This document shows, piece after piece, positions 1 through 64,000 of a DNA stretch of 64,000 nt. The translations under genes and the position numbers were made by a program. Under the pieces are notes generated by a model. It saw only the letters and a list, made by a program, of their open reading frames with translations. It had not been told where the DNA came from and searched no databases. The first letter of the stretch is position 1; the number at the start of each line of letters is the position of its first letter. Location of the stretch: the NCBI GenBank assembly GCA_947167135.1, contig CAMVGV010000009.1:1-64000 (forward strand), in the 5' to 3' direction. This DNA is from an uncultured Lachnospiraceae bacterium (lineage in GTDB: Bacteria > Bacillota > Clostridia > Lachnospirales > Lachnospiraceae).

Positions 1-200
1 GTACCATGTAAAAAAGTTCTTACCTAACCATGTAAAATTTTGCTTGACATTTGCACGTAAGCCGAGAAGGTTGTCGGAGAAGCAGAGGGAGGCAGCCAGA
101 AAACGAATGGAGATGATGAATGCAGGATAAGGAGAGGAGCGGGATGAAATACCCGGATATGAGTATCCGGGGAAACCCGGCAAAGAATGGAGGATATCGA
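1..200. other. left-edge leader region
   Basis: No gene was recognised here. An 11-bp direct repeat ACCATGTAAAA lies at 3-13 and 27-37. A TTGACA hexamer at 44-49 has no acceptable -10 box 16-18 bp downstream. A 7-bp perfect hairpin (CCGGATA / TATCCGG, 153-170) lies just before the first gene. A second start with a good ribosome site (ATG 144) is in frame with that gene. Confidence 0.4.
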
Positions 201-509
201 ATGACTGAAAAAAACGTAAAAGAACTGGAAACTATAAGGAAAAATATTAAAATCTGTGAGAACCAGGAGAAGATCCTGCTTAAGGAGCAGAAAGAACTTG
301 AACGGAAAGAAAGATCGCACCGCCTGATAGTAAGGGGAGCGCTTCTGGAAAAGCACCTGAAGGAACCGTTAATCATAACGGATGATGATGTCACCAAACT
401 TTTGGAATTCATTTTCAAGCAGGAGCCGGTGGAAGAACTGTTAAATAAACTGCTGGACTACCGTAAGGACATGATAGTACACGCAACTCCCGGAATCTGG
501 GCAGACTGA
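201..509 (+). CDS. DUF3847-like mobile-element protein
   Basis: This is a 102-residue, strongly charged, helical protein. The first ~45 residues are rich in Lys/Glu and read as a coiled coil, a pattern I associate with the DUF3847 proteins found near relaxase and recombinase genes of Firmicute integrative elements. No catalytic motif is visible. ATG 201 is preceded by GGAGG at 189-193 with a 7-base gap; an in-frame ATG at 144, also with an AGGAG site, would add 19 residues. The serine recombinase follows 51 bases later, which supports a mobile-element role. The family assignment is from memory of its general form; the molecular function is unknown. Confidence 0.55.
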   Translation: MTEKNVKELETIRKNIKICENQEKILLKEQKELERKERSHRLIVRGALLEKHLKEPLIITDDDVTKLLEFIFKQEPVEELLNKLLDYRKDMIVHATPGIWAD

Positions 510-560
510 CTATTGTTGTACGGCGGGGGCTTAACAGTCCCTGCCGTTGAAAGGAGAAGG

Positions 561-1190
561 ATGGGGAATATTTTTGGATACTGTCGTGTGAGTAGCCGGG
601 ATCAGAACGAAGACCGGCAGCTGATCACGATGAAGGAAATGGATGTGCCGGAGAAGAATGTATTTGTAGATAAGCAGTCCGGCAGAGACTTTGACAGGCC
701 GCAGTACAAGAGACTGATGCGGAGGATAAAGGCCGGGGATGTGCTTTACGTCAAAAGCATTGACAGGCTGGGGAGGAATTACAGGGATATACAGGAACAG
801 TGGAAGATCATCACGAAGGATAAAGGAACCGATATCGTGGTTATTGACATGCCACTTCTGGACACCAGAAGAGAGAAGAACCTGTTGGGAACCTTTATCA
901 GCGATATTGTCCTAGCACTGCTCTCATTTGTGGCGGAGAACGAACGGGCCAACATCCGACAGCGGCAGGCTGAGGGCATTGCTGCAGCAAAAGCAAGAGG
1001 TGTCCGTTTCGGGAGACCGCCAATGCCGTTGCCAGACAACTTTTATGATGTCTATCAGCGCTGGCGAATGAAGAAGATCACTATAAATCAGGCTGCAGAA
1101 GAGTGCAGAATGCCAAGATCAACGTTCTTCAGTAAATCTGAGAAATTCGGAAAAGCCACGTTTTCGGATCCGGGCAAAAATCCGAAATAG
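561..1190 (+). CDS. serine recombinase, resolvase/invertase type
   Basis: This 209-residue protein belongs to the small serine recombinases (Tn3 resolvase / Hin invertase type), which cut and rejoin DNA at short sites through a phosphoserine link. The N-terminal catalytic domain shows YCRVSS at residues 7-12 (nucleophile Ser11, partner Arg9) and SIDRLGRN at 66-73 with Arg69 and Arg72. A long helix (~105-140) leads to a C-terminal helix-turn-helix at ~165-195. The length is normal for the family, so it is not a large transposon integrase. The ribosome site AAGGAG at 551-556 selects ATG 561 rather than the upstream in-frame ATG at 513. It probably resolves or inverts DNA of the surrounding element; TTCGGA-type repeats overlap its 3' end and could be its site. 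Confidence 0.9.
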   Translation: MGNIFGYCRVSSRDQNEDRQLITMKEMDVPEKNVFVDKQSGRDFDRPQYKRLMRRIKAGDVLYVKSIDRLGRNYRDIQEQWKIITKDKGTDIVVIDMPLLDTRREKNLLGTFISDIVLALLSFVAENERANIRQRQAEGIAAAKARGVRFGRPPMPLPDNFYDVYQRWRMKKITINQAAEECRMPRSTFFSKSEKFGKATFSDPGKNPK

Positions 1191-1332
1191 TGTACTTTTT
1201 CGGATTCTGTTTCGTCCTATAAGTACTGTATCATAATACCATAATATCGGAAAAAATACCATCAATCCTTGATATATAAGCATCCTTCTATATCTAGTAT
1301 TCATGAAATTTATGTCATCCGATAAAGTACAC
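1145..1332. repeat. TTCGGA repeats and inverted repeat after the recombinase gene
   Basis: The block TTCGGA/TCCGAA recurs at 1145, ~1163, ~1181, ~1199 and, as TCGGAAAAA, near 1247. A 9-bp hairpin (AATCCGAAA / TTTCGGATT, ~1180-1207) overlaps the stop codon. A 15-bp arm starting GTGTAC at 1190-1204 matches 14 of 15 bases of the inverted copy at 1318-1332. Repeated subsites beside a serine recombinase gene fit a res-like site; part of it could alternatively act as a terminator. The 1191-1385 interval has no gene. Confidence 0.4.
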
Positions 1333-1385
1333 ATTTATAAAAATTATGAGGTGCTTCTAATTTAGGGAAATAAGGAGGGGTAAAA

Positions 1386-2048
1386 ATGGATAACTATTTG
1401 AGACTTCAATCTTCACAGCCAATTACAGATTGTGGGAGGAAATACAATATTCTGTATTTTATCCTTGCTATTGTAGGAGGACTTTGCTTAACCTTTGTTG
1501 CTCCGGGAGGAGGAACAATACTGGGAATTCTTCTTGGTCTACTTGTTGGTTTATGTATTAAAAACTTAATACTTGATTTTGAAGCCATAAAACTAAGGAA
1601 GATGCAATTTGCACTTGACTATAGACTTCCTTATGATCAGTTAATCACTCGACTAAATCCATCATTAGCTCCTATGAATATGCATATAGAAGCAGCATCA
1701 GATGGAAGCCCGTCAATCACATATAACGGCATGATATACGATATCCGTTACGATGATTCAAAGAACTTCTTTACAATCTGGTGGAGAAAGAACATAGCGA
1801 GGGCGTTGCTGTCAGGAAATAACAACATTAGTATTTATCGTAAAGCAAGTGTGGCAATGGGTATAATTGGATATTATGTACAAATGGCATGTAATGGGAA
1901 TAGTAATATACAAGAAGTTGGTGAGAACAAAAGTAATAATATGGGCAATGAATCTGTGAATGCTGAAATCAAGTTTTGCCCGAAGTGTGGGAATAATTAT
2001 AAACTTGGAACCAGATTTTGTCCGAAATGCGGCAATAGTTTGCAATAA
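1386..2048 (+). CDS. membrane protein with C-terminal zinc ribbon
   Basis: This 220-residue protein is of unknown function. Two close hydrophobic stretches (~25-45 and ~48-63, separated by a Gly/Pro-rich turn) form a membrane hairpin. A soluble middle follows, and the last 25 residues hold two CPKCG knuckles (FCPKCG about 197-202 and 212-217) that make a four-cysteine zinc ribbon. AAGGAGGGG at about 1372-1380 sets ATG 1386. It is the first of three consecutive zinc-ribbon proteins (to 4150) read in the same direction with 37- and 13-base gaps, so the three are probably one operon. Base composition is AT-richer than the chromosomal genes further right, which suggests transfer. Confidence 0.6.
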   Translation: MDNYLRLQSSQPITDCGRKYNILYFILAIVGGLCLTFVAPGGGTILGILLGLLVGLCIKNLILDFEAIKLRKMQFALDYRLPYDQLITRLNPSLAPMNMHIEAASDGSPSITYNGMIYDIRYDDSKNFFTIWWRKNIARALLSGNNNISIYRKASVAMGIIGYYVQMACNGNSNIQEVGENKSNNMGNESVNAEIKFCPKCGNNYKLGTRFCPKCGNSLQ

Positions 2049-2085
2049 TAAATAAGCAGAGTCATTGTGCGCGGAGGATTCAGAG

Positions 2086-2610
2086 ATGGTCTGTCCTAGA
2101 TGTAATTCAACAATTTCTGATGTCTACAATTTCTGTATTTATTGTGGATATGCGCTTAAGAGTACCAAACAACAGAACTTTAGAAAAACAAATACTCAAC
2201 AGTTGGGACTTAAAGATCCAGTTTTAGTTGAAAATCCATCGCAGTTGAAGGCGGCTCTGAATTCAAGATGTGCTATGATTTATCTTGTTGATAAAGATCT
2301 TTCAGATGAGATGAAGTTATTCTTTAGTCCTACAGCAGCGATAGCTTGGTTTGTTTTGGTTTTGGTGGCTATGTTTAACGGCCTCGCCATTATTGCAGCA
2401 ATTGCTTTTGTAATTGCAATAATTGGACATGGATTGGCATTTATAAGATTTTTTGTCGAAGGAAAATATAACTATAAAAAATATGTGACTCAAGGGAAAC
2501 CGCCGATACAGGGTGCAGCAAATATTTATTATGTGCATCGTAAGTATATTTCTACATATGAGATGAATAATGTTAGAACGGTTGACGCATACAATTATAG
2601 TAAATTTTAG
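2086..2610 (+). CDS. zinc-ribbon membrane protein
   Basis: This 174-residue protein starts with a zinc ribbon (CPRC at residues 3-6 and CIYC about 20 residues later). A central soluble part and a strongly hydrophobic segment near residues 85-120 follow, probably two membrane passes. A GGAGG at 2073-2077 favours ATG 2086; a TTG at 2065 is also in frame but lies upstream of that ribosome site. The ribbon is N-terminal here and C-terminal in the preceding gene, as if the two proteins put similar zinc modules on opposite ends of membrane anchors. Function is unknown. Confidence 0.55.
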   Translation: MVCPRCNSTISDVYNFCIYCGYALKSTKQQNFRKTNTQQLGLKDPVLVENPSQLKAALNSRCAMIYLVDKDLSDEMKLFFSPTAAIAWFVLVLVAMFNGLAIIAAIAFVIAIIGHGLAFIRFFVEGKYNYKKYVTQGKPPIQGAANIYYVHRKYISTYEMNNVRTVDAYNYSKF

Positions 2611-2623
2611 GGGGAGTGATAGA

Positions 2624-4150
2624 ATGTCATTTTGCAAGAATTGTGGTTATAAATTGAATGATGAAGACTTATTCTGTAATAATTGCGGAGCAAAAGTTGA
2701 AGCGGATGATTTCAATAATGATACATCATCAAAAACATCACAGATAAAACCCACAGCGACTACAGGTGTTCCTGCGCAAGGAGTACCACAGCAGAACATA
2801 AACAAGAAGAAACCGGGGGTATTAATTGCAATTGTGGCAGTTTTAGCAATTATAGTTATTGTAACGGTTGCCGTTCTCTTGTTTAATATGGGGAAAAAAA
2901 GGGAAACTGTGGATCTATATAAGATTTGTAACTTGTCCGAACAAGAAATAGCGGATATATTTCATGTTCCTATGAGCGATGATTCGAAAGAATTTAAGTG
3001 TTATCCATCTGAAGAAGATACAATTTTTATGCTTACAAAAGAAGGCGATGTAATGATCACGCTCAATAATTTTAGTGATCATGCAGAGAAATTTTGTTTT
3101 TGTGGTTCACAGGTGGGTGATGATTATAATCAATTTCTTGCAAATACAGAGGGTAATTTTGTACCGCTTACCTGGTATAAGGAATCAAATGCTTTTAAGG
3201 ATAAGAAGAATCCTCGTGGGTTGCTAATGATAAAAGAGGATAACAATCGAATTATTAGTTTCACCTATTCAATAAGTGATGCAAATCTGGAGGTTACAGA
3301 AGAGGATCCTAGTACTCAGGTGGAAAATAGCGAATTTGAAGGGAAAGGGGATTTGATACCTGACGATAAACAAAGCGAGGTGGACAAAGGAAACGATGTC
3401 GAAAAGAAGGAGCCAGAGAACACTTCCAATCATCACACTAATGACGAAATAGTTGAGATGGCGAGAGTATATTCCGGTGCTCCACTTGCCGTTTTGGATA
3501 ACATTGCAGAAGACAATTCCCTTAATATCCATTTATACGAGGATATGGGAGATCACACTGCAACATGGGATTGGTATAATATCGATCCAAACACCCTAAA
3601 AGGAACTGATTTTAACGGCAAACCCATAGATTTAAATGGGGTTGATGTTACGTCTGGAGGTAGTGCTGACGATAATTCTGACGAAGAATTCATTTTTGTT
3701 GTGACTGCACCGGATGGATACGTTAATGTTCGCACAGGTCCCGGAACCGAATATGCTATTATAGAACCTGTTTCAAATGGGGAACTGTTATATGCTATAG
3801 ACAGAATTGAATATACAGATACTGGAAAAGCGTGGTTGAAAATAAAAGGTTATGATGAGGGCTGGGTTTCTGATACACAGGTAACATATATAACTGACGG
3901 ATATATTTTACCCGGTAGTGATAGTAGTTATTATGATGAAAGTCAATTGAAGAGACTAAGCAAGGAAGGACTAAGATACGCTAGAAATGAAATATATGCA
4001 CGTCATGGAAAAGAATTCAAAGACGAAGGATTACGGAAATATTTTCAGTCGAGGGAATGGTATCACCCCACGGGCGCAGAAGTTCCTGACAGTGCATTCA
4101 ATGAATACGAAATATACAATAGGGATCTTATACAGAGCTTAGAGAAGTAA
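2624..4150 (+). CDS. zinc-ribbon, SH3b and YARHG domain membrane protein
   Basis: This 508-residue modular protein has a zinc ribbon at residues ~3-22 (CKNCG / CNNCG), a low-complexity linker, one transmembrane helix at ~65-88, an extracytoplasmic region with an acidic linker, a bacterial SH3 domain at ~359-425 (with the typical VNVRTGPG) and a C-terminal YARHG domain at ~443-505 (contains the YARHG signature). SH3b domains usually bind cell wall; YARHG is a common extracellular module of unknown role in Firmicutes. ATG 2624 follows GGGGAG at 2611-2616. The architecture places the ribbon in the cytoplasm and the wall-binding part outside. Together with the two genes upstream it suggests an envelope-sensing unit carried on the mobile DNA; this role is inferred. 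Confidence 0.7.
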   Translation: MSFCKNCGYKLNDEDLFCNNCGAKVEADDFNNDTSSKTSQIKPTATTGVPAQGVPQQNINKKKPGVLIAIVAVLAIIVIVTVAVLLFNMGKKRETVDLYKICNLSEQEIADIFHVPMSDDSKEFKCYPSEEDTIFMLTKEGDVMITLNNFSDHAEKFCFCGSQVGDDYNQFLANTEGNFVPLTWYKESNAFKDKKNPRGLLMIKEDNNRIISFTYSISDANLEVTEEDPSTQVENSEFEGKGDLIPDDKQSEVDKGNDVEKKEPENTSNHHTNDEIVEMARVYSGAPLAVLDNIAEDNSLNIHLYEDMGDHTATWDWYNIDPNTLKGTDFNGKPIDLNGVDVTSGGSADDNSDEEFIFVVTAPDGYVNVRTGPGTEYAIIEPVSNGELLYAIDRIEYTDTGKAWLKIKGYDEGWVSDTQVTYITDGYILPGSDSSYYDESQLKRLSKEGLRYARNEIYARHGKEFKDEGLRKYFQSREWYHPTGAEVPDSAFNEYEIYNRDLIQSLEK

Positions 4151-4168
4151 AATGCTATTCCCGTTAGG

Positions 4169-4286
4169 GCGCAATTATACATAGGGAGCAAGCTCCCTAT
4201 GCAAATTGCGCTCTCCGAGGGCTCCTGCGGAGGGCAGATGACCTTCGGTCATCGACAGGGGCGTTGCCCCTGCGCCGCTTCGCGGC
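4169..4286. repeat. tandem run of five perfect hairpins
   Basis: Five stem-loops follow each other with almost no spacing: 4169-4211 (outer GCGCAATT / AATTGCGC enclosing ATAGGGAG / CTCCCTAT), 4213-4232 (CTCCG / CGGAG), 4237-4253 (GATGACC / GGTCATC, loop TTC), 4256-4272 (CAGGGGC / GCCCCTG, loop GTT) and 4274-4286 (GCCGC / GCGGC, loop TTC). Three have three-base loops. This density is not that of a terminator and there is no gene. The position between cargo genes and a relaxase gene suggests a role in DNA transfer or in insulating transcription. Confidence 0.65.
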
Positions 4287-4803
4287 TACCCCGTTTCCCA
4301 TCCGGAAAACTGAATATGATAACCATAGGTTTTGATGAATGGCGCTTGCCGGAATTGCTGATCGGAGAGCGTCATTTTTGTTTTAAATCTAGGGCTCCGG
4401 TAGAGACAATCCCGGCAGTTTTCCGGGGGTTGAGAAGGTGATTTTGATTACTGGAAAAATTCGGATTCCGAATCGGGATCCAGAGTGATGATCATATGAA
4501 AAATGGAAAGGAAGTGATGAATTATGTTTGTGGTTTTTTGTAGGGGGAAGTCTCCCCCTCGCTCCAACCAAAAAGCCAGTTTCGGGTTTTGAAATGATGG
4601 AAGATGTTGGGGCTTTTTGTTTTCCGCTACCCCCTCTGCGGGGGCGGATTTCTGTACTGGATTTCCGGAAGATATTGAGCCCCCGCAACGCCCCCGTTTC
4701 TGGTTATTGAAAAGTGAAAACCGGTAGCTATTGATGAGCAGCTTTACGTTATGAAAAATGAACGGAGGCTGCTTTTGTTTTGTGGAAAGAGAGGTGATTA
4801 TTT
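4287..4803. other. relaxase leader, candidate origin of transfer
   Basis: No protein gene was supported in these ~500 bases. Two further hairpins occur: AGGGGGA / TCCCCCT (4542-4559, loop AGTC) and CCCCC / GGGGG (4630-4644). MobA/MobL relaxases are normally encoded next to their origin of transfer, so this interval or the hairpin run before it is the best place for one. I could not identify a nick motif, so the oriT call is an inference from position only. Confidence 0.35.
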
Positions 4804-6501
4804 ATGCCATGCCCGCACTTCAGTATTTCGATAGTGAAAGGCAGCAAAGGAAAATCAGTTGTGGCTTCTGCAGCATATAACAGCGGCCAGAAACTGTACT
4901 CGGAAAAGGATATGAAATACAAGGATTATTCCCGGAAAAAGGAAGTGGTTTATGAAGATATCCTGCTTCCAGTCCATGCTCCTCCGGAGTTCGAAAACAG
5001 GGAAAAATTATGGAACTCTGTTGAGGAAGCTGAGAAGCGTTTTGATGCTCAGTATGCGAGACAGATCGTTGCAGCACTTCCAAAGGAAATCCCGATAGAA
5101 GACTGCCGGGACCTTGTGCTTGGATTCTGTCAGAAGGAGTTTGTGGATAAGGGGATGTGCTGTGATTTTGCGATCCATGATAAAGGGGATGGAAATCCCC
5201 ATGTCCATATCCTTCTGACCATGAGGGCGCTGGATGAAAATGGGAAGTGGCTGCCAAAATCCAGGATGGTTTATGAGCTTGATGAAAACGGAAATAAGAT
5301 CAGGCTTCCCAGCGGTAATTATAAGAGCCATAAGGAGAATACCGTTGACTGGAATAACAGGCAGTATGCCGAAGCGTGGAGGCATGACTGGGAACTGATA
5401 ACCAACTATTATCTGGAACAGAACGGGCGCAGCGAAAGATTGGATATGCGGTCATTCATAAGGCAAGGTAAACAGGAGGTTCCGACAGTCCATATGGGCG
5501 GTGCGGCACTCGGTCTTGAAAGGAAAGGGATTGAAACTTTTGCCGGGAGTCTTAACCGGACGATTAAGAAACTGAATGAGAAAAGGAAATCATTAGTACA
5601 GGAATTCAGAAAACTCATAATACTGGAGAATGATATAGTTTCCGGGGCAAAAGAAAAGAGAGACCGGGAGCGGAGTGAAAACGTGATCTATGCCATAACT
5701 GATTATATGACGGAACGGCAACAGGAACGTATTGAATGGAGCCGGGGAGCGAAGAACAAATGCTCTGCAAAAGATCTAAAAGAGATCTCTCCCCTTGTGG
5801 GATATCTGCAGAATAATGATGTGCATACCATAATGGAATTTGCTGAGTTTGATACTGTCAGATCTGCCGGATACAAGGATATCTGCGATAAGGTCAAGAG
5901 GAAGGAAAAAAGGAAGACAGAGGTTGAAAATATCATAAGTAATTATGAGACCCGGAGGGAAACCAAAGAATTCAATAAAAAGTATAACAGTTTCTTTTTC
6001 CAGCTGCAGAAGGATAGTTATAAAAAGAAGCATGGTGAGGAGCTGGAAGCCTTTAATAAAGCGAACCGCTTTATAAGAAAAAGGTATCCTGACGGAACAG
6101 TCCCGATAAAGGATCTGAGGGCAGAATTAAGATCACTTGAAGCAGAGCTTAAAACGCTTAATGAGAAGAAGGCTGCCAAGGATGAAGAGGCAGCAAACCT
6201 TAAGAAAATCAGATCTATCCTCAGGACAAACAGGGCAGAGATCTATGATGAGGTATTAAGGGAAAGGGATGCTGCGGAAAAGGCAAAGGCAGAAAAGGAG
6301 GCTGCGAAGAATAAACCTGCAGTTAAGGAAGAACCGGTAAGAACGGAGAGAAACACCGGGAATAAACCTTTAAGACCCGAGGACAGGCCTTCGATAATTG
6401 AGAAAATGAAAAAAATGAAGGCGGAAAAAGACCAGAGAGAGATCGGAGAGCGAGAGAGGAAAAGAGTGATCAGGCGTGACCGGGATGAGCCGAGCCTATA
6501 A
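4804..6501 (+). CDS. MobA/MobL family relaxase
   Basis: This 565-residue conjugative relaxase (MOB-Q, MobA/MobL family) nicks one DNA strand at oriT and stays bound through a tyrosine. The N-terminal ~230 residues contain the expected pattern: AAYNSG with candidate nucleophile Tyr25, then the metal-binding histidines in HDKGDG (His125) and NPHVHILL (His133, His135). The rest (~250-565) is highly charged and helical, with Lys/Glu-rich coiled coil and a basic tail. There is no primase or helicase domain. AGAGGTGA just upstream supports ATG 4804. No coupling protein or type IV secretion genes occur in the window, so this element would be mobilised by machinery from another element. Confidence 0.9.
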   Translation: MPCPHFSISIVKGSKGKSVVASAAYNSGQKLYSEKDMKYKDYSRKKEVVYEDILLPVHAPPEFENREKLWNSVEEAEKRFDAQYARQIVAALPKEIPIEDCRDLVLGFCQKEFVDKGMCCDFAIHDKGDGNPHVHILLTMRALDENGKWLPKSRMVYELDENGNKIRLPSGNYKSHKENTVDWNNRQYAEAWRHDWELITNYYLEQNGRSERLDMRSFIRQGKQEVPTVHMGGAALGLERKGIETFAGSLNRTIKKLNEKRKSLVQEFRKLIILENDIVSGAKEKRDRERSENVIYAITDYMTERQQERIEWSRGAKNKCSAKDLKEISPLVGYLQNNDVHTIMEFAEFDTVRSAGYKDICDKVKRKEKRKTEVENIISNYETRRETKEFNKKYNSFFFQLQKDSYKKKHGEELEAFNKANRFIRKRYPDGTVPIKDLRAELRSLEAELKTLNEKKAAKDEEAANLKKIRSILRTNRAEIYDEVLRERDAAEKAKAEKEAAKNKPAVKEEPVRTERNTGNKPLRPEDRPSIIEKMKKMKAEKDQREIGERERKRVIRRDRDEPSL

Positions 6502-6539
6502 CGTGTGGTATAGACGGTAAAACTGACCTGCTTTCGGTC

Positions 6540-6687
6540 GCAACCGCTTTCCGAGGGTACCACGCCGCGCGAGTCCCTGTAAAGGGCGTTGCAAGTGCGG
6601 CGCGGTATGCTCTGATATGCCATAGTGTTTTGTGCCGCACCCTTGACAGGGACTCGTCCGGCATGAAGGAGACAGTTAAGCGGTTGC
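6540..6687. repeat. 148-bp nested inverted repeat
   Basis: Three perfect inverted pairs are nested around one centre: GCAACCGCTT 6540-6549 with 6678-6687 (10 bp), CGAGTCCCTGT 6570-6580 with 6646-6656 (11 bp) and GTGCGGC 6595-6601 with 6634-6640 (7 bp). The whole can fold as one long interrupted stem. It sits directly after the relaxase gene and before the Rpn-like gene (6502-6770 holds no gene). It may be a structured RNA, a transfer-related DNA structure or a regulatory leader; the sequence alone does not decide. Confidence 0.6.
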
Positions 6688-6770
6688 TGTCCGGGAAATG
6701 GTCAGATTTCCCGAAATTTAATCATGGGTTTATTGAAATTAAGGTCTGCAAGGTTTAGAATGGGGGTGAA

Positions 6771-7613
6771 ATGGATAAGTTGACATTAGAAAAAACATAC
6801 TGGCATCCGGCATTTTTCGGAGCCACAAAGTGGGAATTAAAAGAGAATAAGGACGACCTTTTTTTCGATTCGGAGTATCAACTGAGCCAGCAGGCTCTTG
6901 AGATGGATCTGCTTGTGATTAAGAAAAATCCATCTGTGGTTGTTGAGAATGAGATTGGTAAACTCTTTAAGCAGTTTAACGTCTTTGAGTATAAGGGAAT
7001 TGGAGATTCCCTATCCATCGATGACTACTACAAAACGATATCATACGGCTGTCTGTATAAAGCACTTGGTGAGCATGTGAATGAAATACCGGCAGAAGAA
7101 CTTACACTGACCATGATACGGGAGGCTTATCCGAGGGAGTTATTCAAGATACTTGAAGGATCCGATGTAGTGATTACGGAAAAGTATAAAGGAATTTATT
7201 ATCTTACGGGAAAGGTTCTTTTTGATACTCAGATTATTGTAACAGGTAACATGGATGGGAAAAAACATCCGGGGCTTAAGATTTTATCAAAGAATGCAGA
7301 AGAAGATGATGTGAGGACGTTTCTGCAGGAGGCGGAACAGGCAAAAGAACCCGGAGAACTAAATGATATAGATGCGGTTCTTCAGGTGAGTGTTTCGGAA
7401 AATGCAGAGCTTTTTGATAAGATAAGGAGGGATGAAAGGATGTGTCAGGCACTTAAAGAGCTGATGAAAGAAGAGATAGCGGAAGAAAGAGCAGATGAAA
7501 AGCTTGTGGATATTAAGAATCTCATGGATACTATGGATTGGACACCAACACAAGCTATGCAGGCGTTGAAGATACCTGAAACTGATCAGAGTAAATATTC
7601 AGCGAGGCTTTAA
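6771..7613 (+). CDS. Rpn-like PD-(D/E)XK nuclease-family protein
   Basis: This 280-residue protein resembles the Rpn / transposase-like PD-(D/E)XK proteins that are abundant and variable in Lachnospiraceae. A plausible nuclease core is present: Asp46 in EMDLLVI, a strand with ENEIGK (~59-64), then the E-x-K element Glu73-Tyr-Lys75. The C-terminal ~70 residues are charged, and the last 30 hold a short helical segment with TPTQAMQALKI, typical of such tails. GGGGGTG just upstream sets ATG 6771. Rpn proteins can promote RecA-independent recombination, but nuclease activity of this member is inferred. It lies alone between the nested inverted repeat and a weak terminator. Confidence 0.65.
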   Translation: MDKLTLEKTYWHPAFFGATKWELKENKDDLFFDSEYQLSQQALEMDLLVIKKNPSVVVENEIGKLFKQFNVFEYKGIGDSLSIDDYYKTISYGCLYKALGEHVNEIPAEELTLTMIREAYPRELFKILEGSDVVITEKYKGIYYLTGKVLFDTQIIVTGNMDGKKHPGLKILSKNAEEDDVRTFLQEAEQAKEPGELNDIDAVLQVSVSENAELFDKIRRDERMCQALKELMKEEIAEERADEKLVDIKNLMDTMDWTPTQAMQALKIPETDQSKYSARL

Positions 7614-7645
7614 ATTCAACAAGAAAAACAGAATAACCAACAACG

Positions 7646-7678
7646 AAAGCAGTAGATCCCAGCGGTTTGCTGCTTTTT
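7646..7678 (+). terminator. weak intrinsic terminator
   Basis: The arms AAAGCAG (7646-7652) and CTGCTTT (7670-7676) form a 7-bp stem with a 17-base loop, followed by a short T run. It lies 33 bases after the Rpn-like gene and just before the excisionase-like gene. The long loop makes it a weak candidate. Confidence 0.45.
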
Positions 7679-7700
7679 CATTTCATGAGGGAGGAGATTT

Positions 7701-7895
7701 ATGGAAAGAACAACATTTATCCCTGAAAAATATCAAAACACACTGTTTCTTACAGCGGAGGATATAAAGGAAATATTTCGACTTGGAGAGAATAAGACAT
7801 ATGAATACCTTAAAACAGCACCATTTAAGGTGGAAAAAATCGGGAACCAACTAAGGATTAATGCTAAATCCTTTTGGGAGTGGTATGGGACGTAG
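7701..7895 (+). CDS. excisionase-like helix-turn-helix protein
   Basis: This 64-residue DNA-binding protein has the pattern of excisionases and the HTH_17 group: LTAEDIKEIFRLG as the first helices, NKTYEYLK as recognition helix and a wing with KVEKIGNQLRI, ending FWEWYG. The consensus form is MerR-like winged helix. GGGAGGAG about 8 bases upstream of ATG 7701 is a strong ribosome site. Excisionases direct integrases toward excision, which fits the mobile surroundings, but no tyrosine integrase is present in the window. It could equally be a small regulator. Its stop codon overlaps a pair of 25-bp direct repeats. Confidence 0.75.
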   Translation: MERTTFIPEKYQNTLFLTAEDIKEIFRLGENKTYEYLKTAPFKVEKIGNQLRINAKSFWEWYGT

Positions 7896-7945
7896 AAACA
7901 ATATTGTACTGATGATATCAAGAAACATTATTGTACTGATGATAT
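7894..7945. repeat. pair of 25-bp direct repeats
   Basis: Two 25-base copies beginning AGAAACA and ending GATGATAT lie at 7894-7918 and 7921-7945 and differ at one base (period 27). The first overlaps the stop codon of the excisionase-like gene. Such arm-site-like repeats beside an xis-like gene could be its binding sites or recombinase arm sites, or they could be an operator for the RES gene. No matching third copy was noticed. Confidence 0.6.
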
Positions 7946-8063
7946 AATTGTCGGGGTTGCTGTTTTTTGTTATAGTAAAATTGATATTATAGAATTTGGA
8001 TAATAATAGTTGATTGATAAAAATGATATGATATCTATTAATATAGATAAGGGGAGATATAGC

Positions 8064-9104
8064 GTGATTAATCTTTGCGATTCTGAAAAAATAAATGAAT
8101 TACTATCAAATGATTTGATAAATATTTATAGAAATATGGGAGAGAATAGCAAAGCTTTAGATGAAGGGTGGAATACTATTATTGCTTTATTAAGGTTGAT
8201 ACAGTTTCGGGAATGTGAAGACGAAGCATTGTGGATTGAATTTAGAGAAGAAATACTTCATAAAAACAGATATTTTCCGCAAAGTAAAATTTTAGAAAAA
8301 ATAAAGGAATTATCATCAATCGCTACAACGGAATTTAAGGAAGGAGTTATATTATATCGATGCAGAGAATACACTACACATGATTTTTTTTCGAATTGGT
8401 TTGTAATAATGTGTATGGATTTTATAAAAAAAGAAATGCCGGAATTATCTATTGAGGAAAACGATTTTCAAAATTATTCTATTCTTAGCACCATACTTAC
8501 TGGCTTAGCTTGGAAACCGGGGATTAAAGAAAGGATAAAAACACAATATAAAAAAGTAGTTGATGAGTCTGATTCGTTTTGGGGATTTAAGGCGGAAGAG
8601 AATGATGCCCCGCCGGCTAATAATACAAAATCAATGAGGGTAAATCCAGAAGGAATAAGTTATCTGTATGCAGCCGAGGATATTGATACAGCACTAATTG
8701 AGATGCGACCGCAATACGGACAGACCTATAGTGTCGCCTCTATAGAAATAACCAATACGGTAAAGTTATTTGATTTTACAAATGAAACAAAAAGAAATGT
8801 AAATGAGGAAGACAAGTATGTGTTTAGCAGAACTGTGTTAGATAAGATGTTTTCAGATAGAAATTATGGAAATCCATTGGACTATATCCCCACACAATTT
8901 ATTTGTGAATATATTAAACTTCAAGGATTTGATGGAATTATATTTCACAGTTCATTATCACAAGGAGGGAAGAATGTAGTCCTTTTTGCTACTGATGATT
9001 TGAATAAAAAATATAAAATTATAGGTACTGATGTATATGGGATAAATAATATTATATTAGATCGTACACGGATATTACCGTTGGATGATAATTTCATGAA
9101 TTAA
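8064..9104 (+). CDS. RES-domain protein with HEPN/RES-type N-terminus
   Basis: This 346-residue protein has a C-terminal RES domain. Residues about 190-330 show the family pattern: RVNPEGISYLYAAEDIDTA, an Ile-Glu-Met-Arg-Pro motif after it, and a late DGIIFHSS..GGKNVVLF strand pair. RES toxins break down NAD+. The N-terminal ~170 residues are helical and match the idea of the HEPN/RES N-terminal domain found in longer RES proteins. GTG 8064 is chosen because GGGGAG lies at 8051-8056; TTG 8010 and ATG 8028 are in frame but have no ribosome site. No Xre-type antitoxin flanks it, so either the N-terminal domain controls it or it acts alone. It is much more AT-rich than the chromosomal genes, a sign of transfer. 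Confidence 0.75.
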   Translation: MINLCDSEKINELLSNDLINIYRNMGENSKALDEGWNTIIALLRLIQFRECEDEALWIEFREEILHKNRYFPQSKILEKIKELSSIATTEFKEGVILYRCREYTTHDFFSNWFVIMCMDFIKKEMPELSIEENDFQNYSILSTILTGLAWKPGIKERIKTQYKKVVDESDSFWGFKAEENDAPPANNTKSMRVNPEGISYLYAAEDIDTALIEMRPQYGQTYSVASIEITNTVKLFDFTNETKRNVNEEDKYVFSRTVLDKMFSDRNYGNPLDYIPTQFICEYIKLQGFDGIIFHSSLSQGGKNVVLFATDDLNKKYKIIGTDVYGINNIILDRTRILPLDDNFMN

Positions 9105-9464
9105 CATATAGGATTTCGATAGAGGATTTATTAGGTTTTGTAGAGGGTAGGAAAGAGCACATTTACTCAAGGAGGTCTGTCCGGTGAAAAGTGATAGATG
9201 TTATTCGATTCTGGGCGGTTTTATTTAATGAAACATTATACTACCAATTCGCAAATTGATTATTCATACTACCATAAAAACTACCGCAGGTTTTAAGGAG
9301 CAATAAAACCGCTTAAGGAAGATTAAGTCAGATCATGATGGAACACTCAGATAAATCAAAGTGTTTCAAGGCTGATCACAACAGATCACGGCTATGTAAT
9401 ATCCGTGGTATGCGCTATAAATTCGAAGCTTAGCGGAGTAAGGAGTCAGTGGAAATCTGATATA
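9105..9464 (+). ncRNA. structured non-coding region, identity unknown
   Basis: No convincing gene lies in these 360 bases. Visible structure: GCGGTTTTATT (9215-9225) pairs perfectly with AATAAAACCGC (9302-9312); GGAACACT pairs with AGTGTTTC around 9340-9370; CACGG / CCGTG around 9388-9408; a strong terminator follows at once. AAGGAGG at about 9170 stands before a 14-codon reading frame from GTG 9184. Multiple stems ending in a terminator suggest a small RNA or a leader, but it matches no riboswitch class that I recognise. It could also be the decayed end of the mobile element. Confidence 0.35.
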
Positions 9465-9512
9465 CCACTATAGAGATTACTGTAATATTCAGTAATTCTA
9501 TAGTGGTTTTTT
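9465..9512 (+). terminator. strong intrinsic terminator
   Basis: Arm 9465-9482 (CCACTATAGAGATTACTG) pairs with 9490-9506 with a single bulged base, and six T residues follow at 9507-9512. This separates the accessory region from the copper operon. Confidence 0.85.
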
Positions 9513-9569
9513 AATGCAGATAGGAGGTGCGGGATGAAGGCCGGGGATGCTGATAAAGTGCGGGCTGAT

Positions 9570-9598
9570 TTGACAGATACCCCTCCAGGGTATATATA
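9570..9598 (+). promoter_or_regulatory. copper-operon promoter with CsoR-type operator
   Basis: TTGACA at 9570-9575 and TATATA at 9593-9598 are separated by 17 bases. The spacer is almost entirely the palindrome ATACCC..GGGTAT (9577-9593), so a bound repressor would cover the promoter. This operator form resembles those known for CsoR in Firmicutes, and the csoR gene lies downstream. A leader hairpin with 11-bp arms follows at 9632-9660. Confidence 0.75.
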
Positions 9599-9631
9599 AA
9601 ATAATCTTAGGTGGTGGGAATATCTTGATTT

Positions 9632-9660
9632 CGGGTGCGGGGTTATAAGCCCCGTACCCG
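9632..9660 (+). promoter_or_regulatory. leader hairpin of the copper operon
   Basis: CGGGTGCGGGG (9632-9642) pairs with CCCCGTACCCG (9650-9660) around a 7-base loop, with one G-T pair. No T run follows, so it is not a simple terminator. It may stabilise the leader RNA between the two operators. Confidence 0.45.
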
Positions 9661-9734
9661 GAGAGCTGCGTCAGCAGCGATTTTATAACGAGCAAAAAGC
9701 GAAGCGTTTGCGAGTTTAATTGGTTAAAGCCGAT

Positions 9735-9751
9735 ATACCCCGGTGGGGTAT
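9735..9751 (+). promoter_or_regulatory. second CsoR-type operator
   Basis: ATACCCC-GGT-GGGGTAT is a perfect 7-bp inverted repeat located 17 bases before the csoR start codon and ~140 bases after the first operator. It extends the same ATACCC/GGGTAT half-sites, so the regulator probably binds both. It may act as a roadblock or as an operator for an internal start. Confidence 0.7.
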
Positions 9752-9768
9752 TTATATTGGAGGGAAAT

Positions 9769-10104
9769 ATGTCTTTGAACAAAAACAATACGGAAGAAAT
9801 GAACGGCTGCTGTCCGCATTGCTCCGGAAAGCATAAGGAAAGAGGAGATAAAGAGAAAAAAGACCTTATGAACAGGCTGAAAAGGATAGAGGGCCAGGTG
9901 CGGGGCGTTGAAGGAATGCTTGAAAACAATGCATACTGCACAGATATACTGATGCAGGTGTCTGCGATTACCAGCGCACTAAACAGCTTTAATAAGGTTC
10001 TTCTTTCCAATCATATGAGAACCTGTGTGGCTGATAATATCCGTGAGGGTAATGATGAGATCATCGACGAGCTTGTGGTTACGCTTAAGAAGCTTATGAA
10101 ATAA
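9769..10104 (+). CDS. csoR: CsoR-type copper-sensing repressor
   Basis: This 111-residue protein of the CsoR/FrmR family is a helical repressor that leaves DNA when it binds Cu(I). After an N-terminal extension with CCPHC (~14-18), the family signature [15 protein letters not shown] is at ~36-50. The copper ligands Cys57, His82 and Cys86 match the C-H-C set of true copper CsoR rather than the formaldehyde-sensing FrmR set. The GGAGGG just upstream favours ATG 9769; a TTG at 9757 is in frame. It lies 46 bases before copA and has two matching palindromes upstream, so it should repress itself and copA until copper rises. The extra N-terminal cysteines are unusual. Confidence 0.9.
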
Positions 10105-10150
10105 GGGCTTCGGAAGAATATTGAAAGAGAAAGGAACAGCATCGAAAAAA

Positions 10151-12775
10151 ATGGAGCAATATAAAGTAACAGGAATGAGCTGCGCCGCATGCCAGGCCAG
10201 GGTCGAGAAGGCCGTAAATGCCGTAGATGGTGTGGAAAGCTGCGCGGCAAGCCTTCTTACGAATTCAATGGGTGTTGAAGGAAACGCATCAGCGGAGGAA
10301 ATAATCAGGGCCGTGGAGGCGGCCGGCTACGGTGCGGTCAGAAAAAAGCCGAATAAAGGAGGCTCCTCTTTGGGAAGCTATGAGGATTCGCTGAAGGATA
10401 CAGAAACACCGGTGCTTAAAAAGAGGCTTGCCGCTTCGGTAATCCTGCTGATCCCGCTTATGTATGTTTCAATGGGGCATATGCTTTTTAACTGGCCTCT
10501 GCCTCCGTTTCTTGACGGTAACCATGTGGCAATGGGTTTATATGAGCTGCTGATAGCCGGAGCTGTCATGGTGATAAACCAGAAATTTTTTATAAGCGGC
10601 GTCAAAGGACTTATTTCTGGATCCCCGAATATGGATACTCTGGTAGCCCTCGGAGCGACGGCATCTTTCTCATACAGCGTATACGCTCTTTTTGCAATGA
10701 CAGGCGCCGTAATGGAAGGAAATACAGCGCAGATCCTCTACTATATGGATCAGTTCTATTTTGAATCTGCAGCAATGATACTTACCCTGATCACGGTCGG
10801 AAAGACCCTGGAAGCGAGATCAAAGGGAAAAACCACGGATGCCCTGAAATCGCTGATGAAGCTTGCTCCGAAGACTGCCGTTATCCTGGAGGGCGGTACA
10901 GAAAAAACTGTCGGCATAGATGAGGTTAAGGTTGGAGACAGATTCGTGGTAAGACCCGGGGACAGCATACCGGTAGACGGTATTGTAAAAGAGGGCGAAA
11001 GCGCTGTAAATGAGTCCGCACTGACCGGAGAAAGCGTACCTGTGGAAAAACAGGCAGGTGACAGGGTTTTTTCAGCAACCATCAATACTTCAGGGTATAT
11101 GGTCTGCGAAGCTTTGAGGGTCGGGGAGGATACCACTCTTTCAGGGATCATCCGGATGATGAGTGATGCCGCAGCAACCAAGGCGCCGATCGCGAAGATA
11201 GCCGACAGGGTTTCAGCCGTTTTTGTGCCGGCGGTTTTGGGGATATCGCTTGTCACGTTTATAGTCTGGCTGCTTTCGGGACAGACCACAGGATATGCAA
11301 TTGCCCGGGCGGTATCGGTATTGGTTATAAGCTGCCCCTGTGCCCTGGGCCTTGCAACTCCCGTGGCGATAATGGTTGGAAACGGCGTAGGCGCGAAAAA
11401 CGGGATACTGTTTAAGACTGCAGCAGTGCAGGAGATTATGGGGAAAACCAGGATAGTCGCCCTGGATAAGACAGGGACGATAACCACTGGGATCATGCGT
11501 GTTACAGATATTATTCCCGCAGACGGTTTTGATGAAAAAGAGCTGATGACAGTCGCTTATGCCCTTGAATCGAAAAGTGAGCATCCTATTTCAAGCGCGA
11601 TCGTAGAGCATGCAAAGGAGCTTGGTATCAGGCTCCGGGAGACAACGGAGTTTGAAGTCCTGTCAGGAAACGGATTAAGGGCGAAGCTCGACGGAGCTTT
11701 AATAGCAGGCGGCAAGGACAGGTTTATAACGGGTATGCCGGAAAGCCGCGATGCCTTAAGCGCATCAGTCATAGGAGGAGATAAAGAGGAAGAAAGCAAA
11801 AAAACAGCCTCTGAATGCCTAAAGGAGCTTTCCGCGAAGGGCAGGACACCGGTTCTTTTCACAAAAGATAACAGATTGGCCGGAATAATCGCCGTTGCCG
11901 ATACCATAAAGGAGGATACGCCTCAGGGAGTCAGCGAGCTAAAGAAAATGGGTATCCATGTGGTGATGCTGACCGGTGATAATGAGATCACGGCGGGGAC
12001 AATTGCAGAGCAGGCCGGAGTAGACGAAGTGATCGCAGGGGTACTTCCCGACGGAAAAGAGGCCGTTATAAGAAGGCTTATGAAAGAGGGAAGGGTTGCT
12101 ATGGTCGGGGACGGGATAAATGATGCTCCTGCCCTTACCGCAGCAGATGTCGGGGTCGCTATCGGAGCAGGGACAGACATTGCTATTGATGCAGCGGATA
12201 TTGTTCTTATGAAAAACAGTATCCGCGACGTGGCAGCTGCTGTCAGGATCTCAAGGGCAACGATCAGAAATATATATGAAAATCTGTTTTGGGCATTTTT
12301 CTATAACGTGATCGGAATTCCCCTTGCTGCAGGCTGCTATGCTGCCGCCTTTGGCTGGACACTTAATCCGATGTTCGGAGCAGCCGCTATGGGGCTTTCA
12401 AGCTTCTGTGTGGTATCAAACGCACTTAGACTAAACTGGCTAAAGGTATATGACGGAAGCAGGGATAAACTGCCAAGAGACACGATAGCTCACAGGATCA
12501 TCCGCCCGGCCGATGCTGAGGCTGATAATGATAAAATAAAAAATACTGCAAAAGAAAAGGAGAAAAGTGAAATGAAGATCAAAGTAAACGGAATGATGTG
12601 CCCTCATTGTGAGGCTCGTGTAAAGAAAGCTGTCGAGGCTGTTGAAGGAGTCGAATCGGCTGTAGCTTCCCATGAGGAGAATCTGGTAACCATCACAAAT
12701 ACCGGAGACGTGGATGAGGAGCTTATAAAAGCCGCAATTACGGAAGCCGGCTATGAGTACGCAGGAATAGCCTGA
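10151..12775 (+). CDS. copA: copper-exporting P1B-type ATPase with extra C-terminal metal-binding domain
   Basis: This 874-residue inner-membrane Cu(I) exporter has an N-terminal HMA domain with MSCAAC (Cys11, Cys14), eight membrane segments, the transmembrane metal site CPC at 395-397, the phosphorylation motif DKTGT at 439, the SEHP motif at ~480 and the hinge GDGINDAP near 653. A Lys/Glu linker then leads to a second HMA domain at 808-874 with MMCPHC (Cys817, Cys820), resembling the chaperone Cop[12 protein letters not shown] is the usual start of such proteins, which favours ATG 10151; TTG 10121 with GGAAG is the alternative. It follows csoR and should be copper-induced. The fused C-terminal domain may also be made alone (see 12572). 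Confidence 0.93.
12572..12775 (+). other. possible internal start for a free CopZ-like chaperone
   Basis: Inside copA, in the same frame, ATG 12572 is preceded by AAGGAG at 12557-12562 with a 9-base gap. Translation from here would give a 67-residue free HMA protein with MMCPHC, the normal size of CopZ. This can be a true second product from one mRNA, or the remains of a separate copZ that became fused by loss of the stop codon. The DNA shows the signal; use of it is inferred. Confidence 0.45.
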
Positions 12776-12806
12776 TAAAAGCTCCAAAGGATCCGGGAAT
12801 GTAATA

Positions 12807-12815
12807 TGCTATAAT
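12807..12815 (+). promoter_or_regulatory. extended -10 promoter
   Basis: TGCTATAAT (TG at 12807, TATAAT at 12810-12815) forms an extended -10 element. No good -35 box is present 17 bases upstream, as is common for extended -10 promoters. It would drive the acyltransferase-like gene at 12871. Confidence 0.6.
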
Positions 12816-12870
12816 AAGTCGACGGGCGCGGTTTGCCCTGCAGGATATCACAAAAAACCGAAGGAAAGCA

Positions 12871-14148
12871 ATGATAGACTATAATACCAGACTTTTATAT
12901 ACCATGAAGTATTTCGGGCCGCTCACAATGAGATACAGGTTCCGTATGAAGGATCCTGTGGACGGTGATGTGTTAGATTCTGCCGTGCAGAAGACCATGA
13001 AGCGCTATCCCTATCTTGCAAAAAAGACCGTTGTCCGGAACGGTGCTTATGTTCTTGTGGAAAATCCTTTAAGAGTTCCGGTTTTTGAGACGGTTTCCCC
13101 GATGCCCGCATTCGGGTCCGAAGAGATGAACGGACATTTGATATGCGGAGATTATAAGGGAAATGATATCTGCCTCGCCATTGCCCATAATCTTGGCGGG
13201 GGAAGGGGCTTATTTAACTGGTGCTTTTCCGTACTCTATCAGTATGTATGGGATAAATACGGCGTGGATCCTAAGTGGGAGGGAGTCAGAAGACCGGACC
13301 TCCCTCCGGAGCCGGGAGAGGAGCTTTTACAGCCTCTTGAAAAGCTTCCTGAGATCCCTAAGGTATGGAAGGGCTTTCCGGATGAAGTAAAGCCATATCA
13401 GATGAGCCGCCTCGGGGAAGAACTGAATAAAGATGAAAAAGGGAAAAAAGCTGGATATTACTTCAGTGTATTTACCCTTGATGAAGACAGGGTAATGAAG
13501 AGGATACGGGAACTTAATGCGTCTCCCTCCGTGTGGTTTGCGGTTATTTACTACCGGGCTCTGATACGCTGCCTGAGTGAAGTTCCGGAATTCCTGGATA
13601 TGGGGATCACCTGTGATGTAAGTCCGGAGTACGGGTTTTCGGAAAGCATGTCACTTATAACAAAGTTCCTTCACTTCGTGATATCCAGGGATGATGCAGG
13701 GCAGGACAACGCTGCCCTTTGCCGGAAGGGAAGGGAAATGCTGAAATTGCAGCGGGATCCCGGGGCAACAAACGAGCTCTTAAAGAAAGAAAGAGATACC
13801 CTTATTGAAATGGAGAAGCTGTCCGGTATTGATGAAAAAGCAGAGTACTATCTGAAGCACTCTCTGATCGCGGATATGACTCCGTCAGCTCTTGTAAGCT
13901 ATGTGGGGAGATACGATATTCCGGGGATCGAAGAGTATGTTGAAGAGTATACCGTTGCCGGTGTCAACAATACGAACGGACTTGTGCTCACCGCCCCAAA
14001 GGGTAGATTTATGGCGGAGATCGCCCATAAGTATGAGGATGCGGCTCTTGTTTCCGCTTTCAAAGAAGAGCTGTTATCCGAGGGCATCACCCCGTTAAAG
14101 ACAGAAGTAAACATTGAGCAGAACAATTTAGGGATCATATTGCCTTAA
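12871..14148 (+). CDS. CAT/condensation-superfamily acyltransferase-like protein
   Basis: This 425-residue protein resembles the chloramphenicol-acetyltransferase / condensation-domain fold. It has the N-terminal substrate-fold region (FRMKDPVDGDVLDSAVQKTM) and an active-site-like AHNLGGGRG near residues 106-114. In active members the motif is HxxxDG; here the catalytic His is kept but the Asp is Gly. The C-terminal half contains LVLTAPKGRF and ends in NIEQNNLGIILP. AAGGAA upstream supports ATG 12871. It is followed after 168 bases by a heterodimeric ABC exporter. It may acylate a lipid or small product, or may have lost activity; the substrate is unknown. Confidence 0.6.
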   Translation: MIDYNTRLLYTMKYFGPLTMRYRFRMKDPVDGDVLDSAVQKTMKRYPYLAKKTVVRNGAYVLVENPLRVPVFETVSPMPAFGSEEMNGHLICGDYKGNDICLAIAHNLGGGRGLFNWCFSVLYQYVWDKYGVDPKWEGVRRPDLPPEPGEELLQPLEKLPEIPKVWKGFPDEVKPYQMSRLGEELNKDEKGKKAGYYFSVFTLDEDRVMKRIRELNASPSVWFAVIYYRALIRCLSEVPEFLDMGITCDVSPEYGFSESMSLITKFLHFVISRDDAGQDNAALCRKGREMLKLQRDPGATNELLKKERDTLIEMEKLSGIDEKAEYYLKHSLIADMTPSALVSYVGRYDIPGIEEYVEEYTVAGVNNTNGLVLTAPKGRFMAEIAHKYEDAALVSAFKEELLSEGITPLKTEVNIEQNNLGIILP

Positions 14149-14166
14149 AGGAGCTAAATACAATCC

Positions 14167-14286
14167 ATGAAAAAAGGACTGTTTTCAGGTTCATTACTCG
14201 GGCTAAAGCGATCGGTCCTGCACAGGGCTGATACAAATTCTTTATTCATGAGGCCGGAGGAAACAGGGAATTCGGAAGCACCTTAA
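14167..14286 (+). CDS. possible 39-residue small protein
   Basis: A short reading frame starts at ATG 14167 with MKKGLFSGSLLGLKRSVL and ends 30 bases before the ABC exporter gene. AAAGGAG lies at 14147-14153, 13 bases upstream, which is far for a ribosome site. It is basic and mildly amphipathic at the N-terminus. I recognise no family; it may be a leader peptide, a small membrane-active peptide or chance. Confidence 0.25.
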   Translation: MKKGLFSGSLLGLKRSVLHRADTNSLFMRPEETGNSEAP

Positions 14287-14316
14287 AAACAGTGTTGGAG
14301 AGGAGGGGGATCGACA

Positions 14317-16044
14317 TTGCGGAATTCGATCCTGAAACAGGTAAAGCAGTATAAAAGCATATTCATACTGGCACCTGTATTTATGATAATAAGCGGCATG
14401 ATGGAAACCATGATCCCGCTTATGACTACCCGTATCGTGGACTATGGCATTGAGAAGAGTGATATGGGTGAGGTGCTTCGCTGGGGCGGTTATATGCTGA
14501 TATTTGCGCTGTCTGCCCTTATTACGGCTCTTATAGGATATGTCCTTTCGGCTAAGGCATCGAGCGGTCTTGCTGCCAATCTGCGGGAGGGCTTTTTTAA
14601 GAAGGTTCAGAGCTTTTCATTTTCAAATCTGGATAAATACGGGGTGTCGGGTCTCGTTGTCCGCCAGACCACGGATATCGGTAATATACAGACAGCGGCC
14701 CAGACTGTTCTTACCCAGTTTTTTAAGACTCCCGTGGCGGTGGTCTATTCTCTTATCCTCACGGTTCAGCTTAATAAGAGATTAAGTCTTGTTCTGGTAG
14801 CAGGCGTTTTTATCATCGGAATCTTTCTTTCCGTCATTATCATAAAAAGCATAGTAATGTACCGGGAGGTTTATGAGGACTATGACGCACTGAATGAGCA
14901 TATCCAGGAAAATGTAACCGGTATAAGGGTGGTCAAGTCCTTTGCCGGGGAAAAAGCCGGATCCGAAAGCTTTGATGAGAAGGCAGCCGTTGTAAAAAAA
15001 GGATTTATAAGGGTTGAGAGGCTTCTTGCCTTTAATAATCCCATAATGATGCTGTCCCTTGAATTCTGTTTTATCGGGATCGCCTGGATAGGGGCGAAGT
15101 ATATAAGTGTGGGAGAAATGTCCGTAGGTGACCTGACAGGCTTCATAACCTATGCCTTTCAGATAATGACCTATATGGCCATGCTTGTTCTTTCCTTTGT
15201 ACAGCTGTCTTCAAGCTTTGCTTCCGTAAAAAGAGTTAAGGAGGTCCTTTCCGAAGAACCCTCAGTCGCCTTCCCCGAGGGAAGGTCTCCTGAAATGGAG
15301 GATGGGTCGGTTATGTTTTCCAAAGTTTCCTTCCGTTACGGCGAGGGAAACGGAGAGAACGTATTGGAGGACGTAAGTATCAGTATTAAGAGCGGCGAAA
15401 TGATAGGGATAGTAGGCGCCACCGGTTCGTCAAAGACCTCGCTTGTCAGCCTTATTTCAAGGCTCTATGACGCAAAAGAGGGACAGGTCACGGTGGGTAA
15501 AAGAAATGTAAAGGAATATGACGAAGATAGCCTTACAAAGAATATTGCCGTAGTCCTTCAGAAAAACCTTCTTTTTTCCGGGACCATTATGGAAAACCTA
15601 AGGTGGGGAAAGAGCGACGCAACGATCAAGGAATGCGAGGAAGCCTGCCGCCTTGCCTGTGCGGAGGGCTTTATAAAGGAAAAGGAGGGCGGATTAAACT
15701 TTTATATCTCTCAGGGTGGATCAAATCTTTCCGGAGGACAGAGGCAGCGTCTCTGCCTTGCCCGGGCGCTTATAAAAAAGCCGAAGATATTGATACTTGA
15801 TGATGCTCTTTCTGCCCTTGATACCGCTACGGAAGCAAGGATACGTCTCTCCCTTAAGGAAGATCTGCCGGATATGACAAAGCTTATCATCACCCAGAGA
15901 GTGGGTTCTGTCAGGGAAGCAGACCGGATCCTTGTTTTAAGTAAGGGAAGAGTCTGCGGCTTTGATACCCATGAAAATCTGATAAGGAGCTGCGAGGCCT
16001 ACCGGGTGCTCTGCACAGCTGCAGAAGGAAAGGAGGCGTCATGA
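14317..16044 (+). CDS. heterodimeric ABC exporter, degenerate-site subunit
   Basis: This 575-residue ABC half-transporter has six membrane helices (1-~310) and a nucleotide-binding domain. Walker A is GATGSSKTS (~367-375), the signature is LSGGQRQR (~471) and Walker B is ILILDDALSALD (~490). The catalytic Glu after Walker B is Asp, and the switch His is Gln (IITQRVG, ~527). These two changes mark the non-hydrolytic site of heterodimeric exporters such as TM287/TM288, BmrCD and LmrCD. The start is TTG 14317, chosen because AGGAGGGGG stands 7 bases upstream. It overlaps the next gene by 4 bases. It probably exports a drug, lipid or peptide; the substrate is unknown. Confidence 0.88.
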   Translation: MRNSILKQVKQYKSIFILAPVFMIISGMMETMIPLMTTRIVDYGIEKSDMGEVLRWGGYMLIFALSALITALIGYVLSAKASSGLAANLREGFFKKVQSFSFSNLDKYGVSGLVVRQTTDIGNIQTAAQTVLTQFFKTPVAVVYSLILTVQLNKRLSLVLVAGVFIIGIFLSVIIIKSIVMYREVYEDYDALNEHIQENVTGIRVVKSFAGEKAGSESFDEKAAVVKKGFIRVERLLAFNNPIMMLSLEFCFIGIAWIGAKYISVGEMSVGDLTGFITYAFQIMTYMAMLVLSFVQLSSSFASVKRVKEVLSEEPSVAFPEGRSPEMEDGSVMFSKVSFRYGEGNGENVLEDVSISIKSGEMIGIVGATGSSKTSLVSLISRLYDAKEGQVTVGKRNVKEYDEDSLTKNIAVVLQKNLLFSGTIMENLRWGKSDATIKECEEACRLACAEGFIKEKEGGLNFYISQGGSNLSGGQRQRLCLARALIKKPKILILDDALSALDTATEARIRLSLKEDLPDMTKLIITQRVGSVREADRILVLSKGRVCGFDTHENLIRSCEAYRVLCTAAEGKEAS

Positions 16045-17789
16045 AGGACAGCTTAAAGCGTCTCCTAAAATACATCACTGAGAGATACAGTTTCTTTTTC
16101 TCTGTAACGATCATATGCGTTGTGGTATCCGCCCTTAGCTCGGTAGCAGCATACGCCTATCTTTCCCTGCTGGTGGACAGGTACATCACTCCCCTTATCG
16201 ACATGGAGGATAAGGCTTCGGGCTTTGCGGCTCTTCTTAAGGCGCTGATAGTTCTTATCTTTATATTTTTGTCCGGTGTTCTTGCGCAGTTTATCCAGGC
16301 AAGGTCAGTCGCCCGGATGACACACGGCACAATGTATGACCTTAGAAAAGATATTTTTGACAGAATGGAGCATTTCCCTGCGAAGTACTTTGATACCCAT
16401 TCAAAAGGTGAGATAATGTCCGTATATACCAATGATACGGATGCCATACGGCAGATGATAAGTCAGGGGATACCGAATATCATTTCCGCGGTCATTACGG
16501 TTGTGGCTATCCTCGCTGCGCTGCTGTACCTGAATATCCCCTTAGCACTCCTTTCAGTCCTGATGGTCGGACTGGTGATGGGGGTCAGCATGAAGATCGT
16601 AGGCTCGGCAAGGAGCTCATACTCGGAGCAGCAGGAGAATCTGGCGAGCCTTAACGGATATGTGGAAGAGATATTCAGCGGACAGAAGGTTGTAAAGGTA
16701 TTTCACCGGGAGGATAAGTGCTTAGAAGAATTCAGGGAAAAAAATGAGGCTTTAAGGAAAAGTGCATTTAAGGCTTCGAAATACACAGGTATAGTCTCCG
16801 CTGTAAATATGCAGGCCGGTAATATCGTATTTTACTTTCTGTTTGCTCTGCTCTGCAGTATCTTTGTGATAAACGGCTGGGGAAATATGACCATAGGAAA
16901 GACCATAGCCTTCCTCTCCCTTTCAAAGACCATGAATGTGCCTGTTGTCCTTGCGTCAGGGCAGATATATTCCTGTGTAACGGCTCTTGCCGGGGCAAAG
17001 CGTATCTTCGGGATGATGGATGAAGAATGTGAAGAGGACAGCGGCAAAAAGGCCATTCTTCCCGGAGACGTAAGGGGAAGGGTGGAGCTTCAGAATGTGA
17101 ACTTTTCATATGTTCCGGGGACACAGATCCTCTATGACATTAATATCACAGCGGAGAGCGGGCAGAAGATAGCCATAGTGGGTTCGACAGGCTCGGGAAA
17201 GACTACCATCACCAATCTACTGAACCGCTTTTATGACCTCGACAGCGGACGCATACTTTTGGACGGAACGGATATAAGGGAATACCGGAAGGAGGACTTA
17301 AGGCGCCTTATAGGTATCGTTTTGCAGGACACACACCTTTTTACCGGCAGTATCCTTGACAATATCCGTTACGGCAATCCGCTCCTTACGGACAGGGAAT
17401 GTATGGAGGCCGCGGAAAAAGCCAGGGCAGACGACTTTATACTCCGTCTGCCGGACGGGTATGATACGGTTTTATGCCGGGATGCGGAGAACCTGGCGGA
17501 AGGGCAGAGGCAGCTTCTTAATATAGCAAGAGCAGTTGCCGCAAACGCCCCGATACTTATCCTTGACGAAGCCACGAGCTCAGTGGATCCGGGAACGGAG
17601 AAGCTCATACAGGAGGGAATGGATAATCTCATGAAGGGCAGGACTTCCTTTGTGATAGCACACCGCCTTTCCACCATTAAGAACAGCAACCTTATCATTG
17701 TACTTGACCACGGAAGGATACTGGAAAGCGGAAGCCATGAAGAGCTGATGTCAAAGAAGGGCGCATATTACAGCCTATACAGTATTTAA
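16041..17789 (+). CDS. heterodimeric ABC exporter, catalytic subunit
   Basis: This 582-residue partner of the preceding half-transporter has an N-terminal six-helix membrane domain and a nucleotide-binding domain with Walker A GSTGSGKTT (~380), Walker B ILILDEATSSVD with catalytic Glu (~505-516) and switch His in IAHRLS (~540). Its signature is LAEGQRQL (~485) instead of LSGGQ. In the dimer this altered signature faces the altered Walker B and Gln of the partner, so one ATP site is fully canonical and the other fully degenerate. The pattern is complementary and therefore selected, not decay. ATG 16041 lies in an ATGA overlap, so the two are translationally coupled. Confidence 0.9.
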   Translation: MKDSLKRLLKYITERYSFFFSVTIICVVVSALSSVAAYAYLSLLVDRYITPLIDMEDKASGFAALLKALIVLIFIFLSGVLAQFIQARSVARMTHGTMYDLRKDIFDRMEHFPAKYFDTHSKGEIMSVYTNDTDAIRQMISQGIPNIISAVITVVAILAALLYLNIPLALLSVLMVGLVMGVSMKIVGSARSSYSEQQENLASLNGYVEEIFSGQKVVKVFHREDKCLEEFREKNEALRKSAFKASKYTGIVSAVNMQAGNIVFYFLFALLCSIFVINGWGNMTIGKTIAFLSLSKTMNVPVVLASGQIYSCVTALAGAKRIFGMMDEECEEDSGKKAILPGDVRGRVELQNVNFSYVPGTQILYDINITAESGQKIAIVGSTGSGKTTITNLLNRFYDLDSGRILLDGTDIREYRKEDLRRLIGIVLQDTHLFTGSILDNIRYGNPLLTDRECMEAAEKARADDFILRLPDGYDTVLCRDAENLAEGQRQLLNIARAVAANAPILILDEATSSVDPGTEKLIQEGMDNLMKGRTSFVIAHRLSTIKNSNLIIVLDHGRILESGSHEELMSKKGAYYSLYSI

Positions 17790-17810
17790 TCAACCTGAGC
17801 GCAGAACCTT

Positions 17811-17880
17811 GTCATCCTGAGCGCAAAGCTAAGGATCTTTCCAAGCGTTTTAAAAGATTCTTCGCTTCGCTCAGAATGAC
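17811..17880. repeat. REP-like dispersed repeat, copy 1
   Basis: GTCATCCTGAGCG at 17811-17823 followed by AAGGATCTTTCC at 17831-17842 belongs to a repeat family also seen at 40282 and 60094. The right side at 17863-17880 (CGCTTCGCTCAGAATGAC) is a loose inverted match to the left side, so the whole forms a hairpin after the ABC exporter genes. Confidence 0.65.
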
Positions 17881-18030
17881 ATTACGTACAATCGCTTCGC
17901 TCAGAATGACATACAATCGCTTCGCTCAGAATGACATTACGTACAATCGCTTCGCTCAGAATGACATTACGTACAATCGCTTCGCTCAGAATGACATTGA
18001 ATAAACAGCATCCGCTTCGATCAGAATGAC
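17863..18030. repeat. tandem array of 30-bp units
   Basis: The 18-base core CGCTTCGCTCAGAATGAC occurs exactly at 17863, 17893, 17918, 17948 and 17978, with one decayed copy near 18013. The period is 30 bases except for one step of 25. The linker is ATTACGTACAAT or a shortened form. The array lies in the 17790-18134 gap, which has no gene, and looks like expansion of the right arm of the REP-like element. Confidence 0.85.
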
Positions 18031-18134
18031 ACTAAATAAACTACATTCGTTTCGCTAAACTTAGCGGCATCGGCACCATCTGAATGATATTTTTTGAACA
18101 GATCCTTAGACTCTCAGAAAAAGGAGGATATGTA

Positions 18135-19325
18135 ATGGACGGAGTAAGATTAAAGGAAGCAGGGGAAAAGGAGCTTATTATAAGCTTTGAAGGCAGGATA
18201 ACGAGGGAAAATTCAAAGGAAACGGAGGAAGCGCTTACAAAGCTCCGGCAGGAGAACAGGCAGGAGCAGCTTATTTTTGATTTTAATGAGCTTTTATATA
18301 TTTCCAGTGCCGGTCTACGCGTTCTCTTAAATATGGCAAAGGGTGAGAAGAATAAGGTGCGGATAGAAAATGTATCCGTTGAGATCTACGATATCCTGGG
18401 AGATGTTGGGTTCCTCCGGCTTTTTGATGTTCATAAGGCATTAAAGCAGTTTACGATGGAGGGCTTTGAACTTATCGGCCAGGGTGCCAACGGTGCGGTT
18501 TACAGGGTTGACCGGGAAAATGTGATAAAGGTATTTTCTGCATCCACACCCTTAAGCGATATCGAAAGGGAAAGGGATCTTGCACAGCAGGCGCTTCTTT
18601 CCGGTATCCAGACTGCCATTTCGTATACGGTCGTGAAGGTCGATGACTGCTACGGGATCCTCTTCGAGCTTATTGATGCGGTGCCGCTTTCCATAACCCT
18701 TAAACAGAAGCCGGACGAATATGATCATTATACGGAGCTCTATATAGAGCTTTATAAGAAGATCCACACTACTAAAGGAGACTCGGAGTATTTCCCGTAT
18801 ATAAAGGACTTGTACCACAGCTCGATAGACAGCTGCAGTGAGTACTATACAGAAGATGAGATAAAAAAGCTCCACGGCCTTGTGGCCTCTGTTCCGGACA
18901 GGGATACCCTGATACACGGGGATTATCATCCGAATAACGTCATGGTAAAAGACGGGGAACTGATGCTTATTGATATGGGAGACTTAAGCATCGGGCATCC
19001 GGTCTTTGATTTCCTTGCCACGGCAGCCACGCAGGTGAATCTTTTGAAGCTTAGCCCGGAGTTTGCGGAGGGACATACAAAGATGCCGGCGGAGCTAATT
19101 AAGAAAACCTGGCGGAGACTTATCGACAGCTATTTTGCGGACTTTTCAAAGGAAGAGAGGGACAGGATAGAGGAGCAGATATGCATCTTTTCAAAGCTTA
19201 AGGTGGCACTTGCCCCGGTATTCGGGAGGGGCGCGGATCCGGCCATCATAAAGGCCAGCATTGATGACGCGAAGGTTAATTTCCTGCCTCTTATTGATTC
19301 GCTTATAGGATCCGTAAACTGGTAA
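18135..19325 (+). CDS. STAS domain fused to APH-like kinase
   Basis: This 396-residue protein joins two modules. Residues 1-~110 form a STAS domain as in anti-sigma-factor antagonists (RsbV/SpoIIAA), with the switch serine in ISSAGLR (Ser57 or Ser58). Residues ~115-390 form an aminoglycoside-phosphotransferase / choline-kinase-like kinase with a Gly-rich loop (IGQGANGAVYRV), the catalytic loop HGDYHPNN (~261-268) and the metal-binding Asp in LIDMGD (~278-283). AAGGAGG at 18121-18127 sets ATG 18135; an upstream in-frame ATG at 18084 has no support. A STAS switch carried on a kinase is unusual. Two RsbU/SpoIIE-type phosphatases nearby (24731, 27806) could act on the serine. The kinase target is unknown and may be a small molecule. 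Confidence 0.85.
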   Translation: MDGVRLKEAGEKELIISFEGRITRENSKETEEALTKLRQENRQEQLIFDFNELLYISSAGLRVLLNMAKGEKNKVRIENVSVEIYDILGDVGFLRLFDVHKALKQFTMEGFELIGQGANGAVYRVDRENVIKVFSASTPLSDIERERDLAQQALLSGIQTAISYTVVKVDDCYGILFELIDAVPLSITLKQKPDEYDHYTELYIELYKKIHTTKGDSEYFPYIKDLYHSSIDSCSEYYTEDEIKKLHGLVASVPDRDTLIHGDYHPNNVMVKDGELMLIDMGDLSIGHPVFDFLATAATQVNLLKLSPEFAEGHTKMPAELIKKTWRRLIDSYFADFSKEERDRIEEQICIFSKLKVALAPVFGRGADPAIIKASIDDAKVNFLPLIDSLIGSVNW

Positions 19326-19334
19326 CTAAAGCTT

Positions 19335-19397
19335 CCCTTAGCAGTAAGGGCTCTGAAAAGATACGGTCCGGAGCAGTAAGGACTCTGAAAAGATACG
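19335..19397 (+). promoter_or_regulatory. paired 26-bp direct repeats before the ATP-grasp operon
   Basis: Two 26-base copies starting AGCAGTAAGG and ending AAAAGATACG lie at 19340-19365 and 19372-19397 and differ at one base (period 32). A 6-bp hairpin (CCCTTA / TAAGGG, 19335-19350) overlaps the first copy. They sit directly before the first ATP-grasp gene and may bind a regulator. No clear -35/-10 pair was found. Confidence 0.55.
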
Positions 19398-19426
19398 TAA
19401 AAAGAAAGGAACGAAAGTTTAGTAGA

Positions 19427-20800
19427 ATGAAGCGCGTGGTTTTTTATTCAAGTAACAGTAAGCACCGGGATAAGAGCAGTAACTGCACGGTTTTCCCAAA
19501 GTGGTCAAGGCAATGGGACGAGATGGCAAAGCGCCATCCGGACTATGATATCACATTGGTGCTGCAGCTTAACGGAAGGTACTTTCTGGATATCACCGAC
19601 GGTGAGCTTTCGGATAAGCCGGAAAACATCACCTTGAAGATACTTCCGATGGAGGCAAAGCTCCCGGAATTTCTGCAGGCAGTGGAGGAGCTAAAGCCTG
19701 ACATCGCGGTAGCCATGCCGGGACCGGTCAGCGGATATGACTGGAACGGACTCCGGGATGCAGCTATCGCGGAGGGTTTAAGGAAAAAGGGTATAGATAC
19801 CTACTGCTATTCAACAGATACGGCAATGAACTGCTTTGATAAATGGAGGACCCATCAGATCCTTAAAAACGGGGGATTTCGCATACCGGATGCCCTGTAT
19901 CTCCACTATGAACTGTTTAAGACGGATAAGCTCGGGGAAGCCTGCACAGGAAACGTCTATCAGGAATATATCCTCTGGGAGACAGAGAATATGAAGATGC
20001 CTGTCGTTATAAAGAGCACCACGGGATCTTCTTCGATGGGTATCTATATTGCAAAGGACTATGAGGATGCAAAAGCTTATCTTTTATCTGACCGCCTTAC
20101 GGAGGATGTGATACTGGAAGAGTTTCTGGAGGGGGAGGAGTACGGCGCCGAGGTGCACGGAGACAGGGGAAATTATTATGTTTCGCCGCCCTTCAGGATA
20201 TTCAATACGGTGCCGGGTCAGCTGAATGACCCTCTGGGGCAGACCACCATTAAGTACGGTCCCATCCTTGATCCAAAGCTTCATATCGAGGAGGTGCGTT
20301 CGGAGCTTAAGCGTCTCGCGGAGCTTATGGGGTTTTCCGGCATAATGGAAGTGGATCTCGTCCTTGTTCAGGATAAGTGGTATATCCTTGAGATAAATAA
20401 CCGCTGGTCAGGTCTCACCACCCTTATAACCGCTTCCCAGGGGAGGCTGCCCTATGATGTCTATATGGATGAAGCTGTGGGGGCGGCCGTTGACTATAAT
20501 GATACGAAGAACTTAAGCTTTTCCTGCCAGTTCAAGATGCCGGACGTAAAAGAGGATACTCTTTCAAAGATCGCTTCAGAGCCTTCAATGAAGAGTATCA
20601 TTAAGTACGATGTCCGTCTGCCCGGAAGGGAGCCCTTTACATTTAATGATGCGGTCACAGGGGGATATGCTTCCATGGAGGAGCTTTTAGCGGGCTTCTC
20701 ATCATTGCAGAAAAAGTACCCGGATGAGATCCCGGAAGCGCTGATCAAAGCACTTAAGGAAAAGGAGCGTTTAACTTATGGAAAATATCATTATCGTTGA
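19427..20800 (+). CDS. ATP-grasp ligase, first of a pair
   Basis: This 457-residue protein has the ATP-grasp fold used by enzymes that join a carboxylate to an amine or thiol through an acyl phosphate. Visible features are an N-terminal Rossmann-like preATP domain, the nucleotide-binding strand MPVVIKSTTGSSSMGI (~185-200), and the metal-binding end GFSGIMEVDLV ... ILEINNRWSG (~305-335), where the Glu and Asn are the usual Mg ligands. It is longer than D-Ala-D-Ala ligase and has ~100 extra C-terminal residues. AAAGGAAC stands ~15 bases before ATG 19427, so the ribosome site is weak. It overlaps the second ATP-grasp gene by 23 bases, so the two are probably co-translated and work on one product. 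The substrate is unknown. Confidence 0.8.
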   Translation: MKRVVFYSSNSKHRDKSSNCTVFPKWSRQWDEMAKRHPDYDITLVLQLNGRYFLDITDGELSDKPENITLKILPMEAKLPEFLQAVEELKPDIAVAMPGPVSGYDWNGLRDAAIAEGLRKKGIDTYCYSTDTAMNCFDKWRTHQILKNGGFRIPDALYLHYELFKTDKLGEACTGNVYQEYILWETENMKMPVVIKSTTGSSSMGIYIAKDYEDAKAYLLSDRLTEDVILEEFLEGEEYGAEVHGDRGNYYVSPPFRIFNTVPGQLNDPLGQTTIKYGPILDPKLHIEEVRSELKRLAELMGFSGIMEVDLVLVQDKWYILEINNRWSGLTTLITASQGRLPYDVYMDEAVGAAVDYNDTKNLSFSCQFKMPDVKEDTLSKIASEPSMKSIIKYDVRLPGREPFTFNDAVTGGYASMEELLAGFSSLQKKYPDEIPEALIKALKEKERLTYGKYHYR

Positions 20801-22454
20801 TCCCTTTTCAACAGGGGTCAATTTCCTCGAAGATATAGAAAAAAGAGGATTTCACCCCATAGGCCTATGGTCCAGACGGAGTAAAGAGATATTTGATCTG
20901 ATGGAAGAGGTAAGAAGGCCGATAGAACACGAATATAACGGAAGAGCAGACTTTTTTCCGGAGGAAAAGGAGTATAAGGATACCCTGAAAAAAGTAAGGG
21001 AGCTTAAGCCCGGGTTCGTTATTCCCGGAGCGGATCTCGGAATCGAGCTTGCGGCAAGGCTTTCAGAGGATCTCGCTCTTCCGGGGAATCCAATGGAAAG
21101 GATCCCGGTACTTACAAATAAATTTCTGATGCACCGGGCTTTAACAGAGCGGGGTATCAGGGGAATACGCGGAAAGATAGTCCATAACCTTGATGAGGCC
21201 ATAGGCTTTTACCGGGAGCAGGGATTTAAGGGCTGTGTACTGAAGCCCTACCGGGGAGCAAGCTCGGTGGACGTAAGGATCTGTGACAGCGAGGAGGAGC
21301 TTAAAGCCGCATATGACGAGGTCTTTGCAGTAGGGAACTATATGGGCGGTGAAGAAGAGGGCATGCTCCTTCAGGAGAGGATAAGCGGTACGGAGTATAT
21401 TGTGAATTCTGTTTCCCTTAGGGGAAGGCACAAGCTCTCCGCTATCTGGAAGCATTCCAAGAAAAAGGTCGAGGGAGGCGGCATGGTCTATAACTACACG
21501 GAGAGCTTAAGCCGCCCGGAGGCAGGCTGTACCGCCCTTGTAAAATATGCTTATGACGTACTGAACGCTCTCGGCGTGGAGAACGGAAACGTCCACAGTG
21601 AGTTTATGATAGATAAGGACGGTCCGGTCTTAATCGAGATAAACTGCCGTCCTATGGGAAGCGATATGTCGGCAGAATTTCTCGACAGGATATGGGGGCA
21701 TCATGAGACGGACCTTTGCCTTGACGCGTATCTTAACCCCGATGCCTTTTTTGCCCACATTAACGATCCCTTCAGACCACTTGCAAAGGGATTAAAAAAG
21801 CATATCATCACGGATAAGGAAATGGATGTGATCCAGGCTCCGGTCCTTTCCATGATCACACGTCAGAAGAGCTACTGTAACGCGAGGCTCGGAAAGGCCG
21901 TGGCTGACCACCTTGCCCGAACGGTTGACCTGGATACGAGCGCCGGGGTTATCTACCTTGCAAATGAGGATGAGGGGCAGCTCTACCGTGACCGTGATTT
22001 TCTGGAGAGAACGGAGAGCAAGTATTTTGACATGCTGTTTACAGGGAGGATCACGAACCCTGAAGACAGGCCGAAGGATCTGAAGAGTGTGAAAGAGGTG
22101 CTTGAAGATATTAAGCCCGTGGGATCAGTACTTGTTCTGTCCAATGACATTACTTTCCTGCCCGGTGTAACGGTCTCATCCCCTGACAATTTAAGTAAGG
22201 CTTCGGGTGGCTTCCGCTACGCTGTTCTGGATCTTTCTTACCGTGAGAATGAGGACTATGAGGGCATTTCGGAGATGTTCTTTACTCTGTGCGAAAAGGT
22301 GAGAAAGGGAGGATATGTGATTGTGCCCGAGAGCACATACTGGCACTTGTCCTGCGGTATGGAATCCATAGAGATACTATGCGAAGCGGCAGGACTATTT
22401 ATAGAGGTGCCGAAGGCTGATACCGGCAATGTCGTGATTGCCTGTAAGGACTGA
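20778..22454 (+). CDS. ATP-grasp ligase with extra C-terminal domain
   Basis: This 558-residue second ATP-grasp enzyme resembles the amino-acid ligase / carbamoyl-phosphate-synthase-like group. Residues 1-~110 form the preATP domain, ~110-310 the ATP-grasp core with GCVLKPYRGASSVDV (~155) and the metal ligands in VLIEINCRPMGS (~288). Residues ~430-558 form a separate alpha/beta domain (SVLVLSNDITFL ... YAVLDLSY ... EKVRKGGYVIVPE) that looks like the second half of a class I methyltransferase without its glycine motif. AAGGAG stands 10 bases before ATG 20778, inside the previous gene. Paired ATP-grasp enzymes often make dipeptides or peptide-like metabolites; that role here is inferred. Confidence 0.8.
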   Translation: MENIIIVDPFSTGVNFLEDIEKRGFHPIGLWSRRSKEIFDLMEEVRRPIEHEYNGRADFFPEEKEYKDTLKKVRELKPGFVIPGADLGIELAARLSEDLALPGNPMERIPVLTNKFLMHRALTERGIRGIRGKIVHNLDEAIGFYREQGFKGCVLKPYRGASSVDVRICDSEEELKAAYDEVFAVGNYMGGEEEGMLLQERISGTEYIVNSVSLRGRHKLSAIWKHSKKKVEGGGMVYNYTESLSRPEAGCTALVKYAYDVLNALGVENGNVHSEFMIDKDGPVLIEINCRPMGSDMSAEFLDRIWGHHETDLCLDAYLNPDAFFAHINDPFRPLAKGLKKHIITDKEMDVIQAPVLSMITRQKSYCNARLGKAVADHLARTVDLDTSAGVIYLANEDEGQLYRDRDFLERTESKYFDMLFTGRITNPEDRPKDLKSVKEVLEDIKPVGSVLVLSNDITFLPGVTVSSPDNLSKASGGFRYAVLDLSYRENEDYEGISEMFFTLCEKVRKGGYVIVPESTYWHLSCGMESIEILCEAAGLFIEVPKADTGNVVIACKD

Positions 22455-22526
22455 TCTTTAAGCTGTTCAGAACAGGCACCTGACAGGCACTTAAAGGAAC
22501 CGGGGCTCCGGTATATGGAGGTTAAT

Positions 22527-23936
22527 ATGCTGCTTATAAGAGAATATGACCGGGAGATGAACCATAGGACCTTTGATCTTTGTCCGGAGCTTTTTCATAA
22601 GGCACTGGATGCCGTGCTCCTTGGGGAAAAGCGCTTTCACGTAAAAAACCCTTACGGTGAGGATTTTGATCTTCTGTATCAGGAAAACCAGCTCTTTGCA
22701 GAGAGTTCGGATAAGTATCCGGATTCGCCCCTCTTTCACCAGGATCCCCTGTATCCACCCTATCTTTTTTATGACGAGTCTGACAGGGACAGGCTCTGCT
22801 TTGATATATTTGAGGGCTTTGACGGGGTCTGGTTTCAGGAGATCAGCGAATATACGGTGGTCCTTACCGGAGTGCTGCTTAAGTTTACAGATCTAAAGCT
22901 TATCTGGCAGGATGAAAGGATACACTGGTTTTATCCCGGGGAAGAGAGGATAATAATAGATCATAGGGAGCCTGATAAGGATGATAAAAAGACTCTTAAG
23001 CTTATCAATACTTTTTATCCCTCTGCCTTTATCTGTGACTTTTTCACCATGGATCCGGTGGTGCTCTTTCACCATGTGTTCGTATACCAGTGGCTTACAA
23101 AGCTCAGTATGGATAAGGTGAAATATGCAGAGATCCTGGTGGCAAGAAGTGAGGGAATAGGAAGCATACTTACGGTTTACGCAAGAACCCGGAACTTCCT
23201 TAAGCGCTTCGGTATAGAGGTGACCCTGCAGCCGGGAAGCTCAAGGTATGCGGATCACATTATAGAGAAATACTTTTGTGTACGGATGACGCCTTATGAT
23301 TCCAATGAAAATAATACGGTCTATATTACAAATTATTACGGGCTGCTATTCACAAAAATGCTCCGCTACAGTACCGGGGATGATTTTAATTCATCCTCAC
23401 TGGATCCGGGCTTTTTAAGTGAGATGAAGGAGTACGGTGACAGTGTATTTGAAGGAAAGAGAATGCTCGGGATACTTTTAAGGGGATCCGATTATATAGC
23501 ATCCGGAATGAGCGGCGCCTCGGCACCGGTCACGGTGGAAGCTGCCCTGCCGAAGATAAGGGAGTGGATCGAGGAGGATAAGTATGACGGCATCTTCCTT
23601 GCCACAGAGGACAGGGATATCCTCAAAAAAATGGTGAATGCATTTCCGGGAAGGATAAGGATAATCCCGCAGGAACGATACAGCGTCACGGATTTCATCA
23701 AAGAGGGCGTGAATACGATAAGCGAGCTTGACAGGAAGCGCCATCCGACAGGAAAGGAATATGATGACTTTCTGGAGGATTCAACGGTTAATTACTTCTA
23801 TGCCCTGTATCTTCTGTCAAGGTGTGAGTCATTTATGTATTCCGGACAGTGCGGAGGCATCGTTATGACAAAGTCACTGTCCGAAAAGGGATTTAAGAGG
23901 ATGTGGTGTTTTGCGGAGAATAAGGAGATAAAATGA
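22527..23936 (+). CDS. fucosyltransferase-like glycosyltransferase
   Basis: This 469-residue protein has C-terminal features of the GT-B fucosyltransferase group (GT23 / O-FucT-like): GILLRGSDY (~312-320) as the sugar-nucleotide Arg motif, GIFLATEDRDIL (~352-363) and a late SRCESFMYSGQCGG (~435-448). The N-terminal half is unlike known families and rich in aromatic residues. Two ATGs 12 bases apart enclose GGAGG, so ATG 22527 is the start and the upstream ATG is part of the ribosome site. It ends in an ATGA overlap with the next gene. It probably glycosylates a product or a surface component; donor and acceptor are not visible. Confidence 0.6.
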   Translation: MLLIREYDREMNHRTFDLCPELFHKALDAVLLGEKRFHVKNPYGEDFDLLYQENQLFAESSDKYPDSPLFHQDPLYPPYLFYDESDRDRLCFDIFEGFDGVWFQEISEYTVVLTGVLLKFTDLKLIWQDERIHWFYPGEERIIIDHREPDKDDKKTLKLINTFYPSAFICDFFTMDPVVLFHHVFVYQWLTKLSMDKVKYAEILVARSEGIGSILTVYARTRNFLKRFGIEVTLQPGSSRYADHIIEKYFCVRMTPYDSNENNTVYITNYYGLLFTKMLRYSTGDDFNSSSLDPGFLSEMKEYGDSVFEGKRMLGILLRGSDYIASGMSGASAPVTVEAALPKIREWIEEDKYDGIFLATEDRDILKKMVNAFPGRIRIIPQERYSVTDFIKEGVNTISELDRKRHPTGKEYDDFLEDSTVNYFYALYLLSRCESFMYSGQCGGIVMTKSLSEKGFKRMWCFAENKEIK

Positions 23937-24697
23937 ATCCGACGAGAAGGATAAAGCTTCCGAACCTTTATAATTTCAGGGATCTTGGAGGGTATGAGAC
24001 CGGGGACGGAAGGGTAACTGCATGGAACCGCCTGTACAGGTGTGACTGTCCCTCAAGGCTTACTGAAAACGAATGGCAGGCTTTCAGGGACAGAGATATT
24101 AAGACACTTATAGATTTAAGGAGCAGCTATGAAGCCTGGGAGGAGCCGGTCAGTCCTCCGGATGATATGAGGCTTATTTCCTGTCATTTTTTCCGGGAGG
24201 AGGAAGGAGCGGACTTAAAGGGTGAAGCGGGAAAGAGTTTTTTGGCGAGCCTTAGTATCGACTACTGCATAATGGCAGAGGCTTCCATAGACCGTATCGC
24301 ACTCATACTAAAGACCATAGCGGGAAGCATGAGCGACGGAAACAGCGCATTTTTCTGCTCGGCGGGAAAGGACCGTACAGGGATCATAGCGGCTGAAATT
24401 CTTAAGCTATGCGGTGTTTCAGACCGGGACATCATTTCTGACTATGCCGTTACGGAAATCTATATTGCGGAAGTCATAAAAAAGAAGCTTGATTCACTCC
24501 CGAAAGAGATACTTGCGGAGATTTCACCGGAAACCATGGAGGCCGCTGCTTTTTCCAAACCGGAAAATATGGAGCGTTACCTTAAATGGTCTGCAGACTT
24601 TGGTTTTCTTTCTCAAATGGAGAAGAACGGGTTTTCAAAAGAACTGCAGGGTAAACTTATAGAGGCTTTATCTGTTCGGAAACCGGGAGTATTCTGA
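23933..24697 (+). CDS. tyrosine/serine phosphatase-like protein
   Basis: This 254-residue protein belongs to the DSP-PTPase group related to Y_phosphatase3 (PF13350). It starts with the family pattern NFRDLGGY (~14-21) and has the P-loop CSAGKDRTG with nucleophile Cys142 and Arg148. The His that usually precedes the Cys is Phe, which may raise the cysteine pKa and slow catalysis. The general-acid region is not obvious. It overlaps the glycosyltransferase gene by 4 bases and lies 33 bases before the SpoIIE phosphatase gene, so it belongs to the same operon. It may act on a phosphoprotein, phospholipid or phosphorylated intermediate. Confidence 0.8.
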   Translation: MNPTRRIKLPNLYNFRDLGGYETGDGRVTAWNRLYRCDCPSRLTENEWQAFRDRDIKTLIDLRSSYEAWEEPVSPPDDMRLISCHFFREEEGADLKGEAGKSFLASLSIDYCIMAEASIDRIALILKTIAGSMSDGNSAFFCSAGKDRTGIIAAEILKLCGVSDRDIISDYAVTEIYIAEVIKKKLDSLPKEILAEISPETMEAAAFSKPENMERYLKWSADFGFLSQMEKNGFSKELQGKLIEALSVRKPGVF

Positions 24698-24730
24698 ACA
24701 GAGAAGCGTTAATTACCGGAGACTGATCAG

Positions 24731-26509
24731 ATGAAGTCTGCACTTTCCTACATTAAGAATAAAAATCTGATATTCGTTGTGGTGACCGCTGTTACCCTTA
24801 TGTTTACTGCAGCTGTTTTTTCCTGTAGTCTGGTCATGATAAGGACGATATCAAAAATGGCTGAAAATCTGGTGGGGGATATGCTGCAGATGGAGGCGGA
24901 GCGTTGTGTATCCTGTATCGATGACTACGAATGTCTTCCCTGGCTTCTTGACTTCTGGAGTTCCAATGCCGGTGATATGACCACGGATTATGATGAGCTT
25001 TATAAGCTTGAAAGCCGTCTTGCGGATTTTGGGGACACGGATCTTCTGATTGACCGGACAAACGTTTCGGAAGAGAGGCTTAAAAAGCTCGAGGTTGAAG
25101 AGCAGAAGGTTTTTGCCGATTATTGCTTCCTTGCCAGCCGTCTGGAGATCGATACCGACAAAAATGCCCGTGTACCGATAACCACAAAGTGTATTAGGAT
25201 CACAGATGACAGTGAATTCCTTTTCTTTTCTGATATAAACAGTGAATATGAGGACGATGCCGGAGCCGGGAATATCCTGATAAGCTGTCCGCTTGATAAG
25301 GATCTCAGTGAATACTATAAGACTGCGGAACAAAATGCTGTTTCCGGAGAGAAAACAGCCGTATTCAGGACAAAGGGAGCGGAGGATAAGCTGGTTTACT
25401 GCATACCGGTCATAATGGACGGGAATACCGTATGCCTTTTCACGTCATCCGCTGACAGTACCCTTGTCCGTACTACAGTCCTGAATATCGTAAAGAGGAT
25501 ACTGCCGGGCTGTATTTTTATGATAATCCTTGTGGCCGTGATACTGGTGCTGATCCTCCGTAAATCGGTTGTACGGCCCGCAGTGCTTTTGAAGAATGCG
25601 CTGCAGGAATATTCGGAAACAAAGAGGAGTGAGGATATCCCGAAGAATCTCGGCGGTCTTACGGAGGAGAGAAATGAGATAGGCCTTCTGGCAGCAGGCT
25701 TTAATGATCTGGCGATAAGCATAGACAGTTATGTTGAGGAGATAAGGACCAATGCAGCCGAAAAGGAGAGGATGCTGTCCGAACTCAATACCGCGAGGGA
25801 GATACAGATGAGCCAGCTGCCATCGGACTTCCCGGCGTTCCCTGAGAGAAGTGACTTTGACCTCTATGCCATAATGGATCCGGCTCTGGAGGTTGGAGGG
25901 GATTTTTATGATTTCTTCTTTCTTAACGATGATCATCTGGTACTGGTAATTGGAGATGTTTCAGACAAAGGTATCCCTGCTGCTCTTATGATGATGGTCT
26001 GCAAAGCCTATATCAGGGGTGCCGTGGGACGGGAGGAGTCACTTGCCGCTGCCATGGAATACGTAAATAAGCTTATTTGTGAGAAAAATTCCCTGGGGAT
26101 GTTTGTCACTGTATGGATCGCAGTGCTGGAGCTTTCAACCGGGAGGGGAACCGCTGTAAACGCAGGTCATGAAAAGCCGGTAATCCGCCGTAGCGGAGGC
26201 AGCTTTGAATTTGTGGTAAATGAGCATAATTTAGCTCTCGGAGCCTGGGAAAATGAGGAATACGAGGAGCGCTCCTTTACCCTTGGGAAGGGCGATTCCG
26301 TTTTTGTGTATTCGGACGGGGTGCCGGAAGCAAATAATATTTCGGGCGAGCTCTTCGGAGCCAAAAGAATGCTTGATGCCCTGAATAAAGTGCCGGATCT
26401 CACACCGGAGGAGAAGATAAAGGATATGCAGAATACGATAGAGGAATATGTCGGTGAAGCAAAACAGTTTGACGATATTACCATGCTTATGTTTACAAAG
26501 AAGGCGTAA
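24731..26509 (+). CDS. membrane sensor SpoIIE/RsbU-type PP2C phosphatase, first copy
   Basis: This 592-residue protein has a membrane helix at ~12-36, an extracellular region of ~215 residues, a second helix at ~258-280, a HAMP linker (~282-335), a short coiled coil and a PP2C domain of the SpoIIE/RsbU type (~365-590). Metal-binding motifs are visible: EVGGDFYDFFF (~388-398), IGDVSDKGIPAA (~410-421) and the late FDDITMLMF. RsbU-type phosphatases dephosphorylate STAS proteins and so switch sigma-factor or enzyme control. The STAS-kinase at 18135 is the only STAS protein in the window and is therefore the best candidate target. No RsbW-type kinase was found nearby. Confidence 0.88.
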   Translation: MKSALSYIKNKNLIFVVVTAVTLMFTAAVFSCSLVMIRTISKMAENLVGDMLQMEAERCVSCIDDYECLPWLLDFWSSNAGDMTTDYDELYKLESRLADFGDTDLLIDRTNVSEERLKKLEVEEQKVFADYCFLASRLEIDTDKNARVPITTKCIRITDDSEFLFFSDINSEYEDDAGAGNILISCPLDKDLSEYYKTAEQNAVSGEKTAVFRTKGAEDKLVYCIPVIMDGNTVCLFTSSADSTLVRTTVLNIVKRILPGCIFMIILVAVILVLILRKSVVRPAVLLKNALQEYSETKRSEDIPKNLGGLTEERNEIGLLAAGFNDLAISIDSYVEEIRTNAAEKERMLSELNTAREIQMSQLPSDFPAFPERSDFDLYAIMDPALEVGGDFYDFFFLNDDHLVLVIGDVSDKGIPAALMMMVCKAYIRGAVGREESLAAAMEYVNKLICEKNSLGMFVTVWIAVLELSTGRGTAVNAGHEKPVIRRSGGSFEFVVNEHNLALGAWENEEYEERSFTLGKGDSVFVYSDGVPEANNISGELFGAKRMLDALNKVPDLTPEEKIKDMQNTIEEYVGEAKQFDDITMLMFTKKA

Positions 26510-26600
26510 TGGAATATCATAATTTGGATTTTCAGCTTTTCCATAAGCTGACTTCAGATACAGAATTAATGAAAGAAAACGAAAGGATCCGGTCTTACCA

Positions 26601-27785
26601 ATGAAAAAATTCTGGGATGACAAATATACAAAAATTGCCATATTGACGGTGATCACCGTGGCGGCATCATATCTTGCGATATTACTGCTTGGTCAGGGCG
26701 GTGGTTTTTTAAGGGGAGTATTTTTACTGCTTTCCTGGATACTGGATGTGGTGTCTCCGCTGATACTTGGCCTCATATTCGCCTATATACTGCTGCCGGT
26801 TGTGAATTTCTTCAACGCTCTTCTTCTCAGAGTACCTTTGATGAAGAAAAAACCCGGGATATGCAGGGGGATTTCGGTCTTTACCACCTTTTTCTCCCTG
26901 TTCCTCGTTATTTTCATTCTTCTGTCGCTGATCTTTTCCACCATTACTTCAAATATCCACTTTATCAGCTTCGATGACCTGAAGCTGATGGCAGAGTATA
27001 TCGGTGTCCAGACTGTCAACTTTTATAATGAGATCAGGAACAGCCTTATGAACTATGATATCGTTCTTCCCGATATGGACAGCATAATAAGCAGTGCCAG
27101 GCACCAGATCACCTCGATAGACGGGAAACGGGGCACGGATCTTGCGGCCGTATTCGGAAACGGGCTTCTCGGAGCCTTTAATTTTGTGAAAAATACTGTG
27201 GGACAGTTCTTCTTTGCCATCATCTTCAGTATTTATTTCCTGTATGACAACAAGGGAATGGGCGCATACTGGAGCAGGGTATTTAATGCGCTCCTCGGTG
27301 AAAAGTTCTACGGTTACTTCCGGATATGCATGTCAGACCTTGATACCTGCTTTGCGGGATATATCCGGGGACAGCTGGCGGATGCCATGTTTATGGCCAT
27401 AGTTGTGACGATTTCCCTGTCTGTGGCGGGCATACCCTATGCAGCCCTCATCGGTATTGCTACAGGGATAGGAAATCTTATCCCATATGTGGGACCCTTT
27501 GTGGCATACTTTATGACCATTATATGCTGTCTCCTGAAGGGAGAGCTGAAGCTTATTATAATAGGAGTCATCATTGTTTTCGTTATCCAGACAATAGACG
27601 GGAACATTATAAATCCCAAGCTGCTGAGCAACAGTATAGACGTGCATCCGGTACTCGTGATAGTGGCTCTCCTTTTCGGCGGTGCCGTCGGAGGGCTTTT
27701 AGGAATGCTTCTGGCTGTTCCGGTAGCGGCCTTTATCCGTATCCAGTTTGAACGCCTCGTCAAATTCAGGGAATCCGGTGATTGA
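26601..27785 (+). CDS. AI-2E family transporter
   Basis: This 394-residue membrane protein has about eight hydrophobic segments arranged as in the AI-2E family (PF01594): a first cluster at ~8-75, a long soluble region at ~105-185, and a C-terminal cluster with the family-typical GNLIPYVGPFVA (~290) and GGAVGGLLGMLLAVPVAA (~360). Members export autoinducer-like molecules or ions; the substrate here is unknown. It stands between the two SpoIIE phosphatase genes. Its stop codon lies 20 bases before the next start. This suggests that the phosphatases and the permease share a signal or a regulatory output. Confidence 0.88.
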   Translation: MKKFWDDKYTKIAILTVITVAASYLAILLLGQGGGFLRGVFLLLSWILDVVSPLILGLIFAYILLPVVNFFNALLLRVPLMKKKPGICRGISVFTTFFSLFLVIFILLSLIFSTITSNIHFISFDDLKLMAEYIGVQTVNFYNEIRNSLMNYDIVLPDMDSIISSARHQITSIDGKRGTDLAAVFGNGLLGAFNFVKNTVGQFFFAIIFSIYFLYDNKGMGAYWSRVFNALLGEKFYGYFRICMSDLDTCFAGYIRGQLADAMFMAIVVTISLSVAGIPYAALIGIATGIGNLIPYVGPFVAYFMTIICCLLKGELKLIIIGVIIVFVIQTIDGNIINPKLLSNSIDVHPVLVIVALLFGGAVGGLLGMLLAVPVAAFIRIQFERLVKFRESGD

Positions 27786-27805
27786 AGGAGAGAAGAAGTA
27801 AATAT

Positions 27806-29566
27806 ATGGGCACAGAAGCGAAAAAAGGAAACGGGAAAAAAAGAAGGAAGATAGTGGTACAGATCGGAGCTGTTATTATCATCCTGTTCACCTTGATAAC
27901 TCTGGCAGTTGGAAATATGGTGACTATGGCTTCTTTTTCGACTGCTCTTTCCGGAAATATAAGCATGTTCGGGGATTACCTCAATGCACTTTCCGACGAA
28001 CTGGATGACTATAAAGCCACTACCTGGTTTATAGATTATTGGAGGGATAATACTGAAGAGCTTGTAAAGGATAAGGCTGCTTTACAAAAAAGGGAGAGAA
28101 TAGGGGATATACTGAAGAAGCTTTCCAGGGAATCGGTCAGGGATGTTACCGCAGAGGATGCCGAATCCTTATCTGAGGAGGAACAGAAAAGATTTGCATG
28201 CAGGTGTTATTACGATTACATGCAGATCCTCGAAAGATATACGGATGAAGATCAGAACTATCTCATTATCATCGCAATGACAAAACACGAGGGGGAGGAT
28301 CCCGTTGTTCTATTAACAAACATAACCTACGACGGAGATATTCTTTTCGGAGAAGAAGGGGATATCAAGGAGTTCCAGCAGGTAGCAGCGAATACGGATG
28401 AAGCAACAAAGGCCGAGGTATGGAAGTGGGCCTTTTCCACTCCCGAGAAATTGATGGTTTTCGGTACCAGCATTCCCTTTTACGCATATAAAGGAACCTC
28501 AGACATTCAAATATTCGGGGTTCTTCCCGCAGAGAAGGTTTACGATGATATGCTATTCACGGATTATATTCGGAATGAAGTTATCGTAATGATGCTTGTG
28601 GTACTTATCCTGATCCTTATTTGTCTTTATTTTATCGTGCCAAGACCCCTTGCCAAGGTAAAGAGATGCGTTTCCGAATACTCGGATACAAAGGATACAA
28701 ACGAGCTTGTAAGTAAGCTGGCCGCCATCCGTTCAAAAAATGAGATCGGTGCTTTTGCGGATGAGTTTTCTTCTCTGGCTCTCGAAATGGATAGGTATAC
28801 AAAAGAGATAGAGAAGCTGGCGGGGGAAAGAGAAAGGGTTGAAACAGAGCTGAATGTGGCCACAAGCATACAGATGCAGATGCTGCCGCAGGTTTTTCCG
28901 GAAAGTGAAAGATTTGAGGTTTATGCCTCCTCTGAAGCCGCTAAAGAGGTGGGAGGAGACTTTTATGACTGCTATATGCCGGATGACGATCACCTTGCTC
29001 TGACAATTGCCGATGTTTCAGGAAAGGGAGTTCCTGCCGCATTATTTATGGCGGTTTCAAAAACCATGCTGAAAAACAGGACTATGGTGGGCGGTACGCC
29101 GGCGGCCATTTTCCGGGATGTAAATAACTGGTTATGTGAGGGAAATGACAGCTGTATGTTTGTAACGGTGTGGCTGGGGATACTTACCGTGTCCACGGGA
29201 GAGCTTATCTGTGCGAACGCGGGACACGAAAAACCGGCGATCCGCTCGGGAGATGAACCATTCAGGCTTATAGACCGGGAACATGGATTATCTCTCGGGG
29301 TGATCAAAGATACCGGATATGAAGATGAGCATTATAAGCTTTCTTCAGGAGATGCGTTGTTTGTATATACAGACGGTGTGCCCGAGGCTCACTCGGGGGA
29401 TGACAGCATGTTCGGAGAAGACAGACTGGAGGCTGTCTTAAGTCAGGTATCGAAGGACGAAACTCCTGAGGAAATACTGCAGAGGGTGAGCCGGGAGGTA
29501 AGTGGGTTTTCCACCGGCACAGCACAGTATGATGATCTTACCATGCTGTGCCTTGTCATGAATTGA
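27806..29566 (+). CDS. membrane sensor SpoIIE/RsbU-type PP2C phosphatase, second copy
   Basis: This 586-residue protein has the same layout as the protein encoded at 24731: basic N-terminus, membrane helix (~17-40), extracellular sensor (~40-255), second helix (~258-280), HAMP, coiled coil and PP2C domain with EVGGDFYDCYM, IADVSGKGVPAA and YDDLTMLCL. The two share motif order throughout but the sensor parts look different, so they are diverged paralogues that may read different signals. ATG 27806 is preferred; TTG 27782 overlaps the upstream stop. AAGGAG lies 15 bases upstream, which is rather far. The 3' end overlaps a small gene on the other strand. Confidence 0.87.
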   Translation: MGTEAKKGNGKKRRKIVVQIGAVIIILFTLITLAVGNMVTMASFSTALSGNISMFGDYLNALSDELDDYKATTWFIDYWRDNTEELVKDKAALQKRERIGDILKKLSRESVRDVTAEDAESLSEEEQKRFACRCYYDYMQILERYTDEDQNYLIIIAMTKHEGEDPVVLLTNITYDGDILFGEEGDIKEFQQVAANTDEATKAEVWKWAFSTPEKLMVFGTSIPFYAYKGTSDIQIFGVLPAEKVYDDMLFTDYIRNEVIVMMLVVLILILICLYFIVPRPLAKVKRCVSEYSDTKDTNELVSKLAAIRSKNEIGAFADEFSSLALEMDRYTKEIEKLAGERERVETELNVATSIQMQMLPQVFPESERFEVYASSEAAKEVGGDFYDCYMPDDDHLALTIADVSGKGVPAALFMAVSKTMLKNRTMVGGTPAAIFRDVNNWLCEGNDSCMFVTVWLGILTVSTGELICANAGHEKPAIRSGDEPFRLIDREHGLSLGVIKDTGYEDEHYKLSSGDALFVYTDGVPEAHSGDDSMFGEDRLEAVLSQVSKDETPEEILQRVSREVSGFSTGTAQYDDLTMLCLVMN

Positions 29567-29675
29567 TCTTCATTCTTTTCGCGTATTCGGGGTCATCATA
29601 GCCCTCGATGAGCCTCCAGGCTTCATCCAGAAGCTTAAGAGCCTCTTCCTCTCCGGCCTTCCCCGTTTTCTTCAT
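29556..29675 (-). CDS. 39-residue small protein coupled to GNAT gene
   Basis: On the minus strand, ATG at 29675 overlaps the stop of the GNAT gene as ATGA. The 39 residues (including EEALKLLDEAWRLIEGYDDP) are acidic, helical and protein-like in composition. It ends inside the convergent phosphatase gene. It may be a coupled small protein or the out-of-frame tail of the acetyltransferase after a frameshift; I recognise no family. Confidence 0.4.
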   Translation of the reverse strand: MKKTGKAGEEEALKLLDEAWRLIEGYDDPEYAKRMKINS

Positions 29676-29902
29676 ATCAGACCGTGTATATCAGCGGCAC
29701 TCTCCGGATAGTTTACGTGAAGAGCCACAAGACCTGACCCGTCAAGCGCTTCAATGGTTTTTCCAATAAGAGCGCTTCCGATGCCTCTTCTCCTGAATTT
29801 CTCCGATACATAGATATAGTCAAGGAAGAGGGAGTCGGCAAGCTCACTGAAAAAAGCCACACCGGCCGCTTCGTTTTCAATGCCCATTCCGGTAAGTTCC
29901 AT
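29672..29902 (-). CDS. short GNAT acetyltransferase, probably truncated
   Basis: This 76-residue protein contains the core of a GNAT N-acetyltransferase: a strand FLDYIYVSEKF, then the acetyl-CoA-binding RRRGIGSALI (~37-46) and ALHVNYPESAADIHG. Normal GNAT domains are ~140 residues; both the first strands and the last strand are missing. The start is well supported by GAGGAGG on the minus strand a few bases before ATG 29902. The stop overlaps the next small reading frame. It is either a minimal family member acting as a dimer or a decaying gene. Confidence 0.55.
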   Translation of the reverse strand: MELTGMGIENEAAGVAFFSELADSLFLDYIYVSEKFRRRGIGSALIGKTIEALDGSGLVALHVNYPESAADIHGLI

Positions 29903-29987
29903 AGGGGCCTCCTCTTTTTTGCTGTAATTATATTATCGTAAGCATAAAAAAATACAAGATTTTTACTAAAGATAATACACCCGATAT

Positions 29988-30015
29988 TTGCGTTTTTTTC
30001 GTCATGAATTATAAT
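29988..30015 (+). promoter_or_regulatory. promoter of the lemA operon
   Basis: TTGCGT at 29988-29993 and TATAAT at 30010-30015 are 16 bases apart. The lemA start codon is 88 bases further, and a long hairpin lies in between. Confidence 0.65.
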
Positions 30016-30030
30016 GATGATACAAACAGC

Positions 30031-30078
30031 AAAAGTCCAAATGGTGTTTGAACCTGTTCAAAAAGCCATTTGACTTTG
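30031..30078 (+). promoter_or_regulatory. long leader hairpin before lemA
   Basis: AAAGTCCAAATGG and CCATTTGACTTT form the outer stem with one bulge. TTTGAAC and GTTCAAA (30047-30053, 30056-30062) form the inner stem around a two-base gap. No T run follows. It lies in the leader RNA between the promoter and the ribosome site and may control stability or translation. Confidence 0.55.
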
Positions 30079-30103
30079 GGTTTCGAATGACCGGAGGAAA
30101 AAG

Positions 30104-30664
30104 ATGAATTCAAAGGGTATTCTTATAGGTATTCTGGTGGCGGTAGCCGCTGTTGCCGTATTTTTTATCGGAGGCTATAACTCACTTGTTTCAAAGCAGA
30201 CGGCTGTGGAGGAGCAGGGAGCGAATATAGACACTCAGCTGCAGAGAAGAGCGGATCTGATACCAAACCTCGTAAAAACCGTTAAAAGCTATACGGATCA
30301 CGAGAGCGAGGTTTTCAGCGAGGTGAACAAGGCACGGGAAAAGCTGATGCAGGCCGGGACAATGGCGGAGAAATCAGAGGCCAATGAAGAAGTGACATCC
30401 GCACTCAATAAGCTTATCGCAGTGGCGGAAAGCTATCCGGAACTGAAATCCGACAAGGTATATACAGATCTGATGGACGAGCTAGCCGGTACCGAAAACA
30501 GGATCGCCTATTCAAGGGAGAACTACAATTCCGCAGTGGCAGACTACAATAAGGCCATACGTATGTTCCCGGGGGTGTTTTTTGCCGGAATGTTCGGCTT
30601 TGAAAAGGCAGAGCTCTTTGAAGCGGCAGCGGGGGCTTCCGAGGTGCCGGAGGTCGATATTTAA
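30104..30664 (+). CDS. lemA: LemA family protein
   Basis: This 186-residue protein has one N-terminal membrane helix (~5-24) followed by a long helical bundle. The signature NSLVSKQTAVEEQGANIDTQLQRRADLIPNLV-type region (read in parts at ~25-55) and the late IAYSRENYNSAVADYNKA (~136-153) are characteristic of LemA. AGGAAAAAG precedes ATG 30104. LemA proteins are common beside TPM-domain proteins, as here, and are linked to envelope functions, but no biochemical role is settled. The stop overlaps the next start by one base, so the pair is coupled. Confidence 0.9.
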   Translation: MNSKGILIGILVAVAAVAVFFIGGYNSLVSKQTAVEEQGANIDTQLQRRADLIPNLVKTVKSYTDHESEVFSEVNKAREKLMQAGTMAEKSEANEEVTSALNKLIAVAESYPELKSDKVYTDLMDELAGTENRIAYSRENYNSAVADYNKAIRMFPGVFFAGMFGFEKAELFEAAAGASEVPEVDI

Positions 30665-31551
30665 TGGCAAAAAAGAAGAGGGGAAAGGGTGCTAATTATG
30701 TCCTTATCATACTTGCCGTCTTTGCCTTTGTTTTCTTTGCCGGGACGGTTGTTCTGTTTGTCGATAACCGGACGGAGAGGGTCGTAAATTACCCGGAGCC
30801 ATCGGATTACTTTTTTGTAGAGGACTACAGCGGTGTTCTGAACGAAGAGACAGAAAGCCTTATCTATAATGAGGCTGCGGATCTTTACCGGGCAACTGGA
30901 GCCCAGGTTGTGGTGGTGACCGTGCCGGACACCCAGGAGGAGAGCCTGGAGGATTTTTCCAATCACCTGGCCAATAACTGGGGAATAGGCAGCAGGGAAG
31001 AGGATAACGGCGTACTTATCCTTTTCGAGACCGATAAGGAGGATCCCCATGTCCGTATGGAGGTGGGAAAGGGGCTGGAGGGGGCAATCCCCGACGGAAA
31101 GGCCGGACGCATCCTTGATGATCATGCGGTTGAGGACAAGAATGAGGGCAGGTGGAACAAGGCGGCGGGAAATACCTTTGTGGCAGTGGCTATGGAGGTT
31201 TATTCCGAGTACGGACATGATCACCCCGGGACTCTTAAGTTTGCGGAGGACTGGCTTGACGGGAGCTCTGAGACCACCGGTACCTTTGCGGATCTTGATT
31301 TTCCGGAGGTTGAGTACAGGGAAAATGAAGCGCCTCTTTCAGATCAGATACTGGAAGCCATGCTTGAATGCCTGGTGCTCATAATATTCTTTTTGATCTT
31401 TATCGCGATAATGGCATTCTTTGCTTTTATCGGCAGCATTGGCGGCGGAGGCCGTTCCGGAGGCGGGGGATACCCGGGCGGCAGCTATTCCGGAGGAGGA
31501 GGATTCTCCGGAGGCGGAGGCTCCTTCGGAGGAGGCGGCGCATCAAGATAG
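30664..31551 (+). CDS. TPM-domain (YgcG-like) membrane protein
   Basis: This 295-residue protein has an N-terminal membrane helix (~11-33), an extracytoplasmic TPM domain at ~45-180 (YSGVLNEETESLI ... GAQVVVVTVPD ... NGVLILFE ... GKGLEGAIPDGKAGRI), a second helix at ~237-260 and a C-terminal tail of Gly, Ser, Phe and Tyr (GGGG/SGGG repeats, ~260-295). TPM proteins with such Gly-rich ends are typical partners of LemA. The tail may lie on the cytoplasmic side or at the membrane. The arrangement suggests an envelope maintenance or stress module. ATG 30664 overlaps the lemA stop. Confidence 0.85.
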   Translation: MAKKKRGKGANYVLIILAVFAFVFFAGTVVLFVDNRTERVVNYPEPSDYFFVEDYSGVLNEETESLIYNEAADLYRATGAQVVVVTVPDTQEESLEDFSNHLANNWGIGSREEDNGVLILFETDKEDPHVRMEVGKGLEGAIPDGKAGRILDDHAVEDKNEGRWNKAAGNTFVAVAMEVYSEYGHDHPGTLKFAEDWLDGSSETTGTFADLDFPEVEYRENEAPLSDQILEAMLECLVLIIFFLIFIAIMAFFAFIGSIGGGGRSGGGGYPGGSYSGGGGFSGGGGSFGGGGASR

Positions 31552-31565
31552 CGGTATTTTAATGT

Positions 31566-33467
31566 ATGCAGGAAGACAGAGAGATAAATACGGATAAAGA
31601 AAAGACGATCATTCCCTATATTACGGTCAATGATTATTTCAGGCGGATGAGTAAGGGTTATCTCCTTCTATTTATCGTGCTGCCTCTTATCTATATTTTT
31701 CTCATTATCCTGAATTATGTCATCATATATGATGTTACATCCGCGAATATCAGATATGATGCGGAGACCACTCTCCTGGAATACTCGGTGGAGCTTGACG
31801 ATTTTCTGTATCCGGCACTTTCAGCCATGGAATCCATGTCCTATAATGTGGAGGATCTGTTCAGAACCGATTCCGGCAATGAGGACATAGAGAAATATCT
31901 GATAAGGGAAAGCGAGGCTCTGGACAGTATATCGGATATTGTTTCAAACGGGATATACGGGTATATACACGGGGAATACCTGGATGGCTCTCAATGGGTG
32001 CCGGATGAGGATTTTGTCCCGTCAGACAGACCCTGGTACAAGGAGGCTCTTAAAAATGAGGGAAGGGTAACATACGTTGAACCCTATGTCGATTCCATGA
32101 CGGGGAATAAGGTCATGACCATTACAAAGCTCCTGTCTGACGGCGAGAGTGTGATCTGTATCGACATAAGGATGGATGAGATACAGGAGATTACGGAATC
32201 ACTTGTCAAGCATGAGGACAATACCGGATTTGTCATTGTAATGGACGATGAAGGGGCTGTGATAGCGCATTCCGATCCGGAGGAGGTTGGGAAGAATTAT
32301 CTTTTATCGGATACGGAGCCCGGACATACTCTGGCAGAAAAGCTCCTCCTTCAGGGGGAACAGGTATTCTCCGTAAATGACGATATCGTCTATTCGAGGA
32401 AGCTGGGAGGCGGATGGTATTTGCTTTCCGTCACCGGAAAAAGAAAGATGTACTCCAGGTTATTCTATACCCTCTTCAATACAGTTGTGATAGGGATACT
32501 GGGGACATTGATAATCCTGTATGTTCTCTCAATGATCACCAGAAAGCGTATGGAGATCAGGAATTATATCATAGACCTGAAATCGGCATCCTCCATATAC
32601 ATCTGCATGTACAAGGTGGATCTCGACGATGACCATTTTGTGGAGATAAGCTGCAAATCCCCGCTTATCTCGTCACTTGTGGGCGGCAGGAGGAGTGATG
32701 CCAGGAAATTGATGGCCGAGATAATCAATATCCGGATAGACGAAAGAAACAAGAAGGACATGCTGGAATTCTCCGATCTGGAAACGCTGAAGGACAGACT
32801 CATAAAGACGGACACCATTGCCCTGGAATTCATGAATGCCGAAATGGTCTGGAAGCGTGCCCGCTTCACCGTTGCCGAAAGAAATACCGACGGCGGAATA
32901 AAGAGCGTTCTCTTTATGGTAGAAGATATTGATGAGGAGAAGAAGTCCAGAGACAGGCTGCTGTATCTCTCGGAGACTGACAGTCTGACCGGTATCAATA
33001 ACAGGGGCAGCGGGGAGAGTAAGGTCAAGAGCCATATCCTTAATGGGGACGGCGGTATGTTTATGCTGCTTGACGTGGATAAATTCAAGAATATCAACGA
33101 TACCTACGGGCATGACATCGGGGACAAGGTGCTGATCGCCATCGCCGGCTGCCTGAAGAAGACCTTCAGAAGCAATGATGTGGTGATGCGTCTCGGGGGA
33201 GATGAGTTTGCGGCATTTGCACCTTCAGTTTTCAGCCGCAGCGGCGGCGAGCTGATGATAAGACGCTTCCTGAATCAGATCGAAGAGATCCGTATTGAGG
33301 AGATGAAGGGTAAGGGTATAAAAATAAGTATGGGCGTGGCATTCTACAGACCGGATGACAGCTTTACCTTTGAGGAGCTGTACAAAAGAGCGGACAGATG
33401 CACCTATGAGAGCAAGATAAATCCCGGAAGCCGGGTAACATATTATGACAATATGGAGGGAATTTAA
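31566..33467 (+). CDS. Cache-PAS diguanylate cyclase
   Basis: This 633-residue membrane enzyme makes cyclic di-GMP from GTP. A helix at ~30-55 leads to an extracellular double-Cache-like sensor (~60-290; contains PSDRPWYKEAL and VYSRKLGGGWYLLSVTG), a second helix at ~297-320, a PAS-like region (~340-460), then the GGDEF domain with DSLTGINNRG (~476) and an intact RLGGDEFAAF (~543). RSND five residues before GGDEF fits the inhibitory RxxD site. Catalysis is therefore expected and is likely feedback controlled. It is two bases upstream of the ZorA-like gene, so c-di-GMP may act on the motor or the signalling genes that follow. Confidence 0.88.
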   Translation: MQEDREINTDKEKTIIPYITVNDYFRRMSKGYLLLFIVLPLIYIFLIILNYVIIYDVTSANIRYDAETTLLEYSVELDDFLYPALSAMESMSYNVEDLFRTDSGNEDIEKYLIRESEALDSISDIVSNGIYGYIHGEYLDGSQWVPDEDFVPSDRPWYKEALKNEGRVTYVEPYVDSMTGNKVMTITKLLSDGESVICIDIRMDEIQEITESLVKHEDNTGFVIVMDDEGAVIAHSDPEEVGKNYLLSDTEPGHTLAEKLLLQGEQVFSVNDDIVYSRKLGGGWYLLSVTGKRKMYSRLFYTLFNTVVIGILGTLIILYVLSMITRKRMEIRNYIIDLKSASSIYICMYKVDLDDDHFVEISCKSPLISSLVGGRRSDARKLMAEIINIRIDERNKKDMLEFSDLETLKDRLIKTDTIALEFMNAEMVWKRARFTVAERNTDGGIKSVLFMVEDIDEEKKSRDRLLYLSETDSLTGINNRGSGESKVKSHILNGDGGMFMLLDVDKFKNINDTYGHDIGDKVLIAIAGCLKKTFRSNDVVMRLGGDEFAAFAPSVFSRSGGELMIRRFLNQIEEIRIEEMKGKGIKISMGVAFYRPDDSFTFEELYKRADRCTYESKINPGSRVTYYDNMEGI

Positions 33468-33469
33468 GA

Positions 33470-34747
33470 ATGTTTCGAAAGGGATATGAAGTAATCATTA
33501 TTATCACCTATTTTGTGATGCTGGCGGTTTTTCTCGCCCTGAACCTTCTTTCTTCGGGGAGGGATATGGATCTTTGCAATCTGATAGTGAACGCTGCGCT
33601 GTTCCTTATTGCAGGCTGTATCTTTTTTACCTGTATCACGGGAAGCCTGATACCTGTTGCCAATATGACTGCAGAGCTTAAGGCTGTTACCAAAAGGATC
33701 GAAGAAGATGCGAAGCATTCACACAAATATCTCTGGGAAAAATACAAGGCGGAGAATACCGAGCTCTTCCGGGAGAGGATACTCGTCAAGCAGTACAAGG
33801 ATTATAATTATGAGCTTGAAAGGATAGTCGACAGCGACAAGGCCTATTACAAATGTGATATCGGGGAGTACATTGGCTTCGATCTTCTGGACTCCGTGAT
33901 CCACAGGGAAGCATTGAACCAGGTTGCGGGGGTTATGACGGGACTCGGAATCCTCGGCACCTTTATAGGACTTACGCTTGGACTGCAGGCCTTCAATACG
34001 GGAACCACCGCAGAGATAACAAACAGTATAGAGCCGCTGATGAACGGTATAAAGGTTGCTTTCCACACCTCCATTTTCGGGATGATCTTTTCGCTGGTAT
34101 TCAATTTCGTTTATAAAAGGAGGCTTGATGAAGGGGAGAACGCTATCCGCTCATTTTTAAGCGTATATAAGAAATATGTGATGCCGGACACCACTGCAGA
34201 GGGCGTGAACCGTATGATGGAGCTTCAGCAGAAGCAGACGGATGCTATAGTGCTTCTTTCCGATTACGCGGATATCAGGGCAAGAAACCAGATAGAGCAG
34301 CTTTCGAAGCTGGTAGATGTATTTATTTCAGAGCTTAATAAGTCTCTCGGGAATTCCTTTACCAATCTTTCGGAGATCATCAATAATACCATTGCCCTGC
34401 AGTCAAAGAATGAAAGGGCAATGAAGGAGATCTATGAGAAAAATCTCGGGACTGCAGAGGGGATCCAGGGAATCTTTAATGAATCCCGTGCACTGAACCA
34501 GTCATTGAAAAACTATGTGGCCGAGGTTCAGCTCCTTGAAAAAGCGGTGACCGGAGAAATAGAGGATCTTAAAAGACTGGGGGAAAGCAACAGGGAGCTT
34601 ATAACCGCTATCCCCAAGGAAACGGGGGAAACCTTCGGGATAATAAACGAAAACCTGCAGATGCTGTCAAAGAGCTATTCCGAAAGGCTGGATGAGCTTT
34701 CCGACGTTATCGAGGATATCAGGAAGAACCAGAGGAAAAAGTCATGA
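33470..34747 (+). CDS. ZorA/MotA-like proton channel subunit
   Basis: This 425-residue protein belongs to the MotA/TolQ/ExbB superfamily. Two N-terminal helices (~8-30, ~37-58), a cytoplasmic region, then the channel helices GLGILGTFIGLTLGL (~160-175) and GIKVAFHTSIFGMIFSLVFN (~190-210). A helical cytoplasmic tail of about 200 residues follows. The GTFIGL and LMNGIKVAFHTS elements and the long tail are closer to ZorA of Zorya defence systems than to flagellar MotA, although the tail is shorter than in Zorya. It would form a ring around two copies of the OmpA-domain partner encoded next (4-base overlap) and use ion flow for rotation. Confidence 0.8.
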   Translation: MFRKGYEVIIIITYFVMLAVFLALNLLSSGRDMDLCNLIVNAALFLIAGCIFFTCITGSLIPVANMTAELKAVTKRIEEDAKHSHKYLWEKYKAENTELFRERILVKQYKDYNYELERIVDSDKAYYKCDIGEYIGFDLLDSVIHREALNQVAGVMTGLGILGTFIGLTLGLQAFNTGTTAEITNSIEPLMNGIKVAFHTSIFGMIFSLVFNFVYKRRLDEGENAIRSFLSVYKKYVMPDTTAEGVNRMMELQQKQTDAIVLLSDYADIRARNQIEQLSKLVDVFISELNKSLGNSFTNLSEIINNTIALQSKNERAMKEIYEKNLGTAEGIQGIFNESRALNQSLKNYVAEVQLLEKAVTGEIEDLKRLGESNRELITAIPKETGETFGIINENLQMLSKSYSERLDELSDVIEDIRKNQRKKS

Positions 34748-35667
34748 GACGCAGATTGGGAAGAGACAGTGAAACCACATACTGGCTGTCGTATTCCGAC
34801 ATGATGGCCGGACTTCTCCTCGTATTTGTGATCATCATCGCGGTATCCATGCTGCATGCCAAAATACAGTATGACGAGAAGGAGCTTGAGCTTTCCGGAA
34901 AGGAAGAGGAGCTTCTCATAAGATCCGACGAGCTTGAAAAGGAGAGGGAGGTCGTCTCAAAGCAGAAGGCAACCCTTGATGAGCAGCAGAAGATGCTGAA
35001 TGCCCAGGAGGAGGCTCTGGCGGAACAGGGTGAAAAGATAGCCATACAGGAAAAAACCTTAAAGGAGCAGCATGAGCTCTTAAACAAGCTGGAAGCCATA
35101 ATGAGCGAGCAGCAGCAGAAGCTGGACGACATCATAGGCGTAAGGGCAGAGCTGGTGGAGGAGCTCAGGGAGGAATTCGATGACTCGGACTTAAAGGTTT
35201 CGGTGGATGAAACTACGGGCGCCATAACCTTCGATGCCAGTATTCTCTTTGATTATAATAAGTCTGTCTTAAAGGAATCGGGAAAGGATTTCCTTTCGAA
35301 GTTTCTCCCGAGATACGCCGATGTACTCCTTAGTGACAAATATAAGGACAATATTTCCGAGATCCTGATAGAGGGACATACCGATACGGAGGGGAAATAT
35401 CTCTTCAATCTGGAGCTTTCACAGAAGAGGGCACTGGCTGTTGCAAGCTACTGCCTGGATGACAACAGCGGAGTAGTGGATGATGAACAGCTGGAGGCCC
35501 TGAGGGAGCTTACCTCCGCCACAGGGAAATCATACAGTAATCCCGTTCTTGATGAGGAGGGCGAGGTGGATATGGAGGCTTCCAGAAGGGTGGAATTCCT
35601 TTTCCGCCTGAAGGATGAAGAGATGGTTCGTGAAATGATAGAGATTTTGAGCGATGAAGAGGAATAA
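34744..35667 (+). CDS. ZorB/MotB-like OmpA-domain subunit
   Basis: This 307-residue partner of the ZorA-like channel has a single membrane helix SYSDMMAGLLLVFVIIIAV (~16-34) with Asp19 as the ion-carrying residue, a ~100-residue Gln/Glu-rich coiled coil (~42-140) and an OmpA/MotB peptidoglycan-binding domain (~155-295) with ILFDYNKSVL, EILIEGHTDTEG and SQKRALAVASYC. The coiled coil is much longer than in MotB and would span to the cell wall. It overlaps the upstream gene by 4 bases and the kinase gene by 14. No ZorC, ZorD or ZorE gene follows, so a defence role is not indicated; regulation of envelope or movement is more likely. Confidence 0.85.
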   Translation: MRRRLGRDSETTYWLSYSDMMAGLLLVFVIIIAVSMLHAKIQYDEKELELSGKEEELLIRSDELEKEREVVSKQKATLDEQQKMLNAQEEALAEQGEKIAIQEKTLKEQHELLNKLEAIMSEQQQKLDDIIGVRAELVEELREEFDDSDLKVSVDETTGAITFDASILFDYNKSVLKESGKDFLSKFLPRYADVLLSDKYKDNISEILIEGHTDTEGKYLFNLELSQKRALAVASYCLDDNSGVVDDEQLEALRELTSATGKSYSNPVLDEEGEVDMEASRRVEFLFRLKDEEMVREMIEILSDEEE

Positions 35668-37201
35668 GAGGCGTTTCAGCTTTAGAAATTCCATACGTAC
35701 GGAATTTGCGGTGATCTTTATCATAGTCATGATGCTGACTTTCGGGGCGTACTGGATCATCAACAGCTTTTTCCTGCAGCGCTACTATATCCTCTATAAG
35801 GAGAACGGACTCAAAAGATCCTATGACGCGGCAGAGAACCTGACTCTTTCGGATGATCCGGGAAGCGAGGGCTTCAGACAGGATTTCCTTAAGCTCTGTT
35901 CCGCATCGAACCTGAACGCCGCCATCGTCACAACGGGACTTGAAACCGTGGTGTCCACCACCGGCGACAATATAATGACGGTAAGGCTTTTTGACCATGT
36001 ATTTGACATAGACAATCCCCGGCACAAGCAGCCTGTTGTATTGTATCAGGACGAACGTTATGAGATATGCATAGCAGATGACCCCCGGATGAAGATTGAC
36101 TATCTGGAGCTTTGGGGGAGTCTTTCAAACGGGTATTTCATTATAATGCGGACACCTCTGGACTCAATCAGGGAGAGTGTGAGGGTGTCAAATGCTTTCT
36201 TAGGCTATGTGGGATTCTTTATGGTGATAATAAGCGCTGTACTCATTTGGCTTGTGGCCGGGAAGATCACGAAACCCATAGGAGAGATGGCAGAGATATC
36301 CGAGAGAATGTCAGGGCTGGATTTTGACGCAAAGATCACCATCAAAAGCAGGAATGAGATAGGGATACTGGGGGAGCACTTAAATGACCTTTCGGAGATA
36401 CTGGAGAAAACCATTTCGGAATTAAAGACCTCCAATAATGAGCTGACCCGGGATATAGAGAAAAAGGAAAAGCTGAATTCCATGAGGCTTGAATTCCTTT
36501 CAAATATCGCTCACGAGCTGAAGACTCCCATCGCCCTGGTTCAGGGCTACGCAGAGGGGCTGAAGGACGGCATCGCGTCATCAGAGGAGGACAGGGATTA
36601 TTACTGCTCTGTCATAATGGATGAGGCGGACAAGATGAATAAGCTGGTCCGCAATCTTATGACACTGAATGAGCTTGAATTCGGATCCGATATGATCAAT
36701 CTGGAGAGATTCGACCTCACCGAGCTTGTAAGGGGCTGCATCCAGTCAAATGAGCTCATCATAAGCCAGAACGGTATAAGAATAGATTTTGATATTGACA
36801 AACCTGTGTTTGTGTGGTCTGATGAATTCAAGACCGAAGAGGTTATAACCAACTATCTCTCAAACGCCATCCACTACTGCAGGATACCTGCCGATGCGGA
36901 TGTCACGGGAGACAGGGAAAAAAGGATAGAGATTTGCTTCTCTCAAAGAGGAGAAAGCCTGAGGGTCAGTGTTTTCAATACCGGTGATCCGGTACCGGAA
37001 GAAGCGGTGCCCCACCTCTTTGAGAAGTTTTACAAGGTCGATAAGGCAAGGACCAGGGAATACGGCGGTTCGGGCATAGGACTGTCCATAGTGAAAGCAA
37101 TAATGGATGCCCTGAACCGGGGCTACGGAATCGAAAATTACAGTAACGGAGTTTCGTTCTGGTTCGAGCTCGACTGTAAGGACGTCGGAAATGAAGCATA
37201 A
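35654..37201 (+). CDS. HAMP sensor histidine kinase
   Basis: This 515-residue sensor kinase has a helix at ~17-40, an extracellular sensor of ~140 residues, a second helix at ~183-205, a HAMP domain (~208-260), a dimerisation domain with FLSNIAHELKTPIAL (phosphorylated His near 284) and an ATPase domain with NYLSNAIHYC and the G boxes NTGDPVPEE and GGSGIGLSIVKAI. All key motifs are intact. No response regulator gene is adjacent, so it is an orphan or signals to a distant partner; the CheV receiver at 38113 is the nearest receiver domain. It overlaps the ZorB-like gene and the following lipoprotein gene, so all are one transcription unit. Confidence 0.9.
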   Translation: MKRNKRRFSFRNSIRTEFAVIFIIVMMLTFGAYWIINSFFLQRYYILYKENGLKRSYDAAENLTLSDDPGSEGFRQDFLKLCSASNLNAAIVTTGLETVVSTTGDNIMTVRLFDHVFDIDNPRHKQPVVLYQDERYEICIADDPRMKIDYLELWGSLSNGYFIIMRTPLDSIRESVRVSNAFLGYVGFFMVIISAVLIWLVAGKITKPIGEMAEISERMSGLDFDAKITIKSRNEIGILGEHLNDLSEILEKTISELKTSNNELTRDIEKKEKLNSMRLEFLSNIAHELKTPIALVQGYAEGLKDGIASSEEDRDYYCSVIMDEADKMNKLVRNLMTLNELEFGSDMINLERFDLTELVRGCIQSNELIISQNGIRIDFDIDKPVFVWSDEFKTEEVITNYLSNAIHYCRIPADADVTGDREKRIEICFSQRGESLRVSVFNTGDPVPEEAVPHLFEKFYKVDKARTREYGGSGIGLSIVKAIMDALNRGYGIENYSNGVSFWFELDCKDVGNEA

Positions 37202-38036
37202 AGCGGAAATGATAAAGTTCATAGCGGTGCTGGCAGCGGTGGTCATTTTTTCAGGCGGCTGCGGCAGCTTCGTGGATCTCAGCGAGGATGAGTCAAAGCA
37301 GATAGTGAATTACTCCACCAACGTGCTTAATGACCACAATTCGGCCATCAAGGGTTCGCTAAAGGAGCTTACAAAGACAGATCTGAAGGACATCGTAATT
37401 AAGGATGACCCATCAATTATTCAGGAGATCGAGGAGGCAAAGGAGGAAGCCACCAAGGAGATCGAGGAAGCCCAGACACCTAAGGAAGAGATAGCTTCCG
37501 CCGGAGAGGGCGAGGCCGGGGAAGAAGAGAAAAGCGGTCCGATGGAGTTACAGGATGCGGACATTGCGGAGCTTATCGGTCTTCAGGGCTTCTCTGTTGA
37601 GTATTCGGGACATGGGATACTGGACTCCTATCCGGATCCCTCGGATACGGAGTCGGACATGCTTTTTTCCATAGAACCGGCTGCTAAAGATGATAAGCTT
37701 CTGGTACTCTATTTTAACGTGACGAATACCGGGGAAGAGGAGGCAGTCTGCAATATCCTTTCCCTTCAGCCCAGGTTCCGCTTCAAGACCGGAGGAAAGA
37801 CCCACAGCTTCCTTACCACCCTTTTACTTGACGATCTTTCAACCCTTGAAGTCACACTTCAGGGCGGAGAGAGTAAGAGGGCTGTCCTGGTCGCAGAGCT
37901 CAGTTCGGAAAAACTTGCCGGCCTGTCGGATTTAACCCTTATAATAATGGGCGGCGAAGAGAATACCGAGATCCTTCTGGAGAAGGAAGCAGGCGGCGGG
38001 ACGGAGGCTCCGGCACCAGAGGAAAAGAATAACTAA
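37191..38036 (+). CDS. lipoprotein with DUF4352-like domain
   Basis: This 281-residue protein begins with a lipoprotein signal (basic start, hydrophobic core, SGGC with Cys24). An acidic, low-complexity linker (~75-125, repeats of Glu, Ala, Lys) precedes a beta-rich domain (~135-270) with LLVLYFNVTNTGEEEAVC, a pattern similar to the DUF4352 / telokin-like lipoproteins of Firmicutes. It is expected on the outer face of the membrane near the kinase sensor. It overlaps the kinase gene by 11 bases. It may modulate that kinase or the motor pair; function is not known. Confidence 0.75.
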   Translation: MKHKAEMIKFIAVLAAVVIFSGGCGSFVDLSEDESKQIVNYSTNVLNDHNSAIKGSLKELTKTDLKDIVIKDDPSIIQEIEEAKEEATKEIEEAQTPKEEIASAGEGEAGEEEKSGPMELQDADIAELIGLQGFSVEYSGHGILDSYPDPSDTESDMLFSIEPAAKDDKLLVLYFNVTNTGEEEAVCNILSLQPRFRFKTGGKTHSFLTTLLLDDLSTLEVTLQGGESKRAVLVAELSSEKLAGLSDLTLIIMGGEENTEILLEKEAGGGTEAPAPEEKNN

Positions 38037-38051
38037 AAAATAAATGTTTTT

Positions 38052-38080
38052 TTGTTATTTTTTATAAAATATGTTATAAT
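38052..38080 (+). promoter_or_regulatory. promoter of the cheV gene
   Basis: TTGTTA at 38052-38057 and a perfect TATAAT at 38075-38080 are 17 bases apart within an AT-rich stretch. The cheV start codon lies 33 bases downstream. cheV can therefore be expressed apart from the upstream operon. Confidence 0.75.
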
Positions 38081-38112
38081 CTGTCCAGTATACTTTATGA
38101 GAGGTGCTATGT

Positions 38113-39018
38113 ATGGAAACAAAAATTCTTCTTGAAAACGGTACCAACGAACTGGAGATCCTGGAATTCAAGCTGGGACAGGATTCTTACGGCATAAATG
38201 TTGCCAAGATCACCGAGATCATTCCTTATCAGGCGGTTACTCCGGTTCCCAATGCACATCCCAGTATTGAGGGAATATTCATGCCCCGTGATAAGATGAT
38301 CACGGCGATAAACCTGAAGAACTGCCTTCAGCGCGGCGATCAGGAGGATAAGGGTCTGTTCATTATCACTAATTTCAATAAGCTGGACATAGCATTCCAT
38401 GTTGACTCGGTAGTGGGAATACACAGGGTTTCATGGACGGCCATCATTAAGCCGGATGCCACTGTCAATACGGTTGAAGCCGGTGTGTCGACGGGTATTG
38501 TGAAATTCGATGACAGACTGGTGATCATTCTGGATTTCGAGAAGATCGTGACGGATATCAGCCCGGAGACGGGACTCAGGGTTACGGAGATTGATGAGCT
38601 CGGAGAGCGCAACAGAAGCGAGGTTCCCATTGTTATGGCCGAGGATTCGGTTCTCCTGCATAAGCTTATCTCCGATTCCCTTAAGAAGGCAGGCTACAAT
38701 AATCTCACCGACTTTGAGAACGGTCAGGAAGCCTGGGACTATATCTCGAGATGTGTGGCTGAGGGAACACTGGCGCAGAAGGTTGGACTCGTTATAACCG
38801 ATATTGAGATGCCGATTATGGACGGCCACAGGCTTACCAAGCTTATTAAAACAGAGGACAAGACACGGAAGATCCCGGTTGTCATTTTCTCCTCCCTTGT
38901 AAATGACGAGATGAGGAAAAAGGGTGAGCAGCTCGGAGCCGATGCACAGCTCAGTAAGCCTGAGATCGGTAATCTGGTTCGTGAAATTGACAGGCTGGTA
39001 AACATCAGCGCTGAGTAG
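38113..39018 (+). CDS. cheV: CheV chemotaxis coupling protein
   Basis: This 301-residue protein joins a CheW domain (residues ~10-160; LEFKLGQDSYGINVAKITEII) to a receiver domain (~175-298). The receiver keeps the acidic pair in MAEDS, the phospho-acceptor Asp near 230 in VITDIEMPIMDG, the switch residues SS and the Lys in SKPEIG. CheV couples chemoreceptors to CheA and adapts through phosphorylation. AGAGGTG 6 bases before ATG 38113 sets the start; a GTG at 38104 is in frame. An intrinsic terminator follows. Its position after the motor-like operon suggests that this strain connects receptor signalling to that operon or to motility; no CheA is in the window. Confidence 0.9.
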   Translation: METKILLENGTNELEILEFKLGQDSYGINVAKITEIIPYQAVTPVPNAHPSIEGIFMPRDKMITAINLKNCLQRGDQEDKGLFIITNFNKLDIAFHVDSVVGIHRVSWTAIIKPDATVNTVEAGVSTGIVKFDDRLVIILDFEKIVTDISPETGLRVTEIDELGERNRSEVPIVMAEDSVLLHKLISDSLKKAGYNNLTDFENGQEAWDYISRCVAEGTLAQKVGLVITDIEMPIMDGHRLTKLIKTEDKTRKIPVVIFSSLVNDEMRKKGEQLGADAQLSKPEIGNLVREIDRLVNISAE

Positions 39019-39060
39019 ACTCGGGGTTCGGTTTTGTTTTGATGGAAAAGAGTTGATACT

Positions 39061-39090
39061 AAAGAGTTCCGGTTTTCGGGACTCTTTTTT
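39061..39090 (+). terminator. intrinsic terminator after cheV
   Basis: AAGAGTTCC and GGGACTCTT form a 9-bp stem with one G-T pair and a short loop, followed by TTTTTT. It ends the cheV transcript before the sugar genes. Confidence 0.8.
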
Positions 39091-39109
39091 AAGGGGTTGT
39101 GTTTAATTT

Positions 39110-39121
39110 ACTTTACATTGT
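39110..39121 (+). promoter_or_regulatory. ACTTTACATTGT box before the first sugar kinase
   Basis: This 12-base box matches 11 of 12 bases of a box in the promoter of the second sugar kinase (41847-41858). The two kinase genes flank a ROK repressor gene, so the box is a candidate operator for that repressor. Confidence 0.4.
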
Positions 39122-39148
39122 GCACAGATCCTAAGGAAAGGAGCGGAA

Positions 39149-40090
39149 ATGACTGATATTCTGATAATGGGAGAAACACTGGTGGAGATAATGAGGGACA
39201 GGGAAGGAGTTGAGCTCTATAATGAAGGGCTGTTCCGGGGACCCTTCCCCAGCGGTGCGCCTGCAATATGCGCAAGCGCGGCTGCAAGACTGGGAAGCCG
39301 GGTGGCTTTGATAAGCGGGGTCGGAAATGACGATTTCGGGAAATGCATACTGGACAGGATGAAGGAGCTGAAGGTGGATACGAGCCACGTGGTGGTAAAC
39401 GATACGGTTTCGACCGGCTGTGCCTTCGTCACATACTTTTCCGACGGATCCAGGAAGTTCCTTTTCCATATGGGGAATACCCCCGCAGTAGAGGCCAAGG
39501 CTCCTGGAAAGGATGATTTCAGCGGCGTAAAGTATATGCACATAATGGGCTGTTCTCTTATGGCCAAGAAGGAATTCGCGGATGAGATATTAAAGACCAT
39601 GCATATCTACGCGGACAACGGAGCAAAGATTTCCTTTGATCCCAATATCAGAACGGAGCTTAAGGGGAACGGCGATCTCGACAGGATACTTGAAGAGGTC
39701 CTTCAGAGCACTTCCATCTTCCTTCCCGGCAGGGAGGAGCTCCTTACCTTTACCGGACAGAAGGACGTGGAAAGTGCCGTTTCGAAGTGCTTCAGCTATC
39801 CCAATATGGAGATCGTGCTTATGAAGGACGGCTCAAGGGGCAGCACGCTCTTCAGAAAGGGCGGGGAGCCCCTTAGCTGCCCGGTATATAAGGTTGAGCA
39901 GGCGGATGCGACCGGAGCCGGGGACTGCTTCGACGGAGCCTTCCTTGCAGGGCTTGTTCAGGGACTCCCGCTTGACAGGGCAGTAAAGAACGCATCGGCG
40001 GCAGGAGCGCTCAATGCTGCAGCCTTTGGGCCCATGGAGGGGGATATCTCTCCCGAAACCGTTGAGAAAATGATATCGCAGGGAAGCTGA
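39149..40090 (+). CDS. PfkB-family sugar kinase
   Basis: This 313-residue ribokinase-family kinase phosphorylates a sugar or sugar acid. The start GETLVEIM and the two Gly segment PSGAPAICASAAARLG (~35-50) form the substrate site. The C-terminal PfkB signature DATGAGDCFDGAFLAGL (~252-268) contains the catalytic Asp. The closest general resemblance is to 2-keto-3-deoxygluconate kinase and fructokinase, but the substrate cannot be fixed by eye. AAGGAG stands 6 bases before ATG 39149. It shares a putative operator with the kinase at 41917 and lies beside a ROK regulator, so it is likely controlled by the same sugar signal. Confidence 0.85.
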   Translation: MTDILIMGETLVEIMRDREGVELYNEGLFRGPFPSGAPAICASAAARLGSRVALISGVGNDDFGKCILDRMKELKVDTSHVVVNDTVSTGCAFVTYFSDGSRKFLFHMGNTPAVEAKAPGKDDFSGVKYMHIMGCSLMAKKEFADEILKTMHIYADNGAKISFDPNIRTELKGNGDLDRILEEVLQSTSIFLPGREELLTFTGQKDVESAVSKCFSYPNMEIVLMKDGSRGSTLFRKGGEPLSCPVYKVEQADATGAGDCFDGAFLAGLVQGLPLDRAVKNASAAGALNAAAFGPMEGDISPETVEKMISQGS

Positions 40091-40104
40091 ACTAAAGAGC
40101 GGCC

Positions 40105-40280
40105 TTCGCGCTACGATCCCGCTAAGCTCATCCTTCGTCTTATAACGAAATTTTGCTCGGCGCTGTTCCGGTCTTGCGTATTTACACTTTGAGTGCTAGC
40201 ATTGCCTGAACGCAAGACCGGCCTTCGCACTCGCAAAATTTATAAGCCTCGGATTCGCCAAGCGGGACGTGCTGATTGCT
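40105..40280. repeat. 176-bp palindromic element, copy 1
   Basis: This element is repeated almost exactly (175 of 176 bases) at 40352-40527. Inside, CCGGTCTTGCGT and ACGCAAGACCGG form a 12-bp perfect inverted pair, and CTTATA..AATTTTGC pairs with GCAAAATT.TATAAG further out, so each copy can form one long hairpin. There is no gene in it. The 40091-40611 gap is made up of the two copies, a REP-like unit and short linkers. Confidence 0.9.
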
Positions 40281-40281
40281 T

Positions 40282-40311
40282 GTCATCCTGAGCGAAGCGA
40301 AGGATCTTTCC
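40282..40311. repeat. REP-like dispersed repeat, copy 2
   Basis: GTCATCCTGAGCGAAGCGA followed by AGGATCTTTCC is the cleanest copy of the family also seen at 17811 and 60094. It lies between the two 176-bp elements. Confidence 0.7.
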
Positions 40312-40325
40312 ACGGATCTTTCACT

Positions 40326-40555
40326 TGTGTCCCGGCTTGCTGACTGTTTTTTTCGCGCTACGATCCCGCTAAGCTCATCCTTCGTCTTATAACGAAATTT
40401 TGCTCGGCGCTGTTCCGGTCTTGCGTATTTACACTTTGAGTGCTAGCATTGCCTGAACGCAAGACCGGCCTTCGCACTCGCAAAATTTATAAGCCTCGGA
40501 TTCGCTAAGCGGGACGTGCTGATTGCTCAAAAAACAGTTAGCAATCCGGGACACA
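40326..40555. repeat. 176-bp palindromic element, copy 2, within 27-bp inverted repeats
   Basis: Copy 2 of the 176-bp element is at 40352-40527. It is framed by 27-base inverted arms at 40326-40352 and 40529-40555 (25 of 27 match; left arm begins TGTGTCCCGG, right arm ends CCGGGACACA). Copy 1 lacks these arms. The arms and inner palindrome together form one long hairpin and resemble a small non-autonomous mobile element. Confidence 0.8.
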
Positions 40556-40611
40556 GGATAATGACATTGGCAATACGGAATAGATGAAGAAAGGAAAAGC
40601 ATCTTCGACAA

Positions 40612-41769
40612 ATGGAAACGTACGGTAGAAATTCATCCGACAACCGCAGAAATAACCGGGGCAGGGTTCTTCAGATGGTGGCAACGGGAAGGTGCAAGAC
40701 GAGGCAGGAGCTTGTCAGCACCATGGGGCTCACCAAGATGTCTATTTCAAATATTGTTGCCGAATTCCTGGAGAAGGGGATCCTAGTCGAAAGCGGAAAG
40801 AACCAGGCTAAGAGATTCGGGAGACGCTCCGTTAATCTGGATATTTCGGATGAGGCTCCGAAGGTCGTGGGGATACTTATCGTCCGTGACCGTGTCGAGG
40901 CTGTTCTCTGCGATATGAAGCTCAGGATCTTCAAAAGAAAGGCAGAGAAGCTTAAGAAGCCGGATGAGAAGGAGCTGATAAATATAGTCTTCTCTCTGGT
41001 TGACGAGATGCTGGAATTTGACAGCAATGTTGTGGGTATAGGCGTTTCCAGCTTAGGACCCGTAAACCATGAAACCGGGGTGATACTTAAGCCACCGTAT
41101 TTTTTCGGCATACAGAACCTTCCGGTTGCGAAGCTTCTGGAAACCAGATATTCCCTGCCTGTCAGGGTTCATCAGGATAACCAGAGCGGAGCGCTGGAGG
41201 AATACCTCTACGGGAACGGCAGGGGGCACGAAAACCTTATGCTTCTCGGAATCGAAAGGGGTGTGGGCTGCGGAGTCATTAAGGACGGTGCGGTTTATGT
41301 GGGCAATCTGAACCTTTCCCCGGAAATAGGCCATGTGAGCGTTGATTACAAGGGACGGCGCTGTGTCTGCGGCAACAGGGGCTGTCTCGAAATGTATGTT
41401 AATTCCGAGGAAATGAAATTCCTGCTGGAGAAGGCCCTTGGCACGGAGGGTACTCTGGAGGAGCTGTATGCCATGGATGAAACGGAGGACGTTTCAAACG
41501 TCCTGGAGGATATGCTGGAAAGACTTTCGGCAGGTCTGTCCTCAATGATAAACCTTATGAATCTGGATCTTTTGCTCCTCGGCTATGACGGGGTGCTGAT
41601 ACCGGAAAAGTATGTAAACCGTCTGGAACGCCGTATCAATGAGCGTCTGTTCTATTCGGGAATTATGAGAGTGGACGTTAAAAAGCCGTTTTATGGAAAA
41701 GATGCCCAGCTGCTCGGCGGCGCATGCAATATTTTATCGGCAGTGTTTAACGGAGATATCTTTATCTGA
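40612..41769 (+). CDS. ROK-family transcriptional repressor
   Basis: This 385-residue protein has an N-terminal winged helix (~20-70; TRQELVSTMGLTKMSISNIV) and a ROK domain. The ROK part shows HQDNQSGALEEYLYGNG, GVGCGVIKDG and the zinc motif CVCGNRGCLEMY (~250-262). This is the NagC/XylR type, which releases DNA on binding a sugar. The catalytic region of ROK kinases is present only in altered form, as expected for a regulator. No good ribosome site lies directly before ATG 40612. It sits between two PfkB kinase genes that share a putative operator and upstream of the sugar operon, so it probably controls both. Confidence 0.85.
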   Translation: METYGRNSSDNRRNNRGRVLQMVATGRCKTRQELVSTMGLTKMSISNIVAEFLEKGILVESGKNQAKRFGRRSVNLDISDEAPKVVGILIVRDRVEAVLCDMKLRIFKRKAEKLKKPDEKELINIVFSLVDEMLEFDSNVVGIGVSSLGPVNHETGVILKPPYFFGIQNLPVAKLLETRYSLPVRVHQDNQSGALEEYLYGNGRGHENLMLLGIERGVGCGVIKDGAVYVGNLNLSPEIGHVSVDYKGRRCVCGNRGCLEMYVNSEEMKFLLEKALGTEGTLEELYAMDETEDVSNVLEDMLERLSAGLSSMINLMNLDLLLLGYDGVLIPEKYVNRLERRINERLFYSGIMRVDVKKPFYGKDAQLLGGACNILSAVFNGDIFI

Positions 41770-41835
41770 CAGGTACTCTGGTCAATTCTACGAAAAAATC
41801 CCAACATATTAAATGCTTTTTTAACAAAAAGCGAA

Positions 41836-41872
41836 ATTGTATATTGACTTTACAATGTTGATATAGTAGTAT
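41836..41872 (+). promoter_or_regulatory. sugar-operon promoter with operator
   Basis: TTGACT at 41844-41849 and TAGTAT at 41867-41872 are 17 bases apart. The inverted pair ATTGTA (41836-41841) and TACAAT (41851-41856) surrounds the -35 box. Part of it is the ACTTTACAATGT box shared with 39110. This is a good place for the ROK repressor to bind and block the promoter. Confidence 0.65.
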
Positions 41873-41916
41873 CATATTATGTTCATAAGTCGGCTAACGG
41901 CAGAATGGAGATCAAT

Positions 41917-42879
41917 ATGTACGACATTGTAACAATAGGAGAAATGGTTATTGACTTTCTTCCCGGAAAGGAAAAGGGCAGTTATCTCAGAAACGCGGGA
42001 GGAGCCCCGGCCAATGTGGCCATTGCCGCAGTGAGAAACGGATTAAAGGCCGGAATGTACTGCAAGGTCGGAAATGATGACTTCGGTAAGTTTCTGCTGG
42101 ACACATTGAAAAATGAGGGCGTGGAAGCTCTTTCACCGGAAATGACCGACAGGGCAGTTACCACCATGGCCTTTGTTTCCCTTGATGATAACGGGGAAAG
42201 GAGCTTTACCTTCAGCAGGAAGCCCGGCGCGGATATGATGCTCTCTGCAGCTGAGATCAGTGAAGATGTCATTAAGAGTTCGAAGCTTGTGCACGGAGGA
42301 TCCTTTTCTCTTTCGGAGGGTGATGCAAAGGAGGCCACAATTGCTGCTCTGAAGCTTGCTAAAGAAGCCGGTAAGCTTGTGAGCTTTGACATAAATTACA
42401 GGAATGTTGCCTGGAAGGATGATAAGAAGAAATGTGCGGAGGAGGTCGGAAAGATACTTACGCTTGTTGATTTCCTGAAGATCTCCGATGAAGAGATAGA
42501 TATGGTGGGCGGCCGGGAGAATATTCCGGAGCTTATGAAGAAAAACGATCTCACGGTGGTAGTTGAGACTCTGGGTGGAGACGGAGCGGAGTGTTTCTAT
42601 AAGGATGGTTCCGTTGTTCATCACGGATATCCCGTCGAGAGCGGAATGATAGCGGATACTACAGGAGCCGGGGATGCCTTCTGGGGAGGCTTCCTTTCAA
42701 GAATACTGATACTCGGTGTCACTGCTCCGGAAGAAATCACAGAGGATATCCTGAAGGATGCCCTGGACTACGGCAATATAAGCGGTTCCCTCTGTGTGCG
42801 TTCTAAGGGAGCCATCGCTTCACTTCCGGACAGGGCAGGTATCGAGGCTTTCCGTAAGGAAGCCGGTGTAAGCTTCTGA
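41917..42879 (+). CDS. PfkB-family kinase, fructokinase-like
   Basis: This 320-residue ribokinase-family kinase resembles bacterial fructokinases: GEMVIDFLP at the start, NAGGAPANVAIAAVRNG (~28-44) as the sugar site and DTTGAGDAFWGGFLSRIL (~245-262) with the catalytic Asp. Two ATGs 12 bases apart enclose GGAG, so ATG 41917 is the start. It leads an operon that continues, with small gaps, through 45982 and probably to the transporter. A fructose- or ketohexose-type substrate fits the isomerase and epimerase genes that follow, but this is inferred. Confidence 0.85.
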   Translation: MYDIVTIGEMVIDFLPGKEKGSYLRNAGGAPANVAIAAVRNGLKAGMYCKVGNDDFGKFLLDTLKNEGVEALSPEMTDRAVTTMAFVSLDDNGERSFTFSRKPGADMMLSAAEISEDVIKSSKLVHGGSFSLSEGDAKEATIAALKLAKEAGKLVSFDINYRNVAWKDDKKKCAEEVGKILTLVDFLKISDEEIDMVGGRENIPELMKKNDLTVVVETLGGDGAECFYKDGSVVHHGYPVESGMIADTTGAGDAFWGGFLSRILILGVTAPEEITEDILKDALDYGNISGSLCVRSKGAIASLPDRAGIEAFRKEAGVSF

Positions 42880-42897
42880 AGAAACGAAGGGCATAGA

Positions 42898-43614
42898 ATG
42901 AAAAAGGAAGTGTGGGAAAAAAGAATATCCGTATCGCCGTCACTTATCACCTTTGATCTCTGTGATCTTACGGGTGCGGCCGGGATGATAGAGAAGAGCG
43001 GACTTGAGATGGTCCATATCGACATTCTGGACGGGCACTTTTCGCCAAGCATGCCCCTCGGGCTTGACGCGGTGAAGCAGCTTAGAAAGAAGACCGGTCT
43101 CGAATTCGAGGCACATCTTATGGTCACGGAGCCTCAGTTCTTTGTGGACGAGCTTCTGGATGCGGGAGTGTCACAGATATGCTTTCACATTGAAACGGCG
43201 GATCATATAGACGGGATGCTGAATTACATCCATTCCCGTGGCGTACGTGCCGGAGTTGCACTAAAACCCGCGACTCCCTTAAATGTCCTCGATTACATTA
43301 TAGAGAAATGCGACAGCGTACTTCTCATGCTGATAAATCCGGGATATGCACAGGTTGCGGGAGAGGGTCAGGTACCCTACGCCGGAAAGAAGATCAGGGA
43401 TTTAAGGAAGCTCATACGGGAAAGAGGACTTGATACGAAGATAGTGATAGACGGCAGGGTTTCCGAAGAGAACATCAGGGAATTCGGCGAAGAGGGGCTT
43501 GTGAATATTTTTGCTGCCGGCAGCACCTGTATCAAAAAGGACGATGTTGAGGGAAGTCTTAAGCATCTAAAGGAAGTTGAGGACAGGCTTAACGGGAAGG
43601 CAGAAGGATTCTGA
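42898..43614 (+). CDS. ribulose-phosphate 3-epimerase family protein
   Basis: This 238-residue TIM-barrel protein belongs to the ribulose-phosphate 3-epimerase family. SPSLITFDLCDL, the metal-site HIDILDGHFSPS (~39-50), FEAHLMV and the late IDGRVSEENI (~184) are visible; the DG/NPG elements of the family are present (LMLINPGYA). The changes from typical Rpe resemble AlsE (D-allulose-6-phosphate 3-epimerase). In this operon a 3-epimerase for a ketohexose phosphate is more likely than one for ribulose phosphate. It lies 18 bases after the kinase gene. Confidence 0.8.
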   Translation: MKKEVWEKRISVSPSLITFDLCDLTGAAGMIEKSGLEMVHIDILDGHFSPSMPLGLDAVKQLRKKTGLEFEAHLMVTEPQFFVDELLDAGVSQICFHIETADHIDGMLNYIHSRGVRAGVALKPATPLNVLDYIIEKCDSVLLMLINPGYAQVAGEGQVPYAGKKIRDLRKLIRERGLDTKIVIDGRVSEENIREFGEEGLVNIFAAGSTCIKKDDVEGSLKHLKEVEDRLNGKAEGF

Positions 43615-43642
43615 AGAAATAAAGGAGCGGCATAGACGGGAA

Positions 43643-44215
43643 ATGGGATATTACAGTGAGAATTATAAAGCCACAAAGGATCTGGTGCTTAAAGAGCTGG
43701 ATACGGCCTTAAGCGCAATAGATGAGGATAGTGTGGAAAGGCTTGTTCAGGAAATACTGTCCGCAAAGCAGGTTTTTGTAGTGGGAGTCGGAAGAGTGAT
43801 GCTTTCATTGCAGGCAATAGTAAAGCGGCTGTCCCACCTTGGGATCTCCATCCATTATGTAGGAGAGATCACAGAGCCCGCCATCACCACCGATGATCTT
43901 CTTATAGTCGGGTCAGGGAGCGGAGCGACGATCTTCCCTCTGGGGATCGCGAAGAAGGCTAAAGAGATCGGAGCGAGGATCGTTCACGTGGGTTCGGATG
44001 CCAACGGTCCTATGAAGGAAGTGGCAGATTTTATGGTAAGGATCCCGGTACGCACAAAGAATTATCTCGATGATGAGATCGATTCGAAGCAGCCGATGAC
44101 CTCTCTTTTCGAGCAGAGCCTGCTCATCTTCGGGGACATCCTTGCAAAGATGATAATAGAAGAGAGAAATATAGATATGAAGGCACTCTGGCGCTGTCAC
44201 GCGAATCTGGAGTGA
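43643..44215 (+). CDS. SIS-domain sugar-phosphate isomerase, HPI-like
   Basis: This 190-residue protein is a single SIS domain of the 6-phospho-3-hexuloisomerase type. FVVGVGRVMLSLQAIVKRLSHLG (read in parts, ~47-69), LIVGSGSGAT (~88-97) and the late MTSLFEQSLLIFGDIL (~150-165) are the usual marks; the Ser-rich loop binds phosphate. ATG 43643 is chosen; AAAGGAG lies 15 bases upstream. In methylotrophs HPI pairs with hexulose-phosphate synthase. Here, next to an epimerase and a kinase, it could interconvert aldose and ketose phosphates. The exact reaction is inferred. Confidence 0.8.
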   Translation: MGYYSENYKATKDLVLKELDTALSAIDEDSVERLVQEILSAKQVFVVGVGRVMLSLQAIVKRLSHLGISIHYVGEITEPAITTDDLLIVGSGSGATIFPLGIAKKAKEIGARIVHVGSDANGPMKEVADFMVRIPVRTKNYLDDEIDSKQPMTSLFEQSLLIFGDILAKMIIEERNIDMKALWRCHANLE

Positions 44216-44231
44216 GAGGTTTCGGAGAGAT

Positions 44232-45284
44232 ATGGAGTACTCAAAAAAAGAAATTTTCAGACACGTGGGAAGTATGCAGCAGCTCTTATATGCCCGTCCC
44301 GTAAGGTTTCAGGAGGGAAGGAGCGAGGGAACGAATGCCTATGAGGTAAAATGCGGCGATCTTTTCTTTCACGCAATTGCCGATAAATGCCTCGATATCT
44401 CCGATCTTTCATATAAGGGCTTGAATATGACCTTCCTGTCAAAGCCCGGTCTTATAGGGAGAAATCCCTGGGACACTGCGGGAGCTGAGGCACAGAGGAG
44501 TATAATGTGCGGACTCTTCTTTACCTGCGGTCTCGAGAATATCTGCGGTCCCTGCAGTGTTGACGGAAAAGACTATCCCATGCACGGAAGATTACGGACC
44601 ACTCCGGCAGAGCACTGCTCATCGGATGTGGTGATAGAAGAAAACGGTGCCAGGGCAGTTCTCACAGGTGAAATAAGGGAAGCAGAGCTTTTCGGTGAAA
44701 ATATGGTCCTTAGACGCCGGATAGAGGCAGAGCTCGGAAAGAACAGCATCCTCTTGAGCGATGAGATAGAGAACCAGTCCTTCAGGGAAGAGCCCATAAT
44801 GCTTATGTATCATTGCAATATGGGATATCCCTTCCTCGACGAAAGCTCGGAGGTTTTCCTTCCGTCCATAGAGGTAAAGGGCAGAGAGGAATTTTCGGAG
44901 CGGCATAAGGATAAGTGGAACGTTATGGAAGCTCCGGTTGACAATGCGGAGGAATATGTTTTCTTCCATAAGCTTTCTTCGGACCGTGACAATAACACTA
45001 TGGCCCTGATAGTGAATAACAGACTTTCCGTGGGACTCAGCATTGAATTCAATATGGATAATCTGCCCTGGTTTACAGAGTGGAAATCCATTGTATCGGG
45101 GGATTATGTAATGGGTCTGGAGCCCGCAAGCGTAACACCCTATAACCGTGAACACCATCTGAAGAACGGCGGACTGAAGACAATAGCTCCCTTTGAAAAG
45201 AAGAGCTTTAAGATCAGGTTTACAGTTCTTGACGGTGAAGAGGAAATAGATTCAGCAAAGGATAGGATCAGGAAACTGATATAG
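44232..45284 (+). CDS. DUF4432 family aldose-epimerase-like protein
   Basis: This 350-residue beta-sandwich protein resembles DUF4432, a group related to aldose 1-epimerases and often found with sugar-catabolic genes. Visible features are DLFFHAIADKCLDISDLSYKG near the start, an Asn/Cys-rich FTCGLENICGP, and a HGRLRTTPAEH segment in which a conserved His stands, then MYHCNMGYPFL. Galactose-mutarotase-type chemistry (anomer interconversion) is a reasonable guess. It starts 17 bases after the SIS gene and ends 12 bases before the lyxose isomerase gene. Confidence 0.7.
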   Translation: MEYSKKEIFRHVGSMQQLLYARPVRFQEGRSEGTNAYEVKCGDLFFHAIADKCLDISDLSYKGLNMTFLSKPGLIGRNPWDTAGAEAQRSIMCGLFFTCGLENICGPCSVDGKDYPMHGRLRTTPAEHCSSDVVIEENGARAVLTGEIREAELFGENMVLRRRIEAELGKNSILLSDEIENQSFREEPIMLMYHCNMGYPFLDESSEVFLPSIEVKGREEFSERHKDKWNVMEAPVDNAEEYVFFHKLSSDRDNNTMALIVNNRLSVGLSIEFNMDNLPWFTEWKSIVSGDYVMGLEPASVTPYNREHHLKNGGLKTIAPFEKKSFKIRFTVLDGEEEIDSAKDRIRKLI

Positions 45285-45295
45285 AGGAGGAAGAT

Positions 45296-45982
45296 ATGAA
45301 AAGATCAGAAATCAATGCAGTCATCAAAAAGTTTGAGGATCTCCTGGATGAGCACAGGTTTTTACTGCCCCCATACTTAAGCTTCACTCCCGAGGAATGG
45401 AAGACCAAGGGACATGAGTATGATGAGATAAGGGACAATAAGCTTGGCTGGGATGTAACCGACTACGGTGAAGGACATTTTGATACCCTGGGGCTTGCAC
45501 TTATTACCATACGGAATGGTAATGTGAAAATGAAGGACAAGTATAAAAAGCCCTATGCGGAAAAGATCATGATGTGCGATTCCGGCCAGATCTCCCCGAT
45601 GCATTTCCACTGGAACAAGATGGAAGACATCATAAACAGGGGCGGCAACGACGTGATCTTCAAATTCTATAACGCAAATAAGGAAACAGAGGAATTTGAG
45701 GACAGCGACGTGCTTATTATGAAGGACGGCAGGCAGTTCAAGCTGAAGGCCGGATCCGAGGCAGTACTGAAGCCGGGAGAGAGCTTCACACTTTACCCCT
45801 ATCTGTATCATGAATTTTATATTCCAAAGGGAGGTCCCGCACTGATCGGCGAGGTTTCCATGTGTAATGATGATGATACGGATAACCGTTTCAAGGAGCC
45901 CCTTGGGCGTTTCCCCACCATAGAGGAGGACGAGAGCGCATACAGGCTTCTTTGCACCGAGTACCCGCCTGCAGCAGACTGA
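45296..45982 (+). CDS. D-lyxose isomerase family protein
   Basis: This 228-residue cupin-fold protein belongs to the D-lyxose ketol-isomerase family (PF07385), enzymes that convert D-lyxose to D-xylulose and D-mannose to D-fructose with a metal ion. The metal ligands are visible in MHFHWNKMEDIINRGG (two His and a Glu, ~101-116) and a third His in YLYHEFY (~166-172). The length is normal. GAGGAGG precedes ATG 45296. Mannose/fructose interconversion would feed the fructokinase-like enzyme at 41917. The choice between lyxose and mannose cannot be made by eye. Confidence 0.8.
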   Translation: MKRSEINAVIKKFEDLLDEHRFLLPPYLSFTPEEWKTKGHEYDEIRDNKLGWDVTDYGEGHFDTLGLALITIRNGNVKMKDKYKKPYAEKIMMCDSGQISPMHFHWNKMEDIINRGGNDVIFKFYNANKETEEFEDSDVLIMKDGRQFKLKAGSEAVLKPGESFTLYPYLYHEFYIPKGGPALIGEVSMCNDDDTDNRFKEPLGRFPTIEEDESAYRLLCTEYPPAAD

Positions 45983-46068
45983 AGAGGGTACAAAACACAC
46001 AATAATTTGGCAGAAGAGCCGGATTATAAATTCAATCAGCCTGAAAACAGGCAAAAGGAGGAATGAAA

Positions 46069-47154
46069 ATGGTTAAAAAGTTACTGGCAACGATACTTTC
46101 AGCGATGATGGCTGTTTCACTGGCAGCCTGCGGAGGAGCAGCAGCTCCCGCACCTGCAGCAGAAGCACCTGCAGCAGAAGCACCTGCAGCAGAGGCACCC
46201 GCCGAGGAAGCCGCACCCGCCGAGGAAGCTGCACCCGCCGAGGAAGCCGCACCCGCTGAGGAAGCTGCACCCGCCGCTGAAGAAAATGCAGGCGGAGCTG
46301 ATCTTTCTTCACTGAAGTTCGGTTTCGTAGTAGGCTCCTTTGAGCACACCTTCTATCAGCTCATCCAGCAGGGTATTGAGGCTGAGTGCGCAGCAAAGGG
46401 TCTTAACAGCGACCAGTACACGGTTCTTGACGCAAGCCTTGATCCCGTTATCGCTACACAGAAGGTAGAAACCCTTACGGCAGACGGCTGCAACGCAATA
46501 GCCCTTGCCTGCAACGATGCAGCAGGAGTTAAGCCCGCAATCGAGAATGCAGATGCTGACGGCGTAAAGATGTTCACATTTGACTGCACATCAGAATCAG
46601 ATGCCATCAACTGCTTCGTAGGAACGGATAACGTTGAGGGTGGACGTCTCGGCGGACAGGAGCTTCTCCGTCTGACAGGCGACGGCGATACGGTAGGCAT
46701 AATCGGATATCCCACTGCTTCTTCCTGCAAGGACAGAGAGGACGGATGTCTTGAGGTTCTCGAAGGCAAGGACAGAAAGGTTCTTACCGGTTATGATTAC
46801 AAGGGTGATGCAAATGAAGCACAGAAGATCATGGAGAATATCCTTACGACCAACCCTGAGGTAAAGGCTGTATTCACAGTTGGTGATCCCGCAGCTACAG
46901 GTGCTCTTGCAGCCATAAAGGCAGCAGGCTCCGATTGTATGATCATCGGATTCGACGGAAACCCTGAAGCAAAGGAAGCTATCTTAAGCCCTGAAAACGG
47001 AAAGTACTGGGTATCCGAGATCTCACAGAATCCCAAGGAGATCGGTTCCAGGATAGTTGACGAGATGATCCAGTTCATGACCGAGGGAAAGGTAACCGAC
47101 AAGAAGATCTTCATCGCTCCTTACATCATCACAAAGGAAAATGCTGCTGAGTGA
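46069..47154 (+). CDS. sugar ABC transporter substrate-binding lipoprotein
   Basis: This 361-residue lipoprotein has a signal peptide with lipobox LAAC (Cys21), an unusual Ala/Pro/Glu-rich tether (~24-72) of repeated APAAE and APAEE units, and a periplasmic-binding-protein type 1 fold (~78-361) as in RbsB-type proteins. AAGGAGG at 46055-46061 favours ATG 46069 over the ATG at 46063. The tether should hold the binding domain away from the membrane within the wall. A strong hairpin and terminator after this gene suggest that it is made in larger amounts than the other transporter subunits. Confidence 0.9.
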   Translation: MVKKLLATILSAMMAVSLAACGGAAAPAPAAEAPAAEAPAAEAPAEEAAPAEEAAPAEEAAPAEEAAPAAEENAGGADLSSLKFGFVVGSFEHTFYQLIQQGIEAECAAKGLNSDQYTVLDASLDPVIATQKVETLTADGCNAIALACNDAAGVKPAIENADADGVKMFTFDCTSESDAINCFVGTDNVEGGRLGGQELLRLTGDGDTVGIIGYPTASSCKDREDGCLEVLEGKDRKVLTGYDYKGDANEAQKIMENILTTNPEVKAVFTVGDPAATGALAAIKAAGSDCMIIGFDGNPEAKEAILSPENGKYWVSEISQNPKEIGSRIVDEMIQFMTEGKVTDKKIFIAPYIITKENAAE

Positions 47155-47173
47155 TAAGGGTTTTTCAGTACAG

Positions 47174-47261
47174 GGAAAACGCATATCACGCGTTTTCCAG
47201 GAGATCTGATCATCCATAGAAAGACCGTCCGGGCAGACCGGATCTGTCCGGACGGTTTTTT
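47174..47261 (+). terminator. hairpin and partial intercistronic terminator
   Basis: GGAAAACGC / GCGTTTTCC (47174-47198) forms a 9-bp stem. Directly after it, ACCGTCCGG / CCGGACGGT (47224-47256) with a T run to 47261 is a good intrinsic terminator. It lies between the binding-protein and ATPase genes, where partial termination and 3'-end protection commonly give a high ratio of binding protein to transporter. Confidence 0.85.
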
Positions 47262-47283
47262 GGAAGAAATCTGGAGGATTTGA

Positions 47284-48783
47284 ATGGAACCTATTTTACA
47301 GGTAAAGAATATAAGTAAGGTTTTTCCGGGTGTAAAGGCCCTGACTGACGTATCCATAGATTTCTATCCCGGTGAGGTTCATACACTGGTAGGAGAGAAC
47401 GGAGCAGGAAAATCCACTCTTATAAAGATCATTTCCGGTGTTTATTCTCCGACCGAGGGAAGCGTGATTTATGAAGGCAAAGAGGTTGAGTTTACAAATC
47501 CGGGGCAGGCAATTAATGCCGGTATAGCAGTTATCCATCAGGAACTGAGTATAGCGAAGGATCTGACGGTAGCTGAAAATGTATGGCTTGGAAGAGAAAT
47601 AAAGAAAAAGAGCGGCTTTCTGGACAAAGCCAGAATGAACAGGGAAACACAGGACATCCTTGACTTTATGAAGGTCAATCTGAAGGCGACCGAGATCGCG
47701 GGAAGCTTAAATGCCGCGCAGCAGCAGATGATAGAGATAGCAAAGGTCATCTCACAGAATGCAAAGGTCGTTATCATGGATGAGCCCACATCTTCCCTTT
47801 CCGAGCATGAGATAGATGCTCTGTTCACACAGGTAAAGATATTAAAGGAGAAGAATGTAGCGCTTATTTATATCACACACCGGCTAAAAGAGCTGACTAT
47901 GATCTGTGAGCGTGTCACCGTTCTAAGGGACGGCTGCAAGGTTGACACCATGATGGTCGGAGAGGTGACGGAGAAGCAGATCGTAAACAGTATGGTCGGC
48001 CGTGAAATGGGCGATTATTACAATAAGCATAAGCACACCAGAGGAAAGGAGATGCTCCGTGTCGAGCATCTCACAAGAAAGGGAGTGTTCGAGGATATAA
48101 ACTTTACCGCATATGCGGGAGAGATACTCGGCTTTTCCGGACTGGTGGGTGCCGGCCGCACGGAGGTTATGGAAGCGATCTTTGGGGCGACCCATATAGA
48201 TGAAGGAAAGATCTTCGTGGAAGGAAAGGAGGTTGTCCTTGATAATCCGAGCAAGGCCATAGCGCATAATATCGGGCTTGTTACAGAGGACAGGAGAAGA
48301 ACGGGACTCCTTCTTGCGAAGAATATAGTGGAGAACACATCCCTTCCGAGTCTTCCCGCACATGCAAGGACTCTGGGCTTTGTAAATAAGGCGTGGGAGC
48401 GGAAGGTCGCAAAGGAATATATGGATAAGCTGAAGGTTAAGGCGCCGGATATGTATACCATACTTAATACTCTTTCCGGCGGTAACCAGCAGAAGGTCAT
48501 CCTCGGCAAGTGGCTCGCGGCGGACTCCAATATACTGATACTCGACGAGCCTACAAGAGGTATTGACGTAAACGCCCGTTCCGAATTCTATGCTCTGATG
48601 CATGATTTTGTGGAAAACGGAGGAGCAATAATAATGATCTCTTCCGAAATGCCCGAGATAATCGGTGTGGCAGACCGGGTTATCGTAATGAGGGAAGGGC
48701 GTATAAGCGGAGAGCTTTCTGAGGAAGAGATAAATGAACAGTCACTGATCGGACTTGCAAGTATCACGACAGAGGCATCGTGA
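47284..48783 (+). CDS. CUT2 sugar ABC transporter ATPase, RbsA-like
   Basis: This 499-residue protein has two ABC domains in tandem, the mark of CUT2 (RbsA/XylG/AlsA) importers. The first has Walker A GENGAGKST (~38-46), Q-loop and Walker B VVIMDEPTSSL (~160), and its signature is LNAAQQQM rather than LSGGQ. The second has LSGGNQQK (~400) and ILILDEPTRGID (~418). Its Walker A (GLVGAGRTE) has Arg in place of Lys, as usual for the second domain. GGAGG precedes ATG 47284. It overlaps the permease ORF region and is coupled to it. Confidence 0.93.
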   Translation: MEPILQVKNISKVFPGVKALTDVSIDFYPGEVHTLVGENGAGKSTLIKIISGVYSPTEGSVIYEGKEVEFTNPGQAINAGIAVIHQELSIAKDLTVAENVWLGREIKKKSGFLDKARMNRETQDILDFMKVNLKATEIAGSLNAAQQQMIEIAKVISQNAKVVIMDEPTSSLSEHEIDALFTQVKILKEKNVALIYITHRLKELTMICERVTVLRDGCKVDTMMVGEVTEKQIVNSMVGREMGDYYNKHKHTRGKEMLRVEHLTRKGVFEDINFTAYAGEILGFSGLVGAGRTEVMEAIFGATHIDEGKIFVEGKEVVLDNPSKAIAHNIGLVTEDRRRTGLLLAKNIVENTSLPSLPAHARTLGFVNKAWERKVAKEYMDKLKVKAPDMYTILNTLSGGNQQKVILGKWLAADSNILILDEPTRGIDVNARSEFYALMHDFVENGGAIIMISSEMPEIIGVADRVIVMREGRISGELSEEEINEQSLIGLASITTEAS

Positions 48784-48806
48784 GACAGGTGACACGGGAG
48801 GTTAGG

Positions 48807-49796
48807 ATGAATAATTCAAAGGTCAAAAAAATAATAAGTGAAAATGTTGTTGTTGTCGTTCTGATACTTCTTTGTATCGGCTTCGGTATCGCCAGCAGTA
48901 CTTTCTTCAGTTCCAGAAATATCAGTAATATCTTATCCCAGATGTGTACAAATGCACTTCTGGCTTCCGGACTCACCTACGTAATCATTCTCGGAGGTAT
49001 CGATATCTCCGTAGGATCGGTGGCCGGTGTTGCAGGCATAGTTGCTGCTTATGCAGGTCTTATGTTCCCCGATATGAACGTACCCTTTGCCATAGTACTT
49101 CTCATTGTGACAGGTGTTGTTGTGGGATGTATCTGCGGTCTTATTAACGGAGTTCTGATCGCGTATCTGGACGTTATCCCTATGATATGTACGCTGTCAA
49201 CAATGACGGCATTAAGAGGTGTTGCCTTTATTATGACCGGAGGACAGCCGGTTTACGGTCTGGCGGACAGCTTTGCCTTTCTCGGAGCCAAGAGAGTCTT
49301 TCCCACGGCAGGAATGCCAAACGGCTCCGTACCGGTTATCGTTATCTTTACAGTCATAGTCGTGGCTGCAATGCATATACTCCTTTCACAGACCATATTC
49401 GGGCGTCACGTTTTCGCAGTTGGCAGTAATAAGAGCGTTGCGCACCTTAGCGGTATCAATGTGCGTAAGGTCACCCTTATAAGCCATATTCTCTGCGGTG
49501 TAACTGCGGGACTCTGCGGAGTCTGCATAGCGTCAAAGCTGCAGAACGGACAGCCTAATGCGGGAAATACCTATGAAATGTTCGCCATTGCGTCAACGGT
49601 TCTCGGAGGAACCTCCCTTTCCGGAGGATCAGGCTCCGTAGCCCGTGCAATGTTCGGATGCGCGGTAATCGCAGTAATAAAAACCGGAATGGATCTTCTG
49701 CAGATCTATTCATACTGGCAGAACGTGGTTATAGGCTGCATCATCATCCTTGCCGTTGTTCTGGATATGGCTCAGAAGAAGGCACAGAACAGGTAA
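48807..49796 (+). CDS. CUT2 sugar ABC transporter permease, RbsC-like
   Basis: This 329-residue membrane protein has about ten hydrophobic helices and the RbsC family pattern: LTYVIILGGIDISVGSVAG, GLINGVLIAYLDVIP and, near the end, LGGTSLSGGSGSV. GGGAGG at 48796-48801 favours ATG 48807; a GTG at 48780 is in frame and overlaps the ATPase stop. One permease gene is present, as is usual for a CUT2 homodimeric channel. It lies 3 bases before the ROK kinase gene. Confidence 0.92.
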   Translation: MNNSKVKKIISENVVVVVLILLCIGFGIASSTFFSSRNISNILSQMCTNALLASGLTYVIILGGIDISVGSVAGVAGIVAAYAGLMFPDMNVPFAIVLLIVTGVVVGCICGLINGVLIAYLDVIPMICTLSTMTALRGVAFIMTGGQPVYGLADSFAFLGAKRVFPTAGMPNGSVPVIVIFTVIVVAAMHILLSQTIFGRHVFAVGSNKSVAHLSGINVRKVTLISHILCGVTAGLCGVCIASKLQNGQPNAGNTYEMFAIASTVLGGTSLSGGSGSVARAMFGCAVIAVIKTGMDLLQIYSYWQNVVIGCIIILAVVLDMAQKKAQNR

Positions 49797-49799
49797 GAG

Positions 49800-50765
49800 A
49801 TGGATCATTATTTAATACTGGATATCGGCGGTACGAAGACTACTGCCGCGGTTTTTACCGAAAACGGTGAGCCGGTTAAGGATCACTTTCTGGTCGTACC
49901 CTCAAAAACATACGAGGGCTGTGATGCGGTATTTGAGAATACCGTTGCAGCCGGCAGGAGGGTTCTCAAGGAAACCGGTATTGATATTAAAGAGGTAAAG
50001 GGTATAGGTACAGCCGCGCCGGGGCCTCTGGATCACGAAACAGGGGTGATAATAAACGTGCCTCTTATGGGCTGGAAGGATTTCCCCCTGGGCCCCGAGC
50101 TGCAGCGTGAGTTCGGCGTTCCCGTAAGCCTTGATAATGACGGAAACCTTGGGGCTCTTGCAGAGCAGAGGCTGGGAGTTGCAAAAGGAGCCCGGAGTGT
50201 GGTCTACATGACGGTGAGTACCGGCTGCGGCGGAGGTATAGTCTTAAACGGCGAGGTGTACCGCGGCTTTACCGGATCTGCCGGTGAGCTCGGACATACC
50301 ACCCTGGATATGAACGGTATTCCCTGTAACTGCGGCTCAAACGGCTGTCTCGAGCTTTATGCTTCCGGAACTGCCATGAATAAAAGGATGAGGCGTGACA
50401 TTGAAAAGGGAATACGCTCCAGAGCCTTTGATGATATCGGCTATGATAAGGAAAAGGTTTCGGGGAAGATCCTCGGGAAAGCGGCAGAAGAAGGAGATGA
50501 ATATGCTCTTTCATTCTTAAGGGAGGAAGGAAGATATCTTGGCATCGGTTTGGCAAATTACTTCAATCTCCTGGATCCTGAGATCTTTGTCCTTGGCGGC
50601 GGTATAACCCATCTAAGGAAATGGTTCTATGATGAAATGATAAGGAACATAGAGAGATGCGCCGTGAGTCCGGTGTCTCCGGACAGGATACGGTTTTCCG
50701 AGCTTAATGACAAGGTTGTCGTCTACGGCGCCTATTGTTTGATAAAAGAATTTTTAAATCATTAG
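49800..50765 (+). CDS. ROK-family sugar kinase
   Basis: This 321-residue ROK kinase has the N-terminal phosphate motif DIGGTKTTAAV (~6-16), catalytic Asp in LDNDGNLGALAE (~105-116), STGCGGGIVLNGEVYRG and the zinc motif CNCGSNGCLELY (~179-190). There is no N-terminal HTH, so it is a kinase rather than a repressor. In CUT2 operons for allose or related hexoses such a kinase (AlsK) phosphorylates the imported sugar; a glucokinase role is the alternative. Only 3 bases separate it from the permease gene. Confidence 0.88.
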   Translation: MDHYLILDIGGTKTTAAVFTENGEPVKDHFLVVPSKTYEGCDAVFENTVAAGRRVLKETGIDIKEVKGIGTAAPGPLDHETGVIINVPLMGWKDFPLGPELQREFGVPVSLDNDGNLGALAEQRLGVAKGARSVVYMTVSTGCGGGIVLNGEVYRGFTGSAGELGHTTLDMNGIPCNCGSNGCLELYASGTAMNKRMRRDIEKGIRSRAFDDIGYDKEKVSGKILGKAAEEGDEYALSFLREEGRYLGIGLANYFNLLDPEIFVLGGGITHLRKWFYDEMIRNIERCAVSPVSPDRIRFSELNDKVVVYGAYCLIKEFLNH

Positions 50766-50783
50766 AATGAAGGAGGAAGAAAT

Positions 50784-51725
50784 ATGCCTTTGATAACTAT
50801 GAAGCAGGCTATGGCAGATTCGCTAAAGAAAGCACTGGATACATCCTTTGATCCGAAGGAAAGGTATGCGGTTGGAGCATTTAATTTCAGTACTATCCCG
50901 GAAATGGTGGGAATAGTCGAGGGAGCCCGGGAAAAGAAAGCACCCGTGATACTTATGCTTTCCCTCGGAGCCTTAAAGTATATCGGATCACTGGAGCTCG
51001 TGGCTGATACCGCGAAGGGAATAGCAAGGCAGTATCCCGAGGTACCCATTGTACTTCATCTTGACCACGCCACAGACCTTGAGATGATAAAGCATGCGGT
51101 GACGGTTGGCTTTACCAATGTAATGATAGATGCTTCGCAGGAGGAATTTGAGGTAAATATCGCAAAGTCAAAGGAAATAGCTGATTTCGCACATAAGCAC
51201 AGCCCCAGAGGCATAGACGGCTGCTCTGTCGAAGCGGAGCTTGGAATGCTTGCGGGACATGAGGATAATATCAGCGTTTCCGAGGAGGATGCCCTGAAAG
51301 CATATACGGATCCCGTCCTTGTTCCGGAGTTTGTGGAAAAAACGGGCATAGACGCACTGGCAGTGGCCATCGGAACAGCACACGGCTTTTACAAGGCCGC
51401 TCCGAAGATCCGCTTTGACCTCCTTAAAGAGATCAGGGAAAAGACAGAAACAGCACTGGTTCTTCATGGAGGCACCGGTGTTCCTGATGAGGATTTTAAG
51501 AAATGCGTTGAAATGGGAATGAGTAAGATCAACGTGGGAACCGGTCTGAAAAAGGTATACACGGATGCGGTAAGAGAGGCAATAAAGACACTGCCTTCGG
51601 ATGAATATGATCCCCGTAAGATAGTGGGTCCCGGCAGAAAGGCCATAGCAGCCGAGATCGCAAGTAAGTCTGAGCTCTTCAACTGTGCAGGCAAGTCGGA
51701 AGCAGTACTTAAGAGTCTGTATTAA
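50784..51725 (+). CDS. class II fructose-bisphosphate aldolase
   Basis: This 313-residue Zn-dependent aldolase of the FbaA/KbaY/GatY group has VLHLDHATD (~90-98) with a metal His, SVEAELGMLAG (~148), AVAIGTAHGFY (~193; second metal His) and VLHGGTGVPDE (~225; third). GAAGGAGGAAG precedes ATG 50784. It would split a ketose (bis)phosphate into two trioses, completing the use of the imported sugar. Whether it acts on fructose-, tagatose- or another ketose phosphate cannot be fixed. Confidence 0.88.
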   Translation: MPLITMKQAMADSLKKALDTSFDPKERYAVGAFNFSTIPEMVGIVEGAREKKAPVILMLSLGALKYIGSLELVADTAKGIARQYPEVPIVLHLDHATDLEMIKHAVTVGFTNVMIDASQEEFEVNIAKSKEIADFAHKHSPRGIDGCSVEAELGMLAGHEDNISVSEEDALKAYTDPVLVPEFVEKTGIDALAVAIGTAHGFYKAAPKIRFDLLKEIREKTETALVLHGGTGVPDEDFKKCVEMGMSKINVGTGLKKVYTDAVREAIKTLPSDEYDPRKIVGPGRKAIAAEIASKSELFNCAGKSEAVLKSLY

Positions 51726-51730
51726 GGATA

Positions 51731-52384
51731 ATGAAAAATACGTTTCCGGATAAAAAGCTTCTTATCATAATTACCGGGGGACCCGGTACGGGAAAGAGCG
51801 GAATAGCCGACAGGCTCCTTCGGTTTTTGGATAACCCCGGGATCGTGAGGATAAGCTACGACGAGGTCAAGGAGAAGGAATTTGACAGGTTCGGCTTTGA
51901 TGATGAGGCAGATAAGGACAGACTGAACAGCTTTTCGCTGGAGGAATTCTATCTGATCTTAAAGAAGGCAATGTGGGAGGGAAAGACTATCTTAATTGAG
52001 TATCCCTTTTATCAGAGACACAGGCCGAAGCTTATGGAGCTCATTGAAAAATACAGCTATGATGCGGCGACTGTTCTTCTGTATACCGATATGAAGACGG
52101 TTTATGAGCGCTTCATTACGAGAAACGACGGGAATAGGCATCCGGGACATCTCTTAAGCCGCTATCATATAGAGGACTTTGATCCGGCGTTTTTAAGCAG
52201 GGAAAAGAAGGTGCCGGATTTTGAGGAGTTTACTGCCGGTATTGCCCATAAGGATTATGATGTGGCTCTCGGTGTAAGTATCCCTGTGGATGTAAGCGAT
52301 TTTTCTAAGGTTTCATTTGAAGAGATCTACGAAAAGATAGCAGATTACCAGAGGTCAAAGCATATGAAGCAGAAGGCTGATTGA
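51731..52384 (+). CDS. P-loop kinase-like protein
   Basis: This 217-residue protein has the Walker A motif GGPGTGKSG (~16-24), a likely substrate Asp in ISYDEVKEK (~41-49) and ILIEYPFYQRHRP (~90-102), then an Arg-rich lid region. The order fits the AAA_33 / zeta-toxin / gluconate-kinase-like small kinases. It lies 5 bases after the aldolase gene and ends the sugar operon before a two-way terminator, so it is probably a carbohydrate or intermediate kinase. No partner antitoxin is present, which argues against a zeta-type toxin. Confidence 0.65.
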   Translation: MKNTFPDKKLLIIITGGPGTGKSGIADRLLRFLDNPGIVRISYDEVKEKEFDRFGFDDEADKDRLNSFSLEEFYLILKKAMWEGKTILIEYPFYQRHRPKLMELIEKYSYDAATVLLYTDMKTVYERFITRNDGNRHPGHLLSRYHIEDFDPAFLSREKKVPDFEEFTAGIAHKDYDVALGVSIPVDVSDFSKVSFEEIYEKIADYQRSKHMKQKAD

Positions 52385-52450
52385 GGGATCGGAAAAATAA
52401 ACTGCATCAAAAGGTGAATAAAGAGTAAAAGGTGAGTAAAGAGTAAAAAA

Positions 52451-52478
52451 CGGGCGGGGATATCCCCGCCCGGACTTT
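52451..52478. terminator. two-way terminator between convergent genes
   Basis: CGGGCGGGG / CCCCGCCCG forms a perfect 9-bp stem around ATAT. A T-rich stretch follows on the plus strand (GACTTTT) and an A run precedes it, so it can stop both the sugar operon and the minus-strand DUF6465 gene. Confidence 0.88.
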
Positions 52479-52502
52479 TCAAATATCAAATCCCTCTACA
52501 GC

Positions 52503-52700
52503 TCAAAGGTCGAAGTCGCCCTTGAAGTCCTCGTTGATAACGTAATATACCTTTCCGTTCTCAGGCTGAACATAAAGATCAAGCTTCTTTATATCAGAGA
52601 CTTTGTTTCCCGCATCGGTAAAGATCTTCTTTGCGGTATCTTTTAACTCATCCTTGGTGGTATCTTTTCCACCGAACTGAAGGACAAATGTTTCTTTCAT
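52503..52700 (-). CDS. DUF6465 family small protein
   Basis: This 65-residue protein starts KETFVLQFGGKD, continues with a charged helix (TTKDELKDTAKKIFTDAG) and ends in two strands (LDLYVQPENGKVYYVINE). The pattern fits DUF6465, a small conserved Clostridial family of unknown function. AAGGAGGGG on the minus strand sets ATG 52700; 10 extra residues upstream are in frame but lie before the ribosome site. It has its own promoter and shares the two-way terminator with the sugar operon. Confidence 0.75.
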   Translation of the reverse strand: MKETFVLQFGGKDTTKDELKDTAKKIFTDAGNKVSDIKKLDLYVQPENGKVYYVINEDFKGDFDL

Positions 52701-52738
52701 AATCCCCTCCTTAAAAACAAAATAAATCAACTTTACTT

Positions 52739-52767
52739 ATGATATAGCAAACAAGGCAAAAAATCAA
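52739..52767 (-). promoter_or_regulatory. promoter of the DUF6465 gene
   Basis: On the minus strand TTGATT (52767-52762) and TATCAT (52744-52739) are 17 bases apart. The start codon lies 39 bases downstream. Confidence 0.65.
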
Positions 52768-52818
52768 TGATTAATTTAGACAACTTTAACTCTTTCTTTC
52801 TGCTTTTAATCATTAGAA

Positions 52819-52847
52819 TTGACATAATCGCAGTTGCTGATTATGCT
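52819..52847 (+). promoter_or_regulatory. promoter of the metal ABC transporter genes
   Basis: TTGACA at 52819-52824 and TATGCT at 52842-52847 are 17 bases apart. A leader of about 145 bases follows before the GTG start at 53000. Confidence 0.7.
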
Positions 52848-52999
52848 AGTGTCCTGACACAATCTTTTTCGAACTTATAACCGGTCTGATTTCCATATGC
52901 TGTGCTGTCGTCAATCGGCGTAGCCCGCTACGGTGCGGGTGGCTGTTTGATAAGGTCACGCGGAAAATAGGCTTACAATGTTTTTCGGAGGAAAGGTAA
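52848..52999 (+). promoter_or_regulatory. leader with alternative hairpins
   Basis: No gene lies in this leader. GTGTCCTGACAC is a 5-bp hairpin near its start. Near 52917-52940, CGTAG-CCCG-CTACG and CCCGC-TACGGT-GCGGG share bases, so only one can form at a time. This is compatible with regulated folding, but no known metal riboswitch pattern was recognised. Confidence 0.3.
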
Positions 53000-53761
53000 G
53001 TGGCACTTCTAACGGTAAAGGATCTGTCAGTGGGCTTCAGCTCACACGTAATAGTTAAGGGCTTGAATTTCTCTGTGAACGCCGGAGACTATCTCTGTGT
53101 TGTGGGGGAAAACGGATCCGGAAAGACCACGCTTATGAAAACCCTGCTGAAGCTTCAGGAGCCGATAAGCGGACAGATAATAAAGGGGGATTCCCTTAAG
53201 GATAACGAGATAGGATATCTTCCGCAGCAGACAGTGGTGCAGAAGGATTTTCCGGCCTCCGTTTCTGAGATAGTGCTGTCCGGCTGTCAGGGTGCAAGCA
53301 GATTCAGACCCTTTTATAACCGGGAGGAAAAAAAGCTTGCACGGGATAATATGGAGAGGATGGGTATACTCTCTCTTTCCGGGCGCTGTTACCGGGAGCT
53401 TTCGGGCGGACAGCAGCAGAGAGTGCTCCTGGCAAGAGCGCTATGCGCCACGAAGAAGATACTGCTTTTGGACGAGCCTGTTTCGGGTCTCGATCCCCTG
53501 GTGACATCAAGGATGTACAGCCTGATCTCGGACTTAAATAAAGAGGGTATCTCCATTATCATGATATCCCATGACATTACGGCTGCCGTAAAATATGCGA
53601 GTCATATACTTCATATAGGTGACAGGGTGTTTTTCGGAACAAAGGATGAGTATCTGGAAAGCAGCGCCGGAAAGTTCTTTTTGCTGCAGCAGAGAAAAGC
53701 CGTCTATCCCGGTGATATCCACTTTGCACCCGGCAGTAAGGCAGAAGAGAGGGGCATATGA
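53000..53761 (+). CDS. metal ABC transporter ATPase, Zn/Mn type
   Basis: This 253-residue ATPase resembles ZnuC/MntB/AdcC proteins. Walker A GENGSGKTT (~35-43), LSGGQQQR (~131-138), Walker B ILLLDEPVSGLD (~151-162) and switch His in ISHD (~188) are intact. The start is GTG 53000, with GGAGG 8 bases upstream. It overlaps the permease gene by 4 bases. No metal-binding lipoprotein gene (ZnuA type) is adjacent, so either it is encoded elsewhere or another protein supplies metal. Confidence 0.88.
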   Translation: MALLTVKDLSVGFSSHVIVKGLNFSVNAGDYLCVVGENGSGKTTLMKTLLKLQEPISGQIIKGDSLKDNEIGYLPQQTVVQKDFPASVSEIVLSGCQGASRFRPFYNREEKKLARDNMERMGILSLSGRCYRELSGGQQQRVLLARALCATKKILLLDEPVSGLDPLVTSRMYSLISDLNKEGISIIMISHDITAAVKYASHILHIGDRVFFGTKDEYLESSAGKFFLLQQRKAVYPGDIHFAPGSKAEERGI

Positions 53762-54597
53762 TGGAAAAACTGGCTTTGTATCTCCAATATCCCTTTGTGC
53801 GCTACGCTCTTATCGTCGGCGTATTGATAGCGCTGTGTTCCTCACTTCTCGGAGTAACACTCGTACTTAAGCGCTTTTCCTTTATTGGTGACGGTCTTTC
53901 GCATGTGGCCTTCGGAGCCATAGCGGTGGCATCGGTACTGAAGCTTTCCAATAATATGCTGCTGGTGCTTCCGGTAACGGTGATATGCGCCGTGCTTCTG
54001 CTTCGCACGGGTCAGAATGCGGAGATAAAGGGGGATGCGGTGATAGCCATGATATCCGTCGGAGCCATGGCCTTCGGTTATCTTATTATGAATGTATTTT
54101 CCACATCATCAAACTTAAGCGGTGATGTCTGCAGCACCCTCTTCGGCTCAACCTCCATACTGACACTTAGCCAAAATGAGGTGATACTCTGCCTCATCCT
54201 CTCCGTTGCCGTAATAGCGCTCTTTATCATCTTTTACAATAAGATCTTTGCCGTGACCTTTGATGAGAATTTCGCCAAGGCCTCGGGAACGGCGGCAGAC
54301 AGGATAAACCTGCTTATCGCGGTGATCACTGCGGTGATAATCGTTCTCGCCATGAATCTGGTGGGATCACTTCTGATCTCGGCACTTATCATTTTCCCGT
54401 CCCTTACGGCAATGAGGCTCTGCAGGAGCTTCAGAGCGGTGACCTGTGTTTCCGCCCTGTTCTCTGTAGGCTGCGCTTTCTTCGGGATGCTGATATCCAT
54501 ACTTGCGGGAACACCTGTGGGCTCCACCATTGTGGCGCTTGAGGCGGTTGTTTTCCTGGCAGTTTATTTATTTGGCAGGATAAGGATGCACTCATAA
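53758..54597 (+). CDS. metal ABC transporter permease, ABC-3 family
   Basis: This 279-residue membrane protein belongs to the ABC-3 family (ZnuB/MntC type) with seven to nine hydrophobic helices. LVLKRFSFIGDGLSHVAFGAIA (read in parts, ~35-56) is the conserved segment near the coupling helix, and FDENFAKASGT (~163) is family-typical. It starts in an ATGATG overlap with the ATPase stop. The next gene, a hybrid histidine kinase, starts 34 bases after its stop. Confidence 0.88.
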   Translation: MMEKLALYLQYPFVRYALIVGVLIALCSSLLGVTLVLKRFSFIGDGLSHVAFGAIAVASVLKLSNNMLLVLPVTVICAVLLLRTGQNAEIKGDAVIAMISVGAMAFGYLIMNVFSTSSNLSGDVCSTLFGSTSILTLSQNEVILCLILSVAVIALFIIFYNKIFAVTFDENFAKASGTAADRINLLIAVITAVIIVLAMNLVGSLLISALIIFPSLTAMRLCRSFRAVTCVSALFSVGCAFFGMLISILAGTPVGSTIVALEAVVFLAVYLFGRIRMHS

Positions 54598-54631
54598 GAG
54601 AACAGGAAAAAAGAGTTTTAAGGAGCAGAGT

Positions 54632-57600
54632 ATGATACAGAAGGATTTTCTGATAAACAATCCGCTTTCGGAAGGCAGGGAGATCGCAGAGATCGCAAGG
54701 ATCCTAAAGGAGATTCCGCATAGGGATGCGCTTCTTTCCGTATATGAGACCGGCTTTCCCGCATCCCAGCTGAAGATCATTATAAACAGGCTGAAAGACT
54801 GCGATAAAAACCTTAAGATCGCAGGCATATCGGTATATTCGATCGCGGATATGACCGTTATGCTCAAGGGAATGCGCTTAAATCTCATACTTACCGAATC
54901 CTCGGATATAGAGGTTGTGACCATACCCTGCAAACCCGGACAGGAAAGGCGTGCCATAGATCACATGAAAAAAAGGCTCGGAGCAAATCCGGATATAAAG
55001 GCCGTCCAGCTTTTCGTATGTAACGTAGGTCTTAATACAACAGAATTTCTCCGTGAGTCTTTTAAGGGAAGAGAGGATATAGGAGTATTCGGCACCCTGA
55101 CTTCGAGGGAGCTTCCCGAGGCAGTTGCGTCAAGAGGGGACGGATATAATATACTTAATGTCTTGGGAAGGCAGGGAGCAAACGTGAAACAGGAGCGTTT
55201 TGCCATAGGCGACGCTTTGGTCTCCGACGGCTTTGTGGCGGTGATCTTTTCCGGAAAGGATCTTTATGCGGATTTAAGATATGCTCTGGGATGGCACCCG
55301 GTCGGAAGGGAAATGCCGGTCACGATTTCCGAAAATAAGGGAAAATGGGAAACCTGTATATCGGAAATAGACGGGATGAGCCCCGTGGATCTCTATAATG
55401 AATATCTGGGTGTAAAGCCGGATAATTATTTTATCTATAATATATGCGAATTCCCTCTGATGGTAAGGCGGAACGAAACGGATATCTGCCTGATCCCCTT
55501 GGAATACGGAGATGAGGGGGAGATTTATTTTGATTCCACCATATATGAGGGTGAGAAGCTTTACCTTTCTTTCGCAACACATGATGAGGTTTTGGGGGCG
55601 GTCAGGGAATCACTTAAGGAAATGACCGGATTTGAACCGGATGCACTCTTCCTGGTGCTGTGCTCAAACCGTATCAATTTCCTGGAGGAGGATGCAAAGC
55701 TTGAATGGAGCTGCTTTTCCGGGATCGCTCCCGATCTTGCGCTTATACATGGTGTAAGTGAGATCTACTACCACAGGGGGAAAGGGGGTGTATTAAACAG
55801 TGCCCATGTTGCCGCTGCCCTGAGAGAGGGAAAGGAGACGGGAAAGAGAAAAACGGGTGAGGAATACGATCTTAATTGCGGGCACCATCATAACATCATT
55901 CCGCTGTCGGAGAGAATGTCGGTATTTATGAGCAAGATGACAAGCCTTTTAGAGAATATGGCTCTTGATGCCCAAGCCGCAAACCAGGCAAAGTCTGCTT
56001 TTCTTACGGCTATGTCACATGAAATAAGGACGCCGATAAATGCCATACTCGGAATGGATGAAATGATCTTAAGGGAAAGCAGCGACCCTGAGATCCTTAA
56101 ATATGCAGAGGATATAAGGTCGGCGGGAAACAGCCTCCTTGGTCTTGTTAATGATATCCTGGATTTTTCGAAGATTGAAGTGGGCAAAATGGATATTATC
56201 CCGGTGGAATATGAATTTGCTTCGGTTTTAAATGATCTATATAATATCATAAAGAAAAGAGCAGAGGATAAGGGACTTACCGTAAGGCTGAATATCGATC
56301 CCGCCATCCCTTCGGTTCTGTACGGAGATGAGATAAGGCTGAAGCAGGTGATCACAAACATCCTTACCAATGCCGTTAAATATACCGAAAAGGGCAGTAT
56401 AACCCTTTCCGTAAAACCCGTGGGTGACAGGAGGGTGAGGCCGGAGGGGTATGTTGAATGCCATGGAAGTGCCTGTTTCAGAAATCCCATAAAGCTTTTG
56501 GTGTCCGTACGTGATACGGGTATCGGGATAAAGGAGGAGGATAAGAAACGGCTTTTCAATGCTTTTGAGAGAGTGGACGAGAAGAGAAACCGTACCATCG
56601 AGGGAACGGGACTGGGACTCAATATCACGAACAGGCTGCTGTCGCTTATGGACAGCGAGCTTCTCTTAAAGAGCGAGTACGGAAAGGGTTCGGAATTCTT
56701 TTTCGAGATCGTACAGGGTATTTCCAGGGATGAACCCATAGGAGATATTAATAACAGATGGGAGAAGCTTTCAGGGGAGCAAAGAAAATACCGAGAAAAG
56801 TTTAAGGCACCGGAGGCCTCTATACTGGTAGTGGATGATACTGCCATAAATCTCGAGGTCATTAAAAACCTTCTCAAAAAAACAGAGCTCTCCGTAGATA
56901 CGGCGGAGAGTGGGGAAGAAGCCTTGAAAATGGTGGAAAAGAAAGCATATGATTGCATTTTTCTGGATCACAGGATGCCGAATATGGACGGGTTTGAGTG
57001 TCTGAAGCGTATGAAGGAAATGGAAGGAAATCTCTCCAAGGATGCTCCCATAATATCCCTTACGGCGAATGCGGTATCGGGAGCAAGGGAGGAATACCTT
57101 ACCGCAGGCTTTTCGGATTATCTTTCAAAGCCCATAGATTCCGGAAAGCTTGAGGATATGCTTATCCGCTATCTTCCCGGGGAAAAGGTGCAGCGATTGA
57201 AGGATACGGAAGAGGATAAGGAAAAAGAGAGCGGGATCCCGGACGCAGGGAAAAGCGGAAACCACGTGATCCGGAGGCTCTCAGAGGTAAGAAGCCTTGA
57301 TGTACGGGAAGGTATAAATTACTGCGGCTCGGAGGATGCTTACCTTAAGGTGCTAAACTCCTTTTATTCCGCAATACCTGAAAAGGCGGATGAAATAGAA
57401 GGTTATTTTTCTGCAAACGATATAAAGAATTACACTATCAAGGTACATGCCCTGAAGTCTTCGGCAAGGATCATAGGAGCAAAGGAGCTTTCAAAAGAGG
57501 CTGAGGCGCTTGAAAAAGCAGGGGATGAAGGTGACAGAAAAAGGATAGAAAGGGATACGGGAAAGCTTTTATCTTTCTACCGCTCCTTCGAGGAGGCTCT

Positions 57601-57859
57601 TCAAAGGATATTGGAGCCCGGAGAGGATGAAGACCATACACTTCCGGAAGCACCGGATCCGGTATTGAGGGATGCCATAGGCTCCTTAAGGGATTTTGTC
57701 CAAACGGAGGATTATGAGCTTTCCGTTATGGTACTTGATTCCATGAAGGAATATTCTCTTCCTCCGGAGGAAAAGATACGGTTCAAGAAGCTTCGGAAAC
57801 TCCTTTCTGATCTCGATTGGGACGGGATGAAGAGATTATTGGAAAGGAAGGAATTATGA
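54632..57859 (+). CDS. FIST-domain hybrid histidine kinase with REC and Hpt
   Basis: This 1075-residue soluble protein has an N-terminal FIST sensor (FIST_N ~20-220, FIST_C ~225-405; GYN, NSAHVAAALREG), proposed to bind small ligands such as amino acids, then a kinase core with AMSHEIRTPINAI (phospho-His near 464), NILTNAVKYT and GTGLGLNITNRLL, then a receiver (~728-850; acidic pair DD, acceptor Asp near 779 in FLDHRMPNMDG, Lys in SKPID) and a C-terminal Hpt domain with VHALKSSARIIGA (His near 939). All phosphorelay residues are present. No membrane helix is seen. It forms a relay with the double-receiver protein whose start overlaps its stop (ATGA). Confidence 0.9.
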   Translation: MIQKDFLINNPLSEGREIAEIARILKEIPHRDALLSVYETGFPASQLKIIINRLKDCDKNLKIAGISVYSIADMTVMLKGMRLNLILTESSDIEVVTIPCKPGQERRAIDHMKKRLGANPDIKAVQLFVCNVGLNTTEFLRESFKGREDIGVFGTLTSRELPEAVASRGDGYNILNVLGRQGANVKQERFAIGDALVSDGFVAVIFSGKDLYADLRYALGWHPVGREMPVTISENKGKWETCISEIDGMSPVDLYNEYLGVKPDNYFIYNICEFPLMVRRNETDICLIPLEYGDEGEIYFDSTIYEGEKLYLSFATHDEVLGAVRESLKEMTGFEPDALFLVLCSNRINFLEEDAKLEWSCFSGIAPDLALIHGVSEIYYHRGKGGVLNSAHVAAALREGKETGKRKTGEEYDLNCGHHHNIIPLSERMSVFMSKMTSLLENMALDAQAANQAKSAFLTAMSHEIRTPINAILGMDEMILRESSDPEILKYAEDIRSAGNSLLGLVNDILDFSKIEVGKMDIIPVEYEFASVLNDLYNIIKKRAEDKGLTVRLNIDPAIPSVLYGDEIRLKQVITNILTNAVKYTEKGSITLSVKPVGDRRVRPEGYVECHGSACFRNPIKLLVSVRDTGIGIKEEDKKRLFNAFERVDEKRNRTIEGTGLGLNITNRLLSLMDSELLLKSEYGKGSEFFFEIVQGISRDEPIGDINNRWEKLSGEQRKYREKFKAPEASILVVDDTAINLEVIKNLLKKTELSVDTAESGEEALKMVEKKAYDCIFLDHRMPNMDGFECLKRMKEMEGNLSKDAPIISLTANAVSGAREEYLTAGFSDYLSKPIDSGKLEDMLIRYLPGEKVQRLKDTEEDKEKESGIPDAGKSGNHVIRRLSEVRSLDVREGINYCGSEDAYLKVLNSFYSAIPEKADEIEGYFSANDIKNYTIKVHALKSSARIIGAKELSKEAEALEKAGDEGDRKRIERDTGKLLSFYRSFEEALQRILEPGEDEDHTLPEAPDPVLRDAIGSLRDFVQTEDYELSVMVLDSMKEYSLPPEEKIRFKKLRKLLSDLDWDGMKRLLERKEL

Positions 57860-58617
57860 AAAAGAGTATTCTTGTAATAGGCAGTGATGAGACCTTTTCG
57901 GTCAGGGGGATCGAGATGAAGCTTAAGGGTATAGGCTTCGATGCTTCCTTTTGCGCGGCGCATATACATGAGCTGGAGAAAAAATGCCCGGGAAACGATC
58001 TTCTTATCCTTCATACAGATGAGGAAATGGATTCCAGAACAGATGCGCTTGTTTATCTCAAGGATTTCTGTCTGGAAGAAGATAAGCAGGTGCTTGTTGT
58101 AGGAACAAGACCCGAATATGAAACGGTAAGGAAATTCCTGGCTGAAGAAAGCGTGCTTGATTTTTTCGAGAGACCTCTGGATATGGATTCCTTTCTGGAA
58201 AAAACCGGAGAATACCTTTCCGATGAGGCCGAAAAGAAAAGGAGAAAATGCATCCTGATCGTAGACGATGACGTCTCATATATGAGCATGATATATGACT
58301 GGCTAAAGGGTAAGTACAGCGTATCAATGGCAAATTCCGGGATGAAGGCCATAACATATCTCGCCAAGAAGAAGGCGGATCTCATACTACTTGATTATGA
58401 AATGCCTATTACTCCCGGACCGCAGGTTCTGGAAATGATCCGCTCGGAGGCCGAAACCTCGGATATTCCGGTTATGTTCCTCACGGGAAAGGGCGACAGG
58501 GAGAGCATAATGAAGGTGCTTTCATTAAAGCCGGAGGATTATCTCCTGAAAACCATTGACAAAAAAGGATTATGTGAGAAAATTGACACATTCTTTCTGA
58601 AGCACAGGAGCAGATAA
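57856..58617 (+). CDS. double-receiver response regulator, first receiver degenerate
   Basis: This 253-residue protein consists of two receiver domains without an output domain. The first (~1-118) has LLILHTDEEMD where the phospho-acceptor Asp should stand, and lacks the usual acidic pair, so it is a pseudo-receiver. The second (~125-250) is complete: IVDDDVSYM, acceptor Asp in LILLDYEMPITPG, Thr in MFLTGKGD and Lys in DYLLKTID. ATG 57856 overlaps the kinase stop. It probably takes phosphate from the FIST kinase's Hpt domain and acts through protein contact, like a single-domain regulator. Confidence 0.85.
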   Translation: MKKSILVIGSDETFSVRGIEMKLKGIGFDASFCAAHIHELEKKCPGNDLLILHTDEEMDSRTDALVYLKDFCLEEDKQVLVVGTRPEYETVRKFLAEESVLDFFERPLDMDSFLEKTGEYLSDEAEKKRRKCILIVDDDVSYMSMIYDWLKGKYSVSMANSGMKAITYLAKKKADLILLDYEMPITPGPQVLEMIRSEAETSDIPVMFLTGKGDRESIMKVLSLKPEDYLLKTIDKKGLCEKIDTFFLKHRSR

Positions 58618-58620
58618 AAA

Positions 58621-59535
58621 TTGATATCACTGAATCAGCTGAGATATGCCATAGCCCTGTCGAATGAGACCTCAATGAATACAGCGGCTCAAAAGCTCTT
58701 TATCTCCCAGCCCTCACTCTCTTCGGCAATAAGGGAGCTGGAGGAGGAAACGGGAATAGAGATATTCAGGAGAACAAACCGGGGAATATCGGTAACGCCG
58801 GACGGAGTGGAGTTCCTGGGCTATGCGAGACAGGTGATGGAGCAGTACTCCCTTATCGAGTCGAGATACATTTCACATGAGGCAGTCCGTGACCGTTTCG
58901 CGGTCTCAACCCAGCATTATTCTTTTGTTGTGGAAGCTTTTGTGAAGCTTGTAAAGATATACGGAATGGACGAATATGATCTCGCGGTCAAGGAAACAAA
59001 GACCTGGGAGGTAATATGCGATGTAAGGGATTTCCAGAGTGAGATGGGTATCCTGTATCTCAATGATTTTAACTCTAAGGTGATGGACAAGATCTTTTCC
59101 GAGAACAACCTGTCCTTCCATCCTCTCTTTGACTGCAGGATATTTGTATATTTGTGGAAGGGGCATCCCCTGTCGAAAAGAAAAAAGATAAGGATTGAAG
59201 AACTGGAGGAATACCCCTGCCTGTCATTCTACCAGGGACAGAACAATTCCTTTTATTTTGCGGAGGAGGTACTGTCAACCTATGAGTACAAGCGCACCAT
59301 AAAGGCCAATGACCGCGCCACCATGCTGAACCTTATGAGGGGTCTTAACGGCTATACCCTGTGCTCGGGAATAATAAGCGAGGAGCTGAACGGCAACGAC
59401 TACTGCGCGATACCGCTTGAGTCTGAGGAAAAAATGACAATAGGCTATATCAAGAGAAAGGGAATACCCTTAAGCTCCATTGCAAAGCAGTATCTTAATA
59501 TCCTGTCAGAGTACAGGGAACAGGTGCTTTCATAG
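58621..59535 (+). CDS. LysR-family transcriptional regulator
   Basis: This 304-residue LysR regulator has an N-terminal winged HTH (SLNQLRYAIALSNETSMNTAAQKLFISQPSLSSAI region read in parts, ~3-37; FRRTNRGISVTPDG at ~53-66) and a two-lobed effector domain. The start is TTG 58621, since the reading frame begins with the standard LysR pattern there. It is followed by a convergent Rrf2 gene (6-base overlap of ends) and then sulfur amino-acid genes, so it may act in sulfur or redox control; CysB/CysL-type regulators are LysR members. The target is not shown by the sequence. Confidence 0.85.
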   Translation: MISLNQLRYAIALSNETSMNTAAQKLFISQPSLSSAIRELEEETGIEIFRRTNRGISVTPDGVEFLGYARQVMEQYSLIESRYISHEAVRDRFAVSTQHYSFVVEAFVKLVKIYGMDEYDLAVKETKTWEVICDVRDFQSEMGILYLNDFNSKVMDKIFSENNLSFHPLFDCRIFVYLWKGHPLSKRKKIRIEELEEYPCLSFYQGQNNSFYFAEEVLSTYEYKRTIKANDRATMLNLMRGLNGYTLCSGIISEELNGNDYCAIPLESEEKMTIGYIKRKGIPLSSIAKQYLNILSEYREQVLS

Positions 59536-59925
59536 AAGGTCGGAGAGCTTCTTTCCATAAAAGAAATCATGTATCATTTTGTCATACTCTTTCCACATGG
59601 GCAGTGTATGGCATTTCTTTTTCCGGGGACATTTGTTCTTTTTCTCCATAAGGCAGGCTACCGGAGAGAGTTTTCCCTCCATAAGCTCAAGTATTTCACC
59701 AACAGTGTATTTGTCGGGCTCACGGCAGAGCATATAACCGCCGCCCTTTCCGCTGGCACCGGTGATCAGGCCTCCGCGGACCATATCCTTAACTATTATC
59801 TCCAGATACTTCTTCGAGATCTCCTGTCTTGATGCGATGTCCTTAAGCGGAACATAGGCTCCGTTTCCGTTTTCAGCCAGATCTATCATCACACGGATGG
59901 CATAGCGCCCCTTTGTAGTTATCAT
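59530..59925 (-). CDS. Rrf2-family regulator
   Basis: This 131-residue winged-helix repressor of the Rrf2 family starts ITTKGRYAIRVMIDLAENG and has SRQEISKKYLEIIVKDM as recognition part and GKGGGYMLC as wing. Three cysteines, Cys91, Cys99 and Cys105 (spacing x7 and x5), stand where IscR holds its Fe-S cluster (x5, x5-7), so it may sense iron-sulfur status; CymR, the Firmicute cysteine regulator of the same family, lacks them. ATG 59925 is preferred over an upstream ATG at 59970. It is transcribed away from the mccB-like gene, and palindromes cover both promoters, so it probably represses both. Confidence 0.88.
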   Translation of the reverse strand: MITTKGRYAIRVMIDLAENGNGAYVPLKDIASRQEISKKYLEIIVKDMVRGGLITGASGKGGGYMLCREPDKYTVGEILELMEGKLSPVACLMEKKNKCPRKKKCHTLPMWKEYDKMIHDFFYGKKLSDLL

Positions 59926-59973
59926 ACAGGTTACCCTTTCTTTGTTCTGTTTAAGGCTGTACCAAATCACCTG

Positions 59974-60005
59974 CCTATTATACTACGTGGTAAATAGGTA
60001 ATCAA
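59974..60005 (-). promoter_or_regulatory. promoter and operator of the Rrf2 gene
   Basis: On the minus strand TTGATT (60005-60000) and TATAAT (59982-59977) are 17 bases apart. An inverted repeat CCTATT / AATAGG (59974-59979 and 59993-59998) overlaps the -10 box and spacer, which suggests self-repression. Confidence 0.75.
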
Positions 60006-60024
60006 CAGTAAAAAGCGGCGATAA

Positions 60025-60058
60025 ACCTATTGACACAGTAGGTGTATAGTGAGATAAT
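60025..60058 (+). promoter_or_regulatory. promoter and operator of the mccB-like operon
   Basis: TTGACA at 60030-60035 and GATAAT at 60053-60058 are 17 bases apart. ACCTA-N9-TAGGT (60025-60043) is an inverted repeat over the -35 box and resembles the inverted repeat on the divergent side, so one regulator could bind both. Confidence 0.75.
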
Positions 60059-60093
60059 CAGCCGGTAACGGTTTCAGTCGAAGGAACCAAGGT

Positions 60094-60182
60094 GTCATCC
60101 TGAGCGTAAGCGACGCATATCTCACATCGAAGATGTGAGATGCCGCCCCGGCGAGGGGTTGCGAAGCAACAGGAAGGATCTT
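60094..60182 (+). repeat. REP-like repeat in the mccB leader, with inserted hairpins
   Basis: GTCATCCTGAGCG at 60094 and GAAGGATCTT at 60173-60182 are the two ends of the REP-like family. Between them lie a perfect 10-bp hairpin ATCTCACATC-GAA-GATGTGAGAT (60119-60141) and GTTGC-GAA-GCAAC (60158-60170). It sits inside the transcribed leader, ending 19 bases before the start codon and 6 bases before the ribosome site, so it may influence translation. Confidence 0.65.
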
Positions 60183-60201
60183 ATAAAAAAGGAGAAGAAA
60201 A

Positions 60202-61359
60202 ATGGGAAAATACGAGAACATCAATACCGCGCTGATACATGGCGGGATCTCAATAGATGAAAATACGGGAGCCGTGAATATCCCGATCTACCAGACCTCA
60301 ACCTATAAGCAGGACGGTCTCGGGAAAATGAGAGGATATGAGTATTCAAGGACCGGTAATCCCACAAGAGAAGCCCTGGAAGCGCTTATCGCAGAGCTGG
60401 AGGGCGGGATAAGGGGCTTCGCCTTCGGTTCAGGTATGGCAGCCACCACGGCGGTACTTTCTCTTTTTGAGAGCGGAGATAAGGTTTTGATCTCCAGCAA
60501 TGTGTACGGGGGGACCTTTAGGGTACTGGACAAGGTCTTTAATAACTTTAATATCTCCTACGGTATAGTTGATACCTCCGATATAAGCGCCTTTGAAAAG
60601 GCGATAACTGATGATGTGAAGGCTGTTATGATAGAGAGCCCCGCAAATCCGCTTATGACAGTGACCGATATAAGAGCTGTTTCTGAGGCAGCGCATGCAC
60701 ATAAGCTTACAGTCATTGTGGACAATACCTTTATGACTCCCTATCTTCAGAGACCGCTTTCTCTTGGAGCGGATATAGTGGTACACAGTGCCACGAAGTA
60801 TCTCGGAGGACACAGCGACCTGGTGGCGGGTCTTGCGGTGGTAAAGGATAAGGAAACCGCGGAAAGGCTTGCCTTTATACAGAACGCAACAGGTGGGGTT
60901 CTTGGACCCTTTGACTCCTTCCTTCTTATAAAGGGGATAAAGACCTTAGGTGTACGTATGGACAGGCATGTTGAGAATGCCGGAAGGATTGCGGAAAGCC
61001 TTAAAGAAAATGTGGCTGTTAAGAATATCCACTATCCCGGATTAAAGGACGACCCGGGCTATGAGATCAACAGAAAGCAGGCGGACGGAGCCGGAGCCAT
61101 GATAAGTTTTGAGCTTGAGGATGGCTATGACATCCGGAAATTCTTTGAGAGCCTGGAGCTCATTATGCTCGCGGAAAGCCTTGGGGGAGTGGAGTCACTT
61201 GTCTGTCACCCCTCGACCATGACGCACGCATCCATCCCTGAGGATATCAGAAAAGAGGTGGGGATAACGGACGGACTAATCAGACTTTCCGTGGGTATAG
61301 AGGACGTAGAGGATATCATAAATGACCTTAACACAGCCATCGAAAGGAGCAGAGTATAA
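60202..61359 (+). CDS. mccB: Cys/Met-metabolism PLP enzyme, cystathionine gamma-lyase type
   Basis: This 385-residue PLP enzyme of the Cys/Met metabolism family has YEYSRTGNPTREALE (~47-61), VDNTFMTPYLQRP (~173-185) and the PLP-lysine motif HSATKYLGGHSD (~195-206). The family includes cystathionine gamma-lyase, gamma-synthase and beta-lyase. Being followed by a cysteine-synthase-like gene (one-base overlap), it fits MccB, which makes cysteine from cystathionine in reverse transsulfuration. A methionine gamma-lyase-type activity is possible. AAGGAG precedes ATG 60202. Confidence 0.8.
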   Translation: MGKYENINTALIHGGISIDENTGAVNIPIYQTSTYKQDGLGKMRGYEYSRTGNPTREALEALIAELEGGIRGFAFGSGMAATTAVLSLFESGDKVLISSNVYGGTFRVLDKVFNNFNISYGIVDTSDISAFEKAITDDVKAVMIESPANPLMTVTDIRAVSEAAHAHKLTVIVDNTFMTPYLQRPLSLGADIVVHSATKYLGGHSDLVAGLAVVKDKETAERLAFIQNATGGVLGPFDSFLLIKGIKTLGVRMDRHVENAGRIAESLKENVAVKNIHYPGLKDDPGYEINRKQADGAGAMISFELEDGYDIRKFFESLELIMLAESLGGVESLVCHPSTMTHASIPEDIRKEVGITDGLIRLSVGIEDVEDIINDLNTAIERSRV

Positions 61360-62276
61360 TGGGTTACTATGGATCAATGCAGGAGCTGGTTGGACATACA
61401 CCTTTGGTAAAGCTTAATAATCTGGGTGTTCCGGAGGGGGTAAATCTTTTTGCAAAGCTGGAGCTTTGGAATCCGTCAGGAAGCGTGAAGGACAGGACGG
61501 GCAGATACATGCTTAAGGCTGCGGAGGAAAAGGGCCTTATAAAGAAGGGCAGTACCATAATTATGGGAACAGCCGGAAATACGGGACTTGGCATTGCCTT
61601 TGCGGCTCTTAATAAGGGCTACAGGATAATCTTCGTGATCCCTACAAAATTCTCGATCGAAAAGCAGACCCTGATACGTGCTCTTGGAGCCGAGATAGTA
61701 AATACGCCGCGGGAAAAGGGAATGCTCGGAGCCGCAGAAAAGGCCGAGGAGCTTAAGGCAGAGATCGAGGGTGCGGTGTCCTTTGACCAGTTTAAGGACT
61801 TAAGTAATCCGAGGGCCCACTATGAGACCACCGGGCGTGAGATATACGAGGACCTTGAGGGTAAGGTTGATTACCTTGTTGCCGGCGCCGGAAGCGGAGG
61901 AACCTTTACGGGAATAGTAAGGTACTTAAAGGAACAGGATCCTTCAATAAAGGGAATACTTGCGGATCCCTACGGCTCACTTATCGGAGGAGGAGAGCAT
62001 CACGACTACAACATAGAGGGCATAGGCAACGACTTTGTCCCGGAGACCATGGACATCAGACTTATGGATGAGGCGATAAAGGTTTCCGATGATGAGGCCT
62101 TCAATGCATCCAGAATGCTTGCAGCGCGTGAGGGTATATTTGGCGGATCCTCGTCCGGAGCAGCTCTTGCGGCGGCATTGAAGCTTGCTTCACGTATAGA
62201 AAAGGGCAATATCGTTACGGTATTTCCCGACAGGGGAGACAGGTACTTCAGCTCCGGTCTTTATGTTTCTCCTTGA
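61359..62276 (+). CDS. mccA: cysteine synthase / cystathionine beta-synthase-like enzyme
   Basis: This 305-residue fold-type II PLP enzyme has PLP-lysine in NPSGSVKDRTGRYM (~38-51), the substrate loop GTAGNTGLG (~70-78), the phosphate loop GAGSGGTFTG (~172-181) and the C-terminal SSSGAAL. Cysteine synthase usually has TSGNTG at the loop; here the first residue pair is GTAGNTG, a change also seen in O-acetylserine-dependent cystathionine beta-synthase (MccA). With the upstream gene it should convert homocysteine and O-acetylserine to cysteine. CysK is the alternative. ATG 61359 overlaps the previous stop. Confidence 0.82.
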   Translation: MGYYGSMQELVGHTPLVKLNNLGVPEGVNLFAKLELWNPSGSVKDRTGRYMLKAAEEKGLIKKGSTIIMGTAGNTGLGIAFAALNKGYRIIFVIPTKFSIEKQTLIRALGAEIVNTPREKGMLGAAEKAEELKAEIEGAVSFDQFKDLSNPRAHYETTGREIYEDLEGKVDYLVAGAGSGGTFTGIVRYLKEQDPSIKGILADPYGSLIGGGEHHDYNIEGIGNDFVPETMDIRLMDEAIKVSDDEAFNASRMLAAREGIFGGSSSGAALAAALKLASRIEKGNIVTVFPDRGDRYFSSGLYVSP

Positions 62277-62383
62277 CTATTTGTTATTAAATTATATAAT
62301 AATCCTGTCAGGCAAGGGCGCTTTGGACGTTGGTTCAGGGCGCTTTCCTTGTATAAGTGGTTTTTTAAGGAGGTTGGTTTAAG
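62273..62383 (+). promoter_or_regulatory. glnA promoter and leader
   Basis: TTGACT at 62273-62278, overlapping the mccA stop, and TATAAT at 62295-62300 are 16 bases apart. The leader holds a 9-base direct repeat GGGCGCTTT at ~62318 and ~62337, flanked by CAAGG and CCTTG. No known glutamine riboswitch pattern was recognised. Confidence 0.75.
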
Positions 62384-63646
62384 GTGAAGGCGATTCAGGA
62401 AATACTTGAAAAGATCAAGGATGAAGGGGTGGAGTTTATAAGGCTTCAGTTTACCGATATGTTTGGGACACTTAAAAACGTGGCTGTGACGGCGGGACAG
62501 CTTAGAAAGATACTGGTGGACAAATACAGGATAGATGCCGCCGTAATGTTCGAAGGGGCAAATGTATATGAGGGGGAGCTGATACTGGTTCCGGACTATG
62601 ATACCTTTACCATTCTTCCATGGAGACCGCAGCAGGAGAAGGTTGCGAAGTTTATGTGCGATGTGTGTTATCCTGACGGGAGGCTCTTTGAGATGAGCTC
62701 CAGGACCATACTGAAAAGGGTGATAGAAAATGCGGCCTCCGAGGGCTATACCTTTATGATACGACCGGAGTGTGAATTCTTCCTTTTTCATCTGAATGAG
62801 GATGGACTTCCCACCACCCTTTCCCACGAGAGAGCCGGAATAATGGATGTGGGACCTGCGGATTTCGGTGAGAATGCCAGAAGGGAGATGGTGCTCCTTC
62901 TTGAAAAAATGGGATTTGAGATAGAGTCCTCCCACCACGAGGAGGCTCCGGCCCAGCATGAAATAGATTTTAAGGAATCGGATACGCTGCAGACTGCCGA
63001 TTCCATAATGACCTTCCGTTTCGCGGTGCGCTCCATCGCCCACAGATTCGGGCTCTACGCGACCTTCATGCCGAAGCCCAGAAGTGATGCGGCTGGCAGC
63101 GGGATGCATCTCAATTTCTCCATCTTTAAGAATGAAAAGAACATAATGGACGGTGAAAATACAGTGTCCGGAGAGACCGCGGCATTTATGAACGGGATAC
63201 TGAAGCACTCCCGTTCCCTTTCAGCCTATACGAACCCTGCGGTAAACTCCTATAAGCGTATACTCTATGCCCTTGATAAGGGGAGCAGATCCTCAACCTA
63301 TATCCGTGTAAGGGAGGGGCTTTTCGAGCCAGCCATTGAGCTTGGCTTCCCGGATTCCTCCGCAAATCCCTACATTGCCCTGGCACTCCTTATTTCTGCC
63401 GGGCTACGGGGGATAAAGGAGGGCTATGAGGGTACGCTCCCTGAAAGGATACCTCTTAATGATGTGAAAACCGTTCCTCTGGACCTAAGGGAGGCCGTGA
63501 GCTATGCGGAGAAGGATCCCTTCATTCAGGAGACCCTCGGGGAGGATTTCGCTAAGGTATATTCGGAGTCAAAGTACAGGGAGTGGTCGGATTTTATGAA
63601 GGAAGTAACGCCGTGGGAAGAGAGCAGCTATTTATATAAGCTTTGA
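62384..63646 (+). CDS. glnA: type I glutamine synthetase
   Basis: This 420-residue glutamine synthetase makes glutamine from glutamate, ammonia and ATP. It shows LQFTDMFGTLKNVAV in the N-terminal domain, the catalytic RPECEFFLF (~126-134), HHEEAPAQHEID (~184-195) with metal ligands, KPRSDAAGSGMHLNFS (~230-245) and RSSTYIRVREG (~303-313). There is no Tyr adenylylation site, so it is the GSI-alpha type, regulated by feedback and protein partners. It is ~20 residues shorter than usual. The start is GTG 62384, 10 bases after AAGGAGG. The ANTAR gene follows directly. Confidence 0.93.
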   Translation: MKAIQEILEKIKDEGVEFIRLQFTDMFGTLKNVAVTAGQLRKILVDKYRIDAAVMFEGANVYEGELILVPDYDTFTILPWRPQQEKVAKFMCDVCYPDGRLFEMSSRTILKRVIENAASEGYTFMIRPECEFFLFHLNEDGLPTTLSHERAGIMDVGPADFGENARREMVLLLEKMGFEIESSHHEEAPAQHEIDFKESDTLQTADSIMTFRFAVRSIAHRFGLYATFMPKPRSDAAGSGMHLNFSIFKNEKNIMDGENTVSGETAAFMNGILKHSRSLSAYTNPAVNSYKRILYALDKGSRSSTYIRVREGLFEPAIELGFPDSSANPYIALALLISAGLRGIKEGYEGTLPERIPLNDVKTVPLDLREAVSYAEKDPFIQETLGEDFAKVYSESKYREWSDFMKEVTPWEESSYLYKL

Positions 63647-63649
63647 AAT

Positions 63650-64000
63650 ATGGGCTGTATCATCATAGTTATGAGTAAAATAGAAGACACAAGGAAGTTA
63701 GGGTCACTCCTCATTAAAAGGGGACTAAGGCCCGATCTTCTCTGCACCTCGGCGGCAGAAGCCTTAAGTGAGAGCAGCCGTAGGGACGGAGGCTTTGTGA
63801 TATGCGGAAGCTGTCTTCCGGATATGGGCTTTCTTGAATTCAGGGACTGCCTTCCTAAGAGCTTTCGTCTTGTGATCCTTTCAAAGAACATAATGAGTGA
63901 CGACTATCCCGTTGATTCGATAAAGCTTTCCTTACCCTTGAGGATAGTGGATCTCATCTCCGTTCTGGATAAGGAGCCAGGTGTCTATGCAGATCAGAGG
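63650..64000 (+). CDS. ANTAR-type response regulator, cut by the window edge
   Basis: The first 117 residues are visible and the reading frame runs off the right edge. It starts MGCIIIVMSKIEDTRKLGSLL and reads like a receiver-like domain (FVICGSCLPDMGFLEFRD ... RLVILSKN) without the standard acidic pair. In Lachnospiraceae and other Clostridia a regulator with pseudo-receiver and C-terminal ANTAR domain is found right after glnA, where ANTAR proteins bind RNA hairpins and prevent termination. The ANTAR domain itself lies beyond the window, so that part is inferred. It starts 3 bases after the glnA stop and has no clear ribosome site, so it is probably coupled. Confidence 0.7.
   Translation, partial: MGCIIIVMSKIEDTRKLGSLLIKRGLRPDLLCTSAAEALSESSRRDGGFVICGSCLPDMGFLEFRDCLPKSFRLVILSKNIMSDDYPVDSIKLSLPLRIVDLISVLDKEPGVYADQR

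Follow-up and report, generated by a model that had tools for sequence, protein, structure and literature searches.

Partner switching has been studied mostly as a route to sigma factors. Switches with a non-sigma output include SiaABCD of Pseudomonas, described in a passage of PMC9239204, and SypA/SypE of Vibrio fischeri (PMC10120452). A passage of PMC9239204 also suggests that in Campylobacterota STAS-kinase/phosphatase modules govern c-di-GMP enzymes and chemoreceptors. A STAS-glycosyltransferase fusion of Anabaena is mentioned in a passage of PMC8256260, and APH domains tethered to Ser/Thr kinases appear in a passage of PMC2877116. The fusion of a STAS domain to an APH-type kinase (STAS-APH) that is the subject of this report is not described in passages of PMC8256260, PMC11418112, PMC2877116, PMC1262709, and PMC9239204. 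A search of the open-access literature, which is weak evidence because it covers open-access texts only, likewise found no description of STAS-APH, of MATE proteins bearing an RsbW domain, or of the gene cluster reported here. As judged from its sequence, STAS-APH is an unusual regulator that joins a switch domain to a small-molecule-type kinase and that in other Clostridia lies beside partner-switch parts.

The DNA analyzed (the window) is a 64,000-nucleotide stretch of a contig from an uncultured Lachnospiraceae bacterium. Eight genes on one strand encode STAS-APH, two ATP-grasp ligases, a fucosyltransferase-fold protein (P5), a Y_phosphatase3 protein, two SpoIIE phosphatases, and an AI-2E permease, a gene content proposed in a first-pass annotation and borne out by Pfam domains and fold matches. 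All genes described below are on the plus strand; gene coordinates in the scripted surveys came from a home-made ORF picker. STAS-APH (18135..19325) comprises a STAS domain (residues 14-103) and an APH domain (residues 112-297), and the codon of its predicted phospho-acceptor, Ser58, is at 18306-18308 (+). ATP-grasp 1 (19427..20800) is Ddl/PylC/PRK12767-like, with every match below the NCBIfam cut-off. ATP-grasp 2 (20778..22454) is L-amino-acid-ligase-like with a C-terminal extension. It matches NCBIfam PRK07206 (3e-74) and DdaF (6e-34), both below cut-off, and the L-amino acid ligases 30vh (E = 2e-35) and 3vot (6e-13) in the PDB. P5 (22515..23936, with the conserved start probably at 22527) has a GT-B fold match that covers residues 196-473 and leaves the N-terminal ∼195 residues outside. 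Sequence searches with P5 gave no Pfam or NCBIfam match and one chance-level match in a PDB profile search. The Y_phosphatase3 protein (23933..24697; Pfam 9e-42) has a CSAGKDR loop.

Both SpoIIE proteins are PPM/SpoIIE phosphatases with conserved Asp residues. SpoIIE_a (24731..26509) has an N-terminal sensor-like region; SpoIIE_b (27806..29566, with an alternative TTG start at 27782) lies 3' of the AI-2E/YtvI-family permease gene (26601..27785). Terminator-like hairpins 3' of SpoIIE_b (29896..29925, +) are a consensus match only, and the region contains 23 such hairpins versus 15.7 ± 3.6 in shuffled sequences. A promoter scan of the region was uninformative (33 matches versus 25.7 ± 4.8 in shuffles).

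Comparison with relatives displaces the conserved unit upstream. It starts at 12871, takes in the two ABC exporter halves together with condensation-like acyltransferases, and ends with SpoIIE_a. The first gene, AT1 (12871..14148), is assigned as condensation/HxxxD-acyltransferase-like by a weak match to AT2, a sequence that matches the N-terminal part of the NRPS at locus L041. The AT1 motif is HNLGGG, in which the Asp of HxxxD is missing, and a Pfam search with AT1 gave no match; the gene is found in those cluster relatives whose contig is long enough to include its position. Exporter half 1 (14317..16044) has membrane and ATPase domains (Pfam ABC_membrane 6e-41 and ABC_tran 4e-28). Half 2 (16041..17789) is an ORF present in seven of the seven cluster loci with a contig reaching there, two of these copies being cut. 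A 30-bp tandem repeat array (17862..18031, no strand) separates the exporter from STAS-APH.

STAS-APH is immediately 5' of ATP-grasp 1 in all seven cluster loci whose contigs extend that far, and a SpoIIE gene fills the SpoIIE_a position in all nine. The first-pass annotation had proposed that a biosynthetic operon is overlaid by phosphatase/STAS control, and this arrangement supports it: the genes stay together in relatives, and the idea was not refuted. It had also counted the permease and SpoIIE_b as members of the cluster. These are present in only 3/9 and 2/9 cluster loci, respectively, and were rejected as core parts; on this distribution they are accessory, local additions found in the nearest relatives. 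Partial arrangements also occur and count against the main reading given below. L101 carries STAS-APH, but its 19 kb lack a SpoIIE gene; in L102 and L103, ATP-grasp 1 and SpoIIE occur without STAS-APH; and L042 and L043 retain ATP-grasp 2 alone, with the rest of the cluster missing.

On another view, the genes are ordinary neighbors, with SpoIIE_a and RsbW/STAS pairs encoded elsewhere in the genome controlling a distant sigma factor and the biosynthetic genes merely co-located. The genome has nine SpoIIE matches, which makes proximity less striking, and the permease and SpoIIE_b genes do represent local additions. However, a SpoIIE gene is retained in 9/9 cluster loci even where its product has fallen to 27-31% identity to SpoIIE_a (L041, L047, and L048), and we consider mere co-location very unlikely.

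Condensation-like enzymes, ligases, and an exporter occur together in one conserved unit, and P5 paralogues are fused to an AT2-like (condensation-like) domain. Because relatives carry NRPS modules inside or adjoining the cluster, it reads as a biosynthesis-and-export locus. An adenylation-thiolation (A-PCP) module is present in L041 and L101; none was detected among the window cluster proteins scanned, a set that left out the second ABC half. The conserved gene set of this rumen Lachnospiraceae bacterium probably directs the synthesis and export of a small peptide-like molecule, and the product envisaged in the first-pass annotation, made and exported, gains backing from the exporter, the condensation-like enzymes, and the NRPS genes of relatives. 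The condensation-like acyltransferase(s) and the two ATP-grasp ligases would form a short product, either peptide-like or an acylated amino acid, P5 would decorate it, putatively by glycosylation, and the two ABC halves would export it. L154, with two AT-like ORFs near STAS-APH, was considered as a second biosynthetic context and dropped, the intervening gene being isoamylase-like. Our main reading is that the cluster is a small-molecule biosynthesis-and-export unit with a partner-switch control layer, to which we assign a probability of about 0.5.

STAS-APH has a Ser at the phospho-acceptor position of RsbV and SpoIIAA. This residue, Ser58, is kept in 47/47 STAS-APH sequences compared, a count that leaves out L162 and L163, two HD fusions that lack STAS. 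The kinase part (Pfam APH 56.6 bits, over 23.2) carries the motifs HGDYHPNN...IDMGD, in agreement with the APH pattern of HGDxHxxN, IDxGD, and an N-lobe Lys. It aligns to nearly the whole of NCBIfam TIGR02172 with a score of 97.5 bits against a cut-off of 228. Around both STAS-APH paralogues of the same genome, L015 and L016, which have Asn for the catalytic Asp, no SpoIIE, RsbW, or MATE gene was recognized within 14-20 kb, and both observations count against a partner-switch role.

SpoIIE lies within 5 kb of STAS-APH in 14 of 38 Clostridia loci versus 0.6 expected, so chance nearness was rejected. This estimate assumes uniform placement, rounded genome sizes, and independent loci, though several genera are related, and it includes weak SpoIIE hits; the sample comes from 29 genomes and excludes the bacterium's own genome, G409, G308, G332, and APH-only or HD-fused loci. 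Against a partner-switch role, SpoIIE is missing from the 5-kb surroundings of the other 24 loci. At class level, signaling genes are linked to STAS-APH in 15/27 regions, whereas 12/27 show, to a distance of four ORFs, neither SpoIIE nor an RsbW domain, nor MATE-GHKL or a free single-domain STAS; at family level, none of these is seen in 7/12 regions when Y_phosphatase3 is left uncounted. These regions, too, weigh against it. STAS-APH-RsbW triple fusions with an intact RsbW occur at 6/27 class-level loci, a SpoIIE-RsbW fusion lies near STAS-APH at seven, and a MATE exporter with a C-terminal RsbW-like domain is present at five. The RsbW, MATE, HD, Y_phosphatase3, STAS, and PP2C labels derive from small profiles built here, with 10 such proteins and some others checked by Pfam; three STAS-APH-RsbW and three SpoIIE-RsbW fusions were among those checked.

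The window itself contains no RsbW-type (GHKL) kinase, as the first-pass annotation had stated for 18135..29566. The genome nevertheless encodes such kinases: two are free genes, on contigs C46 and C34, and adjoin free STAS genes there. The locus could be a self-contained switch in which the APH domain takes the place of RsbW and adds phosphate to the STAS serine, in cis or in trans, with SpoIIE reversing the reaction. STAS and a kinase with intact motifs share one chain in a cluster that lacks RsbW, and in L103 a free STAS and RsbW occupy the place of STAS-APH beside ATP-grasp 1. An APH-type fold can also act on proteins, since a passage of PMC2877116 likens the E. coli protein kinase YihE to choline kinase. 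However, the RsbW fusions to STAS-APH and to SpoIIE mean that the family often retains a separate STAS kinase. Furthermore, the top structural matches of the kinase domain, among the best 1000 Foldseek-ranked chains, are small-molecule kinases, and L015 and L016 retain Ser58 although Asn replaces the catalytic Asp. Such a switch is unlikely, and a simple substitution of APH for RsbW was rejected as the main reading given the six triple-fusion loci. The first-pass suggestion that the usual wiring had been replaced does not hold for the many relatives in which RsbW is retained, either adjoining STAS-APH or joined to it; for the same reason the APH domain more probably serves as an output than as a stand-in for the kinase.

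STAS-APH is best read as an effector through which a partner switch would serve the phosphorylation and export of small molecules. The sensor phosphatase SpoIIE_a would remove phosphate from Ser58, and an RsbW-type GHKL kinase, here encoded elsewhere in the genome, would restore it. In relatives, this kinase is often fused to SpoIIE or STAS-APH. The phosphorylation state of Ser58 would set the activity or the partner of the APH domain, a small-molecule-type kinase that looks intact. Y_phosphatase3 may in turn reverse the product of this kinase. Alternatively, APH would be a kinase dedicated to the cluster product, for biosynthesis or for self-protection, and STAS only a docking or folding module, with SpoIIE_a serving other STAS proteins. 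This we regard as doubtful: STAS-APH is also found away from biosynthetic genes, adjoining partner-switch genes, and an invariant Ser58 would be needless for mere docking.

More tentatively, the effector reading may extend to a sigma-independent form of partner switching in Clostridia. GHKL kinases would charge STAS domains and SpoIIE would discharge them, and these domains would directly gate the fused small-molecule kinase of STAS-APH and MATE exporters, the branch in the window controlling a peptide-like product and its export. The mostly degenerate GHKL end of the MATE proteins, one of which is encoded on contig C16 of the same genome, would be a docking site for unphosphorylated STAS. Such docking does not carry over directly to the present cluster, because it lacks RsbW and no GHKL domain was found in the one ABC exporter half scanned.

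The triple fusions and the exporters with an RsbW-like end suggest that enzymes and transporters are controlled directly, and they offer a handle on families without an assigned role, namely TIGR02172-like kinases and MATE proteins of ∼580-600 residues. The cluster appears to be an unassigned biosynthetic locus of rumen Lachnospiraceae. Both AC3007 and AD3010 carry it, and because their records carry no metagenome-assembled label, the product can probably be sought in culture.

Among known proteins, the aminoglycoside and choline kinases (APH and LicA) share the fold and catalytic motifs of STAS-APH but not its N-terminal STAS domain or its linkage to signaling genes. The paralogue family TIGR02172 differs in that the APH part scores below its cut-off, and the model name carries no function. 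ATP-grasp 2 is matched by the L-amino acid ligases and by the dapdiamide synthase DdaF and BacD, but it has an extra C-terminal part of ∼140 residues and is accompanied by a second, distinct ATP-grasp, condensation-like enzymes, and an ABC pair. P5 shares the GT-B fold with FUT8, NodZ, and POFUT (among the best 1000 Foldseek-ranked chains), yet with ∼14% identity, an extra N-terminal part, and a condensation-like fusion in its paralogues. The SpoIIE/SpoIIAA/SpoIIAB and RsbU/RsbV/RsbW switches of B. subtilis resemble the present system in the STAS serine in the same loop, in the PPM phosphatase, and in the GHKL kinase, which is here elsewhere in the genome and in relatives beside or fused to its partners. 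They differ in that STAS is here fused to a small-molecule-type kinase, that GHKL domains in relatives are fused to SpoIIE, STAS-APH, or MATE exporters, and that no sigma factor was found among the neighbors scanned (21 window proteins searched with Pfam). Both window SpoIIE proteins have SiaA as their best NCBIfam match, far below cut-off. With SiaABCD and SypA/SypE, the system would share STAS phosphorylation directed at a target other than a sigma factor, whereas the output here would be a kinase domain fused to STAS, perhaps along with exporters in relatives.

A search of the named genomes with ATP-grasp 2, the second ligase of the cluster, returned 11 loci, all titled Lachnospiraceae and including AD3010 and AC3007, and cluster genes flank the ligase gene in nine of these. 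The STAS-APH gene, encoding a STAS domain joined to an APH kinase, lies immediately 5' of ATP-grasp 1 on all seven contigs of sufficient length (the contigs of L039 and L046 are cut and fall outside this count), and a SpoIIE phosphatase gene comes after in 9/9 loci. The first-pass annotation had proposed that the STAS-kinase, the ligases and both SpoIIE phosphatases belong together; this is borne out for STAS-APH with ATP-grasp 1 and for one SpoIIE, but not for SpoIIE_b, found in 2/9 loci. Y_phosphatase3 is present in 9/9, counting a diverged copy 3' of SpoIIE in L047 and L048, the second ABC half in 7/7, and the AI-2E permease gene in 3/9. Genes on the 5' side encode the two ABC halves along with either one or two acyltransferases of condensation-like type. 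The second acyltransferase, AT2, occurs in L040, L105, L047 and L048 and is absent from the window between AT1 and the ABC gene (14148-14317). Of 48 genomes in the genus, 12 have ATP-grasp 1, as do two of 150 family genomes, both of which belong to the same genus; distant homologues occur in three of the 12 genomes (G164, 47%; G170, 34%; G176, 29%).

At the remaining two ATP-grasp 2 loci, L042 and L043, no other query gene of the cluster was detected, and glycosyltransferase- and acyltransferase-type ORFs occupy its place (by Pfam in L042, as matching ORFs in L043). Because the ATP-grasp 2 homologues here (69%; ~10001-11671) adjoin glycosyltransferase and acyltransferase-3 genes in the absence of the cluster, this setting suggests that the same ligase is used for a surface glycan.

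Gene content in relatives and in the window's own genome speaks for a biosynthetic role of the cluster. In L041 the cluster encodes a protein of 957 aa that combines AMP-binding and PP-binding domains and whose N-terminal part matches an AT2 homologue (2e-35). In L101 (genome G164) a 2415-aa NRPS, a 448-aa protein, ATP-grasp 1 (46%), STAS-APH (42%), Y_phosphatase3 and a MATE exporter are encoded consecutively. Two paralogues of the fucosyltransferase-fold protein P5 in the window's own genome are fused to an AT2-like domain, which ties the P5 and AT2 activities together. On contig C34 of this genome, tandem genes (L050, 6332-9037 and 9069-11729) encode ~900-aa proteins with a P5 domain and a condensation-like domain; by eye, the adjacent ORFs resemble leucine-biosynthesis genes.

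SpoIIE adjoins STAS-APH in three of 12 family-level regions (L089, L094 and L097, the STAS-APH of the last being overlooked by the ORF picker and positioned from a separate search). A MATE-GHKL gene, Y_phosphatase3 and a free STAS gene were each found once (L090, L096 and L091, respectively), and six regions had none of the four beside STAS-APH. Class-wide, 24 of 391 genomes gave a STAS-APH match at E <= 1e-60, and 27 regions were fetched from the other 23 genomes. Of these regions, L161 encodes APH alone and L162 and L163 encode HD-APH fusions; the L159 region is cut, and the ORF picker detected no STAS-APH in L160. STAS-APH-RsbW triple fusions occur in 6/27 (L141, L142, L144, L146, L150, L151), a nearby SpoIIE-RsbW fusion in 7/27 (L137, L138, L139, L143, L149, L158 and, at about 2.9 kb, L148), SpoIIE without an RsbW domain in 5/27 (L144, L146, L150, L151, L161), and a MATE protein with a C-terminal RsbW-like domain, at most four ORFs away, in 5/27 (L141, L144, L150, L155, L161). 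None of these was nearby in 12/27; this group includes L159, where a further protein bears a STAS domain, L152, with a MATE-GHKL gene at a distance of about 5 kb, and L157, with a plain MATE gene. Checks with Pfam bore out three of the triple fusions, three SpoIIE-HATPase_c_2 fusions, and MatE-HATPase_c_2 in L144, L150, L155 and L101. Across 29 genomes, using Pfam positions, SpoIIE lies <= 5 kb from STAS-APH at 14 of 38 loci vs 0.6 expected; the maximum in a million simulated runs was 7 or fewer. The parts of the STAS-APH system, their conservation and their association are shown by these data.

A gene for an HD-type (RelA/SpoT-like) hydrolase adjoins STAS-APH or APH in L137, L142, L144, L148, L149, L091 and L094 and is fused to one or the other in L100, L162 and L163, which leaves room for a possible link to nucleotide signalling; the Pfam HD_4 check of these calls covers L137 only.

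We propose that SpoIIE_a would remove phosphate from Ser58 of STAS-APH, placed there in trans by the GHKL kinase RsbW from contig C46 or C34, on each of which an RsbW gene adjoins a free STAS gene. The phosphorylation state of Ser58 may then gate the APH domain. The identity of the APH substrate and a possible removal of that phosphate by Y_phosphatase3 are guesses based on gene context; Y_phosphatase3 is likewise encoded next to STAS-APH in L096, L101, L140, L145 and L147. A possible alternative, in which APH itself takes the place of RsbW and phosphorylates the STAS domain, is weakened by the triple fusions.

The N-box Asn, G1 Asp and GG(L/V)G motifs are intact in 6/6 distinct RsbW domains on STAS-APH and in 12/12 on SpoIIE. 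On MATE proteins the G2 GG pair is gone in 20 of 25 distinct GHKL sequences, a loss to be expected if the domain serves for docking and not as a kinase; the other five keep it. The MATE C-terminal profile, which additionally catches RsbW and SpoIIE-RsbW proteins, matches 28 of 291 genomes in a second class sample; 19 of 30 fetched loci (L167-L183, L195, L196) are MATE-GHKL fusions. The window's own genome has one on contig C16 and another, partly covered, beside a STAS gene on C111. On C46 a single ORF (L018, 8169-9641), directly adjoining free STAS and RsbW genes, encodes both a MATE transporter and the C-terminal portion of a SpoIIE domain; a deletion fusion, an assembly chimera and a real architecture are all candidates.

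Elsewhere in the window, a 30-bp tandem array (17862-18031) just 5' of STAS-APH looks by eye like repeats that occur elsewhere, both in the window's own genome and in relatives (ORF-like stretches of L015, L020 and L040). After a ZorA/ZorB-like MotA-OmpA pair (33470-35667; PADLOC E-values 3e-22 for ZorA and 4e-72 for ZorB) come genes for a histidine kinase (35654), for a protein that has no match in either Pfam or PADLOC (37191) and for a CheW-receiver protein (38104); ZorC and ZorD were not recognizable among the genes after the pair. In L039 and L047, too, MotA homologues are encoded 3' of the cluster. The G+C content falls to 0.354 at 8001-10000, compared with 0.45-0.50 from 10 kb on, and this stretch, which holds a RES-domain gene (8010-9104), is on account of that drop possibly acquired DNA.

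The open-access literature searched, which is limited evidence, held no description of a STAS-APH effector combined with RsbW-bearing exporters and a link to a biosynthetic cluster, and on that footing the system appears to be an undescribed variant of partner switching together with a biosynthetic cluster for which no description turned up either. Its separate parts are already known, and partner switches with outputs other than sigma factors have been described, as for SiaABCD (PMC9239204).
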